Positions 1 to 64,000 of a stretch of DNA of 64,000 nt are shown here, in pieces. Each line of letters opens with the position of its first letter. Within the stretch, counting starts at the first letter, position 1. The stretch is from Bolinopsis microptera (Eukaryota; Ctenophora; Tentaculata; Lobata; Bolinopsidae). A model generated the notes under the pieces. That model was not told the origin of the DNA. It made no database searches and saw only the letters and a list, made by a program, of their open reading frames with translations. The stretch is taken from the NCBI RefSeq assembly GCF_026151205.1, contig NC_087077.1, forward strand, positions 5,912,483-5,976,482, given 5' to 3'. The translations under genes were made by a program, and so were the position numbers.

Positions 1-202
1 TGGAGGTCTTTTTACTTAGTATCCACTATTCAACAGATATTGAACTATATCTTTCACTTAAAGTTAGTCTTCTTCAAAAATATTGAAATTTGATAGAATT
101 TTGGACAAAAGCTTTCAAATTTGGTGCTTTTGTTATCGATTATCGCGACAATTTTCGAGAATTATCGCGATAATCAACTAATTTTTATTATGGTAATTTT
201 TA

Positions 203-592
203 TTGATGTCTCTATAGCGCAGACGGGAGAGGTATATCATCCCGATGATGTGGAAGATTCTCCATAATATGGTACCAAACTGCTGTGATATCAAGTTCAA
301 GGTGACCCCAAGACAAGGTGATGTAGCTGTCATACCCTCATTGTCAAAGTCAATGAGAGTGACCCCAGTCACTGTACAACAGGTCTTTTGCAGTTCAAGG
401 ACCGAAGCTGTGGAACAAAGTGCCTCACACAGTAAAGGCTGATTCATCCTTTGACATGTTTAAGTGTAGTTTGTCGAATTTTCTTGCTTTGATACCGGAC
501 AACGCTCCGGTCGCCGGCTACAGCTGCAGTTGGTCAAACTCACTGGTTGACTACTTGCCATCCATGTGGTCAGATATCTGATGACCCTTCCG
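203..592 (+). mobile_element. LINE 3'-end fragment (RT C-terminus), decayed
   Basis: Plus-strand translation from about 215 gives RRERYIIPMMWKILHNMVPN. This is the post-RT region shared by many CR1/L2/I-like LINEs (RRERY..I..WKI..G.VPN). After a frame disruption near 390 the frame resumes with GPKLWNKVPHTVKAD and a tail containing IPDNAPVAGY and SNSLVDYL, which is the usual C-terminal block of the same proteins. It stops at a TGA near 590. Only the last 130 or so codons are present, so this is a 5'-truncated, frameshifted remnant with no coding role. It lies downstream of the visible IFT140 exons and is probably intronic. Confidence 0.7.
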
Positions 593-769
593 GCTCCACG
601 GATGAACTCAACGAAGTAACGAAATATGTAAGTAAGTAAAATGGCTAACATTTAACATATTTTTCGAATCTATTTCTCTGTTTGTAAAGTTAAAACCCAG
701 TTCAGAACGACAGAACTTCTAAAACTTTTCCATCTGATGTTGGGCTACCTCGCTTTTCAGAATAATTTC

Positions 770-800
770 AAGAGAGAGAGAGAGAGAGTGTGTGTGTGTC
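770..800. repeat. GA/GT microsatellite
   Basis: A short run of (GA)n followed directly by (TG)n. The rest of 600-990 shows no convincing further IFT140 exon on the minus strand. Confidence 0.7.
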
Positions 801-991
801 TCATTAGGGGATTTCATATTTTGAAGGTGATAGCAAGTTTACAGTTACACCTTCTGTAGCTCAGCCTTGGATACCGTTTCTTGATATGACTCTTGTTACA
901 AACAAACAGACAAAAACAGTAAAATAGTGCCACATATCCTGAAATGAGTCGTATTACAAACACATAAAAGTGAAAGTGAAAGTGAAAGTAC

Positions 992-6143
<5,152 letters not shown>

Positions 6144-6246
6144 AACCTAAACAATTTACAAAAGTTGAAATTATGAAAATTACTTGTATTGTAAATTAAA
6201 ATGCGTGAGTTTCTCAAGTTGAACACATCTCTCGATATTGTTATCA

Positions 6247-6456
6247 ATAGTAATTGCAAAGCACTCGAATCAGCAAGTCCGGTAGTGACCTATCGGCCCT
6301 AATTAAATGAGGAGATAGCTGCTCTGTTGTCTGCTGGCTGTGATCTTGACGAAGCAGGCTCTTAAATTCTGAGAGTCTGACCATTATGAGCATGGTTGAC
6401 AGGAATTCGACCCCCATATTGTGCCATTCAGTTTTCGTACTCAAAACAAAATTCAA
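6247..6456 (-). mobile_element. Possible LINE C-terminal remnant
   Basis: The minus-strand frame reads EWHNMGVEFLSTMLIMVRLS then EFKSLLRQDH. It weakly resembles the WN..P.....S...FK..L block that ends CR1/L2-type LINE proteins. It is short and without flanking support. It could equally be part of the IFT140 upstream region. Confidence 0.25.
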
Positions 6457-6588
6457 TATTGAATTCGCTAAATTTCAAGTTTGGATCATTTTTGATGTAA
6501 CTTTGAGACATCATTTCTATAATAGTTAAATCTTAACTTATTCTTGAAAATATAGTTGTGCACTAAATAAGAATACTGCTGCTCCACC

Positions 6589-6992
6589 CAGTAAACGACC
6601 GGGGGTAGGATTTGGCCGGGGCCGGGAATGTCCAAATTTTGCCAGGGCCGGGAATTGGCCGTTCTGGAATTTGGCCGGGGCCGGGGCCGAGGCCGTGAAT
6701 TTAATAAATCCACGGCCAAGTTAGAACTTTTCAGGACTTAGGATATGAACTTATTTGTAAAAACTATCAGAGGTTACAAAAACAAAGGACTGCTCTTGAA
6801 AGTTGGCACTCTGGACATCATCCTTTCAAAATTGAAAATCAATTTTAAGATTTATATGAAAGTTTTAGGCCGATTTCGATCAAAAATTCCCGGCCAAATT
6901 CCCGGCAAAAATTGAAAATCGGCCGGGGCCGGGAAGAAATAGCTCCCCCGGTGCCGGGATTTCACGGCGCCGGGAATCCCGGTTGATTACTG
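6589..6992. mobile_element. hAT-like MITE, 404 bp, with 8-bp target duplication
   Basis: The left end is CAGTAAACGACCGGG and the right end, read inward, is CAGTAATCAACCGGG. Both are flanked by identical GCTCCACC (6581-6588 and 6993-7000). An 8-bp duplication with CAG-starting termini is typical of hAT elements. The interior is made of GGCCGGGGCCGGGAAT-type repeats in both orientations and has no coding capacity. It lies about 450 bp upstream of the IFT140 start codon. Confidence 0.85.
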
Positions 6993-7220
6993 GCTCCACC
7001 TTACACATGGGTTTAATCAAATTTCACCACTTTTGTAAATTACCAAGGTGTAAAATATCATACAAATATAACACCTTTCTTTTCTTGACAATAAATAGCC
7101 ATCTGTCACTGTCTAATTTTACTGACATACAATTTTTAGACACCCCCTAAATATAACATTTAAAGAAAAATAGGTAATTTCTTAGCTTTACAAATTGCAC
7201 TCGTTCCAACTCCTGCCAAT

Positions 7221-7439
7221 ATGAAACTTTTCGGTTGTCTGTTGACAATGATACTAGTTTACCCAGCTCTTTTGAGTGAATTGAAGATTTTGAGCACTCC
7301 TGACACCAATCCTACACCCTGTGCCTTGACATGCTCCGGAGTTGCAAGATACAACGAATATGGTGACTTTGCATGTAATAGCAGAGTGCTGGTAAAAGGG
7401 CATACAAACTTACTGACATGGTCGGTATATAACTGTTGA
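7221..7439 (+). CDS. Possible small secreted protein or first exon of one
   Basis: The 72-residue frame begins MKLFGCLLTMILVYPALLS, a good signal peptide: one lysine, then a hydrophobic stretch, then a small-residue cleavage region. The mature part contains TPCALTCSGVARYNEYGDFA and ends VYNC. I do not recognise the family with confidence; CxLTCSG motifs occur in several cysteine-rich extracellular invertebrate proteins. A GTAAAA after VL (about 7391) could act as a splice donor, with an acceptor TTGTATTTCAG near 7496, so this may be exon 1 of a longer gene. There is no other coding support. Confidence 0.35.
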   Translation: MKLFGCLLTMILVYPALLSELKILSTPDTNPTPCALTCSGVARYNEYGDFACNSRVLVKGHTNLLTWSVYNC

Positions 7440-8716
7440 AACAAGGGATGATTTATATCGAATTTTACATGTAAATTGTCAGGATTTGTATTTCAGGTGC
7501 TAATTGTTTTTCTTAACTCTGCTTGAATAAGTATCCATTGGGGAAAATCATAACTTTCAAACTCACTTTAAAATAGAGTTGTTCAAAAAAATCTTCCCTG
7601 AAAATTTTAAAATAGTCTTCATCACGTAAGAGTAAGTCACCACCATGGTTCGGTTACCAATCGCCCTTTATCTGAAGACCAAGCTTAAAACTTCAAAACT
7701 TTAAAACATTAATCAACTTTTTTTGCGAGGCTGGCGCTTTCCAGTAAGTAACTTGTCGAAGAAAAATGACAATTGTGCATTGACAAATACAACACATGAA
7801 AAGAGAAAATAAAATACATGTTTTTGGTGCTTGACGACTGTTCATGTTACAAAGGTTTCCATCTGGTTACAATATTATCTAATTCATCAATTTAGCGTAC
7901 TAGTCTTCTGAGTGGATCAATCATCAATATAAGTGTTATTTTTATGAAACAAGCTCAATGAATTACCGAATGATCAAATTCAGCAATTCAAAACAAATAA
8001 AATTATGATATCAGCTGATAAACTCACAGCTGATTATTTAATAGTTTGACACCGAATACATAGTTGAAAACAGATGGTACTTTACATTAGTAAAACAAAG
8101 TATTATAGTAAAACAAAGTATTTTATTTATTAGCAGTGCAATCAATTCATATGATATAATTATAAGAATATAATAGTATGTCACACCTATTTAACTGTTA
8201 CGTTTGAGTAGTCGTGCCATGGCTAAATCTAACTAGGACCAGTGGTGTCGATTAACATTTAATAGGTGAGTCTAAGTGACACAAATGGAAAATTTTAAGA
8301 GAAGACGGATCAAAACACAGATCCAATGACAAGGAGACCCCACTGCAGGACCATACATGCTATTGGCTTGTGCATGGCCCAAAAGGTTCCAGTTGTCCAG
8401 GAAACTGTACGTAGCTGGTCAACTATAGTTTTGAATTAAGACTAGGCTTGATAAGTTCTGGGGTTTTTAGAGGTAAGATTTGATGGTGCCAAGTTTGTTC
8501 AGGCGGACATGGAAATTATGCGATGAATATATAGGTATATAAAAATCTTATCAATATAAAATATATCCATTAATAGATCCAAAGATTCACACGGCAGTCA
8601 GGGAACTTCCAGACAGGATGCTTTTGAAACAGGTATAATTAGCTCGTTTGTAATTAATTGTAATTAATTGTATGCAAGGGATGGGATGCTGGTCATTTAC
8701 ATTCAATAAGCAAGTA
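7440..8716. other. Intergenic, no gene seen
   Basis: AT-rich sequence with no convincing ORF, RNA gene or long repeat. A short local duplication (TGTAATTAATTGTAATTAATTG) occurs near 8650. Confidence 0.6.
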
Positions 8717-8724
8717 AGAGTGCG

Positions 8725-8828
8725 TTGTATCACGTGGTGACCCCCACGGTCGCTTCACTATAGTAGAGTTTCGACGATACAGGGGGAGCCGCGCACTCGT
8801 GCGCGGCGGGTCATACAACGTATGACAA
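8725..8828 (+). mobile_element. Tiny structured mobile element, copy 1 (104 bp)
   Basis: The element begins TTGTATCACGTGGTGACCCC and ends GTCATACAACGTATGACAA. It is flanked by the perfect 8-bp duplication AGAGTGCG (8717-8724 and 8829-8836). It contains the perfect hairpins GCCGCGCAC-tc-GTGCGCGGC and GTCATAC-aac-GTATGAC, and CCCCC/GGGGG arms around a variable middle. The ends are weak inverted repeats (TTGT...ACGT). It matches copies at 19091 and 52250. It has no coding capacity and no known family is recognised. Confidence 0.8.
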
Positions 8829-9890
8829 AGAGTGCGGCATGCTTTTAAAGTATCTTTTTATCAAATCAAAAGTTCGATAGTCGATGGTGCTGTAGATGTG
8901 TTGAGTAAACATCAAAATTTATTAATTTATAACTAATAACTAAGATGTTGGAGGACTTCCGCGACGCGCCGCGCAAACTAGCATTGTTGCTTCGCAGAGC
9001 AACGATCTGGAAGGGTTGAAATCGTCAATACTATTAAGATTTGGAAGACTTCGCCTCTTCGACGCGCAAATTAGCATTTTTGCTTCGCATCGAAGGGCCA
9101 GGGAAGCAATATAAATAATAACTTTTTCTACAATAAAAATTTGGTTGTAAATCCAATATATAATATGGACGATTTGCTGTGCCGCGCGCCGATTTACTTG
9201 GCATATCGCTGTTGCATCGTTTTAAATTAAATAAATGACATCCAATTTATTATAATTTGTATGTAAAATATCAATGTACAAATGTAAAATATATAATATA
9301 ATATGATGATGATGAAAATCTTAAAATAACTGGCTACAATGAGCATTTTATTAACAATAAATAGTAAAGATCAAAACTTCAATTTCCAAAAGACTAATAA
9401 TTTTAATTACCTACCTAACAAAATTACACCCCGTTAAAACGTTATAAAACATCAGTAATTTAGTACAAAATTAAAGATCTTAACAATTTCTACACTTCAA
9501 AATACTAGAATAAATGTTCATAAAACAGAATATTTGACTTTACCAGTCACTTGACGTTTCAAAGTGAAACTGAGGTTAAAGATGCAGTTACAAAAGGCCA
9601 CTGGTTCTCAATGGTTACTGAAACAAACTTTTTCCAAAATAAAAGTTTTAAAGCAGTCCATATCTGCTTTTCTTTGAACTAAACAGCTCAAATAGAAAAA
9701 CTCATTCCATTGTTATTAAAACAATATTTAATTTAAAGGTGTTTGTTATCAAATAAGCAAAGTCCAATAACACTTTACTACACTTCAATATACATGGTAT
9801 TTCATTCTTTATCATAGTAGTAGCAAGATTAGCAAAATTGGATGCTATAATAAATCCTTATCTTTTCGAAAGATTAATCTTTCGCTTAAG
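8829..9890. other. Intergenic with a diverged about 65-bp duplication
   Basis: Two related segments near 8950-9015 and 9050-9110 share GACGCGC.GCAAA.TAGCATT.TTGCTTCGCA. The rest is AT-rich with no gene seen. Weak similarity of the duplicated motif to neighbouring sequence does not identify an element. Confidence 0.5.
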
Positions 9891-9907
9891 ATGTAGCCCC
9901 TCGCTTT

Positions 9908-10603
9908 CTACAATTTCAACACACACACACTTATAAACATTTCGTCCCTTGAACAGTTCAGTATGATGGAGCCCTGCTCAGCTGCTAGATCGACCATGGA
10001 CCTACCGCTGTTACACAGGGTGATGATTCGTTCAGCTTGACATTGTAGATTCGCGTCCACAAGCTCACAACTTGATAGTAGGTGCAGTGCTGTTTGCTCA
10101 TCCGAGCCACAGATGCATAGCGGAGAGGCCACTGCTCTGTCAACTCTGAAGAGAAACGAGTTCAGTAGATTGTTCTTGTACATGAGACTCATAACTAATA
10201 CTTCCACTTCGCGGCTCACTCCAAAGGGGATAGGAAGGGGGTTGCAGGAGACTCTTGGAATTTCAGACCATCCTTCCGTCAGTAGTAGGTTTTGTAAGCT
10301 CTCTTGCCAAAGAAGCTCTGTGAATTGCTGCATCATTCCTTTAGTGTACTTATAAATCTTTTTGGGTAGTAACAGAACTTGTTCTAGATTTCTCTGGGTT
10401 AAGTGACAGGTCTGACCTTCAGTGCTGAAATGTTCTACTTTCCATATTAAGAATTTCTGCACGTCTCGGAGATGGAAGAGTACTGTTGGGTTCATTTCAT
10501 CTAGTTGAGTTCTCACGAAGTCAAAATGAATGTCGTCTGAGTCATGGAGAACCTTAAGGTAATGTTTGATCGAAATTACTCTCCCCATTGTTTGGTAAAA
10601 CAA
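9908..10603 (-). mobile_element. LINE-derived ORF with C-terminal zinc-knuckle block
   Basis: A 231-codon frame starts MFYQTMGRVISIKHYLKVLH. Near residues 160-185 it carries LCICGSDEQTALHLLSSC, a CxC..E...H.L..C arrangement. This is common at the C-terminus of LINE pol proteins after the RT/RNase H region. No RT motifs are present upstream. It is best read as a 3' fragment of a LINE, or less likely a domesticated gene. The first residues may not be the native start. Confidence 0.5.
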
Positions 10604-11500
10604 ATTTTAGTAAAACAAATTTAAATTTTGGTATTTATTAATAACAATCAAAACATATCATATCATAAAAATAAAGCCGCGCGTTGGTTGACTGCCTCAG
10701 TATGGTGAATAATTTAAGCTTGAAGGTGCCCTGCGCATTTACAGAGCATTATGCGGCGATCACATGATCACGAGGACCTGTGAGCGCCAAATTTAATTTA
10801 AACTTTCTTGAAATCGTACATCACTACGAGTTACTCATGCTTTTGAATTATAGGAGTGCGGATTGTCAGGTATTTCATTCATTCATACTTAATCGGTTTA
10901 AAGCTGTATATTTAGAGCTCACTATTGTTTGAACTATGAAAGCAGAACGTAAATAATGGACAATATACCGACGACAATACCAAGGACCCGAGTGCCGCAT
11001 TGACTTTTCCGGATCCGTTTTTACCGAAGGCTTATCCACCAGTTACTCATGCTGCATGTATAGTCTGATAATATTTTGTTTTATCTCTAGCAAGCATTCT
11101 GTAAGTTGGAGTGTCGTATTTATTATAGAAGAGCCAGCCAACCTCCGCATTACAATCTTTTGTATGCCAGGTTCGTTTATAAAATCTAATCATATAATAA
11201 GATTGATCCAATAGTCTAAGATGAACGGTTTATCTTAGCTCATCGTTATTAAAATCCTAATGGATGAATTAATCAAGTAATGTTCCCTTCCAACACAACT
11301 AAACAACAAACAAATGCTTGCTCACCAGTGGTGACGCAATCGTAGGGGCATGCAGTTGGTTCAGATAACTCTCACCCCGACGACAGCGTCGAGAAATTAT
11401 CAAATTATGCATTTGCGCCATACTGGACACATTTTATATTTAATATTTTGTGGTTTGTAGAAATTAGTGTCATCTAAAGTATAGCTTAACTGGCGAGCAA
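10604..11500. other. Intergenic, no gene seen
   Basis: No ORF of note and no strong repeat. It borders the 3' end of the CR1-like LINE. Confidence 0.5.
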
Positions 11501-11830
11501 GCATCGTCCCACTCGGCGGGGACGAAAATACCGAGTCCAATCACAGAAAGTTAACCAAAAGATAAAAACAAGAGCTCGGATATCAACAAAAATCACACGC
11601 TCCAGACGACGGGGGAAGAGAGGATAGGAAGTAAGCTGCTGGGCTCAACAAATTTTGATAATTGTAAACAAATTTGTTCTTGTGCCCTATAATAATTTGG
11701 TATTGAGGTATGACCCTGTACTGTGCGTGATAGTGAAAATGAAAGTGAATGTGAATCTGTAATGCGAACGAAATGAGTTATGGCCAGACGATTCTTCAAT
11801 TTCAAAATAATAAAGTCAAAGGATTCTGTT

Positions 11831-14800
11831 TTAAAATACAAGCTCATTCTTATCAAAGTTTAATTCTGTCCATTCTAATTCTTCGTACCTGGACTGTATC
11901 TTGAGTAGCTCACTTTTCAGTGTTACTTTAACTAAGTTCGTTGACTTAGTAAAGCTTATCAAACTGTCAATTTTTCGACAGTCGTTCCACATTTTTGTTG
12001 ATTGATAAATGAAAGAGGAGGATGGGTTCGGGGTGATGAACTGGTCTGAACGTCTTTGTGATGGTGATCTGTGGAGTAAAGATAGGAGTGAGATTGGAGA
12101 TTCTAATCTGACAATTTTGAACAGTTCTAATAGACATGTGTATTTGTACAGGTTGTGGACGGTAAGAAGGCCGTTCTTGTTAAACAACGGCTTTGTATGC
12201 TCTTTTTCAAAGAATTCTCTTCCTAGGATTTGTTCGTCTATACAACGTGTTCTGGCACATGTTCTAAATTTATCTAGATATGCTTCAAGGTCACCAAATA
12301 GTATTCTGATACATTTTTTCTGAGTGATGAAGATAGGTTGAAGCATATTATTACTCGACCCACCCCATACCGATATTCCAAATCTTAGGTGTGACTCAAA
12401 TAACGTGTGGTACAATTCTTTATGGTGTTTTTTCGGGATAACGTGTCGTATTCTACTGAGTCTTCCGATCTCACACCTAAGTTTCGAGTTGAGGGCTCTT
12501 ATTTGAACATCCCATTTTAGCTTTTCGTCAATAATAACACCTAAAAACTTGGTCTCTTTAACTTGCTTTATTACCGTATTATTTAGAGTTAGTATATATT
12601 CTGATTCGTTATCTGCCTCATTATCAGTAGCTGTACGTGACGGATTGAAGTGAATGTAGCAGCATTTCTTTATATTTATATGTAATAGATTGCATTTCAT
12701 GTACTGGTGTAACAAACGGAGAATTTCGTTTGCTCTTGCATACAGTTTTTTTCTACATTCATCTACTACGAATATGTTTGTGTCATCTGCAAATAGTATG
12801 AACTTGCCCAGATCAGTTGTTCTAAATAAGTCGTTAACATATATTATAAATAGCAAGGGTCCGAGACAAGAGCCTTGGGGAACTCCAAAGAGAACAGGCA
12901 GCTTGTCAGACTCTTCGCCCAGTACAGAGACATATTGATATCTATTAGAGAGATAACTAGCGATGAGTCTATTGGCGTTTCCACGTATTCCATAGTTGTC
13001 TAGTTTATTAAGTAGTTTTTCATGTGAGATCGTGTCAAACGCTTTAGATAGATCAATAAATATTCCAAGTACATGCAGTTTTTTGCTAAGACAGGATTCT
13101 ATGTAATTCACTGAGGAGTTGAGGGCATGGCTTGTGGAGTGATTTTTTCTAAATCCGTACTGGTTCTCGTAAATCATTTTCTGGGACTGAAAGAAGCTAT
13201 ACAGTCTGTTGTAAATAATTTTTTCAAATATCTTACCAAAAACAGCTAAAGTTGATACTGGCCTATAGTTTTCCAGCAATTCCTCATTATCCTTCTTATA
13301 GATCGGACTGATTCTCCCAGTCTTTAAATCATCTGGGAATACTCCATTCCTCATGCATTCACTGTATAATAAAGATAGTATAGGACAGATCACTTTAGAC
13401 GATTCTTTAACTACATGTATTGGGATGTCGGATGACTTCCCATTCTTCAGTTCAGATATAATCATTCTAACCTCGTCAGCTGTACAGTCATTAATGAAAA
13501 TACTGGACGTGTTTGCTCTAGGCAGGTAGTCATAAAAACTAGGAAGATTGTTAATAGTTAGTTCTCCAATTTCATTATATGCCCCGTTTAAATTAGACGC
13601 TAGAGAAACAAAATACTTATTAAATTCATTGGCTATTACTCTACGATTGGTTATCTTCTCATTGTTTATAGTAAACAGTGGTTTTATTTGCCGTTTCTGT
13701 TTGCCCCGTATTTGATTAATCAGTTCCCATGTCTTCTTACTATTACCGTTTGTGTCTGCAAATTTTCCCATGAAATACTTAGTTTGAACATCTTTGCGAT
13801 CTTTTTTAACCATCCTTCTATAATCCTTATAAGTTTTGTATCTAGAACGTTTTTCACAACATTTCAAGCATTGACATGTTCCACCTTTATAATCAGTTTC
13901 ACCGAGTTTACATTTTTTCTTTCTAACTTTAGCCCAATTGTCATAGAGTTGGTGCTGATGCTTGATTTTGGCTATAAGCCCAGGTGTGATCCATGGGTTA
14001 TTTTGTGTAGTTCTTTTGGAAGACTTAGGGGTTGCCAACTTACACGTTTTATCGATACTACTTTTGAAAACATCATGAAATACCGTGAAGTTGTCAATTA
14101 CTTTATTCTCTAATTCATGTTCCAAGTCCTTTACAAAAGAGGTAACATTAGACTTACAGTAGTCGTAATATTGTTTATATTTTAGGTTACTCTTAGTGGA
14201 TCCCATACTCTTTTCAAATATTTGAAAGACTGGTGAGTGGTGGGATATACGATCAGTAAGTGTGCCTGAGGCTATTATACTCTCTACATCGTTAGTTATA
14301 ATATTGTCAATACACGATACTTTACAACCTGGCTTCTCATGAGTTGGCAGAGATATTAGGGGAAAAAATCCTCTACTGAACAGGACTTCCTCATAACGTT
14401 TTACAATCGCATTATCCTTATTATGTAGATCAATGTTGAAATCACCTGCCAGGTAACTGCATTTCGGCAAATTATCGAGAATTGCTGAGAGTTCTAATAA
14501 TGCAACATTTACATCACCACTTGGAGGGCGATACACTACACCAACAGTGACCGGAGTATTCTTGCTGCTTATCGTAACAAATAGAGTTTCTAGGTTTTCA
14601 GATATATGGGACAAATTGCCATTTACTGTAGCACTGAGGGTATCACATACATAAAGAGCGACTCCAGTGCCTTTTCTTTTATCTTGCAAAGTGTTTTGGT
14701 AGAAACTATTGTATCCAGTCAGTTGGTAAAGGTCACTTAATTCGGGGCCTTCATTTGTTTCTGCTAAAGCAATGATCGAAAATTTCATATATCTCTGTAG

Positions 14801-15199
14801 TTCTATTGCCAGAGTATCAAAGTTAGATTTATTACCATCGATATTTTGAAATAATAATGATGAGTACTCGTTCATTTGGTTGCAAAATGTTTTATTAAAT
14901 TCTTTAACACTATATGGGTTACAGTTATTGAGTAATCGGTTGATGTTTACAAGTGTTTCATCAATGTCAGTACTATTATTTTCAGAGTCAGTATCTTCAT
15001 ATATAAACGGATTGTAACGAGTACTTGCTAAGTGTACACAGTTAGGGCAGTAAAAATCTTCATATATTTTGTTTGTACTGGATTTAGTATAGCATTTATG
15101 GTGCATAGCACAGTCACACCTACAACATTCAGCAATGAATTGGCCAATGGAAATGAATTTTGTACAGACAGGGCATACCTCTTTGGTCAATTTATTCAT
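11831..15199 (-). CDS. LINE ORF2: PHD finger, EEP endonuclease, reverse transcriptase
   Basis: This 1122-residue protein nicks target DNA and primes reverse transcription there. An N-terminal PHD-like finger has C9, C12, C25/26, C28, H33/34, C36, C51 and C54. The exonuclease-endonuclease-phosphatase domain follows at about 110-340, with QNIDG, LAETN, GVVYRPPSG, AGDFNIDL and a terminal SHHSPVF histidine. The reverse transcriptase is at about 560-860: NYRPVSTLAVFGKIFEK, motif A FIDLSKAFD, motif B GVPQGSCLGPLLF and motif C FADDTN. The C-terminal tail continues with GVSVWGG-type and FGDLEAYLDKF motifs. The start codon overlaps the ORF1 stop as ATGA (15196-15199), which suggests termination-reinitiation. 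There are no stops or frameshifts. Confidence 0.9.
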   Translation of the reverse strand: MNKLTKEVCPVCTKFISIGQFIAECCRCDCAMHHKCYTKSSTNKIYEDFYCPNCVHLASTRYNPFIYEDTDSENNSTDIDETLVNINRLLNNCNPYSVKEFNKTFCNQMNEYSSLLFQNIDGNKSNFDTLAIELQRYMKFSIIALAETNEGPELSDLYQLTGYNSFYQNTLQDKRKGTGVALYVCDTLSATVNGNLSHISENLETLFVTISSKNTPVTVGVVYRPPSGDVNVALLELSAILDNLPKCSYLAGDFNIDLHNKDNAIVKRYEEVLFSRGFFPLISLPTHEKPGCKVSCIDNIITNDVESIIASGTLTDRISHHSPVFQIFEKSMGSTKSNLKYKQYYDYCKSNVTSFVKDLEHELENKVIDNFTVFHDVFKSSIDKTCKLATPKSSKRTTQNNPWITPGLIAKIKHQHQLYDNWAKVRKKKCKLGETDYKGGTCQCLKCCEKRSRYKTYKDYRRMVKKDRKDVQTKYFMGKFADTNGNSKKTWELINQIRGKQKRQIKPLFTINNEKITNRRVIANEFNKYFVSLASNLNGAYNEIGELTINNLPSFYDYLPRANTSSIFINDCTADEVRMIISELKNGKSSDIPIHVVKESSKVICPILSLLYSECMRNGVFPDDLKTGRISPIYKKDNEELLENYRPVSTLAVFGKIFEKIIYNRLYSFFQSQKMIYENQYGFRKNHSTSHALNSSVNYIESCLSKKLHVLGIFIDLSKAFDTISHEKLLNKLDNYGIRGNANRLIASYLSNRYQYVSVLGEESDKLPVLFGVPQGSCLGPLLFIIYVNDLFRTTDLGKFILFADDTNIFVVDECRKKLYARANEILRLLHQYMKCNLLHINIKKCCYIHFNPSRTATDNEADNESEYILTLNNTVIKQVKETKFLGVIIDEKLKWDVQIRALNSKLRCEIGRLSRIRHVIPKKHHKELYHTLFESHLRFGISVWGGSSNNMLQPIFITQKKCIRILFGDLEAYLDKFRTCARTRCIDEQILGREFFEKEHTKPLFNKNGLLTVHNLYKYTCLLELFKIVRLESPISLLSLLHRSPSQRRSDQFITPNPSSSFIYQSTKMWNDCRKIDSLISFTKSTNLVKVTLKSELLKIQSRYEELEWTELNFDKNELVF

Positions 15200-17382
15200 G
15201 GGTACGGTACGTAACCTTCCCCATGTTGAGTCGCAGCAGCAGCAGGAGAGGAACCACCCATCGTCTGGGAGTATAAGCGATTGTCAACTTTATCCGATCT
15301 CTTCTTCCTTCTATCAGTCCCTCCATTCATCCTTAAAAGTATTGTATTACGTATAAGAACCCCCAGTTTTGCTGTACCACTCCAATTGAGGTGTAAATAG
15401 TCCGGTCTCTGGTTTCGTCCAATGTTCCTAGAGAATTGCTGGCTTAGGAGCCCAGCCTCATCACAGAACATGTCAAAACCAGGTACCAAAGTCACACCAA
15501 AGTTGGAATGGAGCAGCTCCTTAAAAATTAATTCATTATAATGTGCAACTTTACGATTTAGCTCAACGAGTTTGGTTGGCAGCAGCGGACACACAAATAT
15601 ATTTGCTTTGGGGTTAAGCGCTTGGATCATTTCTACTTTCTGAACAAATGGTTTAAAAACATTGTTCTTTATATCAGCGGTATTTTTGATCTCAGGTTTC
15701 CTGATATCATTTATACCACACATCAAGAGAACATTCCTGTATCCACATGAAACTGTAGGATTTATATCCCCCACTACCGGAGCAAAATACTGTTTTCCGG
15801 GGAGCCACTGCCCAAATGATTTTTTGGGGTCCAGCCCGAATTTGAGACCACCAGTATGCGAGTCTCCGATGATACATGTAGAGTTCCTGTTTCTAAAGCT
15901 AACTGAACGAAAAGTTAGGCTGTATCTCACCCCACCAGTTATTGCCCCATCCTCGATACAGTGGCTGTAGAACTCTTGGCTGCGTCGAGTCATGCGATAC
16001 ATGGATCTTGGCACACATGTATGGTCATGAGCCATATGATCCGTCTTCTTATCAAAGAATTTGATGTTGCACTGGCCTCCAATAGAAACAGTGAAAATTT
16101 CGGATTCAGGGTGGATGGTAGTTTCATCATCCGAGTGTTTCGGTAGGGAGCCATCCTCTTTGAAGCGATTGATCAGCAGGCTATTGATCTTCGGTTTTTC
16201 ACCACTACAGAATGCACCATTGATTTTGTCCACTAGATTGGAGAAGCTAGTTGAAGCTAGTTGGCCATTGGATGACTTGGAGCCATTATACTTGTATGGT
16301 TCTCCCAAAGAATACACAGCACGAGCTCCCTCCACAACAAAATCCTCGTCAAGTGATTGGCAGGCAAGGAGGAGAGTTTCCTGCTCTTCTGTGGTAATAA
16401 ACTCTTCTATAGCGCCTACAACTGGTTCTTCTTTTGATTGGAGATGCTCATTAGCTATTAGGTCTGGGCCAGGGGCAAGTGAAGAACTGGTAATTTGGAC
16501 GTTTAAATGGTCAGAAGAAGCCAAAGAATTTCGCTCAAGAGTGTTCAAAGACTGTCTAATGGCTGTTAGCTCCTGATTCGTCTCCAGAGACTGCTTGGTA
16601 TTTAGCTCCTGGAGATTCTTCTCTATTTTTTCCATGAGATCGTTGGTCTTGGAGGAAGATTGAGCACTTACTTGAGGAGTAGAAAAGTCCTGCAGTTGCT
16701 TGTTCAACACTTTAATCTGTTCTGTTAGGCCACTATCAGACTCAGAAACCTTTCCGAGTGAAGAGTCAACTGAAGTTTTCAGCTGCTTTAGATCTCCTTC
16801 CATCACTTCAACCCATGCTGGAGCAGTGCCCTTGTCACTTACCAGTAAGTGCTTGATATGGAGGTCAAGGTTCTGGATGGCAGCAATGCTGTCGTTTAGA
16901 CTGTCAAAGTCAACCTTTGCAAGCTTTTCACCAAAAGCTGTGATGGTATTAAGCTTCTCTGTGGCAATAGCTGTCTCACACTGACTGTTAGATTTTTGAA
17001 GTGTCAGAGTGTTCCTACACACATAACACACATCTTCAGCAGTTTCGAATGTGGGGATTGGTGAAACCAAACAAAAAGGGCAGTGCCAATTGGTCATGCT
17101 GTTGACATTTTTCTGGTTGAGTCCATTCATAGTTAGACAGTCTATGTGCCAATATTGCTTGCACTTTACACAGTCAATCTTCCATGACGATATTGACTTA
17201 CTACATGGACATTTCGTCTTGTCCCTGTGTGAACTGTCAAACTTTGGGGGTGTTACATCACTGTCTACAACAATAGTTTCACAAGATACATCCTTTCCCT
17301 TCGCCTCTGGTCCTGGAGTGTTGTTCTTGATTCGGGACTTTGCCTTTTTGTCCGCAGGAGTGGTGGTACACCCAGAATGACT
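15196..17382 (-). CDS. LINE ORF1: PHD, coiled coil, AlkB-like dioxygenase and SGNH esterase
   Basis: The first methionine is at 17130 (644 codons), but the frame is open to 17382 and encodes the front of a PHD finger there: CPCSKS, CVKCKQYWHIDC, then NWHCPFC after the methionine. Numbering from that methionine, a low-complexity coiled-coil region spans about 50-205. An AlkB-like 2OG-Fe(II) oxygenase spans about 236-412: NSLLINRFKEDGSLP, iron ligands H332xD334 in KHSDDE, EIFTVSIGGQCNIKF, likely third ligand H390 in FYSHCIEDG, and 2OG-binding arginines in VRYSLTFR (R402, R408). An SGNH esterase spans about 417-600: IGDSHTGG (S424), CGINDIR (N474), DYLHLN (D577, H580). All expected catalytic residues are present. 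ORF1 is thought to act as the RNA-binding/accessory protein; the substrates of both enzymes are unknown. The missing start fits 5' truncation of this copy. Confidence 0.85.
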   Translation of the reverse strand, partial: SHSGCTTTPADKKAKSRIKNNTPGPEAKGKDVSCETIVVDSDVTPPKFDSSHRDKTKCPCSKSISSWKIDCVKCKQYWHIDCLTMNGLNQKNVNSMTNWHCPFCLVSPIPTFETAEDVCYVCRNTLTLQKSNSQCETAIATEKLNTITAFGEKLAKVDFDSLNDSIAAIQNLDLHIKHLLVSDKGTAPAWVEVMEGDLKQLKTSVDSSLGKVSESDSGLTEQIKVLNKQLQDFSTPQVSAQSSSKTNDLMEKIEKNLQELNTKQSLETNQELTAIRQSLNTLERNSLASSDHLNVQITSSSLAPGPDLIANEHLQSKEEPVVGAIEEFITTEEQETLLLACQSLDEDFVVEGARAVYSLGEPYKYNGSKSSNGQLASTSFSNLVDKINGAFCSGEKPKINSLLINRFKEDGSLPKHSDDETTIHPESEIFTVSIGGQCNIKFFDKKTDHMAHDHTCVPRSMYRMTRRSQEFYSHCIEDGAITGGVRYSLTFRSVSFRNRNSTCIIGDSHTGGLKFGLDPKKSFGQWLPGKQYFAPVVGDINPTVSCGYRNVLLMCGINDIRKPEIKNTADIKNNVFKPFVQKVEMIQALNPKANIFVCPLLPTKLVELNRKVAHYNELIFKELLHSNFGVTLVPGFDMFCDEAGLLSQQFSRNIGRNQRPDYLHLNWSGTAKLGVLIRNTILLRMNGGTDRRKKRSDKVDNRLYSQTMGGSSPAAAATQHGEGYVPYP

Positions 17383-17520
17383 TCAAGAATGGCCCCGTGT
17401 ACATTGAAAACAATATACTTTATATAATATAACCTAGTCAATAAAGTTGACATACTGATATCTGGATATTATCCGGTTGGAAGAGACAAGGACAAGTGAA
17501 ACAAGGAAGTTAGGAGTAAG

Positions 17521-17548
17521 GGCAAATTTTCGGCGTCAACGCCATCTT
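17521..17548 (-). ncRNA. Hammerhead-like core in Penelope 3' tail (minus copy)
   Basis: Read on the minus strand: CTGAAGA, then stem GGCG-ttga-CGCC, then GAAA. This matches the CUGANGA / stem II / GAAA part of the hammerhead core known from Penelope-like elements. The cleavage-site strand and stem III were not identified clearly, so this is a candidate only. Confidence 0.35.
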
Positions 17549-17747
17549 CAGGCTAAAATTGTTATAAATGTTAGTATATAATAAATGCTTCTATACTAGT
17601 TAAAATGCTAAATTAAAATTACACACACTGAATACAGGTTACATCAAATGGTATTGTACATTACATTGAAAATAGTGATGTACACACGTTTTACACTCTG
17701 TCCAAGTACATAATATCTACTGAACAGCAGGGTCGTGTGCTATTTGT

Positions 17748-18314
17748 TTAAATTTGTCTTTGAATATGTTGTAAAAGAAATCCCTTAAGCTTCTCGCACT
17801 CTTCTTTGTTATTGATACTAGGTTTAAATAAATTAATGTAGTAAGCTTCTGTCACTTTACGTTTAATGGTGCTATATAAGTTAATTTCTAAAATATCGAA
17901 GGAAATATCTGGTTCTATGTTATCGTGAAACTCTGAATAATGAGCAGCCAACGCATTATCAGGATAGGTTAAAGGCCTGTTGACTGCTCTTCGATGCTCT
18001 GAAAATCTATCGTGTGCTGTTCTACTCGTTTCCCCTATATATAGCTCTTGACATAATTTACACGTAACTTTGTATATGACACATTTTGGTTTGCAGTCGT
18101 GATTTGTTGTGATGAGTGGACATATGATACAGTTTGGTATGGTGCAGTGTGGTTTGTCGTGTGGTCGTGATGAACATAAGATCTCTGAGAGTTTCTTACC
18201 TGGTGTGAATATGAATTTGACCGGTAAGTTGTGTGAGAGGGCAAATTGAGTGACTTCTTTGGAAAATGGCTCGTTGATCACGACCACACGACAAACCACA
18301 CTGCACCATACCAA
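17748..18314 (-). pseudogene. Penelope GIY-YIG endonuclease domain, truncated pol
   Basis: A 188-codon frame holds the C-terminal end of a Penelope-like polymerase. It contains PVKFIFTPGKKLSEIL, a zinc-like C..CIICPLI segment, and the GIY-YIG core (VIYKVTCKLCQELYIGETSR, then DRFSEHRRAV). NKEECEKLKG and a TAA follow. In intact elements this domain nicks target DNA next to the reverse transcriptase. Here the RT is missing. The first dozen residues read through the inversion junction, so the apparent start is not native. Confidence 0.8.
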
Positions 18315-18700
18315 ACTGTATCATATGTCCACTCATCACAACAAATCACGACTGCAAACCAAAATGTGTCATATACAAAGTTACGTGTAAATTATGTCAA
18401 GAGCTATATATAGGGGAAACGAGTAGAACAGCACACGATAGATTTTCAGAGCATCGAAGAGCAGTCAACAGGCCTTTAACCTATCCTGATAATGCGTTGG
18501 CTGCTCATTATTCAGAGTTTCACGATAACATAGAACCAGATATTTCCTTCGATATTTTAGAAATTAACTTATATAGCACCATTAAACGTAAAGTGACAGA
18601 AGCTTACTACATTAATTTATTTAAACCTAGTATCAATAACAAAGAAGAGTGCGAGAAGCTTAAGGGATTTCTTTTACAACATATTCAAAGACAAATTTAA
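18277..18700 (+). pseudogene. Second copy of the Penelope GIY-YIG C-terminus
   Basis: The plus-strand arm repeats the last 140 or so codons of the minus-strand copy: ELYIGETSRTAHDRFSEH, DISFDILEINLYSTIK, KLKGFLLQHIQRQI and stop. It has no start of its own and is a 5'-truncated duplicate. Confidence 0.8.
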
Positions 18701-18896
18701 ACAAATAGCACACGACCCTGCTGTTCAGTAGATATTATGTACTTGGACAGAGTGTAAAACGTGTGTACATCACCATTTTCAATGTAATGTACAATACCAT
18801 TTGATGTAACCTGTATTCAGTGTGTGTAATTTTAATTTAGCATTTTAACTAGTATAGAAGCATTTATTATATACTAACATTTATAACAATTTTAGC

Positions 18897-18920
18897 CTGA
18901 AGATGGCGTTGACGCCGAAA
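18897..18920 (+). ncRNA. Hammerhead-like core in Penelope 3' tail (plus copy)
   Basis: The same CTGAAGA-stem-GAAA arrangement in the plus-strand arm, identical to the minus copy. As there, a complete three-stem fold was not demonstrated. Confidence 0.35.
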
Positions 18921-19090
18921 ATTTGCCCTTACTCCTAACTTCCTTGTTTCACTTGTCCTTGTCTCTTCCAACCGGATAATATCCAGATATCAGTATTTCA
19001 ATCATGAGACTAATAAACAGCGAACTACTCCGTTATTAAATAAAGTTGACATATGATACAATTGCAATAATTAAAGGAGGTGACATAATA

Positions 19091-19194
19091 TTGTATCACG
19101 TGGTGACCCCCACTGTCGCTTCACTGTAGAGTTTCTACGCTACAGGGAGCCGCGCCGCGTACTCGTGCGCTGCGGGTCATACAACGTATGACAA
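19091..19194 (+). mobile_element. Tiny structured mobile element, copy 2 (104 bp)
   Basis: The ends and overall plan are the same as copy 1 (TTGTATCACGTGGTGACCCC to GTATGACAA). Flanks are ACATAATA (19083-19090) and ACATGATA (19195-19202), an 8-bp duplication with one mismatch. The middle differs from copy 1 but keeps self-complementary tracts (CTGTAG/CTACAG). The GC-rich hairpin is partly degraded. It lies just beyond the Penelope pair. Confidence 0.75.
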
Positions 19195-19254
19195 ACATGA
19201 TATGCGCATTGTTAACACAAATAAAACCGCCGCCGCCCAAAATATCAAAGAAAC

Positions 19255-19365
19255 AAGAAATTTTTAATGAAACAATAAATTTAATTTAAGCACATTTACA
19301 AAGATGTAAAACAATTCATAAAATATAATGCCCATTTGGTGTATGACTTTTTGTCCTAATATGAA
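19255..19365 (+). repeat. Dispersed repeat family A, copy 1
   Basis: Shares AAACAATTCATAAAATATAA and TGCCCATTTGGTGTATG with copies at 20555, 29920 and 62362. It is non-coding and of unknown element type, possibly a LINE or LTR untranslated region. Confidence 0.6.
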
Positions 19366-20554
19366 ATGGCCTACAACCAAACCACAAATCGATGTGACGG
19401 CGACACGTCAGATGCGCGCAGAGTTTTCAAGTTTAGCACGCCTAATGTAATAAAAACGATCTGGGATGGAATTTAAGTAAAACAAGTACATTGTAGTATA
19501 GGCGAAATTCTTGTTGGCTTTCTAGCCCAAAAATAATTGTGTTGCCAGCCTTTGACGCCTTAATGCCTTATTCCATAATACCATTTGAAAGCTTAGAGGA
19601 TGCCCTACAAGATACAAGAAGAATCATTAGGGGTATTTAGGGGCCACACTCATAGACCACACTCATAGCTCTACGAGGGTACAGAGGGAAAAAAATTGAC
19701 AGCAAATATGAGATACCACTATCAGAAGTCTTTTATAACCTCATCCCTGCCCCTATGATGGAGTAGATGTGTATATATTATATCTGATTGTTGATATTTC
19801 ATATTATATAATATTGGTAGCAGTGGACAGTTTCCGTTACCTCTGTATTGTGCTCTGCCAATTGCAAATTTTATTTAGTTTTCTATTGCATTTATATTGA
19901 ATCTTTATATCTAGGGTAATTGTTATATTATGTGTATATTGTTTGAAATTCTTCTATTGCAACACTTGAATTACTTTATTGTATATATACTGATTGACAT
20001 TTTATTTTGATTTAGGGGCATTTTATTTAAAAAATTTTACCAATTCATTGGCATAAACTCTGTTTTTGGGGCTTATGCCCAAATATGGGTAATATATATG
20101 TGTTTGTTATAGCCTTCAGCTACGAGTAAAGCACCTCAAGACTGGTTTTGTGGCCTGTGTTAGGAATTTTGAATTTTTGGGCATTTTGGGGCTATTCAAA
20201 AATCCCCAATTTTCTCAGTTTTTGTGTATAATAGTAGGGTCTTGAAATTGGTTGTGTCTTGAAACCAGGTAGGGTCTTGAAACCAGTTTATCACTCACTC
20301 ACAAAATTGCCGATCCAATATCTATTGAAGTGGCGAAGATTTTCTAGACAAATGACATATCGATATTATTGCTGCAGCAGATACAAATTCCAAAATTATT
20401 ATTTTTCCAATACTACCGTTTGAACCATTACATTAACGAGAAAAATTCAATCCTCAACTTAACTTTTACTGTTTTTAACTGATATGATGACATAAACTTT
20501 TAACGTATGTTGTTACATAATTTTTCTTAGTGTGGTGACTTGGGGTCCATAAAT
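19366..20554. other. Intergenic, no gene seen
   Basis: AT-rich with no convincing ORF. A short internal duplication (AGGGTCTTGAAA..GGTT) occurs near 20240-20290. Confidence 0.5.
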
Positions 20555-20835
20555 ATAACAATGAAACAAGAAATTTCAATGAAACAAGAAATTTAATTTT
20601 AGCACATTTTTACAGAATAAAAAGATGTAAAACAATTCATAAAATATAATGCCCATTTGGTGTATGACTTTTTGTCCTGACTGCTAGTTTGGTTTATGAA
20701 GGACAGGTAACTAACGGGGCAAGGAATGCGCGTGCCTGGAAGCTTTTGCACACACCGAAACGCTAGTTCAGTTAAGTTTTTAGAGACAAGGCTCAGATTA
20801 GGACTAGAAGAAAAATTGTTAGCAGACATTAGAGG
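20555..20835 (+). repeat. Dispersed repeat family A, copy 2 (longest)
   Basis: Starts with AATGAAACAAGAAATTT doublets, then the AAACAATTCATAAAATATAA block. It extends into AACGGGGCAAGGAATGC, GCTTTTGCACACACCGAA and a CGCTAGTTCAGTTAAG tail. The same extended order occurs at 29930-30150, so the unit is at least 250 bp. Confidence 0.65.
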
Positions 20836-21111
20836 TTCTGTAATACAAGCTGATAAACCAAAATGAACAACTGAGGTAGGTAGGTAGCCCTGGTGGGTGT
20901 GTAAACTTTACGGTCTGCTCTCTCCAAGATTAGCCTGCTTCTCCATTTTACTGTGAAGCCTAATTTCTAGTTTTTTCAATAAATTAGAATAGAATCTTGT
21001 CTTCTATTCAGCTCACTCTTCTGAAACCTCTTCCTCTACATTTTCAACCTCATCATCAACTTCATCATCTTCATCATCAACATCATCACCCATGGCTTCA
21101 TCGTTGGTGGT

Positions 21112-23321
21112 GTGTGCAAGATTTATCCAATTATATTTCAGCTTCATAAGCCTTCTGACATCGACAAATGTGAGAAAGTCATACGCTTTAGAAAGATCAG
21201 AGACATAGATCAGGAACAATTTAAAGGTGATTTATCTGTTGCTCTATCTGAGTTGGTTTTTGAAGAAAAGAGCTTATCTGATGTTGTGACTCAATTTAAC
21301 AATGGGTGTCAACATATACTAAATGTACATGCTCCAGAATATCCCAAAACCATCAAAGACATTCCCACTGCTCCCTGGTTTGATGGCGAATACAAATTTG
21401 CAAGAGCCGAAAGAAGAAAGGCTGAGAAAGCCTGGAAAAAGTCAAGTCTCGAAATTGATCATGATATCTTTGTTCATTTGCGAGAGCACTGTTCAGAGCT
21501 GACTCTCAAAAAGAAAAAACTGTTCTTCTCTAATACTTTCCAGAAATACAAACACTCACAAAAGAGCCTTTACAAATTTGTAGACACTTTCCTGGATAAA
21601 GAAAAGGACCTCACTTTACCATCTTCAGAAAATCTTCAGGAAACTGTAAATGCCTTTAACCAGTATTTTACTGAAAAAATTGAGAAAATCCGAACATCAT
21701 TTCCCAACACTACTGTGACTAATAGTTCTCCAATCTTCAATGGCCAGGCATTATCTGAATTTAGAAAAGCTACTATTTTTGAAGTCAGAGAATTGATCAA
21801 AGAATCTGGCATCAAAACCTCATCGATTGATCCACTACCTAAAGAACTCTTGTCAGAGCACCTTGAGCTAATCCTCCCTACCCTTTGTGATATTATCAAC
21901 GTTTCTCTTTCAACCGGAAGTATGGAGGGAATCAAGTTAGCACATCTCACTCCCCTGATCAAAGGAGATTCCCTAGACACTGAGAACTTAAAGAATTATA
22001 GACCCATCTCTAATCTTACATTCATCGGTAAACTCATTGAGCGCTTCGTATTAAAATGCCTCAATGAACATCTAGCCAAGAATAATCTCAACATTGACCA
22101 CCAGTCTGGTTACAAAAAGCATCACAGCACAGAAACACTCCTCATTACCATAGTCAATGACCTCCTCATAGCCACTAATAAAAACACAGCAACAGTTGTA
22201 ATTTGCTTTTAGATCTGAGTACTGCATTCGACACAGTTGACCATATCAAATTGATCAATATATTGAAGTGTGAGATTGGGATTGCGGGAACAGCCTTGAA
22301 ATGGTTCACCAGTTTCATCCGTGGTCGTTGTCAAAAAGTCAAGATAGGTGACCTAGAATCTGAAGAAATTGTAATAAAGTTTGGTGTCCCACAGGGCTCT
22401 GTCCTTGGCCCTGTGTTGTTCAATATCTACATCCGCTCAATTTACTCTTCTGTAAAATCGAAGCAATTTCTGATCCATGGCTATGCTGATGATCACCAGA
22501 TCTACAAGTCATTTTCATCTGCCACAGAATATCAAGTCCTCAGCGAAGACCTGCCCTCCTGTTTTAGAGAAATCGAGACCTGGATGACGAACCACTTCCT
22601 TCTTCTGAATCCAACTAAAACTGAAATTATAGTTTTTGGTTCAAAACGTTTATTGTCAGAATTAGAAATTGGTGGTGTCTTCCTTAAATCTTCTGTCTGT
22701 ATAAGACTTGTTAACGTTACTAAAAACCTTGGCTTTACATTGGATTCCTCTCTGACTCTTAATCCTCAAATAAAGAAGCTTAAAGCTGCAAACTGCCACA
22801 AGATGCGGAATATTGCAAAGATGAAACCATTCCTCTCTGAAGATCAAATGCAAATCATCGTACAATCTCTTGTTATTAGTTCCCTTGACTACTGCAATGC
22901 ACTTTACTATGGTACTAATCATTCCGTTTTGAAACAGCTACAATCTCTGCAAAACAGAGCATGTCGCTTAGTTAAAGGTCTAAAGAGGAGAGAAGAAGTT
23001 GAGCCCTACATAAAAGAACTTCATTGGCTCAAGGTACAAGAACGTATTGAATTTAAAATACTCCTGCTAACTTTCAAACTGCTCCATGGACTAGCACCTT
23101 CATACCTGTCAAACCTTGTCAAGTACATGTACAATCCCAGTGGTGGCAGAGATGTGTCTCTTCATTGCCCTATAAACAGTCCACCAAGAGCCTTCTCTTC
23201 ATCTGCTCCAAGATTATGGAACAACCTTCCTCAAGATATCAGGAAATGTGTAAACATCAATGACTTTAAGGGAAAACTAAAAGCTCTGAATCTGTTTAGA
23301 AAGTCCTTTGATATGTACTGA
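21112..23321 (+). pseudogene. L2/CR1-like LINE pol, 5' truncated, with one frameshift
   Basis: The first frame (21112-22212) starts in the segment after the endonuclease (HKPSDIDKCEKVIRFRKI) and runs into the reverse transcriptase: IDPLPKELL, LKNYRPISNLTFIGKLIERF, HHSTETLL. It ends after TATVVICF. The frame resumes at 22203 with LLDLSTAFDTVDH (motif A), GVPQGSVLGPVLF (motif B), YADDHQIY (motif C), and a C-terminal block ending SSAPRLWNNLPQDIRKC. A single extra T near 22203 in GTAATTTGC explains the shift. The endonuclease is missing. The motif style (YRPISNL..IGKLIER, STETLL, LLDLS.AFDTVDH) is that of L2-like elements. Confidence 0.85.
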
Positions 23322-24246
23322 GTATATAATACATTATCAGAAGATTTTAAAATCTTCATCCTATAGCAGGTCAATTTTACGCTTTAAATCAAATTATTCT
23401 AGGCTTCTAATTTTTTTAAAGGATTTTCGGGCAACATTCAAGATTTTATTCTTTTCCGTGTTTCACTGTGTCGGCCAATAAAATTGTAGTGTAGGTCAGA
23501 AAAGGAGGCTCTATCCCGGGACACCAACATTTTTTGGGTTGGCACCCAGGAGAAAGCTGCCTTATTCTTTGTATTTTGTCTCAAGTATTTTAGCATCTTC
23601 TTCCTCTCTGTTTATTTCACCGTCTCTAGACTTGTATGTTGCCCAGATAATTTGACATGACTGTATTGGATTTTCTGTAACGTCAGTTACTGTTCTGCAG
23701 TAAGCTTCTTTTTTTTTTCTTTTTTTTTTTAAATTTTGCATTGTATATTGAAGTTTTCAGATTGTTTGTATATTTGGAGTTCTATATATAATTCTTAAAG
23801 AATTTTTAATATTTTATGATTTTTCATCCTTATTATCTTGTATATCATTTTGTTAGTCTGATGAGTCTCATACATAGATTTCTTGTGGTCATCATCTATG
23901 TTTTGTTAGAAAACCTGCTAACCTTTTTTGGATATCTTCTTGTTAGGTGTATCTGCCTTATTTAGTCAGGATTTTACTTGCAGCTTTAAACTTCCGTTTT
24001 TACTCCTGTCCAAGGCGAGATGCACGATCTCTACTGTCATTTAGGTATCATTTACAGCTGAGCATAAGGGTTAAATTTAAATTATTTAACCTTTTGGTGC
24101 TGTATAAAAATAACATTAATTTATTATTATTATTATAAAGGGTCTCAATAAGAGGTCTCGACTGCCTAGGCGTCAAACCTTGGCAGTCGGTAGTTTTCCT
24201 CTGGCCCGGGATCAGCTGACCCTAGGGACCAGAGGGTAAAGGTGTA
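23322..24246 (+). other. L2-like 3' flank and a structured 110-bp segment
   Basis: No ORF of note. A (TTA)n run at about 24117-24136 resembles a LINE tail. The following segment (24141-24246) contains self-complementary GGTCTC/GAGACC-type and CCCTAGGG blocks (GACTGCCTAGGCGTC, TGACCCTAGGGACCAGAGGG). It may be a SINE-like tail but has no clear tRNA boxes. Confidence 0.4.
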
Positions 24247-24251
24247 GAGAC

Positions 24252-24384
24252 TTTTAATTCAATAAAGTGAGACAGTAACACTAGTGGATGATAGAAACAT
24301 AAACTTCAAACGAGGAATACAAATCAAGTCAGACAAAGCCTCCTGGAGTTTCTGCCATCCTGTAAATGGTATATAAGATTAACA
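24252..24384 (-). repeat. 3' LTR of the copia element
   Basis: 133 bp, identical to 29492-29624. It follows a purine-rich stretch (AAACTAAAAGAGGA) on the minus strand that could be the polypurine tract. Confidence 0.85.
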
Positions 24385-24773
24385 TCAGTCCTCTTTTAGT
24401 TTTTCTTTCTGTTTCTTCACGGTATCCGGCTTTATTAGGCGATCTTCACGGATACCAGAACATGTAGCAGGAGAACTTATTCGTTAGGCGTTGGCAGCTG
24501 TTTAGAAATGCTTCTTCTGTAGATCTTTATAAATCTTCTTTCTTCTGTGTATAAATGGCCATATGTGAATGATGATTAAATGAGATGGGTGTGATATGAG
24601 GATAGATTATGCAATCCTCTCAACTAACTTAAAAGCCAGTGGTAATGAACCAAAACAAACAAATCAATACCAGCTCCACAAAGAGTTATGCAGGCTAAAA
24701 GGCTGCCTCATAAAGGAGGACTTCAGAGGGAGGTTAAACAGGTGTCTCAACTGACTAATATATATCCCCTTTT

Positions 24774-24775
<2 letters not shown>

Positions 24776-24807
<32 letters not shown>
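24776..24807. repeat. Poly(T) tract, 32 bases
   Basis: An uninterrupted T run inside the 3' non-coding part of the copia element, followed by CAG. A second T-rich tract lies at 24930-24962. Related blocks CCGGGACTTCGG occur just after each (24839 and 24898). Confidence 0.9.
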
Positions 24808-25188
24808 CAGTTATCCTAAACACAGTTCAGGTTACTGACCGGGACTTCGGATTTTTATATTATCATTTTACAACAACCCAGGGGAACCAGGCTATTGGCC
24901 GGGACTTCGGTCTTTAAATTATTATTATTATTTTTTTTTTTTATTTTTTTATTTTTTTTTTTAAGTAAACATTTTTATAAACATAGCAAAACTAGTCAAA
25001 TAACTTAGTTTGCACTTTAAAAATCCCATGAAACTCACACGCACTGATTTTAAAAACTAATCTGCAAAAGTAAAAAATAAAGATTCTGACTCAAAACAAA
25101 AATGACATTAAAATGTATGAAAAAGCTAAAAATATAAATGATAAATCCATAAATAAAAAATAAATTCGATGTTCACTCTTTAAAAATA

Positions 25189-28100
25189 CTAGTCCCTCTC
25201 AAAACACATACGCAGACTTTGAGAACTAGGCCCTCTCTTAGTCAAAACATCAGCAGGCATCGTCCTTGAGGGCATAAAGTTAACAGTTATTTCACCCTTC
25301 TCAACCATTTCCCTTAGTGATGCCATGGTAACTATCAGTCTTTTTTCAATGGGGTCCTTTGTCTTCTGTACAAGCTCTAGAAGTCCTTTATTGTAAATAA
25401 AACAGTCTATGGTCACATTTAAAGAATCTCCCAGTATTTGTTGTAGTGTTTGCTGAATAAAAATGGTGTGATCAGCCGCTTTCAGGAGTGCAAGGCTTTC
25501 AGCGGCTAAAGTACTGTAACAGACTCTGTCCAACTTTACAGATTTCCAACAGACAGGGTTTTTGACTCTACCATCTTTATCCGAAATAAGTATCAGATAC
25601 CCACACTGACTACCATTGTTACTAAGATTTCCAAACGATGCATCACTGTATGTAAGTAGTCTTACTCCATTCTTTATGTTAGGCAGTTCTCTGAAGGTCA
25701 GTGGGGCATCTTCATCAGTTTTAAGCTTTTTGACTATCTTGTTGTGAAGCATTATGTCTGAGACGTTGGGATCTTTCAGATTATTGCTCAACTGACAAGC
25801 ATCAAACGAAATATCTGGTCTGGTTTGGACAGATAACCAGATAAGTTGTCCAACACCTGATCTGTACTGTACATACTCTTCGTGAGTCAGAGCATGTGTT
25901 TTCTGGCTTCTTCTGTTACTTGATAGTCCTATGGTCTTTAAAGCACTGATATAATCTGACTGTCCAACAGTGATTTCATATGAGATTGGATCTTGTTCCA
26001 CCTCAAGTCCAAGATATGTGAATCGCGATGCTTCCTGTGACTTAATCTCAAATCCATGCAGCACATCTTTGTGAATATTAGACTCAAAACCTTTGGTCCC
26101 TGCATAGATGAAGTCATCTACATGTACAGTCATTATTCCTGCAAGATCTTCTTTGTCAACTCTTGAAAAGAACAGAGCATCATCATATAAACATTTCCTT
26201 AAACCAGCTTGTTCACTGTGGTCTTTTACATTTCTGTACCACATCTTTGCAGCATCTGACAGTCCATAAACACATTTGTTCAGCTTCCACAGTATTCCTG
26301 GTTTATAGCATTCCTTTGGAGGGGTAAGATAAACTAGTCGCTCAATTGGTTTACCTTGTAGAAATGCTGAGGTTATATCAAGAGAATGAATAGGCCACTT
26401 CATTGATGCTGCTACTGTGAATAGAAGTCTTAGAGATTCTTTTCGACAAGTAGGACTGACTCTTTCGGTACTATCAAGAGGAATTTCCTCAAAACCTCGA
26501 GCTACCAAACGGGCCTTTTTCTTATGACCATTGTCATTTGTGACCCACCTTGTCGAAATGGGGACAAACTGATCATCTACTTCGTGAGCCTCAACCTCTT
26601 CATACACATTGTTTTGCTTCCATTTTGCGATTTCGTCAGTCTTCTGTGACTTATAGGGGTCAGTGTTTAACACTTCGATACTGACCTTCTTCTTCTCATA
26701 CTTTGACTTAGCTTTGCAGAACTTCTGCTCCTTTGTAGACATTGATTCCTCTAAATTAGTTTCGTTGCTTTGTGGTATATTATCTGTGCTTACAGTATTA
26801 TTATCATCCTCTTCAGCAGGAGCAATATCGAAAGCGTTCAACAGAACATCATTTTTCAGCATTTGAGTTGCATTGTAAAATTCTTCAACAGTGGGATTAG
26901 GCTCATCTGGTGGATCGGTCCCACTTACTTCGGAAACATCTTTTGAGTACAGTTCATTTACATTGACAACATGAATCCGGTGGCATCGAACAATATACCC
27001 ACCATGTCTTACAACTACAACTTTCTTGTCCACACCTATAACTGTTCCTGGTCCTCGCCATCGCTTATCATCATTTCTTTTGTAGTATACCATATCACCC
27101 GACTGTATCTCAGTGTACACTTCTCTAGTTTTTGATCTAATGGCTCGTCTGATCATCTCACTAGCTTCGCTTTCCATCATTCTTTTTCGAGCACTGTAGA
27201 TGGCAGAGATGTTCTTGGCAACAGTTTCACTTGGACTCTCATCTTCAACAATCGTTGGACTAGCATAGGGATCATCAATAGAAGTGAGAGATGGATTTTT
27301 GCCAAAGATTAACTGATATGGCGAGAAACCATTTACATTTGCCAAAGTGTTCTTGGCATGACAGGCCCATGCTAAAGCAACTTCAACTGAGCATTTAGTA
27401 TCTTCCATGATCTTTATCATACTGTTAGACAAAAGGGCATGGTGCCGTTCTACAAGGGCATTGCTCCAAGGTGCTTCAGCTCCAGTAGTGATGATATGAA
27501 CGTTGAATTTCTCACAGAGGTCAACAAAACTTTTGTTAACATATTCCCCTCCATTGTCACTCATGAACTTCTTCGGTGGTCCAAAAGTGTTGATCCAGTG
27601 TGTAAAGACACTTTCCACAATGGTTTCCTTGTCTTTTGACCTGATAACTTTTGCAGCAGAGAATCTGGTTTTATGGTCAATCATGTGCTGGATGTAAATG
27701 TTTTTATTCTTGTCGTACACCTTAATATCCATGGCAACGGTATCATTGAAGTCTTTGGCTAAAGGCATACAGACTACTGGACGATTATTCGGTCGCTTGT
27801 ATCTCTTGCACACATCACAGTTAGACGATACTGTGTCAATCTCTCGAGCAATTTCCTTGGTAAGCTGTCCTGCTGTTCTTAAGAGTGACTTTAACTTTTC
27901 AGGTGGGGGATGGGCGAATTGCTTATGTAGCTTAATCGCTATCTTTCTTTTGTCAGTACTTTCCATGGTCAGGTTTACAATTTCCTCTCCTGATTTACAT
28001 AAGCAGACTTGTTGATGGATAGTATTCTTGCTCAGAGGGATGCTACAGTGTCCTGATTCATTGAAGATGATTTTCTGCTTTACACCAAAAGCCTTCACTG

Positions 28101-29478
28101 TGTCATCTCCAAAGTCCAATACCATTCTAGCATCTTTCATTGACTGTTTGCTAATCAGTAATGGAATCTGATCATCAACAACTTGTGCCACAATGTTCAC
28201 CTGTTTGTCACATACAACGGCTGGGAATGTGCAGCATGTCCTTGACTTTGATGGTGCATTATCTCCAAATTTAAACGATACATGTTTCTCTTCATAGCAC
28301 ACCTTAATGAAATCTTCTGGAGACAGCGACTGAAGATAGACTTTCAACCATTCCTTTCCACAAACCGTTTTGTTGCATCCACTGTCAAGAACTGCTAACC
28401 CAAAGTTGTCACTGGTAAATTGGTCCATAACATTTGAGTTCTCTTCTTGGGCAGGAGCATTCATAAAGAGATTTACATTCTCACTCGTTACCTGATTTCC
28501 ACTTTTGTTTATTCTGCGGCGTTCTGGACAATCTCTAGAAAAGTGGTAAATCGACTTGCAAACATTACAAGTAAAATGCCGCCCATATTTGTCTGTTGGG
28601 TTCATTTTTCTGTCACTTCTGACACCCGCAGCTACCTGATGTTGACTTTCCTGCTGTTGATTCTGTTGTCGGTATCCTCTGGCTCCTCTACCATTTCCTC
28701 TTCTAAAGCCATATCCCCGGTATCCTCTTCCCGAATAGCCACTTCTTCCTTGGCTGTAATATGCATGCTGCTCCATTTCCTGAGCATTCAGTACTTCATT
28801 TTCATTTTCGTATTCATCATACATATTAAACTGATTTTCAATACAGGAGTTACCAGTATAAAATGTAGAGTCTTCTTTAACTACACCAATCATTCTCTGG
28901 TGTGAACTTTCTGGATCTTTCATAGTTGTGATCTTCTTTATCGTTTCTTTCATGTTAGTGTATGTTAAGTCGCCACACATAGTAATGGCAACAGAATACT
29001 TGTAATCACTAACATTACAACTTCTAAGTAATTCATACGCTAGAACAGGTTGTGGAAGCTTAATATCATGCTCTTCCATTCGTTTTACAACTTTTTCGAA
29101 TGACGAAATAAACTCCTTGACATCTTGGCTTCCTTCCCGACTTAACTTTCTGAACATGTCATAAGTCTTGAACTTTTCCTTAGCCAAATCTTCAAGATAA
29201 ATTCCATCAAGGACCTCCAGGAGGCAGTCTAATCCCGATGTCTTTACTTCAGCACCTTCTACTGTGTCTGTTCTGCCATTTTGTAATACTTCAAGTGGAA
29301 CTTCCACTGCCTCAGACTTAGCCTTCTGAGGTAACATAAAAACAATACATCCTGCTTGACGCTTTTCTTCGATCAATGTGGTTGCCGACCACAATTTCAC
29401 TTCTTTCTTGAACAAAAGATAAGAATCTCCTAACTTAGGGATAGGTGGTCCACTACTGTTCACTTGATTTTCCGACAT
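25189..29478 (-). CDS. Copia Gag-Pol polyprotein, 1429 residues
   Basis: One frame encodes capsid, protease, integrase, reverse transcriptase and RNase H in copia order. Gag is 1-240, followed by an RG/Q-rich linker. The zinc knuckle CNVCKSIYHFSRDC is at 304-317 (CX2CX4HX4C). The protease has DSG at 365-367. Integrase has its HHCC finger (H518, H523, C554, C557) and D584, D641, E677. Reverse transcriptase has RWVTNDNGHKKKARLVARGF, LDITSAFLQG, and HVDDF in place of YVDD. RNase H has LTYSDASFGN and STLAAESLAL. There is no stop between gag and pol. Start MSENQVNSSG lies 13 bases after the 5' LTR. The HVDD variant and short LTR resemble GalEa-like animal copia elements as I recall them, which is tentative. 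Confidence 0.92.
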   Translation of the reverse strand: MSENQVNSSGPPIPKLGDSYLLFKKEVKLWSATTLIEEKRQAGCIVFMLPQKAKSEAVEVPLEVLQNGRTDTVEGAEVKTSGLDCLLEVLDGIYLEDLAKEKFKTYDMFRKLSREGSQDVKEFISSFEKVVKRMEEHDIKLPQPVLAYELLRSCNVSDYKYSVAITMCGDLTYTNMKETIKKITTMKDPESSHQRMIGVVKEDSTFYTGNSCIENQFNMYDEYENENEVLNAQEMEQHAYYSQGRSGYSGRGYRGYGFRRGNGRGARGYRQQNQQQESQHQVAAGVRSDRKMNPTDKYGRHFTCNVCKSIYHFSRDCPERRRINKSGNQVTSENVNLFMNAPAQEENSNVMDQFTSDNFGLAVLDSGCNKTVCGKEWLKVYLQSLSPEDFIKVCYEEKHVSFKFGDNAPSKSRTCCTFPAVVCDKQVNIVAQVVDDQIPLLISKQSMKDARMVLDFGDDTVKAFGVKQKIIFNESGHCSIPLSKNTIHQQVCLCKSGEEIVNLTMESTDKRKIAIKLHKQFAHPPPEKLKSLLRTAGQLTKEIAREIDTVSSNCDVCKRYKRPNNRPVVCMPLAKDFNDTVAMDIKVYDKNKNIYIQHMIDHKTRFSAAKVIRSKDKETIVESVFTHWINTFGPPKKFMSDNGGEYVNKSFVDLCEKFNVHIITTGAEAPWSNALVERHHALLSNSMIKIMEDTKCSVEVALAWACHAKNTLANVNGFSPYQLIFGKNPSLTSIDDPYASPTIVEDESPSETVAKNISAIYSARKRMMESEASEMIRRAIRSKTREVYTEIQSGDMVYYKRNDDKRWRGPGTVIGVDKKVVVVRHGGYIVRCHRIHVVNVNELYSKDVSEVSGTDPPDEPNPTVEEFYNATQMLKNDVLLNAFDIAPAEEDDNNTVSTDNIPQSNETNLEESMSTKEQKFCKAKSKYEKKKVSIEVLNTDPYKSQKTDEIAKWKQNNVYEEVEAHEVDDQFVPISTRWVTNDNGHKKKARLVARGFEEIPLDSTERVSPTCRKESLRLLFTVAASMKWPIHSLDITSAFLQGKPIERLVYLTPPKECYKPGILWKLNKCVYGLSDAAKMWYRNVKDHSEQAGLRKCLYDDALFFSRVDKEDLAGIMTVHVDDFIYAGTKGFESNIHKDVLHGFEIKSQEASRFTYLGLEVEQDPISYEITVGQSDYISALKTIGLSSNRRSQKTHALTHEEYVQYRSGVGQLIWLSVQTRPDISFDACQLSNNLKDPNVSDIMLHNKIVKKLKTDEDAPLTFRELPNIKNGVRLLTYSDASFGNLSNNGSQCGYLILISDKDGRVKNPVCWKSVKLDRVCYSTLAAESLALLKAADHTIFIQQTLQQILGDSLNVTIDCFIYNKGLLELVQKTKDPIEKRLIVTMASLREMVEKGEITVNFMPSRTMPADVLTKRGPSSQSLRMCFERD

Positions 29479-29491
29479 TTCCTGCTATCAC

Positions 29492-29624
29492 TTTTAATTC
29501 AATAAAGTGAGACAGTAACACTAGTGGATGATAGAAACATAAACTTCAAACGAGGAATACAAATCAAGTCAGACAAAGCCTCCTGGAGTTTCTGCCATCC
29601 TGTAAATGGTATATAAGATTAACA
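29492..29624 (-). repeat. 5' LTR of the copia element
   Basis: Identical to the 3' LTR. On the minus strand it is followed by GTGATAGCAGG, the expected position of the tRNA primer-binding site; I could not match it to a tRNA. Confidence 0.85.
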
Positions 29625-29639
29625 GAGACTATGTGTATC

Positions 29640-29930
29640 TACAAATCTTTCGAGGTTGTTTTTACAAGAGACAGGGCTTGCTACGCAAGGGAAGAAAACC
29701 GGGAGAAACAAACACAAATTATACAAATAAATATTATAAAACCTAGCAAAAAGAAATTCAACTATCCTACACTACTACAAATGTTTATTACATACTACAA
29801 TGTAATACACGATAAATAAATGCTGTATAATCAAGAAACAGGGCTTGCAGGGCAAGGGACGGAACACAGGGACTGGCTACAGAGTGTATAAAACAGTGAT
29901 TCAGCAAGTACCAATGAAACTAATAAATCA
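29640..29930 (+). repeat. Tandem pair of about 175-bp units with AGGGCTTGC motif
   Basis: ACAAGAGACAGGGCTTGC at about 29665 and AATCAAGAAACAGGGCTTGC near 29830 head two diverged units about 174 bp apart. A matching pair lies at 32085 and 32262 on the other side of the LINE at 30.5-32.0 kb. Confidence 0.5.
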
Positions 29931-30150
29931 ATGAAACTAATAAATCAATGTTTTAGCTCATTTTACAAAGTCAAATATTTAAAACAATTAAAATTGTATA
30001 GTGCTCAATTTGTAAATGACTAGTTGATCTTTGCTATTGGAAGTTTGTCAAGGACTGGCAGCTAGCGGGGCAAGGAATGCACGGGCTTAGGGGCTTTTGT
30101 GCACACCAGAACACTAGCTCGGTAGATTTTTGGAAACTAGAAGGACTGAA
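29920..30150 (+). repeat. Dispersed repeat family A, copy 3 (diverged)
   Basis: Shares the order of blocks with copy 2: AAAACAATTAAAATTGTATA, GCGGGGCAAGGAATGC, CTTTTGTGCACACCAGAA, CACTAGCTCGGTAGATTTTT. It is more diverged than the other copies. Confidence 0.5.
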
Positions 30151-30581
30151 AACTAAAATTGTTTTTGATGGAGGCTGAGGCATGTTTTTGAGAGGGACGG
30201 TATAATAGCTTGTGGTAACAACTGGCCTTTACTTTAATAGGATGAAGTTTTAGTTTTAGGACAGGAATAAGGCATTAAGAAGATTTGCTCTTTGTTTACA
30301 AGGCAGAATATAAGCGATGTTGGTTATAATATGTATCAATATCTAGATCTTCGTTTATCAATTTTCACTAAATGGGTTTAAAATTTTAATAGGGAGGGAA
30401 ATTCATCAACTTTATTAAGTACCTATCAAAAATAAATCTTATATCAATGTAATATATTAAAAATCATAATCCTAAGTCTAATAATAAATCTGTTAAGAAC
30501 ACTTTCTCACTACACTGCGCTCACACACGTTAGTAAGACAAAGGAAAATGCACACCCAGCTAATTTTCAATTTCAAGATAA

Positions 30582-32048
30582 TCATTTTGGATGTGTGGAC
30601 CCTAGGGTAGACTTAATGTCAAAATTTAGATTAGAGCATTCGAAATCTTTGTTTGTCCAATCAAGATCAGCATGGTTATGCTGGTTGACGAGCAGTGATT
30701 GCTTCATCCTAGACTTCAGGCAGGCCACACTTAGACAGTAGTCACGTATACCAAGCTTAGGCACAATTACGTTCCAAATACGAGTCGTTCTGCTATTGAA
30801 GTTGTCAGGGGGGTCTGCTTGGCTTAGTATAAGGGTGGGTTTCCTACTTGAGCAGGTGAAATTTTCATGGAGGGAAATCGGAGCACGGAATTTCATGATT
30901 TTATAGAGCTCAAGGAAACAATGGTAAGTGTACAGGTTTTGGACGGCAAGTATTCCTTGTTCCTTGAACAAAGGTTTCGTGTGCTCTTTCAAAAAAAATT
31001 TTTTGTTCAGATTTTGGTTGCCAAACGGTCGAGCACGAGCACAGGTCTTAAATTTATCTAGGTATGCCTCCCTGTCGCCAAACAGCACCCTGAGACAATA
31101 TTTTTGTGCTTTGAATACAGAACTTATACGAGTTTTGGCTGCCCCACCCCAAACCGTGATACAATAGGAGAGGTGTGATTCAAATAGAGTGTAATACAAC
31201 TGGCGGTGTAAGAAATCTGGGAGGGAGCAGCGTAGGCGGCAGAGAGTTGATGTTGCATGGCTGAGAGAACGCCTAAGTGATTTTATATGTTCTTCCCAGG
31301 TTAGCTTTTCATCGATGACGACTCCCAGAAACTTAGCAGATGCAACTTGTTTTATTGGAAAGTTATCAATGGTTAGAGTATATTCAGAATTATTGTCAGT
31401 CTGGGAGGACGATGCTGGTTTAAAGTGAATGAAACAGCATTTAGACAAGTTGACATGGAGTTTGTTTGCTCGCATGTAGGAATATAAACTAGCTAAAAGA
31501 GAATTACCACGCATATATGCCTCCTTTTTAGATTTCCCAGTCACAAATATATTGGTGTCATCAGCGAAGGTGACAAATGATCCCAAACTGGAGCTGTTGG
31601 CGATATCATTAATATATAGGAGAAATAAGAGAGGTCCAAGAATCGAACCCTGAGGGACTCCAAACTGTATTTTCAAGGCGTCAGATTTCTCACCAACAAC
31701 TTCAGTATATTGTGATCTATTTGTTAAGTAACTTTTTATAAGATCATTTGCCACCCCACGTATCCCATAGCCCTGTAATTTGACAAGTAATGTACCATGA
31801 TCTATTGTATCAAAAGCTTTGCTAAGGTCTATGAATATGCCTAAGACATGATGCTTAAGTTTTAGAGATTCAGTTATAAGGTTTACTGAGTGATTAACTG
31901 CATGTGAAGTAGAGTGTGACTGCCTGAAGCCAAATTGTGTTTTAGATATTATACCCTGTGAGCTAGCAAACGAATATATTCTTGAGTAAATGATCTTTTC
32001 AAAGATACCCATTGGGTATTGCTGAATCTGACCCACAAAATACCACAA
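30582..32048 (-). pseudogene. Second CR1-like LINE, RT and C-terminus only
   Basis: A 488-codon open frame is related to ORF2 of the LINE at 11.8-15.2 kb but clearly a different subfamily. From FEKIIYSRIYSFASSQG it carries FGFRQSHSTSHAVN, motif A FIDLSKAFDTIDH, motif B GVPQGSILGPLLF, motif C FADDTNIFV, and the shared tail SHLSYCITVWGG and FGDREAYLDKFKTCARAR. The first dozen residues (MWYFVGQIQQYP) are not LINE sequence, so the copy is 5' truncated inside RT motif 1. PHD, endonuclease and ORF1 are missing. Confidence 0.85.
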
Positions 32049-32059
32049 TCAATACAAGA

Positions 32060-32390
32060 ATATACAATATTTAAACAAACATCATGTTTATACAAGAATC
32101 AGGGCATGCAGAGCAAGAGAAGAAGAATTAGAGAAAAACTCCAACACATGTATACCCCTTAGTCCAGTAAATAACAATAATTACTTGTACACAAAGCTGT
32201 ATTTAATATAAAATACATAACAAATACACAGTCTACCCAATATACGAGTTAAAAATTGTATAAACAAGAGACAGGGCTTGCATAGCAAGGGAAGAGATAT
32301 AAGAGGACCAGGTAAAAAGAGTTTATTATGTAGTATCCAGTGAAGAATAAACTAAATATAGAGTATCTACAGTGTATTATACTCTCAATA
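32060..32390 (+). repeat. Second tandem pair of about 175-bp units
   Basis: TATACAAGAATCAGGGCATGC at about 32085 and AAACAAGAGACAGGGCTTGC at about 32262 head two units, matching the pair at 29640-29930. The LINE fragment between the pairs may have inserted into a longer tandem array. Confidence 0.5.
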
Positions 32391-32393
32391 ATA

Positions 32394-33146
32394 TCATATG
32401 TCTAAGACCATCCTGAGAATTCTGGCTGATCCAAGCAGAGCTGTCTTCTGGAGATTAGAGATGCTCAGATTGCAGTGGACTGCATCGAGGTGTTTACGAA
32501 AGTTAATGGTGATAGTTCCTAATGTGCTTATCACCACAGGGACGATTGTGACCTTTCGTAAATTCCAGTTCTTCTTAATTTCTCTTTTTAGGTCTTGATA
32601 TTTCAGTATCTTTTCTTGTTCTCTATCCAGGATCCGGGTATCTCCTGGGACTGCAACGTCAATGATGGTTGCTGCGTTGGTTACCTTGTCTACCAGGAGG
32701 AGATCCGGTCTGCAGTGTTCGATAACGTGGTCCGACTGGACATGGAAGTCCCACAATATCTTGACTTTTTCGTTCTCCAGCACCTTCTCTGCCCGGTGTT
32801 CGTACCACCTTTTACTGCGTGGGAAGCCGTATTCCTTGCACAGACTCCAGTGCAATGCGGCAGCTACTTTGTCATGCCGACACTTATATTCTGTCTGTGA
32901 AAGTTTTGGGCACCCATTCAGTATGTGGTCTATTGTCTCGTAATGGTTTCTGCAGAGTCTGCAGAGGGGAGAAGAGCCAGGTGTTTTGTCAATCCTGTGC
33001 TTCACATAATTCGTCCTAAGTGCTTGGTCTTGGGCTGCTATCAACAATCCTTCTGTCTCCTTCTTCAAGTCTTGTTGAGTGAGCCAGTTCCAAGAGGTTA
33101 ACGGGTCCGCTATACCCATCATCTGCCTTGGGAACTGTCCGTGCAT
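32394..33146 (-). pseudogene. C-terminus of a restriction-endonuclease-type LINE (R2/NeSL-like)
   Basis: The 250-codon frame has a CX2C...HX4C knuckle (LCRLCRNHYETIDHILNGC) and then an endonuclease-like region: WDFHVQSDHVIEH, RPDLLLVDK, ATIIDVAVPGDTRI, EKILKYQDLKREIKK. It ends with VVISTLGTI and QKTALLGSARILRMVL. This is the conserved end of R2/NeSL-type LINE proteins with a restriction-like endonuclease (R.PD...D..). The frame continues upstream only after disruptions (a run of AAT codons at about 33147-33165). Confidence 0.8.
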
Positions 33147-33715
33147 TATTATTATTATTATTTAGGTCCAGTTCGTCAACAGGTATTGCTTTCTGATAAT
33201 ACCGTCCTCTGTGTCCTCTCACTGGAATCAATACTGTCTTAAGTAGCTCAAACCGCAAACGACGTCTTAGATTTGCCATAATGAGGCTTTTGTCCTGGCT
33301 GCCAGATGTGTTGCCACTCGTTTACGGAACATTGTAGCCTGTGGGCCCATACCTCCAGTGGTCGAGAATACAAGGCCATTGCAGGTTCCTTTTTCAATCT
33401 GTACACAGCGGTCTCCATATTTCCTTTATTTCTCTCTGTCATGCTTACTGTACATCTTTGCTGGGGTGTTGTGATTAGCGTTGGATTTGGCTCCGGGGTG
33501 TAAAACCCTAATATCAAAAAATGCCATCTCCATTGGTGACCACAGACCTCTAGCTGCTATGTCGAGCCTTGCCCCATCATCCAGGATGGTACCAGGACGA
33601 AGGCTTTCTCCAGTGCACGGCTGGAGTGTAGCCTCTAAAACAACCTCATTACAGATTTTTCAAGAATGCTTGCAACAGTGTTTCTCAGTCGGTTGTGTCT
33701 GCTGTTGACAAAGCC
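33147..33715 (-). mobile_element. Decayed upstream part of RLE-type retroelements
   Basis: Frames on the minus strand give PVRGHRGRYYQKAIPVDEL and RTVPKADDGYSGPVNLLEL in different registers. Further up is a block reading DGARLDIAARGLWSPMEMAF, then FDIRVLHPGAKSN. The last block resembles a conserved motif (ARLD...RG.W.....FFDVRVFNP) seen in other retroelement proteins. It is heavily frameshifted and probably composed of more than one insertion. Confidence 0.5.
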
Positions 33716-33716
33716 T

Positions 33717-33844
33717 CCTTTCTTGCAAATAAGAATGTGGTTATAGGTGTTATCTTAGCTTGAAACACTATAATATTTCTCCTTTCTTGCAAATAAGAAT
33801 GTGGTTGTAGGTGTTATCTTTGCTTGAAACAATATAATATTTCA
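33717..33844 (+). repeat. 64-bp tandem duplication upstream of RNF123
   Basis: CCTTTCTTGCAAATAAGAAT starts at 33717 and again at 33781. The two units differ at a few positions. It ends some 50 bp before the RNF123 start codon, so it could be promoter or 5'UTR sequence. Confidence 0.85.
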
Positions 33845-33874
33845 ACATTATAAAAACCATTTTTCTTGTAGCAA

Positions 33875-33892
33875 ATGGAATTTGAGAACTAA
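33875..33892 (+). promoter_or_regulatory. Five-codon upstream ORF overlapping the RNF123 start
   Basis: ATGGAATTTGAGAACTAA sits between a splice-acceptor-like TTTTTCTTGTAG (ending 33871) and the main ATG. Its stop and the RNF123 start overlap as TAATG (33890-33894). If this is in the mature transcript, translation of RNF123 may depend on reinitiation. Confidence 0.45.
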
Positions 33893-36800
33893 TGGATTCA
33901 TCTTTGGAGTCAGATGAACTCAGTGGTGACCTGAGTGCTTCTCGTCACATAGAGATCCCATCATCATCAAGAAGCAGGTATGTCTTCTTTGGGTTTCTAG
34001 TATTATATTAAGTAAAATACAATTTAAGTAAAATACAATTTTTGTTTTCCACAGAAGAATCAATACATATTGAATTATAAATATCCGATAATTCATTATT
34101 ATTATATATCTGTGAATAAACTAAACTCAGATTAATCGCACGCGCAGGGTATTATTTGATACTTTCATTCATAAATCAAAATCTGTATAAACAGTAATCT
34201 CAGATTATCTTGGTTGTTGTCTTACGTAATACAACATTTTCTTTTTTACCCTCTAGAATAATAACAATTTGACAATATTTTAATTTAAATTCCACTCAAT
34301 TTCACTCTGATAGTGATAAAATTTAGGAATGGATCGGGTATCCGGCTGCTAAAATAGTAGTTGGGAAGGCCAAGGTGCTTGGCCGGATATCATAACAATG
34401 ATTTCGGCTCATAATGGGGATGGGGGGGGTTTGAGTCTTGATTGCGGGTGATTACAGCGGGGGGAGGGGGGTAAAAATTGCTAAAATGTTGATTATGTAA
34501 TATGTGAACGACCCCTTACAGACAGAGCTGTTGCTGCAATTTTAACAATTTAAAAACTTGTTTAGCTTCCTAACAGTTTTGTCGACATAATACCAATTAA
34601 TTATCCAGTACTTTCAGTAAAGATATATATGCTGTAGGATGCATATTTACCAATAATAATGGGAAAAAATAAAGTGTTCTCTAATTCCAATTTTAGTCTC
34701 CTTATAATGCACCGTTATTATCTATCTATCTATATTCTATATCTGCTAGTTCAACCATACATGTTTCAGTCACACTACTCACCAATTTCCTCTACAGTAC
34801 GAGAGACGCTAAAAGACAGTTACGAATCGTAGAGTCAACAGAGACGATCAGAAGTACTCTATCACCCGAGCTATGTAGCAGCTTGTCATTTGGGCCTTTG
34901 TCCTCCACTCACGATCAGACATGCTTCCTACAAGAGGTTTTCCCGTTCCTGTCCGTGCAGAATGATGACGAATTTAACTCGGAGAAGCCTCTTAACTTCA
35001 ATAGCCTGGACCTACGCTTGAAGCAGTCCATCTCTATTCCATCCTCAGTTGATCAGTACAAAGATAACGTAGTTGACATGAAAAAAAGGGCTGAAGTGGA
35101 CGGTGTCTTGGGGCCTGCTGTCGTTAGAATGGACCCTGGCAGGTCAATGGGCTACTTTGTGTACAGTCAAGATAAACTGGATATTGAAGGGAAGTCTAAT
35201 TTCAGCACTTGTTGTGCCAACACTGCGCTCACCAAGGGAAGGTGGATGTATGAAGTCCTCCTGTTAAGCCGCGGAATCATGCAGTTAGGTTGGACCACGC
35301 CTAGCAGCTTTGCTAACTTCACTACACAGGAGGGTGTGGGAGATACTGAGAACTCTTTTGCATTCGACGGAAAGCGAATCAAGAAGTGGAACAAAGGCGC
35401 GCACGATTACGGAGAAGAGTGGAACGTGGGGGATGTTATTGGGTGCGCTATTGATCTGGACGTGGGTGAAGTGTCATACTATCGGAATGGGGTGTCGCTT
35501 GGTGTTGCTTTCTCCAATGTCAAAACAGGCACCAACTATGCCTACTTCCCTGCAGTGTCTCTATCCTTCGAGGAGCACATCAGGATCAACTTTGGAGATC
35601 GACCATTTAACTACAAAATCGATGAATTTGAACCTATACAGGCATATCCTGCTGAAGAGTTGTACTGTGTTGATCAGTACCTCGTTTCAATAAACAATAT
35701 CCTGAAAATTCACCTCAACTCTGCCAAACAGAGCAACTTATATTTCAATCAAATAAGCATGGCACACATATTTGATAAGATCGGCCATCTTCTTGGAAAC
35801 CCTTACATAATCCACTCTCTCATAGTGCCTTTCATCACTGACAAATGTCAGCTTCCTGAAAAGAGGGCAAAGTTCTTTGAAGCTCTAACAACGTTTTTGG
35901 ATGACTGGGAGTTGAATCATTTGGTGGACGAGCTGTTTCACACTGTTGCTCTCATCTCTTACTGCTGCATTTACTCCAACCAACCTACCCAGAAAATACA
36001 ACTGCTCCAGTTGGCGATTGACATGTTGGCAGACCCCAAGTTTAGCGACATAATAGTCAACTCGCCGCTATTTGGGCACAGGTTCATGCTCTTCTTACAC
36101 TTCAAAGGTCCAGATGGACAACTCCTCAGCTCTGTAGTTCCTCATGCTTGGTGGCCAGGTAATGAGGAACACAAGGAATCATTTGATAACGCCACAAAGA
36201 ACATCTATGGAGCTATAAAACAAGTAGAAGCTATGTTCGCCAAGATGTTGGACATTCTGATTTCAGGGCGACATCTCAAGAAGTTTTTAGCTTACTTAAA
36301 TGAATTCATCCAACAGATATTGGCAGTTGCAGTCTCTTTGTCAAACCTCCGGAACATACCTATCCATCAGCAAGCCTTCATGTCCAATCTTTTTCTCGCT
36401 ATTTCAAGATCCCTCGCCGAAAACACAACACACTTGTCTGCCTCGAAAGTATTCATCAAACCAGCTTATTATACAACGAAGAACATGCAGTCAGACTTCT
36501 CAGACCTTCCAAGAGTAGGAGGCAACCACGGACATTTGAGAAAAGAGCACAAAGAGTACCTGTCTAACCTGGAACAGGGAGATGTAGATGACATGTCTCA
36601 CATTCTCAACAATACTGCTCTTCTATTCCACCTTGGAGTTTACCGGAGACTTCTTTCTGCTGACCTCTTCTGTAGAGAAATGACAGACCACGCTGCACAT
36701 CTGAAAGCAGTACAGGAGAAAATCAAGAATTGTCCTGTTGATGAGAAGGAAGTATTGGAGGATCTTAAACAGTGTGAAGCTGTGTTAGAGAAGGACACGA

Positions 36801-38251
36801 TTACTACCAGCAGAATGACGGCCTGGATCAAGACAGTTATTCTCAGTGAGAATAGAATGAACGATATAATTTGGATGCTGAGGACATTGCTGAGGTCTGT
36901 TGATGTTGTGGAAGACGCTGCATTCTACTTCATGCCTGAGTTCTACATGATGGCTATCCTGAACATGTACAGGGCTCTGCAGGAGTGTTTTCCTCAGAAG
37001 GCTTTGATGAGACACCGCCAGGCACCAGCTCTCTTCAGAGAACTTGCTCATTTCTTTGCTAAACATATTTGCAATCCTCTCATCAAATCTATCGACGTGA
37101 AAGACCATATTCTTCAGTCCTCTGTGATCTTTGTGAACTATCCCCAAACACTCCAAGCTCTGGAACGCCTACCTGAGATAGACTGTGGTAACTTCATGAG
37201 TAGTATTGTGGCTAACTACAGCAAGGCTAACTACGTCCACCTCTCCAGGATGCTGATTAGGTTCTGGAAGGGGCACGGGTTTGCTTACCGGGACCCACCC
37301 GAGTACTATAACAAGAGACACGAGGTGTTGTTGCCTGGTGTACTTGCCGGCACTGCGATGTACATGAGTGTATATGAGATCGAGCCTAACCCATCAGTAA
37401 AATACCAGAACTTGTTTAGCACATTCCTCGCTCAGGGAGAAAATGGAGCTAAGTTCATCAACATCGTTTTTAACCAGCTCAACTCATGTCTCACCGAATT
37501 CATGAATTCTCGCAAAGACATTAGAAAGAACCACAATACCTATACCTCCCTGGTGGAGCGGAGTTGTTTGATGTGGTACGATCTCACGATAATACTTGTG
37601 AGGTTCCTGGAGATGATCTCGGCACTCTCTCCCCAGGTTATGATCGCTAATCCTGAGTCCATGGCTTATGATCCGACTCCTGAAATAAACATGGAGCGAT
37701 TAGTCCAGCTTGTGATCCAAATCATGAGCAGGAACAAGCAGCTAGTCATGACAGAGGAGTTCTTCATCATTCAGAGATTCAGCACCATTGATATCTTGAA
37801 ACTGAACTGCGCAGTTACTGGAATAGTCGTACATCTCCACAGAAATGCACCGCATTTGACGGATATCTTTTTAAAGAAGCTGATTTCAGAAAGAGGATTC
37901 GATATGCTCGTTTTCCAGAACTTTATCAAAGCCACTATATCAGTCGGGCAAAGAAGGTCACGATCAGATTTCGATTACATCACAGTAACAGAAATCCAAG
38001 AAGTTGAAAACCTTCTCAGTAAGATAGAAGAACTTCACAGATCGTTGATGGTTGAATCTAGGCAATCAACAATAGCAGAGGATGATTTGTGTCCAATCTG
38101 TTATGACAAATGCATATCGGCGGTCTTTAATCCATGTGGACATAAATCTTGCAGGGCATGTATAACCATGCACCTTTATAATTCTAAAGAATGCTTCTTC
38201 TGCAAAACTAACATTGATAACATTAGCGACCTGGGTGGTGCTATATCATGA
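33892..38251 (+). CDS. RNF123: E3 ubiquitin ligase RNF123 (KPC1), two exons
   Basis: RNF123 is the catalytic subunit of the KPC ubiquitin ligase; in mammals it acts in the cytoplasm on the CDK inhibitor p27 and other targets. Exon 1 is 33892-33977 (MDSSLESDELSGDLSASRHI), donor AG|gtatgt. Exon 2 starts at 34798 after TTCCTCTACAG and runs to TGA at 38251; the junction forms an AGT serine codon. The product is about 1179 residues. A SPRY domain is at about 176-301 (WMYEVLLLSRGIMQLGW, GVGDTENSFAFDG, YYRNGVSLGVAF). A long helical middle follows, and a C-terminal RING is at about 1127-1164 (CPICYDKCISAVFNPCGHKS, then ECFFC). The C-terminus is strongly conserved with vertebrate RNF123 (about 1300 residues). 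The missing length lies in the poorly conserved middle. All 3.4 kb after the first intron is uninterrupted, whereas vertebrate genes have many introns. Confidence 0.93.
33978..34797 (+). other. RNF123 intron 1, with a MITE terminus
   Basis: GT-AG intron of 820 bp. It holds TAATATGTGAACGACCCCTT (34497-34516), the same terminal motif as the foldback MITE at 3918, preceded by G-rich sequence. A second end was not found. Confidence 0.7.
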
Positions 38252-39087
38252 CGAAAACTGATCATAACGAGGAAAATGTCAAATTAGTGTTGAAATGTTG
38301 GGATTGTTATGCGATGTGGTGATAATGAGGAGATAAGACTGAATAGAGAGAAGATAAGACTGAACTGGGACTACAACACAGTACCCCACTGTGTACAGCT
38401 ACTCAGCTGAATAATATGTTATTGATAAGTTGTTTAAATGTGCTTTAAGTTTTATAACTACAACATAATAACTTTTGAGGCCAGATTATAAAACATTCGA
38501 TTCATTGTTTCCATTTGCCATCTTATGATCAACGCACCAGTTTTAGTTCGTTAAGAAAGAATTTGCGTTAGATATAATGTAATTACCTGTGTTAACCCTG
38601 TATATGCAATAGGAGCTTCATCTAACCGCAATATATGTTGGCTTTTTTGTTTGTTTAGACCTGTTTGAAGGTATTCGGTGACCTTTTCAAGACATAATGA
38701 GTACTGTACTATAATGAGGGTTTGTGAAAATATCGTTCCTTTTCCGCCATGGAGTTAACGTCAAAGATTTAAATTTTAGTAATACTTAATTTTACTTAAT
38801 TTTTGGAGCAGGCTGCTGATAATTTTGTGTTAACATGTTCTATATTTGATTGCAGTACTGAAAATATTTTGTCAATCCTTGTCTTTTAAATTTCACATGA
38901 CTTCCAATGTCATGCTTGCAATTAAAATATAATTATACAGCGGAAATAAAAGGATTCAAAATCATTCCACTAAAAAACTGATTTTATTTCAAAATCATTC
39001 CACTAAAAGATTAATTGTATTTCAACATCATTCCACTAAAATACTTATTGTATTTCCCTCACGCTCATTATCTGTGATACAGGTTGA
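38252..39087 (+). other. RNF123 3'UTR and spacer before the GEMIN8-like gene
   Basis: No ORF. A poly(A) signal AATAAA lies at 38945-38950. It is followed by three about 34-bp tandem units (AATCATTCCACTAAAA) at 38955-39055, then an acceptor-like CTGTGATACAG ending at 39082, five bases before the next ATG. Confidence 0.6.
38955..39056 (+). repeat. Three tandem units of about 34 bp
   Basis: ATTTCAAAATCATTCCACTA and variants occur three times, between the RNF123 poly(A) signal and the next gene's start. Confidence 0.8.
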
Positions 39088-39660
39088 ATGAACTGCATGT
39101 GCTGCTCCCCAAGCTGTACGTGCGCCCAGTGGTGTTCATACCTCTACACAATCAGTGTCCAGCAACAACAAATGTCATGTACCTGTAACCCCACTCCAAA
39201 TTATCACAACTATCCTAGTTACCCAGTACCAGACTACATCAACTACCACACCTCTCACCCAAACTACCCTCTCAATTGCACTCCTACAATACCTCAAAAA
39301 AGAACACCTCGACGGAATAAACGAAACAATTCCAAATTGTCAAATATATCAGAGAATAGTGAGAAAGATCAGAGTTCAACTGACGAACATATGGCCGAGG
39401 AACTGGCCAAATTCTTTAAACAAACATCAGAGCACAGGGTCAAAATGAAAGAGGATCGGAAGAACCTGTCACGGGTTCAGCTTGAGAAAGTGAACTTTGA
39501 CATGAACGATCATTTAGACAGAGCGGGTAAGTTGAGTAAGTTATATGGTTCACATTATGTTGAGATCGCTAGTTTAGAGGCCAAGTTGAGTTTGCAGTAT
39601 GAAACTTATTGCGATGAAAATCAACCTATTTTATGGCCTGTTTTGCCTTTGAAACTGTGA
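39088..39660 (+). CDS. GEMIN8-like protein, single exon
   Basis: The product is 190 residues. The C-terminal 90 residues carry EELAKFFKQTSEHRVKMKED, SRVQLEKVNFDMNDHLDRAG, KLYGSHYVEIASLEAKLSLQ and the end YCDENQPILWPVLPLKL. As I recall it, GEMIN8, a subunit of the SMN complex that assembles spliceosomal snRNPs, ends in a similar L(Q/S)..+D..CD..QP..WPVIPL+ block after an LYG.....I...E motif. The N-terminus is Cys/Tyr/Pro-rich (MNCMCCSPSCTC, NYHNYPSYPVPDY) and does not show the tryptophan-rich repeat expected in vertebrate GEMIN8, so the assignment rests on the C-terminus. Start: first ATG after an acceptor-like AG at 39082. It follows RNF123 on the same strand. Other ATGs downstream are possible starts. 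Confidence 0.6.
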   Translation: MNCMCCSPSCTCAQWCSYLYTISVQQQQMSCTCNPTPNYHNYPSYPVPDYINYHTSHPNYPLNCTPTIPQKRTPRRNKRNNSKLSNISENSEKDQSSTDEHMAEELAKFFKQTSEHRVKMKEDRKNLSRVQLEKVNFDMNDHLDRAGKLSKLYGSHYVEIASLEAKLSLQYETYCDENQPILWPVLPLKL

Positions 39661-40055
39661 TAACGATAAACCCTGCTACTCTAGTATAACGATAGTCTTT
39701 TCAGATTATTTGTTGTCCGTTTTAGAATATTTACTTGTACTTGTTTTAGAATATGACTTCATTTTTTATCTGGGATTTCATTGGTTTATTTCAATAATAA
39801 CAATAATTTCAGCTATTCATATATAATTTGACCTTTATACATTGTGTATAATAAACATTATATCAGTTTTACGAAAACTAACGATCGATTTTATTTTCTC
39901 CGATGAACTCCTTTCGATCTGCCGAACAATTAAGCAACCGGTTTAACAATTACTGCACTGTTTTGGTCAATCGAGTGTAACGAAATGTTTAAAAAAAAGT
40001 TATTTTAACTTTAATGTGGCAATCTGGAGAAGTGTTCTCTGTCTGGCTCCTGTTA
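39661..40055. other. 3' flank of the GEMIN8-like gene
   Basis: AT-rich, no ORF. TATAATAAAC near 39847 could serve as a poly(A) signal. Confidence 0.4.
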
Positions 40056-40058
40056 TGT

Positions 40059-40745
40059 TGCCAGTAACACTGCACGTTTGATAGCACCTCCTGTAACACT
40101 TGTGATAGCACCTCCTGTAACACTTGTGATAGCACCTCCTGTAACACTTGTGATAGCACCTCCTGTAACACTGCACTTGTGATAGCACCTCCTGTAACAC
40201 TGCACTTGTGATAGCACCTCTTGTAACACTTGTGATAGCACCTCCTGTAACACTTGTGATAGCACCTCCTGTAACACTTGTGATAGCACCTCCTATAACA
40301 CTTGTGATAGCACCTCCTATAACACTTGTGAATTGTGATAGCACCTCCTGTAACACTTGTATAGCACCTCCTATAACACTTGTGATAGCACCTCCTGTAA
40401 CACTTGTGATAGCACCTCCTGTAACACTGCACTTGTGATAGCACCTGTAACACTTGTGATAGCACCTCCTGTAACACTTGTGATAGCACCTCCTGTAACA
40501 CTTGTGATAGCACCTCCTATAACACTTGTGAATTGTGATTGCACCTCCTGTAACACTTGTATAGCACCTCCTGTAACACTTGTGATAGCACCTCCTGTAA
40601 CACTTGTGATAGCACCTCCTGTAACACTTGTGATAGCACTCCTGTAACACTTGTATAGCACCTCCTGTAACACTTGTGATAGCACTCCTGTAACACTTGT
40701 GATAGCACCCCCTGTAACACTTGTGATAGCACCCCCTGTACTTGT
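40059..40745. repeat. 24-bp minisatellite (GATAGCACCTCCTGTAACACTTGT)n
   Basis: About 28 units with small indels (CTGCACTT insertions, AATTGTG insertions, loss of a T) that give a higher-order pattern: the block from CTATAACACTTGTGAATTG recurs near 40314 and 40517. Long open frames across it are artefacts of a unit divisible by three. Confidence 0.95.
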
Positions 40746-40855
40746 GTTGAAGTTATTAATAAAGTTTGGTAGTGTGTATTACATTTATTAATTACGTGTG
40801 TGGTGTATAATAGTGAGAGTGAAGCAGTGATAGGTAGACAATACACCGCTAATTA

Positions 40856-41430
40856 GACCTATCTGGATGTGTACAGCTGTGTGCACTGAGTGTGTGAGTA
40901 GTTGAGCTGGATGTGTGTATGTACAGCTGTGTGGACTGAGTGTGTGAGTAGTTGAACTGGATGTGTGTATGTACAGCTGTGTGCACTGGGTGTGTGAGTA
41001 GTTGAGCTGGATGTGTACAGCTGTGTGCACTGAGTGTGTGAGTAGTTGAGCTGGATGTGTGTATGTACAGCTGTGTGCACTGAGTGTGTGAGTAGTTGAG
41101 CTGGATGTGTGTATGTACAGCTGTGTGGACTGAGTGTGTGAGTAGTTGAGCTGGATGTGTACAGCTGTGTGCACTGAGTGTGTGAGTAGTTGAGCTGGAT
41201 GTGTACAGCTGTGTGCACTGAGTGTGTGAGTAGTTGAGCTGGATGAGTGTATGTACAGCTGTGTGGACTGAGTGTGTGAGTAGTTGAGCTGGATGTGTGT
41301 ATGTACAGCTGTGTGGACTGAGTGTGTGAGTAGTTAAGCTGGATGTGTGTATGTACAGCTGTGTGCACTGAGTGTGTGAGTAGTTGAGCTGGATGTGTCT
41401 ATGTACAGCTGTGTGGACTGAGTGTGTGAG
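40856..41430. repeat. About 42/50-bp minisatellite
   Basis: Units of GTACAGCTGTGTGCACTGAG followed by TGTGTGAGTAGTTGAGCTGG come in two lengths, depending on a TGTGTAT insertion, with about 12 units. C/G variation (gtgGACT or gtgCACT) distinguishes sub-types. Non-coding. Confidence 0.95.
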
Positions 41431-41633
41431 AAGTGCCCCCTTTGAGCGATATTATACATAGTTCATATTTACTGCGGGTGTATTGTGTAAGGCTGTATGT
41501 TGCACGTTAACATAAACTGTGACTGTATCAGTTTAAAACTAACATGTACTGAAGCTTTATATACTGGTGAGTATTGTACAGAGGAATGAAGAAATAGCAA
41601 GGGAAGCCACATTAAAGCTACAGGGAGTGTGTC

Positions 41634-41932
41634 CTTCACCCTACACCCTACACCCTACACCTTACACCCTACACCATACACTCTAAGTCTACACTCTAAG
41701 TGTACATCCTACACCCTACACCCTTCACCCTACATCCTTCACTCTACATCCTACATCCTACACCCTACACCCTACATCATTCACCCTACACCCTACATCC
41801 TACAGCCTACACCCTACATCCTTCACTCTACACCTTACATCCTACATCACACATCCTACACCCTACATCCTTCACCATAAACCCTGCATTCTACACCCTA
41901 CATCTTACATCCTACATCCTTCACCCTCTCTG
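41634..41932. repeat. Degenerate (CCCTACA)n minisatellite
   Basis: Imperfect 7-bp units CCCTACA, CCTACAT, CCTTCAC. Not telomeric TTAGGG. Confidence 0.9.
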
Positions 41933-41949
41933 ACAGGCATGTTGTTACT

Positions 41950-42530
41950 GTTACAGTTTCAGGGAGGAACTACCATATTCCGTTGCTAAATCCTTGTGAA
42001 CATTTAAATCCAACGGAACCCTTAAATCGACCACTTTTCCCCTTACTATGTTCTAGGTGAAATCAAATTTCTATAGGCTGCTGTTAAAAAATGCCAGCCG
42101 TGACGAAATTGTCATTTTGTAAGGCATGTTTTTTAGAAAATTTCAAAGATGACAATTTTTATCGCCAAATTTAGGTTTTTCAATCAAATCAACCCCCGGG
42201 AAGAAAAATATACTTGTTGAACTACCTATCAGGATAATAAAACATTAACAAAACTCATTTTTGTGCATTTCAGAGCCATCTCCTTTTTACCGTCATTTTG
42301 TAAGACCCGTAACCATGTTAACTGATTTATATTAATAATATGAAAATGTTATCCAGTAGTCAGTACAATGTTACTGAACTGTCATCCCGCTAACAAGGTT
42401 ACATTTACAGCTATTAAAATTAACACTATCCCAGAATAGCCCTTGACATGACTTATCAATTTAACAAGTTATGTTCGTTGTCATGGTAACGGTAAATAGA
42501 TCTAATTAATATATATGCATGTTATTCAGT
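41950..42530. other. No gene seen between minisatellites
   Basis: AT-rich with no ORF. Contains TTTTGTAAGGCATG / TTTTGTAAGACCCG similarity near 42115 and 42297 only. Confidence 0.4.
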
Positions 42531-42536
42531 AGGTAG

Positions 42537-42775
42537 TCAGTACACATCCCAACCAGTAGTCATTACACATCTCAACCAGTAGTCAGTACACATCTCAACC
42601 AGTAGTCAGTACACATCTCAACCAGTAGTCAGTACACATCTCAACCAGTAGTCAGTACACATCTCAACCAGTAGTCAGTACACATCTCAACCAGTAGTCA
42701 GTACACATCTCAACCAGTAGTCAGTACACATCTCAACCAGTAGTCAGTACACATCTCGACCATTAGTCAGTACAC
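42537..42775. repeat. 23-bp minisatellite (AGTAGTCAGTACACATCTCAACC)n
   Basis: About ten near-perfect units. Confidence 0.95.
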
Positions 42776-42835
42776 AACATCGTGCAAGTTTCTTTAAATG
42801 CTCTCAATGTGTAAATCATGATTTATACTCTACTT

Positions 42836-43052
42836 CAATACATCTGATGTAGGAATGTGTACACTGTAAATCTGATGTAGGAATGTGTACACTGTACATC
42901 TGATGTACGAATGTGTACACTGTACATCTGATGTAGGAATGTGTACACTGTACATCTGATGTACGAATGTGTACACTGTTCATCTGATATACGAATGTGT
43001 ACACTGTACATCTGATGTACGAATGTGTACACTGTACATCTGATGTAGGAAG
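42836..43052. repeat. 28-bp minisatellite
   Basis: About eight units of CATCTGATGTAGGAATGTGT plus ACACTGTA, with G/C variation at the GGAATG position. Confidence 0.95.
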
Positions 43053-43357
43053 CCCCCTGGATCGTATCCAGCTGTGATTAATAAAGCGTTCTCTTACATA
43101 CTACTACTACTACATATCAGTAGGTTCGGTTGGTCTTACGCTTAGTCATACTTATGTTCGTGTCTTTGTTAGCTACGTTAGGTTTGCTAGCATGAACCCG
43201 TCTAACCCTAAAGTGGTGTCAAGACTCAAGAGACTAAAAGTAAAATAATTATTACCTATTTAATTCGCGTTTTTGACACCAAATTCCAAATTTTGGGCAC
43301 TAACATTCTTATTCCTTGGCCTATTTTTTATTTATTTTTCATCCAGATTTGAAGGCC

Positions 43358-44050
43358 ATTAAGTTAGTCAGCCACTACTGTCAGTAAAACAACGCGTTGA
43401 CTTTAAATGTCAGTAAAATATACCTTTACACTCATCCTTGAAAATTATTTGTTATATAGTAGTGTTGAAAGTATTATAATATATATATATATATATTATA
43501 TATCGTCTCGCTTTATATATAGTAACACTGTTATAGAGTTGTAATTTGTTATAATCCTACACAGTAGGAAAACAGGCAACACTGTACGACAAATGTATCC
43601 ACGTATATAAACGTGCATTTATTTATGATACAACTTCCCTCACATAGTACTAGTAAGCTAGTAGTAGTAGTAGTAGTTCCCTCACAATCCTATACAGTAT
43701 ACAGAGGTTCTCAGAGTTAACCATTTTATATTGAGCTCTCTATTTTACTGCTCACGTACGGAGACAGATAGTTATATTTAAAGATCTCTTATAATACAGT
43801 ACAGGAAACACTCTGTATATAATGTAGCCTATATGTTAGCGAATATAAAGGTTGCTATATTTACTGCTGTCTACACTCTGTATATAATGTAGCCTATATT
43901 ATAGCCTATATTATTACACTCTGTATATAATGTAACAATATATAATATATTATATTGTTAGTCAGCCACAACTGTCAGTAAAACAACGCCTTGACTTCAA
44001 ATGTCGGTAAAATTTACCTTTACAGTCATCCTCAATAAATGTAATAGATT
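43358..44050 (+). repeat. Duplicated about 95-bp block around AT-rich repeats
   Basis: GTTAGTCAGCCACTACTGTC plus AGTAAAACAACGCGTTGACT at 43364 recurs as a diverged copy at 43957. Between them are a TA-rich palindrome (43473-43502) and three copies of CACTCTGTATATAATGTA (43810-43930). Confidence 0.7.
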
Positions 44051-44088
44051 TGTAGCGTTGTAATTAGTTTAAAACTATATATATATAT

Positions 44089-44865
44089 ACCCATACGTTG
44101 GGTCTTATAACTCCGCCGTCTTTTATATTTGAGAGTTGTTGCTTTGCAGATGGCATACTGTACCTACTTGTTTGAGGATTCCGTCGCCAAAATTTGAAAA
44201 TTCGAATATTTTAGACCACGCCCATTCAATATTAAAACACCTATATTGTTCTTTGTGAACATGTTGGACGCCTAATTTTTTCTGAGACTGTAGATTATTA
44301 CATTTTGCATCTGATCCAAAATAATAATGTGAAACAGATTAGAAATGACAAAGTTATCAAGCGATTTGTGTATCTCGTTAGCAAAATTGATTGGGTGATT
44401 TAAATGTGACACCGTGACATTCCCATAATGTTCAACGGGGTAGTTACCGGGGTCACCTTATCACGTGATTAGGTAAGCCAATCACCTGATCACACGTAAT
44501 GAGTAAACTCGTTATGCTTCGTATCTCGGTCATCTGAGAAGCTGTAACTCTAATTTGGTCACGACAAACGTAATTCGAATGGCCAAACACAATTCAATAA
44601 AATTTAGCTCGATCCGACTATCCAAATTATCAAATTATTAAGAAACTGTTTACACCATTACATTAAAATATTCAAAACCCCTAAAAGAAATCCCCTAAAT
44701 TATCAAATAAATGCGAAAATGAATCCTCATTGGAAAAAAATGAACACGAATATTTTTCGAGTTGACAAATTCCCCGAACCAGTGGTGGTACTAAGTTATA
44801 CCAGAAAGAATATTTTCTAAAGGCCAACGTATGGGTACTGACTTTTGGCCCGCCCTGTATATATA
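44089..44865. mobile_element. Putative mariner-like remnant
   Basis: The right end, read inward, begins CAGGGCGGGCCAAAAGTCAG and reaches ACCCATACGTTGG. The latter also occurs at 44089 on the other side in inverted orientation. CAGGG..GGCCAAAAGT ends are common in mariner-type elements. The left terminus itself is not preserved. Similar ends occur near 56680-56725. Confidence 0.35.
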
Positions 44866-46045
44866 AAGAGGTTATCACCTCTTTTAGCAGTTAGTTGCCA
44901 TTACATATCCATTAGGTGGTACCAGCGTACTACCTACATTTAGGCTTAGCAGACTCGCTAATCTTATAAACATGCTGGTTCTTGATTCAGGTTGATGTGC
45001 GCTACTAAAGATTATATCGCGTTGCTATGGTGATTTGTAGGCCCCCTGAGAGTCTCATTGCAATTCAAGACGTGACTTTTCGTGAGTGTTGTAATGGATA
45101 TTTCAACGGAGCTGTTCTTTTAAGTAGCGTCATCTGTTCCAAATCCTCAAGTTGTCGAGATTGTCAGATTACTGCTGGCAGTACACATTTCGTGTAATGA
45201 GTTTGTTAAACGTGTAAGAGCTGTAAAGATGGTGTTGTGTTTCAGAGCAGCCCTCTGACACCCTGTATACTAGTAGGGGGTACACGCTGTCACCCTGTTA
45301 TACTGATTCAGTATAACAGGGTGACGTCATGTTTGTGCCTCCTGGCACTCAGCCACCTTTATTTTATATTATATAGTCAGTTTGAAATATAGCATAGATA
45401 GTTAGTTTTATAGTAAAGTTCTAAGACTGGGCCAGTATCATGGTACTGGTACTGGTTAGGATCATTATTTTGAATATTCAGCTTGTTAATAACCTTTAAT
45501 TACTTGTTAATTACTTTGTCTCTGTAATATTTATAATGCTGCTCCTTCCCACTTTGTTTGTGTGCACTGCTAGCATGTATAATGACGTGTAATGTAATTA
45601 AGCGGACCGTCTCAAGTGCACTCTGGGTCAATTCGTGTTTTTCACTGGTCGGTTTAGCGCCGTGGCTTTTATTCTGTCAACAGAGTATTTTAAACAATTT
45701 AAATCTCTCCATGTTATTTTGTTATCTGTTTGCATGCTTATCGAGTACTCAAACATCTCTGACATTTTCTTGCTCCTGGTGCTTTAAATTGTTTAATTGC
45801 TAGACTTTGGATGAGAGTATATTTTTGTGTTGTTTCTTTCTCGCAACTTCATTCAAGTGTTTAATAAATGTTGATAGCTTCATAGCTTACTATCTCTAGA
45901 GAATATTCAATAATTTCGTGGTCAACTATTATACATAATATTTTAAATCGCTCTCGGCGAATATAATTACGAACGATTGCACAAATTTTTATTAATTATG
46001 ACTAAGCACACTTTAAGAAAGTAAGAAGTTGAGAAATGAAGTGAG
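44866..46045. other. Upstream region of the coiled-coil gene
   Basis: Apart from the hairpin above nothing is recognisable. A frame at 45558-45803 (Cys/Leu-rich) lacks family features and is left uncalled. Confidence 0.4.
45289..45325. repeat. Perfect 17-bp stem hairpin
   Basis: GTCACCCTGTTATACTG, loop ATT, then the exact reverse complement. A partial third copy of the arm (ACACCCTGTATACT) lies at 45258. No function assigned. Confidence 0.75.
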
Positions 46046-47296
46046 ATGCCGAAAGTAGGACACACATCACTCTTCGACTACAAGAACCGGATAACGGACC
46101 TAGAAAGTGAAGTGAATACTCTGAAGCGGCGTCTAGATGAGCTACGGCGTGCTAAAGTGCAGGCGTTTTACAAGCAGAGACGTTCCTCTAAATCAGACAT
46201 CCCAGAAGTGGAGCAGGTTCCCTGTATGGGCGTACTGGAACAGAGGATTACTCGACTACAGAACGAGTTGGAGTTAGCGGAGCTCAAATACGTGAGGGAC
46301 ACTAAGGAGCTGAAGGAGACGATAGAGCGGTTACAAGAGGAAATGAACTCTGTGAAGGAGAACCACCAAGAGATGTTAAACAAAATGAACGACAAACACT
46401 TGTACGAGATGGCGAAGTTAAAGCGGGGCCATACGGAGGAGTTGGCACTGTACTCAGAGAAAATAGAGCTGGAGAAAGAAGCTAGGGTGGGGGCGGAGAA
46501 GGAGCTGGTGGAGTATAAGTGTAGGATGAGGAGTGTCACTCTGCAGCTGCCTGATGTAGAGGTGCTCAAGAGTGAGCTGACTCGGCTCCAGGACGCTTAC
46601 TACTCCCTCAAGCTGCAACATGAGAGTGAGGTTAGCAAGTTGGAGGAGAGAATAGCAGTGCTCATGTCTGACATTGCTGCTCACGGTGAGAAATCTAAAC
46701 GAAGGTTTCAGCTTATCCCAGATAGGACTTACATCGTTAAGAAAACTACGCCAACCGCTTCATCAACCAGTATTGGGTCTGCATTAGAAAAAAACTCTCA
46801 AGCTGAAAACAACTCTAATAAATCTGCAGCTCGACCAAAATCAGCCCTGAAAAAATCAGAGGCAGACACCACAGATATATCAGTTGTTATGACGACCATA
46901 AAACCAGTTACAAACACTGCCAGGCCCACTATTTCAAATTTTCAGGCCTACAACACTCGGGTAGAAACGATTGACAGGCCCAAGAGCACAACAACCATTA
47001 GACCCAAATCTAGCTTGATTCGGAAGACTCATCAGCCAGTCCCGCCAGATAAGATAACCCGGCCCAAGTCTTGTTGGAGTGATCAGCGGGGCTCATCTAG
47101 CACTGAAAAGCGTGTCACAAGTTCTACTGTGTCAGGGAGGTTTGGAAATGTCAGCAGTAAAATAGACACGGGTCGGGGGGAGCCCCACTTACTGCCTAGG
47201 GAGTCCAAACACAGACCGTCTAGGAACGGTTCTCCCTGGCAAACGGTTAATGTGAGGACTACTCGCAGTTATGTAGCTAGAAGTAGCAAATTCTAA
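46046..47296 (+). CDS. Coiled-coil protein with C-terminal RPKS motifs, single exon
   Basis: The product is 416 residues, starting MPKVGHTSLFDYKNRITDLE. A nearly continuous coiled coil spans about 10-215 (heptads in LESEVNTLKRRLDELRRAK, LEQRITRLQNELELAEL, LKETIERLQEEM). The C-terminal half is basic and Ser/Thr-rich, with four RPKS motifs at about 263, 311, 319 and 339, as in microtubule-binding or ciliary tail regions. I do not recognise the family; a cytoskeletal or ciliary role would be a guess. Codon use is less AT-rich than the flanks, which supports a real gene. Stop TAA at 47296. No introns inside the frame. Confidence 0.75.
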   Translation: MPKVGHTSLFDYKNRITDLESEVNTLKRRLDELRRAKVQAFYKQRRSSKSDIPEVEQVPCMGVLEQRITRLQNELELAELKYVRDTKELKETIERLQEEMNSVKENHQEMLNKMNDKHLYEMAKLKRGHTEELALYSEKIELEKEARVGAEKELVEYKCRMRSVTLQLPDVEVLKSELTRLQDAYYSLKLQHESEVSKLEERIAVLMSDIAAHGEKSKRRFQLIPDRTYIVKKTTPTASSTSIGSALEKNSQAENNSNKSAARPKSALKKSEADTTDISVVMTTIKPVTNTARPTISNFQAYNTRVETIDRPKSTTTIRPKSSLIRKTHQPVPPDKITRPKSCWSDQRGSSSTEKRVTSSTVSGRFGNVSSKIDTGRGEPHLLPRESKHRPSRNGSPWQTVNVRTTRSYVARSSKF

Positions 47297-48245
47297 TGGT
47301 ACAGTTCACATTTAAAGTTTCAGATATGTTATTGTTTTCATAGTTTGAACATTCCCTGAGTGACATGAAACGAGAAAAATTATCCAAGGAGTTAATTTTT
47401 AATTGAATTGTGTTATCGTTATAATTTTTGTATTTTATCAAATACAGTTAAAGGTTCTAAATGAAAATGAAACGTTGCTCGGTATCACACTATTCTCAAA
47501 GGTTGAAAATCTAGAAGATAATGTATTTGTCATTACTGAATCCTTCCATACAGTTCCCTATATTTAGGGGGTCTTGATGAAAATTCGCCCGAAATTGAGC
47601 TTACAGCTGTTTCTGATGGAAGGGAGTGATATATATCACTATCAGCTGCTTTTAATCCTATGGCAAAAAATAGTCCAAAATTAGTTCCTATGTGTAATTG
47701 TATCGCTCAAAGTATTTTCGATCGCGTGCTCTGGAAGTCTAACTTCTAAAAATCTATCTTTTCCTACATTTGTTTAGTAATCACCCTTAAACTTTCAGGA
47801 TTTATTTGACTTTCTAGCTTTGAAAATCTTGGTAATCGTCAAAAAACAAGGTCCAAGGTTTTCAAAATCAAATAAGCAATTTTTAAATGCCTATCTCAAA
47901 ATTCTGTCCAAAAGGCCGTAAAGGCATTCGACTCAGCAAAAAACTTTTTAACGGTTTATCTCTCACGGTTTTCGCGGAAACCTGTGTTAAAATTGATGTC
48001 GTGGACCGTGGTGTTAGTAAAATGGCAACAGATATTATATATTATAATATGTAGTGACACTTGGGCTATTGAGTGCTGTGGATCATGTTTATATTTTACT
48101 GTACTTTATTCCTTTTCATTGTTCATTATTTATTGTGTCGAATTAGTATAACTTAAATGCAGCCACATTAGAAAATAGAACTACAACCTGTTGTACAAGT
48201 TAAATTAATAAATAAACACCAAAAATAAGTCTCATTTGATTATTT
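47297..48245. other. Intergenic, no gene seen
   Basis: AT-rich, no ORF of note. AATAAATAAAC near 48210 may be a poly(A) signal, though distant from the coiled-coil gene. Confidence 0.4.
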
Positions 48246-48289
48246 TACTTACTTTGGTATGGATACTTTGGAGAGATTCGTAGATTCCT

Positions 48290-49165
48290 CTACTGGGTCA
48301 TCGAATAGTTCGACCGCCCTTGCAGCATCGCTGCTGCCTTATTCATACTCCAGTCCAGCAAAGAATTTCCATTAGGGCAGCTGTAATTGCTCACAGATGG
48401 GTACTGCTCTGGCTGAGACATGGAATGGTGGTATCGATGAAGTGGAGTAGAAAAATGGATCCCCAGGTCATTTGGGCAGCGTTGGTGCACGATTTTCCAC
48501 ATGTGGATGATAATATAACGCTATCTCCTCCATTGCATCGACATTAAATTTAGTGCTTTGAACACCCTAAATCCTTGATGTGAAAGTACGCTGTACTCCT
48601 TCAATCTGTTGGATGTCTGAGATTTTACTGGTATTCCACAGAGGGCAGCAGTACTCTAAGTGACTTCGGACAAGTGACTTGTAAAGTGTCAACATTGTGA
48701 TTCTATTTCAGCATTTGAACGCACTGAGCACCCAGGCTGCAACTTTTCTAGCTCGGGATGCCATAGAACTGACATGATGTGACCACGACATATCAGAAGA
48801 CACTATAACTCCAAGATCCTTAACTTGATCTGTAGGTGAGAGCATATTACCATCTGACATCTTGTATGTTTGTGTTTGACATACAAAAAGGCAGCTCATA
48901 TAGACTCTCATTATGATTCCCCCGGTGAACTAGGAGCTCAGATTTATCCTCGTGTAAAACTATGTTATTACGTTTGGCCCAAGCAATTACATGGTCGAGA
49001 TCTTGCTGAAGAACGATAACACCCTGTTCTGTATATATATGTGCATACGGGTATCATCAGCAAAGATTCTTATAACTGAGCCAGCCACACAAAGCTTTAT
49101 GCCATTTATGAAGAGTATAAAAAGGAGGGGTCCAAGAATGTAGATTGAACCCTCCTTCTGAAAAT
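48290..49165 (-). pseudogene. LINE fragment: RT motif C to C-terminus, many breaks
   Basis: The minus strand gives ILGPLLFILFINGIK and RIFADDTRMHIY (RT motifs B-end and C), then DQVKDLGVIVSSDMSWSHHV. Finally MWKIVHQRCPNDLGIHF is the same post-RT block as the fragment at 203-592. Frames change at least three times. It is the 3' part of a CR1/RTE-like LINE. Confidence 0.75.
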
Positions 49166-49252
49166 TGTGCTGTAAACTGGCGGTCCCCCCTGTACCCCCG
49201 GGCCCCCAGCCTTGGTCGACCGACGACCCCATGTCAGAAACTTGATACCCGA

Positions 49253-49270
49253 TCCCCCCCCCCCCCCCCC
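49253..49270. repeat. Poly(C) tract
   Basis: About 18 C with one adjoining A, just upstream of the LINE fragment. Confidence 0.9.
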
Positions 49271-49599
49271 GTATCAGCCCACATAATTCTTGGAAACTCC
49301 TTTATAACGTAGCTTAGGATGTTTTCCGGGTGGTAGCTATTTCCGTGTGTATTAATAATTATGTAGGGGATATCGTATACTGCACACTTATTGAGGGTTA
49401 TTGAATAGACCCAAATCTTGATCTATATTTTCTTCATTATTGGAAGTGTCCTGACTATTGTGTACCTGTTTATTAAAGCTAACTGGGATACCTTCTCTCT
49501 AATCTTAATACAGTCAAAAGATCAAACACGGCTTGTTAGTTGTTCCTAAACAGTAAGCACGCATTGTATCAAGTCTGTGCAGTACAGGTTATCTACATA

Positions 49600-49785
49600 A
49601 TGTACAGTGTGTGCACTATGTACAGTGTGTGCACTATGTACAGTGTGTGTACTATGTTCAGCGTGTGCACTATGTACAGTGTGTGCACTATGTACAGTGT
49701 GTGCACTATGTACAGTGTGTGCACTATGTTCAGCGTGTGCACTATGTACAGTGTGTGCACTATGTACAGTGTGTGCACTATGTAG
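49600..49785. repeat. 18-bp minisatellite (TGTACAGTGTGTGCACTA)n
   Basis: Ten units; every fourth or fifth unit carries TTCAGCG instead of TACAGTG, showing a higher-order repeat. ORFs on both strands across it are artefacts. Confidence 0.95.
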
Positions 49786-49902
49786 ATTGTCTATCTGTCT
49801 GCGCACATGTTTGTGTAATATATTAGATGTTAACTACTCACGTTAACAAGCTCCAGTATTTATAAGATAGCAGTATAAGAATGCATGTGTGTGTACTTAC
49901 CT

Positions 49903-50090
49903 AACTGTGTACTGTGTACTGTGTACTGTGTACTGTGCAGCTCTAGAGAAATAAGAATGATAACAACTAACTGTGTACTGTGTACTGTGTACTGTGTACT
50001 GTGTACTGTTTACTGTTTACTGTGTACTGTGTACTGTGCACTGTGTACTGTGTACTGTGCAGCTCTAGAGAAATAAGAATGATAACATAG
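49903..50090. repeat. (GTGTACT)n minisatellite with duplicated flank
   Basis: The 7-bp unit array is split into two blocks, each followed by the same GCAGCTCTAGAGAAATAAGA segment (49937 and 50059), indicating a larger duplication. Confidence 0.9.
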
Positions 50091-51300
50091 ATACACACTA
50101 CACAGCACCTACTATCTAATATATAATATCTACAGCTATTGGTACTGTGGACTAATTCTTCGAGTTCGGTTGACCTTGCCGTAAACATACATTTAAAGGA
50201 GTTTGAGAAGCGATAATTTTCTAATTGCTTATCTGAAAGCTTGTAAACGATTATAGCACACAATCCTAAAATCGACACACATCTGACGACTCTCAAGCCT
50301 CTTCAGATCATGCCCGGTCGATCGCCAAATCTACTGGATTGGAACAGTTTGGGCGGTTACATCTTTACATTTTACCTCCAAAACGTACAAGTGGTTACAA
50401 CTGTATTTCTGAGAATGATTGAGAAGAAGTAAAACTGATGAGCTGTGTTTAAATGTGAAACATACACTCAACACAGTATGTAGAATGCAATTTTATTCAA
50501 TTATCGTTACATAATAATATTAGAGCTTGCATGGTGTTATATTTGTAGACGGCAAACTATTTTGGCACGTTTGTGGCTCACAATAAATATCCTTGTGTGT
50601 ACATCTAAATATAGAGCGATTTTCCGTAATCAGTTCAATTAACCAAATTACGCGGTGCTAAAAATAACACCGCACTGGTTAGAAAATGACGACTTTTTAA
50701 AAGAAATTACCTCCCTCCCCTCTACTCAGTGAATACGTAATATTATGTGAACGACCTCTTACTTTACAACTAAAAATATGAAACTGTTCACCTCCTTTGG
50801 GTACCCGACTCTATTACAAAGCAGAATGAAGAGACGTTATTGCATGAGATTGATGACAAACTACTCAAATTCCTACGTTATTATGCGTTCAGTATGGACT
50901 ATACATTACATATAAAACTCTTACGCTTTTTCTATTTACTTTTTCAGTTCGGTATTAACCTACTTGGAGGACTGTGTTTATGATCTAACTGATTAGACAT
51001 TGATTATTTGATTGACATGCTGGTCACCGTTAACATTGAATAATACAACATTGTGTAATATAACAGCATAGGATTTAAAGGTGTATGACGTGAGAGGTGA
51101 TCAAATGAAACGTTGTGTGATTCATAAACGTAAGGCGCCAAATACATACCAGTGTAAAAAGTGAAGTAAATTTCGCGTAGTAGATGAATGCCACGCGCGC
51201 GCGTTTAAATTGGTAATTCTGGGATTCCGAATTACACATACATACATGTTACATGGCGAGATCTCCATCCAAAAGGATTAGTCTGCGTCGACTGCGTCAT
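50091..51300. other. Intergenic; contains one MITE terminus
   Basis: No gene. TACGTAATATTATGTGAACG plus ACCTCTTA at about 50732-50760 is a diverged copy of the terminal motif of the foldback MITE at 3918. Confidence 0.45.
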
Positions 51301-51302
51301 TA

Positions 51303-51786
51303 CTTTGTATTATACAACTTCGGCGGGTAACATTTCTCCATCCCTTTCGGAATTCGGTCTGCAGCTAATCTTCTCATACAATCAATCGTGAGCCCATTAC
51401 GATCCAATCTCTGCTCAGCATCCTCAATGAATACATCATTTAAGCTCTTCCTAGGCCTGCCTCTTGATCTCTTCCCATGCTTGGGTTTCCATTCAAGTAA
51501 ATAGTTGGGCAACCGATCTTCAGGCATTCTACTGAGTACTGACATGTCCAAACCAACGCAGCCGTTTTGTTGTTATTATGTCAGCAAGGGCAGTTATTGA
51601 TGCCCTTCTTAAAACATCCTCATTACTTACTCGATGGAACCACCTCACTCTCAGGATTCTTCTTAAGCAGTACTGATGGAAAGACTCCAATCTTCTTGTC
51701 TGCACTTGAGTCGTGTTCCATATCTCACATCCATAGGTCAGAATGGTAAGAACACGACAAGTGTTAGTGAAACAAATTTTTTTCAA
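51303..51786 (-). pseudogene. RTE/Jockey-like LINE C-terminus, 5' truncated, frameshifted
   Basis: The minus strand reads ILTYGCEIWNTTQVQTRRLE, FHQYCLRRILRVRWFHRVS, TTKRLRWFGHV. After a shift near 51540 it continues DRLPNYLLEWKPKHGKRSRG and RPRKSLNDVF. This is the typical end of RTE-like LINE proteins (CLRRIL...W..+V.N.+VL.R..., RL+W.GHV). It stops abruptly at the palindromic element on the right. Confidence 0.8.
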
Positions 51787-52061
51787 CGTGACTTTTAACC
51801 TGTTCTCTAGCTGGCCCTGAACGACCATCCGAAACCCTTACCCTCTAATCTGATCCTAACTCAATCCCTAACATAAGCACATGCTGAAACTCTTAACGAG
51901 AAATTACACCAACTTCCTTACACGGTCATATCACGAGACTCGACAAGGGAGCATTTTAGCCATATGTCATGGAGGTGATTCGGAATCAGCGTCCGAAAAT
52001 AGAAAATTCATCGATCCAAGCTTGGTTTCAACTGCATCGGAAGCCCCGCTGTGCGCGCCAT

Positions 52062-52089
52062 CTGGGGGGGGGGGGGGGGGGGTGGGTGG
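52062..52089. repeat. Poly(G) tract at the centre of the palindrome
   Basis: About 20 G followed by TGGGTGGG. It may form a G-quadruplex; this is inference from composition. Confidence 0.9.
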
Positions 52090-52249
52090 GACAATTTCGA
52101 GCGTGCTCAATCACTCTACAGTCGATCTTCGAGATTGATTTATAGGGCCACCAACTTGAATCGATGTATTTTCGGACGCTGATTCCGAATCACCTCCATG
52201 ACATAAGGTTAAAATGCTCCCTACCCTTGTCGAGTCTCGTGATATGACC

Positions 52250-52340
52250 TTGTATCACGTTGCGACCCCCACTTTATCGTCCTGACGATACAGGGGGAGC
52301 CGCGCACGAAGTGCGCGGCGGGTCATACAACGTATGACAA
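52250..52340 (+). mobile_element. Tiny structured mobile element, copy 3 (91 bp)
   Basis: The ends are the same as copies 1 and 2. Flanked by the perfect 8-bp duplication ATATGACC (52242-52249 and 52341-52348). The left arm of the surrounding palindrome has the uninterrupted sequence (CTTACACGGTCATATCACGA in inverse orientation, near 51920), that is, the empty site. The middle is shortened to a perfect hairpin (TATCGT-cctg-ACGATA) and the GC hairpin loop is GAA instead of TC. Confidence 0.85.
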
Positions 52341-52990
52341 ATATGACCGTGTAAGGAAGTTTGTATAATTTCTCGTTAAGAGTTTCAGCATGTGCTTTTG
52401 TTAGGGATTGAGATATATTACGATTGGGTTATATTACGATTGAGTTATATTACGATTGAGTCATATTAGGATCAGATTAGAGGGTAAGGGTTTCGGATAA
52501 TCGTTCAGGGCCAGCTAGAGGCTGGCCCTGACGGCCGCATAAGAAAGTTAGTCTAATTTCTCGTTAGGATTAGGGTTCAGCAATATGCTTTTGTTAAGGT
52601 TAGGGTTAGGGTTTCGAATAGTCGTTCAGGACCAGCTAGAGAACGGGTTGAAAAAGTCACGTGACAGTCGAGTGTAGAGTGATTAATCATCATCCCAAAT
52701 CTTCCTAAGCCTACGACTAGTAAGACTAGAAACGTTCACCGCTCACTAAGCTAGATTATCTCTCCTTGATTTGGCTAGAGTAACCTACTGTTGATATAGT
52801 TTCAAGTCAGTCCTCCGTCCAGATCAAGTCGCCTTTGGGACCAGCCAGTCCACGTCAAGACCAAACCAAGACCTAAACCTTTTGTTTTCTTCTCTACAAG
52901 TACAACACTATCAAATGTCAAAGCAATCATCATCAATTAATACTAATAGTTTTTAATTTGTAAGCTTTATATACCATATTGCATATTATA

Positions 52991-53212
52991 TTACTTATAG
53001 TTATAAATGGCTACAGCTAACACTATTAATGCTAAGTACCAAACAACAAGTGGGAGGTGGATCGTTGGTATACCATTAAATCGATTTAACACCGCAATTC
53101 CAGTCGCAAGCCTGGGACCACTACTAGCATAGTCACAACATCTACAAAGCTGCCATATAACCTGACTGACAATTTTCTCGACTGACTGACAATGTTTCTT
53201 CTTTTTCCCCAT
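52991..53212 (-). CDS. Possible small membrane protein
   Basis: A 73-residue frame starts MGKKKKHCQSVEKIVSQVIW and ends in a hydrophobic PLVVWYLALIVLAVAIYNYK. The basic start and single C-terminal membrane segment are suggestive of a tail-anchored protein, but I do not recognise it and there is no other support. It may be chance. Confidence 0.25.
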   Translation of the reverse strand: MGKKKKHCQSVEKIVSQVIWQLCRCCDYASSGPRLATGIAVLNRFNGIPTIHLPLVVWYLALIVLAVAIYNYK

Positions 53213-53332
53213 TTAGAATACAAAGATTAGTACATTTTAGCTTATGATTAATATTATATTTTTACCTATAGTTTACCTAGATTAATAATACCATATAGTT
53301 AATAATGAAAATAATTTCTGTGGGTGTAGTAA

Positions 53333-53467
53333 CTGTCACCAAGATGTAAATCAGATCGAATCGAGACGCCGTTCGATCTAATTTCTCGTTCGATCTAATT
53401 TCTCGTTCGATCTAATTTCTCGTTCGATCTAATTTCTCGTTCGATCTGATTTACATCTTGGTGACAG
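53333..53467. mobile_element. 135-bp foldback element with perfect 28-bp TIRs
   Basis: CTGTCACCAAGATGTAAATC... at 53333-53360 is exactly inverted at 53440-53467. Between them are four tandem copies of GATCTAATTTCTCGTTC and a short spacer. No obvious target duplication. Non-coding. Confidence 0.75.
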
Positions 53468-53469
53468 GT

Positions 53470-54590
53470 ATCAATTATTATTTAATAGGATCATACACTG
53501 TAACACAAAAATAATAAACAAATTAATACATTAATGCAGTAATTTGTACCGCGATACAAATTTAAAACTGAAGAACCATAAATTAGTATAGTATTAGTAT
53601 AGCCCTCCGTGTTCGATAAATCTGACAGGTCTATATAGTGATCAAATATTTATATCGCGCGCAAGGCTTGTTGCACTATATACAATATAATATTATTATT
53701 ATGTTTTTCAATTTTCATATCGAAAGATAGTTTCTATTTCCGCCAACAACTTATTTTACTGGGTTGCGCTCAGCCTGTGACTCCGCTATATTTGTGTTTT
53801 CTGTCGTAGAAATTTTCCTATTTCCTGGGGCTCTGCTTCCCATACGTAGACCTTTTTTTGAACCAAGTCGTTTCAATGAGAATCTTCGACCAATTGAGTT
53901 ACTCATTGTGGTGTTTTCTGTATTCGACTTCTAAAAATGAAAGTGGGTCAAACTCAATGGTTGTTGACATTGACAAATGATACTCGTCTAAATTTCTTCG
54001 AGTTGGAATTAAACATTAAATGTCTATACTTGTTTTTGTGAACATGCAAGTTAAGAAACTTTCAATTATTGGAAACTTTCCAAAAAAGTTACAATTTCGT
54101 TTTTATGCGCTGTACTGGGGGGTTTCAAAGTTGTGAAGATCTTTCGGTTAAGAGGGACAAGTTCAAATTCGTTAAGCTCAATGATACAACGATTGCATGG
54201 CTTGTAAAATAGAAAGGTTGATTGCTCCTTGTATTGCTCCTTGTATTGGTTAAAAGTACGAGCGCGAGAACCGGTAGACCAAATCAGCACTCTCTGATAT
54301 ATGAAAATGTCATTTAATGTTTAAAATCCGGTCATTCTTTTTTCATCACCCTGTAATATGATAAGTCATATAATCTAAAAATGACGCGGAACAGGTTCGT
54401 TAATTTCGTTAGTAAAATCGATCAGGTAAACTGAATCATGTGATGGTGTGATCACTATTATTCCAAAAAATGGTGACATCAGCATATTATGCTCGAACAA
54501 CAGGGGCATTACACTCCGCTCCACAACTTCTAAACTTTTTCAAATGGTAGTTATACTTGCCAGGCTCGGGGAAGGTTTGGACTTTGGAAG
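53470..54590. other. Intergenic, possible mariner-like remnants
   Basis: No gene. 54340-54450 (GTTCGTTAATTTCGTTAGTAA) resembles 44360-44400 and suggests a shared decayed element. Confidence 0.35.
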
Positions 54591-54599
54591 CTGCCATGC

Positions 54600-55480
54600 G
54601 TGAGAATCAGTGTGGCTTTGGGGAAAAATGAGGGTCGTACGGGCTTTCTTTGACGGTACTGTGAGTGCGGTTTGGCATGACGGTGAGCTTTCGAGGTGGT
54701 TTGATGTACTCAGTGAAACTGGACAGGGAGATATCCAGGGGCCACCCATCTTCAATGTTTGTCTGAACTGGGCTGCTCAATCGGCAATGGAGAGGCTCAA
54801 GATCATTTCGAAAGGTCTGATGCTTTGTGAAGCATTTGGGGAGCTAAAGGAGGATGACATGGCCTGGCGGTCCTTTACGGGACAAAGGATGGTCTCAAGA
54901 ATCTACAGATCTCTTGTCCCAGCATGTTGCATATGCTGGCTTGAAAATCAACAATGGCAAGACAAAGACCATGGCCGCTTCGAAGCAACTCAACAATCAT
55001 ACACAGATGCGTGCACTCTCAACATCAAGGTCGATGATGTCACTGTGGAGTGTGGATCAAGTCAGTCATTTTACTTACTTGGGAGCTGTAATATCTGCTG
55101 ATGGAAACCTGGATAAATATCTGGATAGTAGGATTGGCAAGGCAGCGGGCACCTTAAACACCTTGTCCCGTGTCTGGAACAACCGTAACATCCTGACACC
55201 GACAAAGATCAGAATCTAGAGAGCTGCTGTGCTAACAGTATTACTCTGCGGAAGTGAGACATGGCCGACCATCAAAAGCCCTGTGCACCGTGTAGAGGTG
55301 TTCCATAAGTGGTGTCAGAGGAGAATTCTATGGATCAAGTGGTTCATGAAGACTTCTTTTGATTGGTCGGCGTCGACAGTAAGCCTTCCTTACGGTGGCT
55401 TTCACAACGCGTCCCCATTCTCCAACTCCTGCTGCTGGAGAGAGAGACTCCCAAATTATATACCATAAATATATTAAACA
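54600..55480 (+). pseudogene. RTE-like LINE fragment, RT to C-terminus, frameshifted
   Basis: The plus strand reads MRVVRAFFDGTVSAVWHDGE, IQGPPIFNVCLNWA (a motif B relative) and, after shifts, DLLSQHVAYAGLKINNGKTK. It continues VSHFTYLGAVISADGNLDKY, DSRIGKAAGTLNTLSRVWNN and LTVLLCGSETW...FHKWCQRRILWIKW. This is the order of RTE/BovB-type elements. At least two frameshifts and one stop (55219). Confidence 0.8.
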
Positions 55481-55634
55481 TAGATATCGACAACAGACTC
55501 CGAGAGTCTTGAAGTTCTGTTACCACCGCCTCGGCGCCTCTGGTGCAACCCCGCCGGGTTAACGACAGAGAGACAGGGACTTCCAGGGGAGGTCATGGCC
55601 TGCAACGTGCAACTCGTAGGAGTATGCAATATGC

Positions 55635-56385
55635 TCCTGTAACGTCACTGTAGACCGCTCCTCTTTCCTTTTTTTTGAGTGGCCAATCCAAAACCAAATC
55701 CTGGAGTTACTGCAAGAACCATGGAAGCCTGTGAGCGTGTAGACCGCTCCTCTATCGTTGTTTTGAGTGCCCGATCCAAAACCAAATCCTAGGGTACACG
55801 AGACGTGGTAGCCTGTGTGAGCATGTTAGAGTCTGTTAAGTGTTAGAGTCCTAGGGTTACACGAGACGTGGTAGCCTGTGAGCGTTTTAAATCCTGGGGT
55901 TACACGAGACATGGTAGCCTGTGAGCGTGTAGACCGCTCCTCTATCGTTGTTTTGAGTGTCCGATCCAAAACCAACTCTTAGGGTACACGAGACGTGAAA
56001 GCCTGTGAGCGTGTTAGAGTCTGTTAAGTGTTAGAGTCCTAGGGTTACACGAGACGTGGTAGCCTGTGAGCGTGTTAAATCTTGGGGTTACACGAGACGT
56101 GGTAGCCTGTGAACGTGTCAAATCCTGGGGTTACACGAGACATGGTAGCCTGTGAGCGTGTAGACCGCTCCTCTATCGTTGTTTTGAGTGTCCGATCCAA
56201 AACCAACTCTTAGGGTACACGAGACGTGGAAGCCTGTGAGCGTGTTAGAGTCTGTTAAGTGTTAGAGTCCTAGGGTTACACAAGACGTGCGGTAGCCTGT
56301 GAGGGTTTTAAATCCTGGGGTTACACGAGACATGGTAACCTGTGAGCGTTTAGACCGCTCCTCTATTGTTGTTTTGAGGTTGCAA
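55635..56385. repeat. Nested minisatellite, about 54-bp units in a larger period
   Basis: Units of GGGTTACACGAGACGTGGTAGCCTGTGAGCG type alternate with a longer unit carrying GTAGACCGCTCCTCTATCGT and TCCGATCCAAAACC. The long unit recurs near 55638, 55740, 55928, 56160 and 56348. Non-coding. Confidence 0.9.
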
Positions 56386-57770
56386 TTTCAGCAGGAGATA
56401 GGAAAGAGTGGAGGACATTTTCCAGACTGAGACAACGGATACCAGAGGCTGGCCACTCGGATGATTGAGGAGACCGTTACAAGTACACGTAATGCGTAAG
56501 TAGTGATACGAAACCACAATTGCTCTTCCTGCACGATTCAAATACGGCGGATCATCAATTCAATCATTCGATCTCCCGATATGAGCAAATTATTTTTGTT
56601 TCATATCTCGGTCATTTGTGCAGTTAGCTGCTAGCGCTATGAGATGAATGTCATTCCAACTTTATTTGATGTTTTCCCAACGTATGTATTTTGACTTTCG
56701 CCCCCCTCCGGCCCATTCCCCTGTATTTCTGTACAATGAGGCTGTTTTACCCCTAGCTTATCATCAGTTAGATATTTGGTCCTCCTGGTGAATTTGAGTC
56801 TACCATCCTTCCTGACCAACTTTCTCTTCCGTTTCAAGATGGAGGGTCTTCTAAACTTAATGTTGTTCATTTTCAGATATGCTCCAAACTTTGTTCCTGT
56901 AATTTAACTTATTTAAATATTTTACATCGGTTAAATCGCAAAACCCTCTTCAATTATATAAAAGTTTAGATAACAAAGCTTTAAAAATTAGGAGGTACCA
57001 ATGTTTGCATCTAGAGATGTTTATAATTATAAAGCAGGACAAAGTCAAACGTGAACTAAGTACTAACCTTTAATAAATTCTAACTTGAAAGCTCCTCTGC
57101 TACTGAGATTTTCCAAGAAACTAAGTGATAGTCTCTTTCTGAGATCGTAAGTGTGTTTCCACATTTGAATCATGTTTATTAATCCAAGTAACTGCTGCGA
57201 TATCTCCTGCAGTGTAGTTTATCAAGTCGGACTTTAATAATTAAAAACCGCGAGTCTTATAACGTAGATTTATTATTCACTAGGTCTCCATTAGAAATGA
57301 TGAATCAATTTTCTATACATCTGATTATTTGATTATTTTTATTCACAATCGTGCTACATAGAAAACTCATGATTTATTTTGACTGAAAGTTAGTACCCTG
57401 ATGTAGAATAGAATGAGGGCATTGTATTCGTTGTGTAGAATGTCCGATTCTGGCTTGTTTCCCTAAATTATTAATTAGTATGGTTAATAATAGTCACTTA
57501 ATCATAATGTGACTATTATAACTCAGTGACTTGAAACCGCTCGCAGTTTTAAATCAGGTTTGCGCCAGGGCTAGGTTATGGTTGTCGAGATGACGTGACA
57601 ATTTGAATTATTCAACAGGCTTTTCTATTCTTGAATTTGTGACCAAAATTTATACTGACAAGATAACAAATTTGTTAGTATAATGCAGTAGCTAGTAATG
57701 TAGTAGCTAGTAATAAAGGAAATGCTATCAATTATAAAATAAACAGTGATTATAATGTATGCGACTTATC
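56386..57770. other. Intergenic with one mariner-like end
   Basis: 56690-56735 (AACGTATGTATTTTGACTTTCG, then CCCCTGTAT) resembles the right end of the element at 44089-44865. A basic minus frame (56637-56870) has no family features. Otherwise no gene. Confidence 0.35.
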
Positions 57771-57784
57771 AGTTATGATTGAGA

Positions 57785-58548
57785 AACACTGACAGACGAA
57801 CAGACAGAGGAAAAGACAGATGAACATACAGACGAAAAGATAGACGAACAGACAGACGAAAAGACAGACGAACTAACAGACGAACAGACAGACGAACAGA
57901 CAGACGAACAGACAGACGAACAGACGGACGAAAAGACAGACGAGCAGACAGACGAACAGACGGACGAAAAGACAGACGAACTTACAGACGAACAGACAGA
58001 CGAACAGACAGACGAACAGACGGACGAAAAGACAGACGAGCAGACAGACGAACAGACATACGAACAGACAGACGAACAGACAGACGAACAGACAGACGAA
58101 CAGACAGACGAACAGACGGACGAACATACAGACGAACAGACAGACGAACAGACATACGAACAGACAGACGAACAGACGGACGAAAAGACAGACGAGCAGA
58201 CAGACGAACAGACATACGAACAGACAGACGAACAGACAGACGAACAGACAGACGAACAGACGGACGAAAAGACAGACGAGCAGACAGACGAACAGACAGA
58301 CGAACAGACAGACGAACAGACAGACGAACAGACAGACGAACAGACAGACGAACAGACGGACGAAAAGACAGACGAACTTACAGACGAACAGACAGACGAA
58401 CAGACAGACGAACATACAGACGAACAGACAGACGAACAGACATACGAACATACAGACGAACAGACAGACGAACAGACAGACGAACAGACAGACGAAAATA
58501 CAGACGAACACACATATGAACAGACATACGAACTTACAGACAGCTCAC
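57785..58548. repeat. CAGACGAA/CAGACAGACGAA minisatellite, about 760 bp
   Basis: 12-bp unit CAGACAGACGAA with variants (GGACGAA, AAAGACAGA, GAGCAG, ATACAGA) in repeating order: the block ending GACGGACGAAAAGACAGACG recurs about every 80-120 bp. Three long minus-strand frames of Cys/Ser/Val repeats are artefacts. Confidence 0.95.
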
Positions 58549-58780
58549 CGTTATATGGTAGAAGATGTAGGCACAGTAGTAGGTAACGCTGAGTGATAGC
58601 ACTAAAATATAGACTGTTGAGAGGCGAAGAAAGAAGAAAGTTTCTTTATTGTGCATACTCTCTGATGAGGTCAAGTTCCTTTCCTGAAAATACGTGAACC
58701 ATATAATATGTAGAAATACCTCAAAAAGGAGGATACAAACAGAATAGTGAAGACTTTATCTTAAAGAAAACACTTTTCTA

Positions 58781-59746
58781 TTAGTCTATGTAATAAGCGC
58801 CATGAGTTGACACAGAAGTTTTTGTCTCCGATTTTGATAAATTTGGTACCAAAAGTTGCCTTTAAGTATGAATAATGTAAATTCACCGTGCAGCACGATA
58901 AGGTCGAGCTGTATGTGGGCCTCCTCTGTCAAAAATTCACGCCCTTGTGTTCAGGTTAATAAATTTTGAAAAAAATGTTTCTTTAAATCTTAACATATTG
59001 GTACCAAATTACAATGGTAATGTCTGACCCAATATAAAAAGTAAATTTACCCAAAAGTCAAAAAGTATATATACAATTACAAGTAGAGAATGAGAATAAA
59101 AGAGAAATAAAGAGAATGAGAATAAAATTGAAACCACTATATAATAATAAACAAAGAAATAATCCCCGCAAATCTTCAGAATGAGATTTAATTTTTTTAA
59201 ATCAAATGAACTCTTCTTAAAGAGTTTCGAGTCTTACATTAGGCAATATTGTTATTGTTAGGAATTTGTTTAGAGGATGCTTTATGTGATGAGAAGAGCA
59301 ATGATTTACTTTGTGAGGACAAACAGTGACGGAAATCTTCATAGAGAGGGCAAGTGCGCAATACATGAAGCTCATCTTCGATGATTGGATCAGGGAAAGG
59401 AAGCTCTAGAAGAAGGTTGAGTGACTCCTCATCTGTAGTAGAACAGTGTTTGCCTACCCTATCCGAAAGTTTATGGCGATTCATGCCGTGTCTTCCTGTT
59501 TCGATGTTGTATTGATGCGAGCTTGTTCTGAGTTGCGCAAGTCCCCTAGTCTGCTGTGGCCGTAGGTTGATCGACAGGTATGTTTCGCAACCGAAGCTTG
59601 CCTTGATGAGGTTGTAAAATGTAGAATCCCAATTTTTTATTATTATTATTTTATTCACATTTTTAAACAACTTTTGGTACCAAATTTATCAAAATTGGAG
59701 GAAAAGAATTCTGTGCCAAGTCATGGCGCATATTATATAGACTAAA
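58781..59746. mobile_element. Tc1/mariner-like non-autonomous element with 80-bp TIRs
   Basis: TTAGTCTATGTAATAAGCGC...TTTGGTACCAAAAGTTG at 58781-58860 is inverted at 59666-59746. A TA lies outside each end, consistent with a TA target duplication. The interior contains a LINE fragment and no transposase. Confidence 0.65.
59239..59657 (-). pseudogene. LINE C-terminal fragment inside the TIR element
   Basis: The minus strand reads RGLAQLRTSSHQYNIETGRH, then EDELHVLRTCPLYEDFRHCL, the C-terminal H.L..CP.Y...R block of LINE pol proteins. (ATT)n lies at its upstream side (59638-59652). No RT motifs. Confidence 0.65.
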
Positions 59747-59771
59747 TAGTAGTTTGTAGTTCGGGAAAGTA

Positions 59772-60878
59772 CTAGTTTGAGAAAGCTTTGGTAATGGTAA
59801 ATGTGGGGTCTACCTTCATCATATAAGCGCCAATAGTGATGTTGGCTAGGAGGTACATAACGATCAGTATCTGCTGAGGTACAAACGCGCTCAGTAGCGT
59901 GTAGGATCCAGCTGCAATCAGGATACCTTTGCTGGAATCGTCACTCAAATGTCCGGCTAGGGGAGTTGGTGAAGTATTGGGTAGAGTGGACCGCTCGGTA
60001 AAACTGGTGACTGATTTAATTCTCGGTATCATTTTGCGTTTGGGTACGGTAACCGGGTAACGGTAATTTAAATTGATATAATTTCTTTTTGTGTGGAAAA
60101 AGTGTCCAGTGTCCACTCTACCCAATTTTAAAAATCAAATTGTAAAACATTGGGAAGTGAGGTAATTTCTTCGATTTCAAAATTTGATCTTTTTTAACAT
60201 TTCCTTATGTTTGAGTCAGCATATCTCTCGCGAACACACACACGCACACATCCACGGATTTTTCGCTAATATTAAATAAATATATCATGAAAATATAAAT
60301 AAAAACAGTTATTGTTAATCCTCTTCCCGATACTAGGTTTAGTTAGTTTTAATTCCACTCACCAACATTGACTTTATTTCTGACGTACTTCTTAATTATC
60401 AAAGCGTAGGCGGTCAGCAGGAAGATGACGGCAAGGATCTTTACCAAAGCAATACAGATAAGGTGCACCGTGGCGTACTCATCGTCCTTTAAGTTACTTA
60501 GTCAGAGAGTTGGATATTATTTTATGATAAGTGTTAGATTCGACATTTTATTCATCTTCTGTGAATTACTCAAAAATAATTCGAGGGCTTAATTAAAGAT
60601 ACAAAACTAATTATCATAGCAGAGCTATTAATGAGCGAGGTGTGACTTCTGAAGGAGCGGATGTTTGTTTGTAACATTTTGTTCGGCAATCTGGGTGAGT
60701 AGTAGTAAAATACTGGATTACTCACGGATGTACTGGTGCAGACCCCCACATTGTTAGAGTACTCCTTTGTCACTACAAATATCTCCGCTATAACACCGAT
60801 CAAGGCTCCCACGGTTCCCAGAGTGATCAGCTTCCACACTACTCCATATCTGAAGTGTTTGGTCATGCGAGGGATCAT
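59772..60878 (-). CDS. Four-helix membrane protein, three exons, unknown family
   Basis: Exon 1 is 60878-60726 (MIPRMTKHFRYGVVWKLITL to NNVGVCTSTS), donor TCC|gtgagt. Exon 2 is 60486-60363 (DDEYATVHLICIALVKILAV to VRNKVNV), acceptor cttaaag|GACG, donor GTTG|gtgagt. Exon 3 is 59956-59772, acceptor cccctag|CCGG, ending MMKVDPTFTITKAFSN and a stop. Exon lengths (51 codons; 41 plus one base; two bases plus 60) join in frame to 153 residues. Hydrophobic segments lie in exon 1 (LITLGTVGALIGVIAEIFVV), exon 2 (LICIALVKILAVIFLLTAYA) and two in exon 3 (ILIAAGSYTLLSAFV, ILIVMYLLANITIGAYM). The frame is open upstream of the chosen methionine, so a longer start or an upstream exon is possible. I do not recognise the family. 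Confidence 0.7.
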
Positions 60879-61016
60879 TGTGAAGTCAATACATTTACTC
60901 ACGTATAGGAGTTTTACTCCATCATCATTTGTTTTAGGTAGTATCGAAGAAGTCAAAAAGGTTTTATTGGCACGCAACAGCGATTAAACAATCGGCTAAT
61001 TCGATCACAGCATCAC

Positions 61017-61106
61017 TGTCACGTGTTGTAGGTATCACTCGTTCTTGTCACGTGTTGTAGGTATCACCCGTTCTTGTCACGTGTTGTAGGTATCACTCTT
61101 TCTTAG
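61017..61106. repeat. Three 28-bp tandem units
   Basis: TGTCACGTGTTGTAGGTATC plus ACTCGTTCT three times with small changes. Confidence 0.9.
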
Positions 61107-61137
61107 CATTTTACCTATTGTAGAACCATTAAGAATT

Positions 61138-61255
61138 TAACTTAATTCCTAACTACCTGTTTCATCTTCCTTGTCTCTTTCAACCGGCCGGATATTATCC
61201 AACTGTCAGTATTTCATCATGAGACTAACAAACAGCGAGCTACTCCAACATTTGG
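61138..61255 (+). mobile_element. Penelope 3'-tail fragment
   Basis: Matches the outer tail of the pair at 17454-19038: CTTCCTTGTCTC, CAACCGG...ATATTATCCA, then CATGAGACTAACAAACAGCG and AGCTACTCC. No coding part remains. Confidence 0.7.
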
Positions 61256-61624
61256 TAGATTTTGTGGTTTGAGCGTTAGTGAAAATTAGTTTTACTCATT
61301 TTTCTCCTAAAGTAAGACGTAGCACTAAGATGAATACACAGTACCTAGAATCTAGATTGTACCGAGCATATTCCCGTATTCCGGTCATTTTAAGCCCAAG
61401 TTCAAGTCTCTAAGTCCATCACTCTTAAGAAGTTAGTTGAAAATTTCCCTCACGCGCCTAACATAAAATATGGGCGTGGTCCCCCAGGGCTGGGACTTGC
61501 AACTCAACATGCGGTCCTATCGTTTAGGGTTGAATAGGTTACCAATAACCTATTCAACCCGATTCAGCAGCAAAAAACTCTATACATCGAGGTGTACACT
61601 GAACTATCCATGCTACTAGAGTAA

Positions 61625-61948
61625 TTTACCTGAAATAAGGGAAACTTACCTGAAATAAGGAAAGTTTACCTGAAATAAGTAAAGTTTACCTGAAATAAGG
61701 AAAGTTTACCTGAAATAAGGAAAGTTTACCTGAAATAAGGAAAGTTTACCTGAAATAAGGAAAGTTTACCTGAAATAAGGAAAGTTTACCTGAAATAAGG
61801 AACGTTTACCTGAAATAAGGAAAGTTTACCTGAAATAAGGAAAGTTTACCTGAAATAAGGAAAGTTTACCTGAAATAAGGAAAGTTTACCTGAAATATGG
61901 AAAGTGTACCTGAAATAAGGAAAGTTTACCTGAAATAACGGAAGTACT
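61625..61948. repeat. 20-bp minisatellite (TACCTGAAATAAGGAAAGTT)n
   Basis: Sixteen near-identical units. Confidence 0.97.
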
Positions 61949-62361
61949 CCAGGGGAGCGTAGGTTGAAATTATCCTACCACACATCCCGACTACGTAGCA
62001 ACAAACCTGTCGGGCATGTTTTGTGTTACAAATAGGAATATAACTTAGATTACCCATACCAAAAACGGCAGAGGCTATTTATTGATATCATAAGGTTAGC
62101 GTAGGACCAAGTCCAGTCTAAAAAGAATTTCTGGGATGCGACCCTCGTTCAACTAGAAATTGTGTCTTATACCTGGGGTACTTGCGAACAAATAACGGTT
62201 CGATAAAATATAATCTACAATAATAATCCCAAAAAATATGTGTGTGTGTGTTTGTAATTTACGAACGACTTAATCACGACAACGGTTAAGTTATTTGTTC
62301 CTATTTTTTAAATTTAATTTTATCGGAGTATTAACCTTATCTTATCTTTATTAGGTACTTA

Positions 62362-62470
62362 TCAATGAAACAAGAAATTTCAATGAAACAAGAAATTTAA
62401 TTTTAGCACATTTTACAGAATAAAAAGATGTAAAACAATTCATAAAATATAATGCCCATTTGGTGTATGG
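62362..62470 (+). repeat. Dispersed repeat family A, copy 4
   Basis: Nearly identical to 20560-20665, including the doubled AATGAAACAAGAAATTT start and the GCCCATTTGGTGTATG end. It is truncated after that and joins a LINE fragment. Confidence 0.7.
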
Positions 62471-62509
62471 ACGAAAATATTCTACCGATGTTATAAAGAT
62501 TTTGTTGGA

Positions 62510-63095
62510 ATTTTTGAAACTCATTCGTTGTTTGATTGCGGGAAATACCGATCTTGGAAAGTAAATGTAGCTGGATAATGATGAACCTACGAACTATTGG
62601 TTGTTACCTGGATGAAGGCATTAAATTGATGTTGGTGAAACAACTGGTTATATTTAAGTTAGATTACTGTAATTCTTTGTACATGAATCTACCCAAGACC
62701 AGATCAAACAAACTTAGGTCCATCCTGAATGGGCCCATTCCGTGGTTCCCTTCTATAAGAAGTCCCACATACCCTCTATAGACCAGCGAATCTTCTTTAA
62801 AGTCTGTCTATTAACCCACAAATCAGTTCACGGTACTGCACCTGGTTACCTCAAAGCATTACTGGATGTGGATGTAGTGAATACAAAACTTTCAAGCACC
62901 GTGACCAGGTCGAAGAGACCGTGTGACCATCTCATGCTCAAGATACCAACGAATAAAAAGTCCAAAGTTGATGACAGACGTTTCTCAAGCCATGCACCGG
63001 TTGCATGGAACTCTCTTCCACTGATGTTGAGATGTATTACTGATACTACATGTTTCAAGCGAATGTTAAAGAACCATTTATATAATCAGTTTTGA
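62510..63095 (+). pseudogene. L2-like LINE C-terminus, two frames
   Basis: First frame: MLVKQLVIFKLDYCNSLYMN and LPKTRSNKLRSI (the LDYCN.L block). After a shift near 62742: IDQRIFFKVCLLTHKSVHGT, APGYLKALLD, then FSSHAPVAWNSLPLMLRCIT and FKRMLKNHLYNQF with stop. This is the post-RT region of an L2/CR1-like LINE with a frameshift. Confidence 0.8.
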
Positions 63096-63600
63096 TATCT
63101 TTTTATTTTCTATTTGTCTTCACTTTGCAAGACACCTTGGCTTTAATTTTTTACCGCACTCCATTTTATCTCTTGATCTCTAACTTTTTAGGATCTGTTT
63201 CTTTTCGGTTGATTATGTCACTGTACTAACCTTTATTATATACCTACATGTATTGTATGGTTTCTGCTTCTACTTAGTTGAGTGTGGTTTACAATACACT
63301 CTGCGCCCTTACCATGACATCACCTACTACGGTCTAACACTTTATTGCAAACTTTAATAAACCAAACCATGATAGAGCGAGGTAAATCGCTGGAGATGGT
63401 TTGTAGAACACACAAGACTTTCTGGTATGTTTCCGAGCTAGCGCTGTTGGAACTGGCGAGGTAGCTGGAGCTGAACAAACCTGATAAATAATGAGGTACC
63501 AATTTATTGAACTGTAGTAACCTAACTGTACCAATTTACTCTACTTTTACCCCTTTACTAGTTTTATCATACATCTCAAAATATTAAATATTTGTTGAAT
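63096..63600. other. LINE 3' flank, no gene seen
   Basis: No ORF of note. Confidence 0.4.
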
Positions 63601-63611
63601 ATCTAGTTAGA

Positions 63612-64000
63612 ATGATTCAGAATAGCATTTCTAAGAGACTTGTGCAAATAAATAACATGAAGGCTGACGCTCTAGCAGAAGAAATAAATAACACTGACGA
63701 CGCTAGAAAGATGTTTGAAGCTTCAAGATCTTTAGCTGGAATAAAAAGTCGGGTAACATAGTGGTCAATGATATCAACAACAACCCTATTGGTACTGATT
63801 TAGGGAAAGCAAACACAGCGAAATCTTTCTTCAAAAAACAACTAACAGAAGGAGTTGAAGCTGGCCTGCAACCTTTTACCTGCGATCCAAAACCACTTGA
63901 TAACCCCATTACACCAGTTGAAGTTAAACTTGCTGCAAGTAAACTCAAATCAAACCGTGCCAGTGGTCCAGATAATCTCCAGAATGAGTTGATAAAGTAC
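63612..64000 (+). pseudogene. RTE-like LINE, pre-RT segment, cut by window end
   Basis: The plus strand reads MIQNSISKRLVQINNMKADA, DDARKMFEASRSLAGI, then after a one-base disruption near 63750 NANTAKSFFKKQLTEG-like sequence. It continues PITPVEVKLAASKLKSNRAS and GPDNLQNELIKY at the edge. The KS.RA.GPD.+..EL+K block marks the start of the RT domain. The rest lies outside the window. Confidence 0.7.

Follow-up and report, generated by a model that had tools for sequence, protein, structure and literature searches.

Does ORF1 of a LINE in the ctenophore Bolinopsis microptera carry an AlkB-type 2OG-Fe(II) dioxygenase, and what could such a domain do for the element? The window analysed here is a stretch of 64,000 nucleotides of contig NC_087077.1 (positions 5,912,483 to 5,976,482). 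An earlier note on this stretch had described a "CR1-like" LINE with an uninterrupted ORF1 at 15196-17382, reading PHD finger, coiled coil, AlkB-type oxygenase and SGNH hydrolase. Both the coordinates and the order of the domains are correct, and the frame runs on the minus strand.

The element and its two open reading frames

The features are the following:
10698..17358, minus strand: LINE copy (family A), 99.76% identical to sister copy L062 over 6661 bp; the 3' end is at 10698 or lower, the compared sister sequence stopping there
15196..17382, minus strand: ORF1 open frame, spanning 728 codons between stops; 17359-17382 is flank
17068..17217, minus strand: PHD finger (C4HC3: C58 C60 C71 C74 H79 C82 C101 C104), from pattern and conservation
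16447..16977, minus strand: coiled-coil region, acidic, the least conserved part of ORF1
15892..16446, minus strand: AlkB-type 2OG-Fe(II) dioxygenase domain, from PF13532, hhalign and a LINE-only profile
16129..16137, minus strand: HxD iron ligands H416 and D418 (motif HSDDE), invariant
15961..15963, minus strand: distal iron ligand H474, invariant
15907..15927, minus strand: RxxxxxR, the 2OG-binding arginines R486 and R492, invariant
15268..15891, minus strand: SGNH/GDSL hydrolase domain (S508, N558, D661, H664), from PF13472 and conservation
15038..15175, minus strand: N-terminal PHD-like C4HC3 finger of ORF2, its pattern matched by 0 of 2000 shuffles
11831..15199, minus strand: ORF2, 1122 aa, with PHD-like N-terminus, APE endonuclease and reverse transcriptase (FADD)

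ORF1 had been described as uninterrupted. It is open throughout, but the copy is 5'-truncated: compared with the full-length element, 183 bp are missing ahead of 17358, where its LINE sequence sets in, and with them the start codon and 22 codons present in full-length sisters. In two such sisters mutual similarity starts at locus position 824. The frame's first ATG (17130) falls within the PHD finger, and residues H332, D334, H390, R402 and R408 of the earlier note, counted from this ATG, are H416, D418, H474, R486 and R492 counted from 17382. A chance frame is rejected, as the longest stop-free runs in 40 simulated first-order Markov sequences of 64 kb each averaged 148 codons, with a maximum of 184, versus 728 for ORF1.

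ORF1 overlaps ORF2 by ATGA. The ORF2 reverse transcriptase matches PF00078 above cut-off (1.4e-37) and the endonuclease matches PF03372 below it (5.7e-4); the motifs GDFN, SHHSP and FADD are present, and the best solved relative is LINE-1 ORF2p (3.7e-19, residues 141-856). At least 13 full-length matches to ORF2 at 99-100%, including the window copy, occur in the genome, 12 of them without internal stop. The window copy is a 5'-truncated member of a young, probably still mobile LINE. An ORF2 with APE endonuclease and reverse transcriptase, together with dispersed copies of which some are 5'-truncated, identifies an APE-type LINE. This much of "CR1-like" stands, along with the PHD-like N-terminus of ORF2; membership in CR1 or L2 is putative.

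The PHD finger of ORF1 is recognized mainly by its residues. A purpose-written C4HC3 pattern is found in both ORF1 and ORF2, with no match in 2000 shuffles of each, and the C4HC3 residues are invariant in 20/20 aligned ORF1s (19/19 for C58 and C60, one copy being truncated there). PF00628 scores below cut-off in the window copy (E 0.075) and also in groups B, D and E, i.e. 3/5 sister ORF1s (E 4.5e-5 to 1.1e-3); it is not listed for the A' sister. For the coiled coil, the heptad signal of residues 111-312 was equalled by 3/500 shuffles, and 15/187 columns are invariant across representatives of the six groups of copies described below. The SGNH esterase was said to keep its key residues, and S508, N558, D661 and H664 are indeed invariant in 20/20 ORF1s, though the profile score is sub-threshold (PF13472, E 1.9e-4, 22.4 bits, cut-off 32.9). 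The GDSL profile also remains below cut-off in groups B, D and E (E 4.8e-6 to 6e-6) and reaches E 0.002 in the A' sister; for the group C sister, the matches with E up to 0.1 include neither PHD nor GDSL. Against solved structures, the SGNH profile gives weak GDSL matches (best E 0.017).

A coiled coil with an SGNH hydrolase behind it at the C-terminus is the layout of type IV (esterase) ORF1s of CR1/L2/RTEX LINEs such as zebrafish ZfL2-1, in which S, N, D and H are likewise conserved and ORF2 likewise holds APE and RT (PMC3905857). The ctenophore ORF1 has this coil and an SGNH domain with its catalytic residues; compared with ZfL2-1 ORF1p, it has two additions, a PHD finger in front and an AlkB domain lying between the two shared parts. 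ZfL2-1 is described as having transposon-specific esterase positions, H191 and S228 (PMC3905857). In the register set by the GxN motif, the place of H191, four residues before the oxyanion Asn, holds Met in 9/20 and Leu in 11/20 ORF1s, so that given this register the transposon-specific His is lacking, and the ZfL2-1 esterase is absent from the SGNH profile matches at E up to 1. An N-terminal PHD finger is shared with PHD-bearing CR1 and L2 ORF1s, and a PHD probably also stands at the ORF2 start of L2 subgroup 5, as in the ctenophore LINE (Metcalfe and Casane 2014, PMC4120745). The main text of PMC3905857 does not mention AlkB, oxygenase or demethyl-, and that of PMC4120745 has 0 occurrences of AlkB or oxygenase.

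The AlkB domain and its conservation

The earlier note had read the middle of ORF1 as an AlkB domain with the full set of expected residues and had named a profile search as the check. PF13532 matches the window ORF1 above cut-off (E 3.6e-12, 47.3 bits, cut-off 31.2) and 5/5 sister ORF1s at 43.2 to 59.9 bits. By hhalign, the domain aligns with a profile of 7 AlkBs at 98.7 / E 2.5e-16; these seven came from matches to the LINE domain itself, five being annotated AlkB and two without annotation. A LINE-only profile finds, among solved structures, ALKBH8 (2.1e-7), ALKBH2 (8e-7) and ALKBH3 (7e-5), and ALKBH6 is also listed. At E up to 1, ALKBH5 and FTO are absent, and E. coli AlkB is absent from the matches listed. 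With ALKBH8, ALKBH2 and ALKBH3 as nearest solved relatives, the domain is not closest to ALKBH5.

The HxD...H...R...R set is unchanged in 20/20 aligned ORF1s, chosen as full-length or nearly so with shorter fragments and duplicates excluded, and is also invariant in alignments of 8/8 and 6/6 sequences, both including that of the window. With 52/183 columns of the AlkB region invariant, the chance that all five catalytic residues fall among them is 0.0016. With a pI of 5.65 the region is acidic, a property not conducive to tight binding of RNA by this domain alone.

Matching ORF1s lie in 61/61 scored places of the same genome (the best of 1099 candidates; since the best candidates alone were scored, copy counts are lower bounds). 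They form six groups (A, A', B, C, D, E), of which the most distant shares about 40% identity with the ORF1 of the window. Between diverged copies, dN/dS of the AlkB region is 0.18 (A versus A'), 0.08 (within B), and 0.14 and 0.16 (D versus E), and approximate Fisher tests on three pairs, which assume 24% synonymous sites, indicate purifying selection with p from 9e-8 to 1e-17. Very recent pairs have higher values (0.28 to 0.81 in those with synonymous as well as nonsynonymous changes), each resting on at most 13 changes. Of what had been proposed for checking, the five catalytic residues prove conserved within a region under purifying selection, and the domain is not confined to a single copy. 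These data rule out a one-off capture. They also refute the reading of the domain as a single captured fragment or artefact without function, which can be practically dismissed: nothing speaks for it apart from the window copy's low scores for PHD and GDSL. Judged by these comparisons of copies, AlkB in this LINE ORF1 is a selected module.

Relatives and origin of the domain

AlkB matches are found in many other frames of the genome (587 candidates). One class of these, of 551 aa, very probably represents another LINE; further classes have 593, 611 and 646 aa. Long frames with the reversed order, SGNH-AlkB, are also present. None of the integrase matches scored in the genome (the best 150 of 394 candidates) falls in these long frames, and inspection by eye of the matches listed gave no useful overlap of AlkB with endonuclease or integrase.

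In the AlkB tree, the domains of LINE groups A to E form a clade of their own (bootstrap 91) above weakly supported deeper branches. Two host-like frames of 234 and 505 aa were included and a third, of 296 aa, was left out. The two group with ALKBH2/3-type bacterial sequences, which leads us to reject the idea that the element recently took up the AlkB gene of its host; with such low support at depth, the tree is compatible with an old capture. In viral_contigs, P0001, the AlkB part and the profile of the LINE AlkB each yielded no relatives, and a scan with a mixed alignment gave 6 AlkB loci at 28-30% identity among 98 pattern matches. Two scans of prokaryote genomes likewise gave no relatives. 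By tblastn, phages gave one weak match; plasmids gave 15 weak records, among which 10 carry the annotation AlkB and one 2OG-Fe(II) oxygenase.

AlkB could be a module that retroelements have acquired recurrently in this lineage, a proposal that we make tentatively. It would sit in ORF1s of LINEs from no fewer than two distant AlkB clades (A to E, and the 551/593/611/646-aa classes) and in the reversed SGNH-AlkB frames, and would pass as a block from one family to another. If true, it points to strong selection by methylation of nucleic-acid bases. Such methylation would be either a host defence marking retroelement RNA or damage that blocks reverse transcriptase, met by demethylases that the elements encode.

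In open-licence PMC full texts, which formed the scope of the search, no LINE with AlkB was listed. The precedent for an AlkB in a retrotransposon is an orchid Gypsy element. In Phalaenopsis, ORF2 of this Ty3/Gypsy element encodes an ALKBH5-like dioxygenase with the iron and 2OG residues, described as binding RNA and demethylating RNA in vitro (PMC9289625). That element is a plant LTR retrotransposon with the ALKBH5-type enzyme in a separate ORF and with m6A activity shown (PMC9289625), in contrast to a LINE with its AlkB inside ORF1 and nearest to ALKBH8/2/3. In the ctenophore LINE, as in plant RNA viruses, a replicator could draw on an AlkB of its own: the replicases of some of the latter, a different kind of element, carry AlkB domains with a proposed role in RNA repair.

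Possible roles of the domain

Modified bases such as m1A and m3C block reverse transcription, and AlkB treatment relieves this block in RNA sequencing protocols. Because methyl and alkyl groups stop reverse transcriptases, the domain would act as a template cleaner, stripping such groups from the element's own RNA before it is copied. We favour this reading with a probability of about 0.45; as the earlier note already held, a role in RNA repair or demethylation is inferred. ORF1p would multimerise on its own transcript through the coiled coil, and AlkB would act in cis, clearing the Watson-Crick face of bases of methyl or alkyl groups (e.g. m1A, m3C) and allowing the reverse transcriptase to get through about 7 kb of template. 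A lipid or membrane link of the RNP, like that proposed for ZfL2-1, could come from the SGNH domain. Homology is compatible with other reactions and substrates, since ALKBH8, the best solved match, acts by hydroxylating a base of tRNA instead of demethylating m1A or m3C, ALKBH2 acts on DNA, and E. coli AlkB does not figure among the matches listed. The identity of that best match weakens the case for template cleaning.

The domain might instead erase m6A or another mark, so that host readers miss the element RNA and neither degrade it nor repress its translation. In vitro, the ALKBH5-like protein of the orchid element takes m6A off RNA, and a function in countering host surveillance has been proposed for it (PMC9289625). 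The LINE-only profile, however, matches ALKBH8/2/3/6 and not ALKBH5. Moreover, retrotransposition of human L1 is reported to be promoted by m6A and suppressed by ALKBH5 (PMC7873242), so an m6A eraser would be of no obvious use to a LINE, and we consider this evasion unlikely. A role on DNA at target-primed reverse transcription appears rather improbable: target DNA or first-strand cDNA would be repaired or demethylated, perhaps by an enzyme that the PHD fingers of ORF1 and ORF2 guide to chromatin. ALKBH2 among the closest solved relatives and PHD-type fingers at the N-termini of both ORF1 and ORF2 are in line with it, but LINE ORF1 proteins are mainly RNA-packaging.

The module could also be no demethylase at all and serve as an RNA-binding or scaffold fold, or oxidise another target, be it a protein or, in the manner of ALKBH8, a tRNA-like base. 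The esterase-bearing ORF1ps of RepBase are reported to be devoid of structural RNA-binding domains (PMC3905857), so another fold could supply RNA binding, and a catalytically dead orchid AlkB still binds RNA (PMC9289625). A mere scaffold, on the other hand, need not keep HxD...H and both arginines, invariant in 20/20 ORF1s; oxidation of another substrate, to which the rank of ALKBH8 as best solved match also points, is compatible with this invariance. We regard a module of this kind as quite improbable.

A LINE must copy a long RNA, in which methylated or alkylated bases can stop reverse transcriptase or flag the RNA to the host. The predicted activity of the ORF1 AlkB may clean or unmask element RNA before copying. 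With a conserved AlkB-type enzyme encoded by a LINE, repair or editing by a retroelement of its own template becomes directly testable. The proposed roles of ORF1 proteins would then extend to the modification of RNA or DNA. With its ctenophore host, the arrangement is part of a lineage that is possibly the sister group of the remaining animals.

ORF1 and its domains in the window copy

The ORF1 of the window copy is read on the minus strand and carries a PHD finger, a coiled coil, an AlkB-type oxygenase and an SGNH hydrolase, in this order.

Open reading frame of ORF1
Window 17382 to 15196, minus strand: ORF1 open frame, 728 codons

With residues numbered from 17382, residues 347-492 score 47.3 bits for the Pfam AlkB family (PF13532; cut-off 31.2), and a PHROGs family annotated "alkylated DNA repair" hits there as well (1.6e-8). 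In hhalign, the LINE domain aligned to a profile of seven further AlkB sequences with probability 98.7 (E 2.5e-16); these seven had been retrieved by searching with the LINE domain itself, and five of them carry an AlkB annotation, the other two coming from records without annotation. The iron ligands H416, D418 and H474 and the arginines R486 and R492 are invariant in 8/8 and 6/6 sequences of two alignments that include the window sequence. The AlkB-like oxygenase proposed from the sequence in the earlier note is thus well founded. The PHD finger and esterase proposed with it both keep their key residues, but the Pfam scores for GDSL (PF13472, 1.9e-4) and PHD (0.075) are below their cut-offs. 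Five sister ORF1s from other groups of the same genome (A', B, C, D and E; the window copy belongs to family A) each exceed the AlkB cut-off (43.2-59.9 bits), and GDSL and PHD, where listed, score below theirs. Among the Pfam matches listed, neither GDSL nor PHD was found for the group C ORF1, nor PHD for that of A'.

The start of ORF2 overlaps ORF1 as ATGA, and ORF2 encodes a reverse transcriptase (RT; 1.4e-37) as well as a PHD-like finger and an APE endonuclease whose Pfam match (5.7e-4) does not reach the cut-off. ORF1 is uninterrupted, as previously described, but it is not complete, since 22 codons are missing at its start. Its first in-frame ATG (17130) lies within the PHD finger, full-length copies elsewhere in the genome have an ORF1 beginning MGDNN, and similarity to these copies begins at 17358, so that the first 183 bp of the element and the first 22 codons of ORF1 are lacking. 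Judged by these copies, the incompleteness is an ordinary LINE 5' truncation. Penelope-like (GIY-YIG) fragments form a palindromic pair directly upstream of the LINE copy (window 17447-19001), with arms 93.8% identical and a GIY-YIG match of 21.0 bits, just below cut-off; a third partial match is at window 61134-61216. The LINE 3' untranslated region has a possible small hairpin, TCGTCCC ... GGGACGA (window 11500-11528, minus strand). The window also contains the following features.

Other features of the window
21025-23321, plus: second kind of LINE RT, two overlapping frames
25189-29484, minus: Copia-like polyprotein, uninterrupted 1431-codon frame, motifs read by eye
30582-32048, minus: 5'-truncated LINE fragment whose RT shares about 51% identity with ORF2 of the AlkB LINE
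34697-38251, plus: RNF123-like E3 ligase (SPRY, TPR_RNF123, RING), uninterrupted 1184-codon frame
39088-39660: GEMIN8 match, after the RNF123-like frame

Copies, selection and apparent exchange between families

In the genome of 264,652,675 bp (232 contigs), all 61 places scored with ORF1 match (best 61 of 1099 candidates), and 58 of them, judged by their listed query ranges, cover residues 416-492. The arrangement thus recurs in further copies and in five further ORF1 groups. Full-length or near-full-length ORF1s are 95-100% (A), 85-87% (A'), 44% (B), 40% (C) and 39-40% (D and E) identical to that of the window, with shorter fragments down to 93% in A and 77% in A'. The ORF2s of the other groups are 60-75% identical to that of family A. 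Thirteen full-length ORF2 matches, window copy included and one with an internal stop, are 99-100% identical (best 41 of 7469 candidates scored), as expected of a young family.

AlkB residues H416, D418, E420, H474, R486 and R492 and hydrolase residues S508, N558, D661 and H664 are invariant in 20/20 aligned ORF1s; G556 of the hydrolase is Ala in both A' rows. With one representative per group, six in all, 52 of 183 columns are invariant in AlkB and 15 of 187 in the coil, and the probability that H416, D418, H474, R486 and R492 all fall in invariant AlkB columns by chance is 0.0016. AlkB dN/dS is 0.18 for A/A', 0.08 within B, and 0.14 and 0.16 for two D/E pairs. Together with the invariant residues, these values for diverged copies show purifying selection on AlkB, which had been put forward for checking at its catalytic residues. 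Synonymous sites of AlkB are saturated in comparisons within the set B, C and E and of any of these with A, so no dN/dS is given for them. For pairs that diverged very recently the ratio ranges from 0.28 to 0.81 if changes of both kinds are present, each pair having no more than 13 changes, and in three further recent pairs AlkB has no change or one kind only.

Comparison in 150-base windows along the elements revealed a mosaic. A and A' share 99-100% identity across the PHD finger and the greater part of the coil; this falls to 96% where the coil ends, to 89-94% in AlkB and to 66-71% beyond the AlkB/SGNH junction, as far as the end of ORF1, with a breakpoint near this border (near 2474 of locus L062, compared with L063). 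Between D and E, identity is 93-99% N-terminally, only 73-82% in a block comprising half of the coil, AlkB and the hydrolase start (1601-2800 of L048, compared with L053), and again 92-99% thereafter, with 87-97% in the final third of the compared element. ORF1 blocks seem, from these identities, to have been exchanged between LINE families.

Other AlkB and SGNH frames of the genome

PF13532 has 151 matches in this genome, every one listed being above the cut-off (best 150 of 587 candidates scored); this is a lower bound, as the window copy is absent from those listed. HxD, H and both arginines are kept in five other AlkB cores from mobile-element-like frames (551, 593, 611, 646 and 3388 aa). 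An AlkB of the 551-aa class very probably belongs to a second, distant LINE, because an APE-like endonuclease stretch begins 0.8 kb downstream of it. PF13532 and PF13472 matches were also compared by eye. Among those listed, AlkB precedes GDSL in one open frame in a 676-aa class and two shorter frames, and GDSL/SGNH precedes AlkB, the reverse of the LINE ORF1, in other open frames of 719 to 3321 aa; these latter contain no integrase match among the best 150 scored. Numerous 426- to 523-aa frames have a GDSL/SGNH match without an AlkB match, among the matches listed, and are perhaps esterase-only elements.

AlkB and SGNH frames (contigs C2 to C12 of the window's genome, G000)
C2:17782013-17782393: 551-aa-class AlkB, PF13532
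C2:17783193-17784192 (locus L072, 1000 bases): APE-like endonuclease, two matches short of the cut-offs (4.1e-5 and 4.8e-5)
C2:1134867-1135823 and C2:5247117-5248076: 676-aa class, AlkB then GDSL
C3:14441692-14443593, C9:15866686-15868581, C12:2468326-2469981 and C10:13247561-13249477: SGNH before AlkB, in frames 813 to 3321 aa long

Relatives and possible role of the AlkB domain

Among the titles and abstract starts listed by full-text searches of open-licence papers, none was on a LINE with an AlkB domain. "AlkB" is absent from the main text of a 2014 survey of Jockey-superfamily ORF1s (PMC4120745) and from that of the ZfL2-1 esterase paper (PMC3905857). The precedent for AlkB in a retrotransposon is an orchid (Phalaenopsis) Ty3/Gypsy element with an ALKBH5-like ORF2 (PMC9289625).

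In a midpoint-rooted tree (140 columns, 25 sequences), the six LINE domains group in a single clade (91) beside three bacterial AlkBs (73), the 551, 593, 611 and 646-aa classes form a separate clade (70), and two host-like AlkBs of this genome (234 and 505 aa) are placed among ALKBH2/3-type bacterial sequences; deeper branches are weak. Against solved structures, a profile of nine LINE AlkB domains alone matched ALKBH8 (2.1e-7), ALKBH2 (8e-7), ALKBH3 (7e-5) and ALKBH6 (2.4e-4); ALKBH5, FTO and E. coli AlkB were not among its matches at E up to 1.

The order of the domains, their catalytic residues, the selection on them and the structure of the copies are shown by the data, and what the AlkB domain does, on which substrate and to what benefit is inferred. 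The reading that we rank first is that the AlkB domain would clean methyl or alkyl groups of the m1A/m3C type off the element's own RNA template, because such groups, the substrates of ALKBH2 and ALKBH3, block reverse transcriptase. That the top solved match is ALKBH8, which hydroxylates a tRNA base, counts against it. Alternatively, the domain could erase m6A from the element RNA. This ranks lower, since the LINE-only profile found no ALKBH5-type similarity and since human L1 retrotransposition is promoted by m6A and suppressed by ALKBH5 (PMC7873242). Esterase ORF1 proteins in RepBase are described in PMC3905857 as being without a structural RNA-binding domain, so that, besides its chemistry, the AlkB fold could provide contact with RNA.
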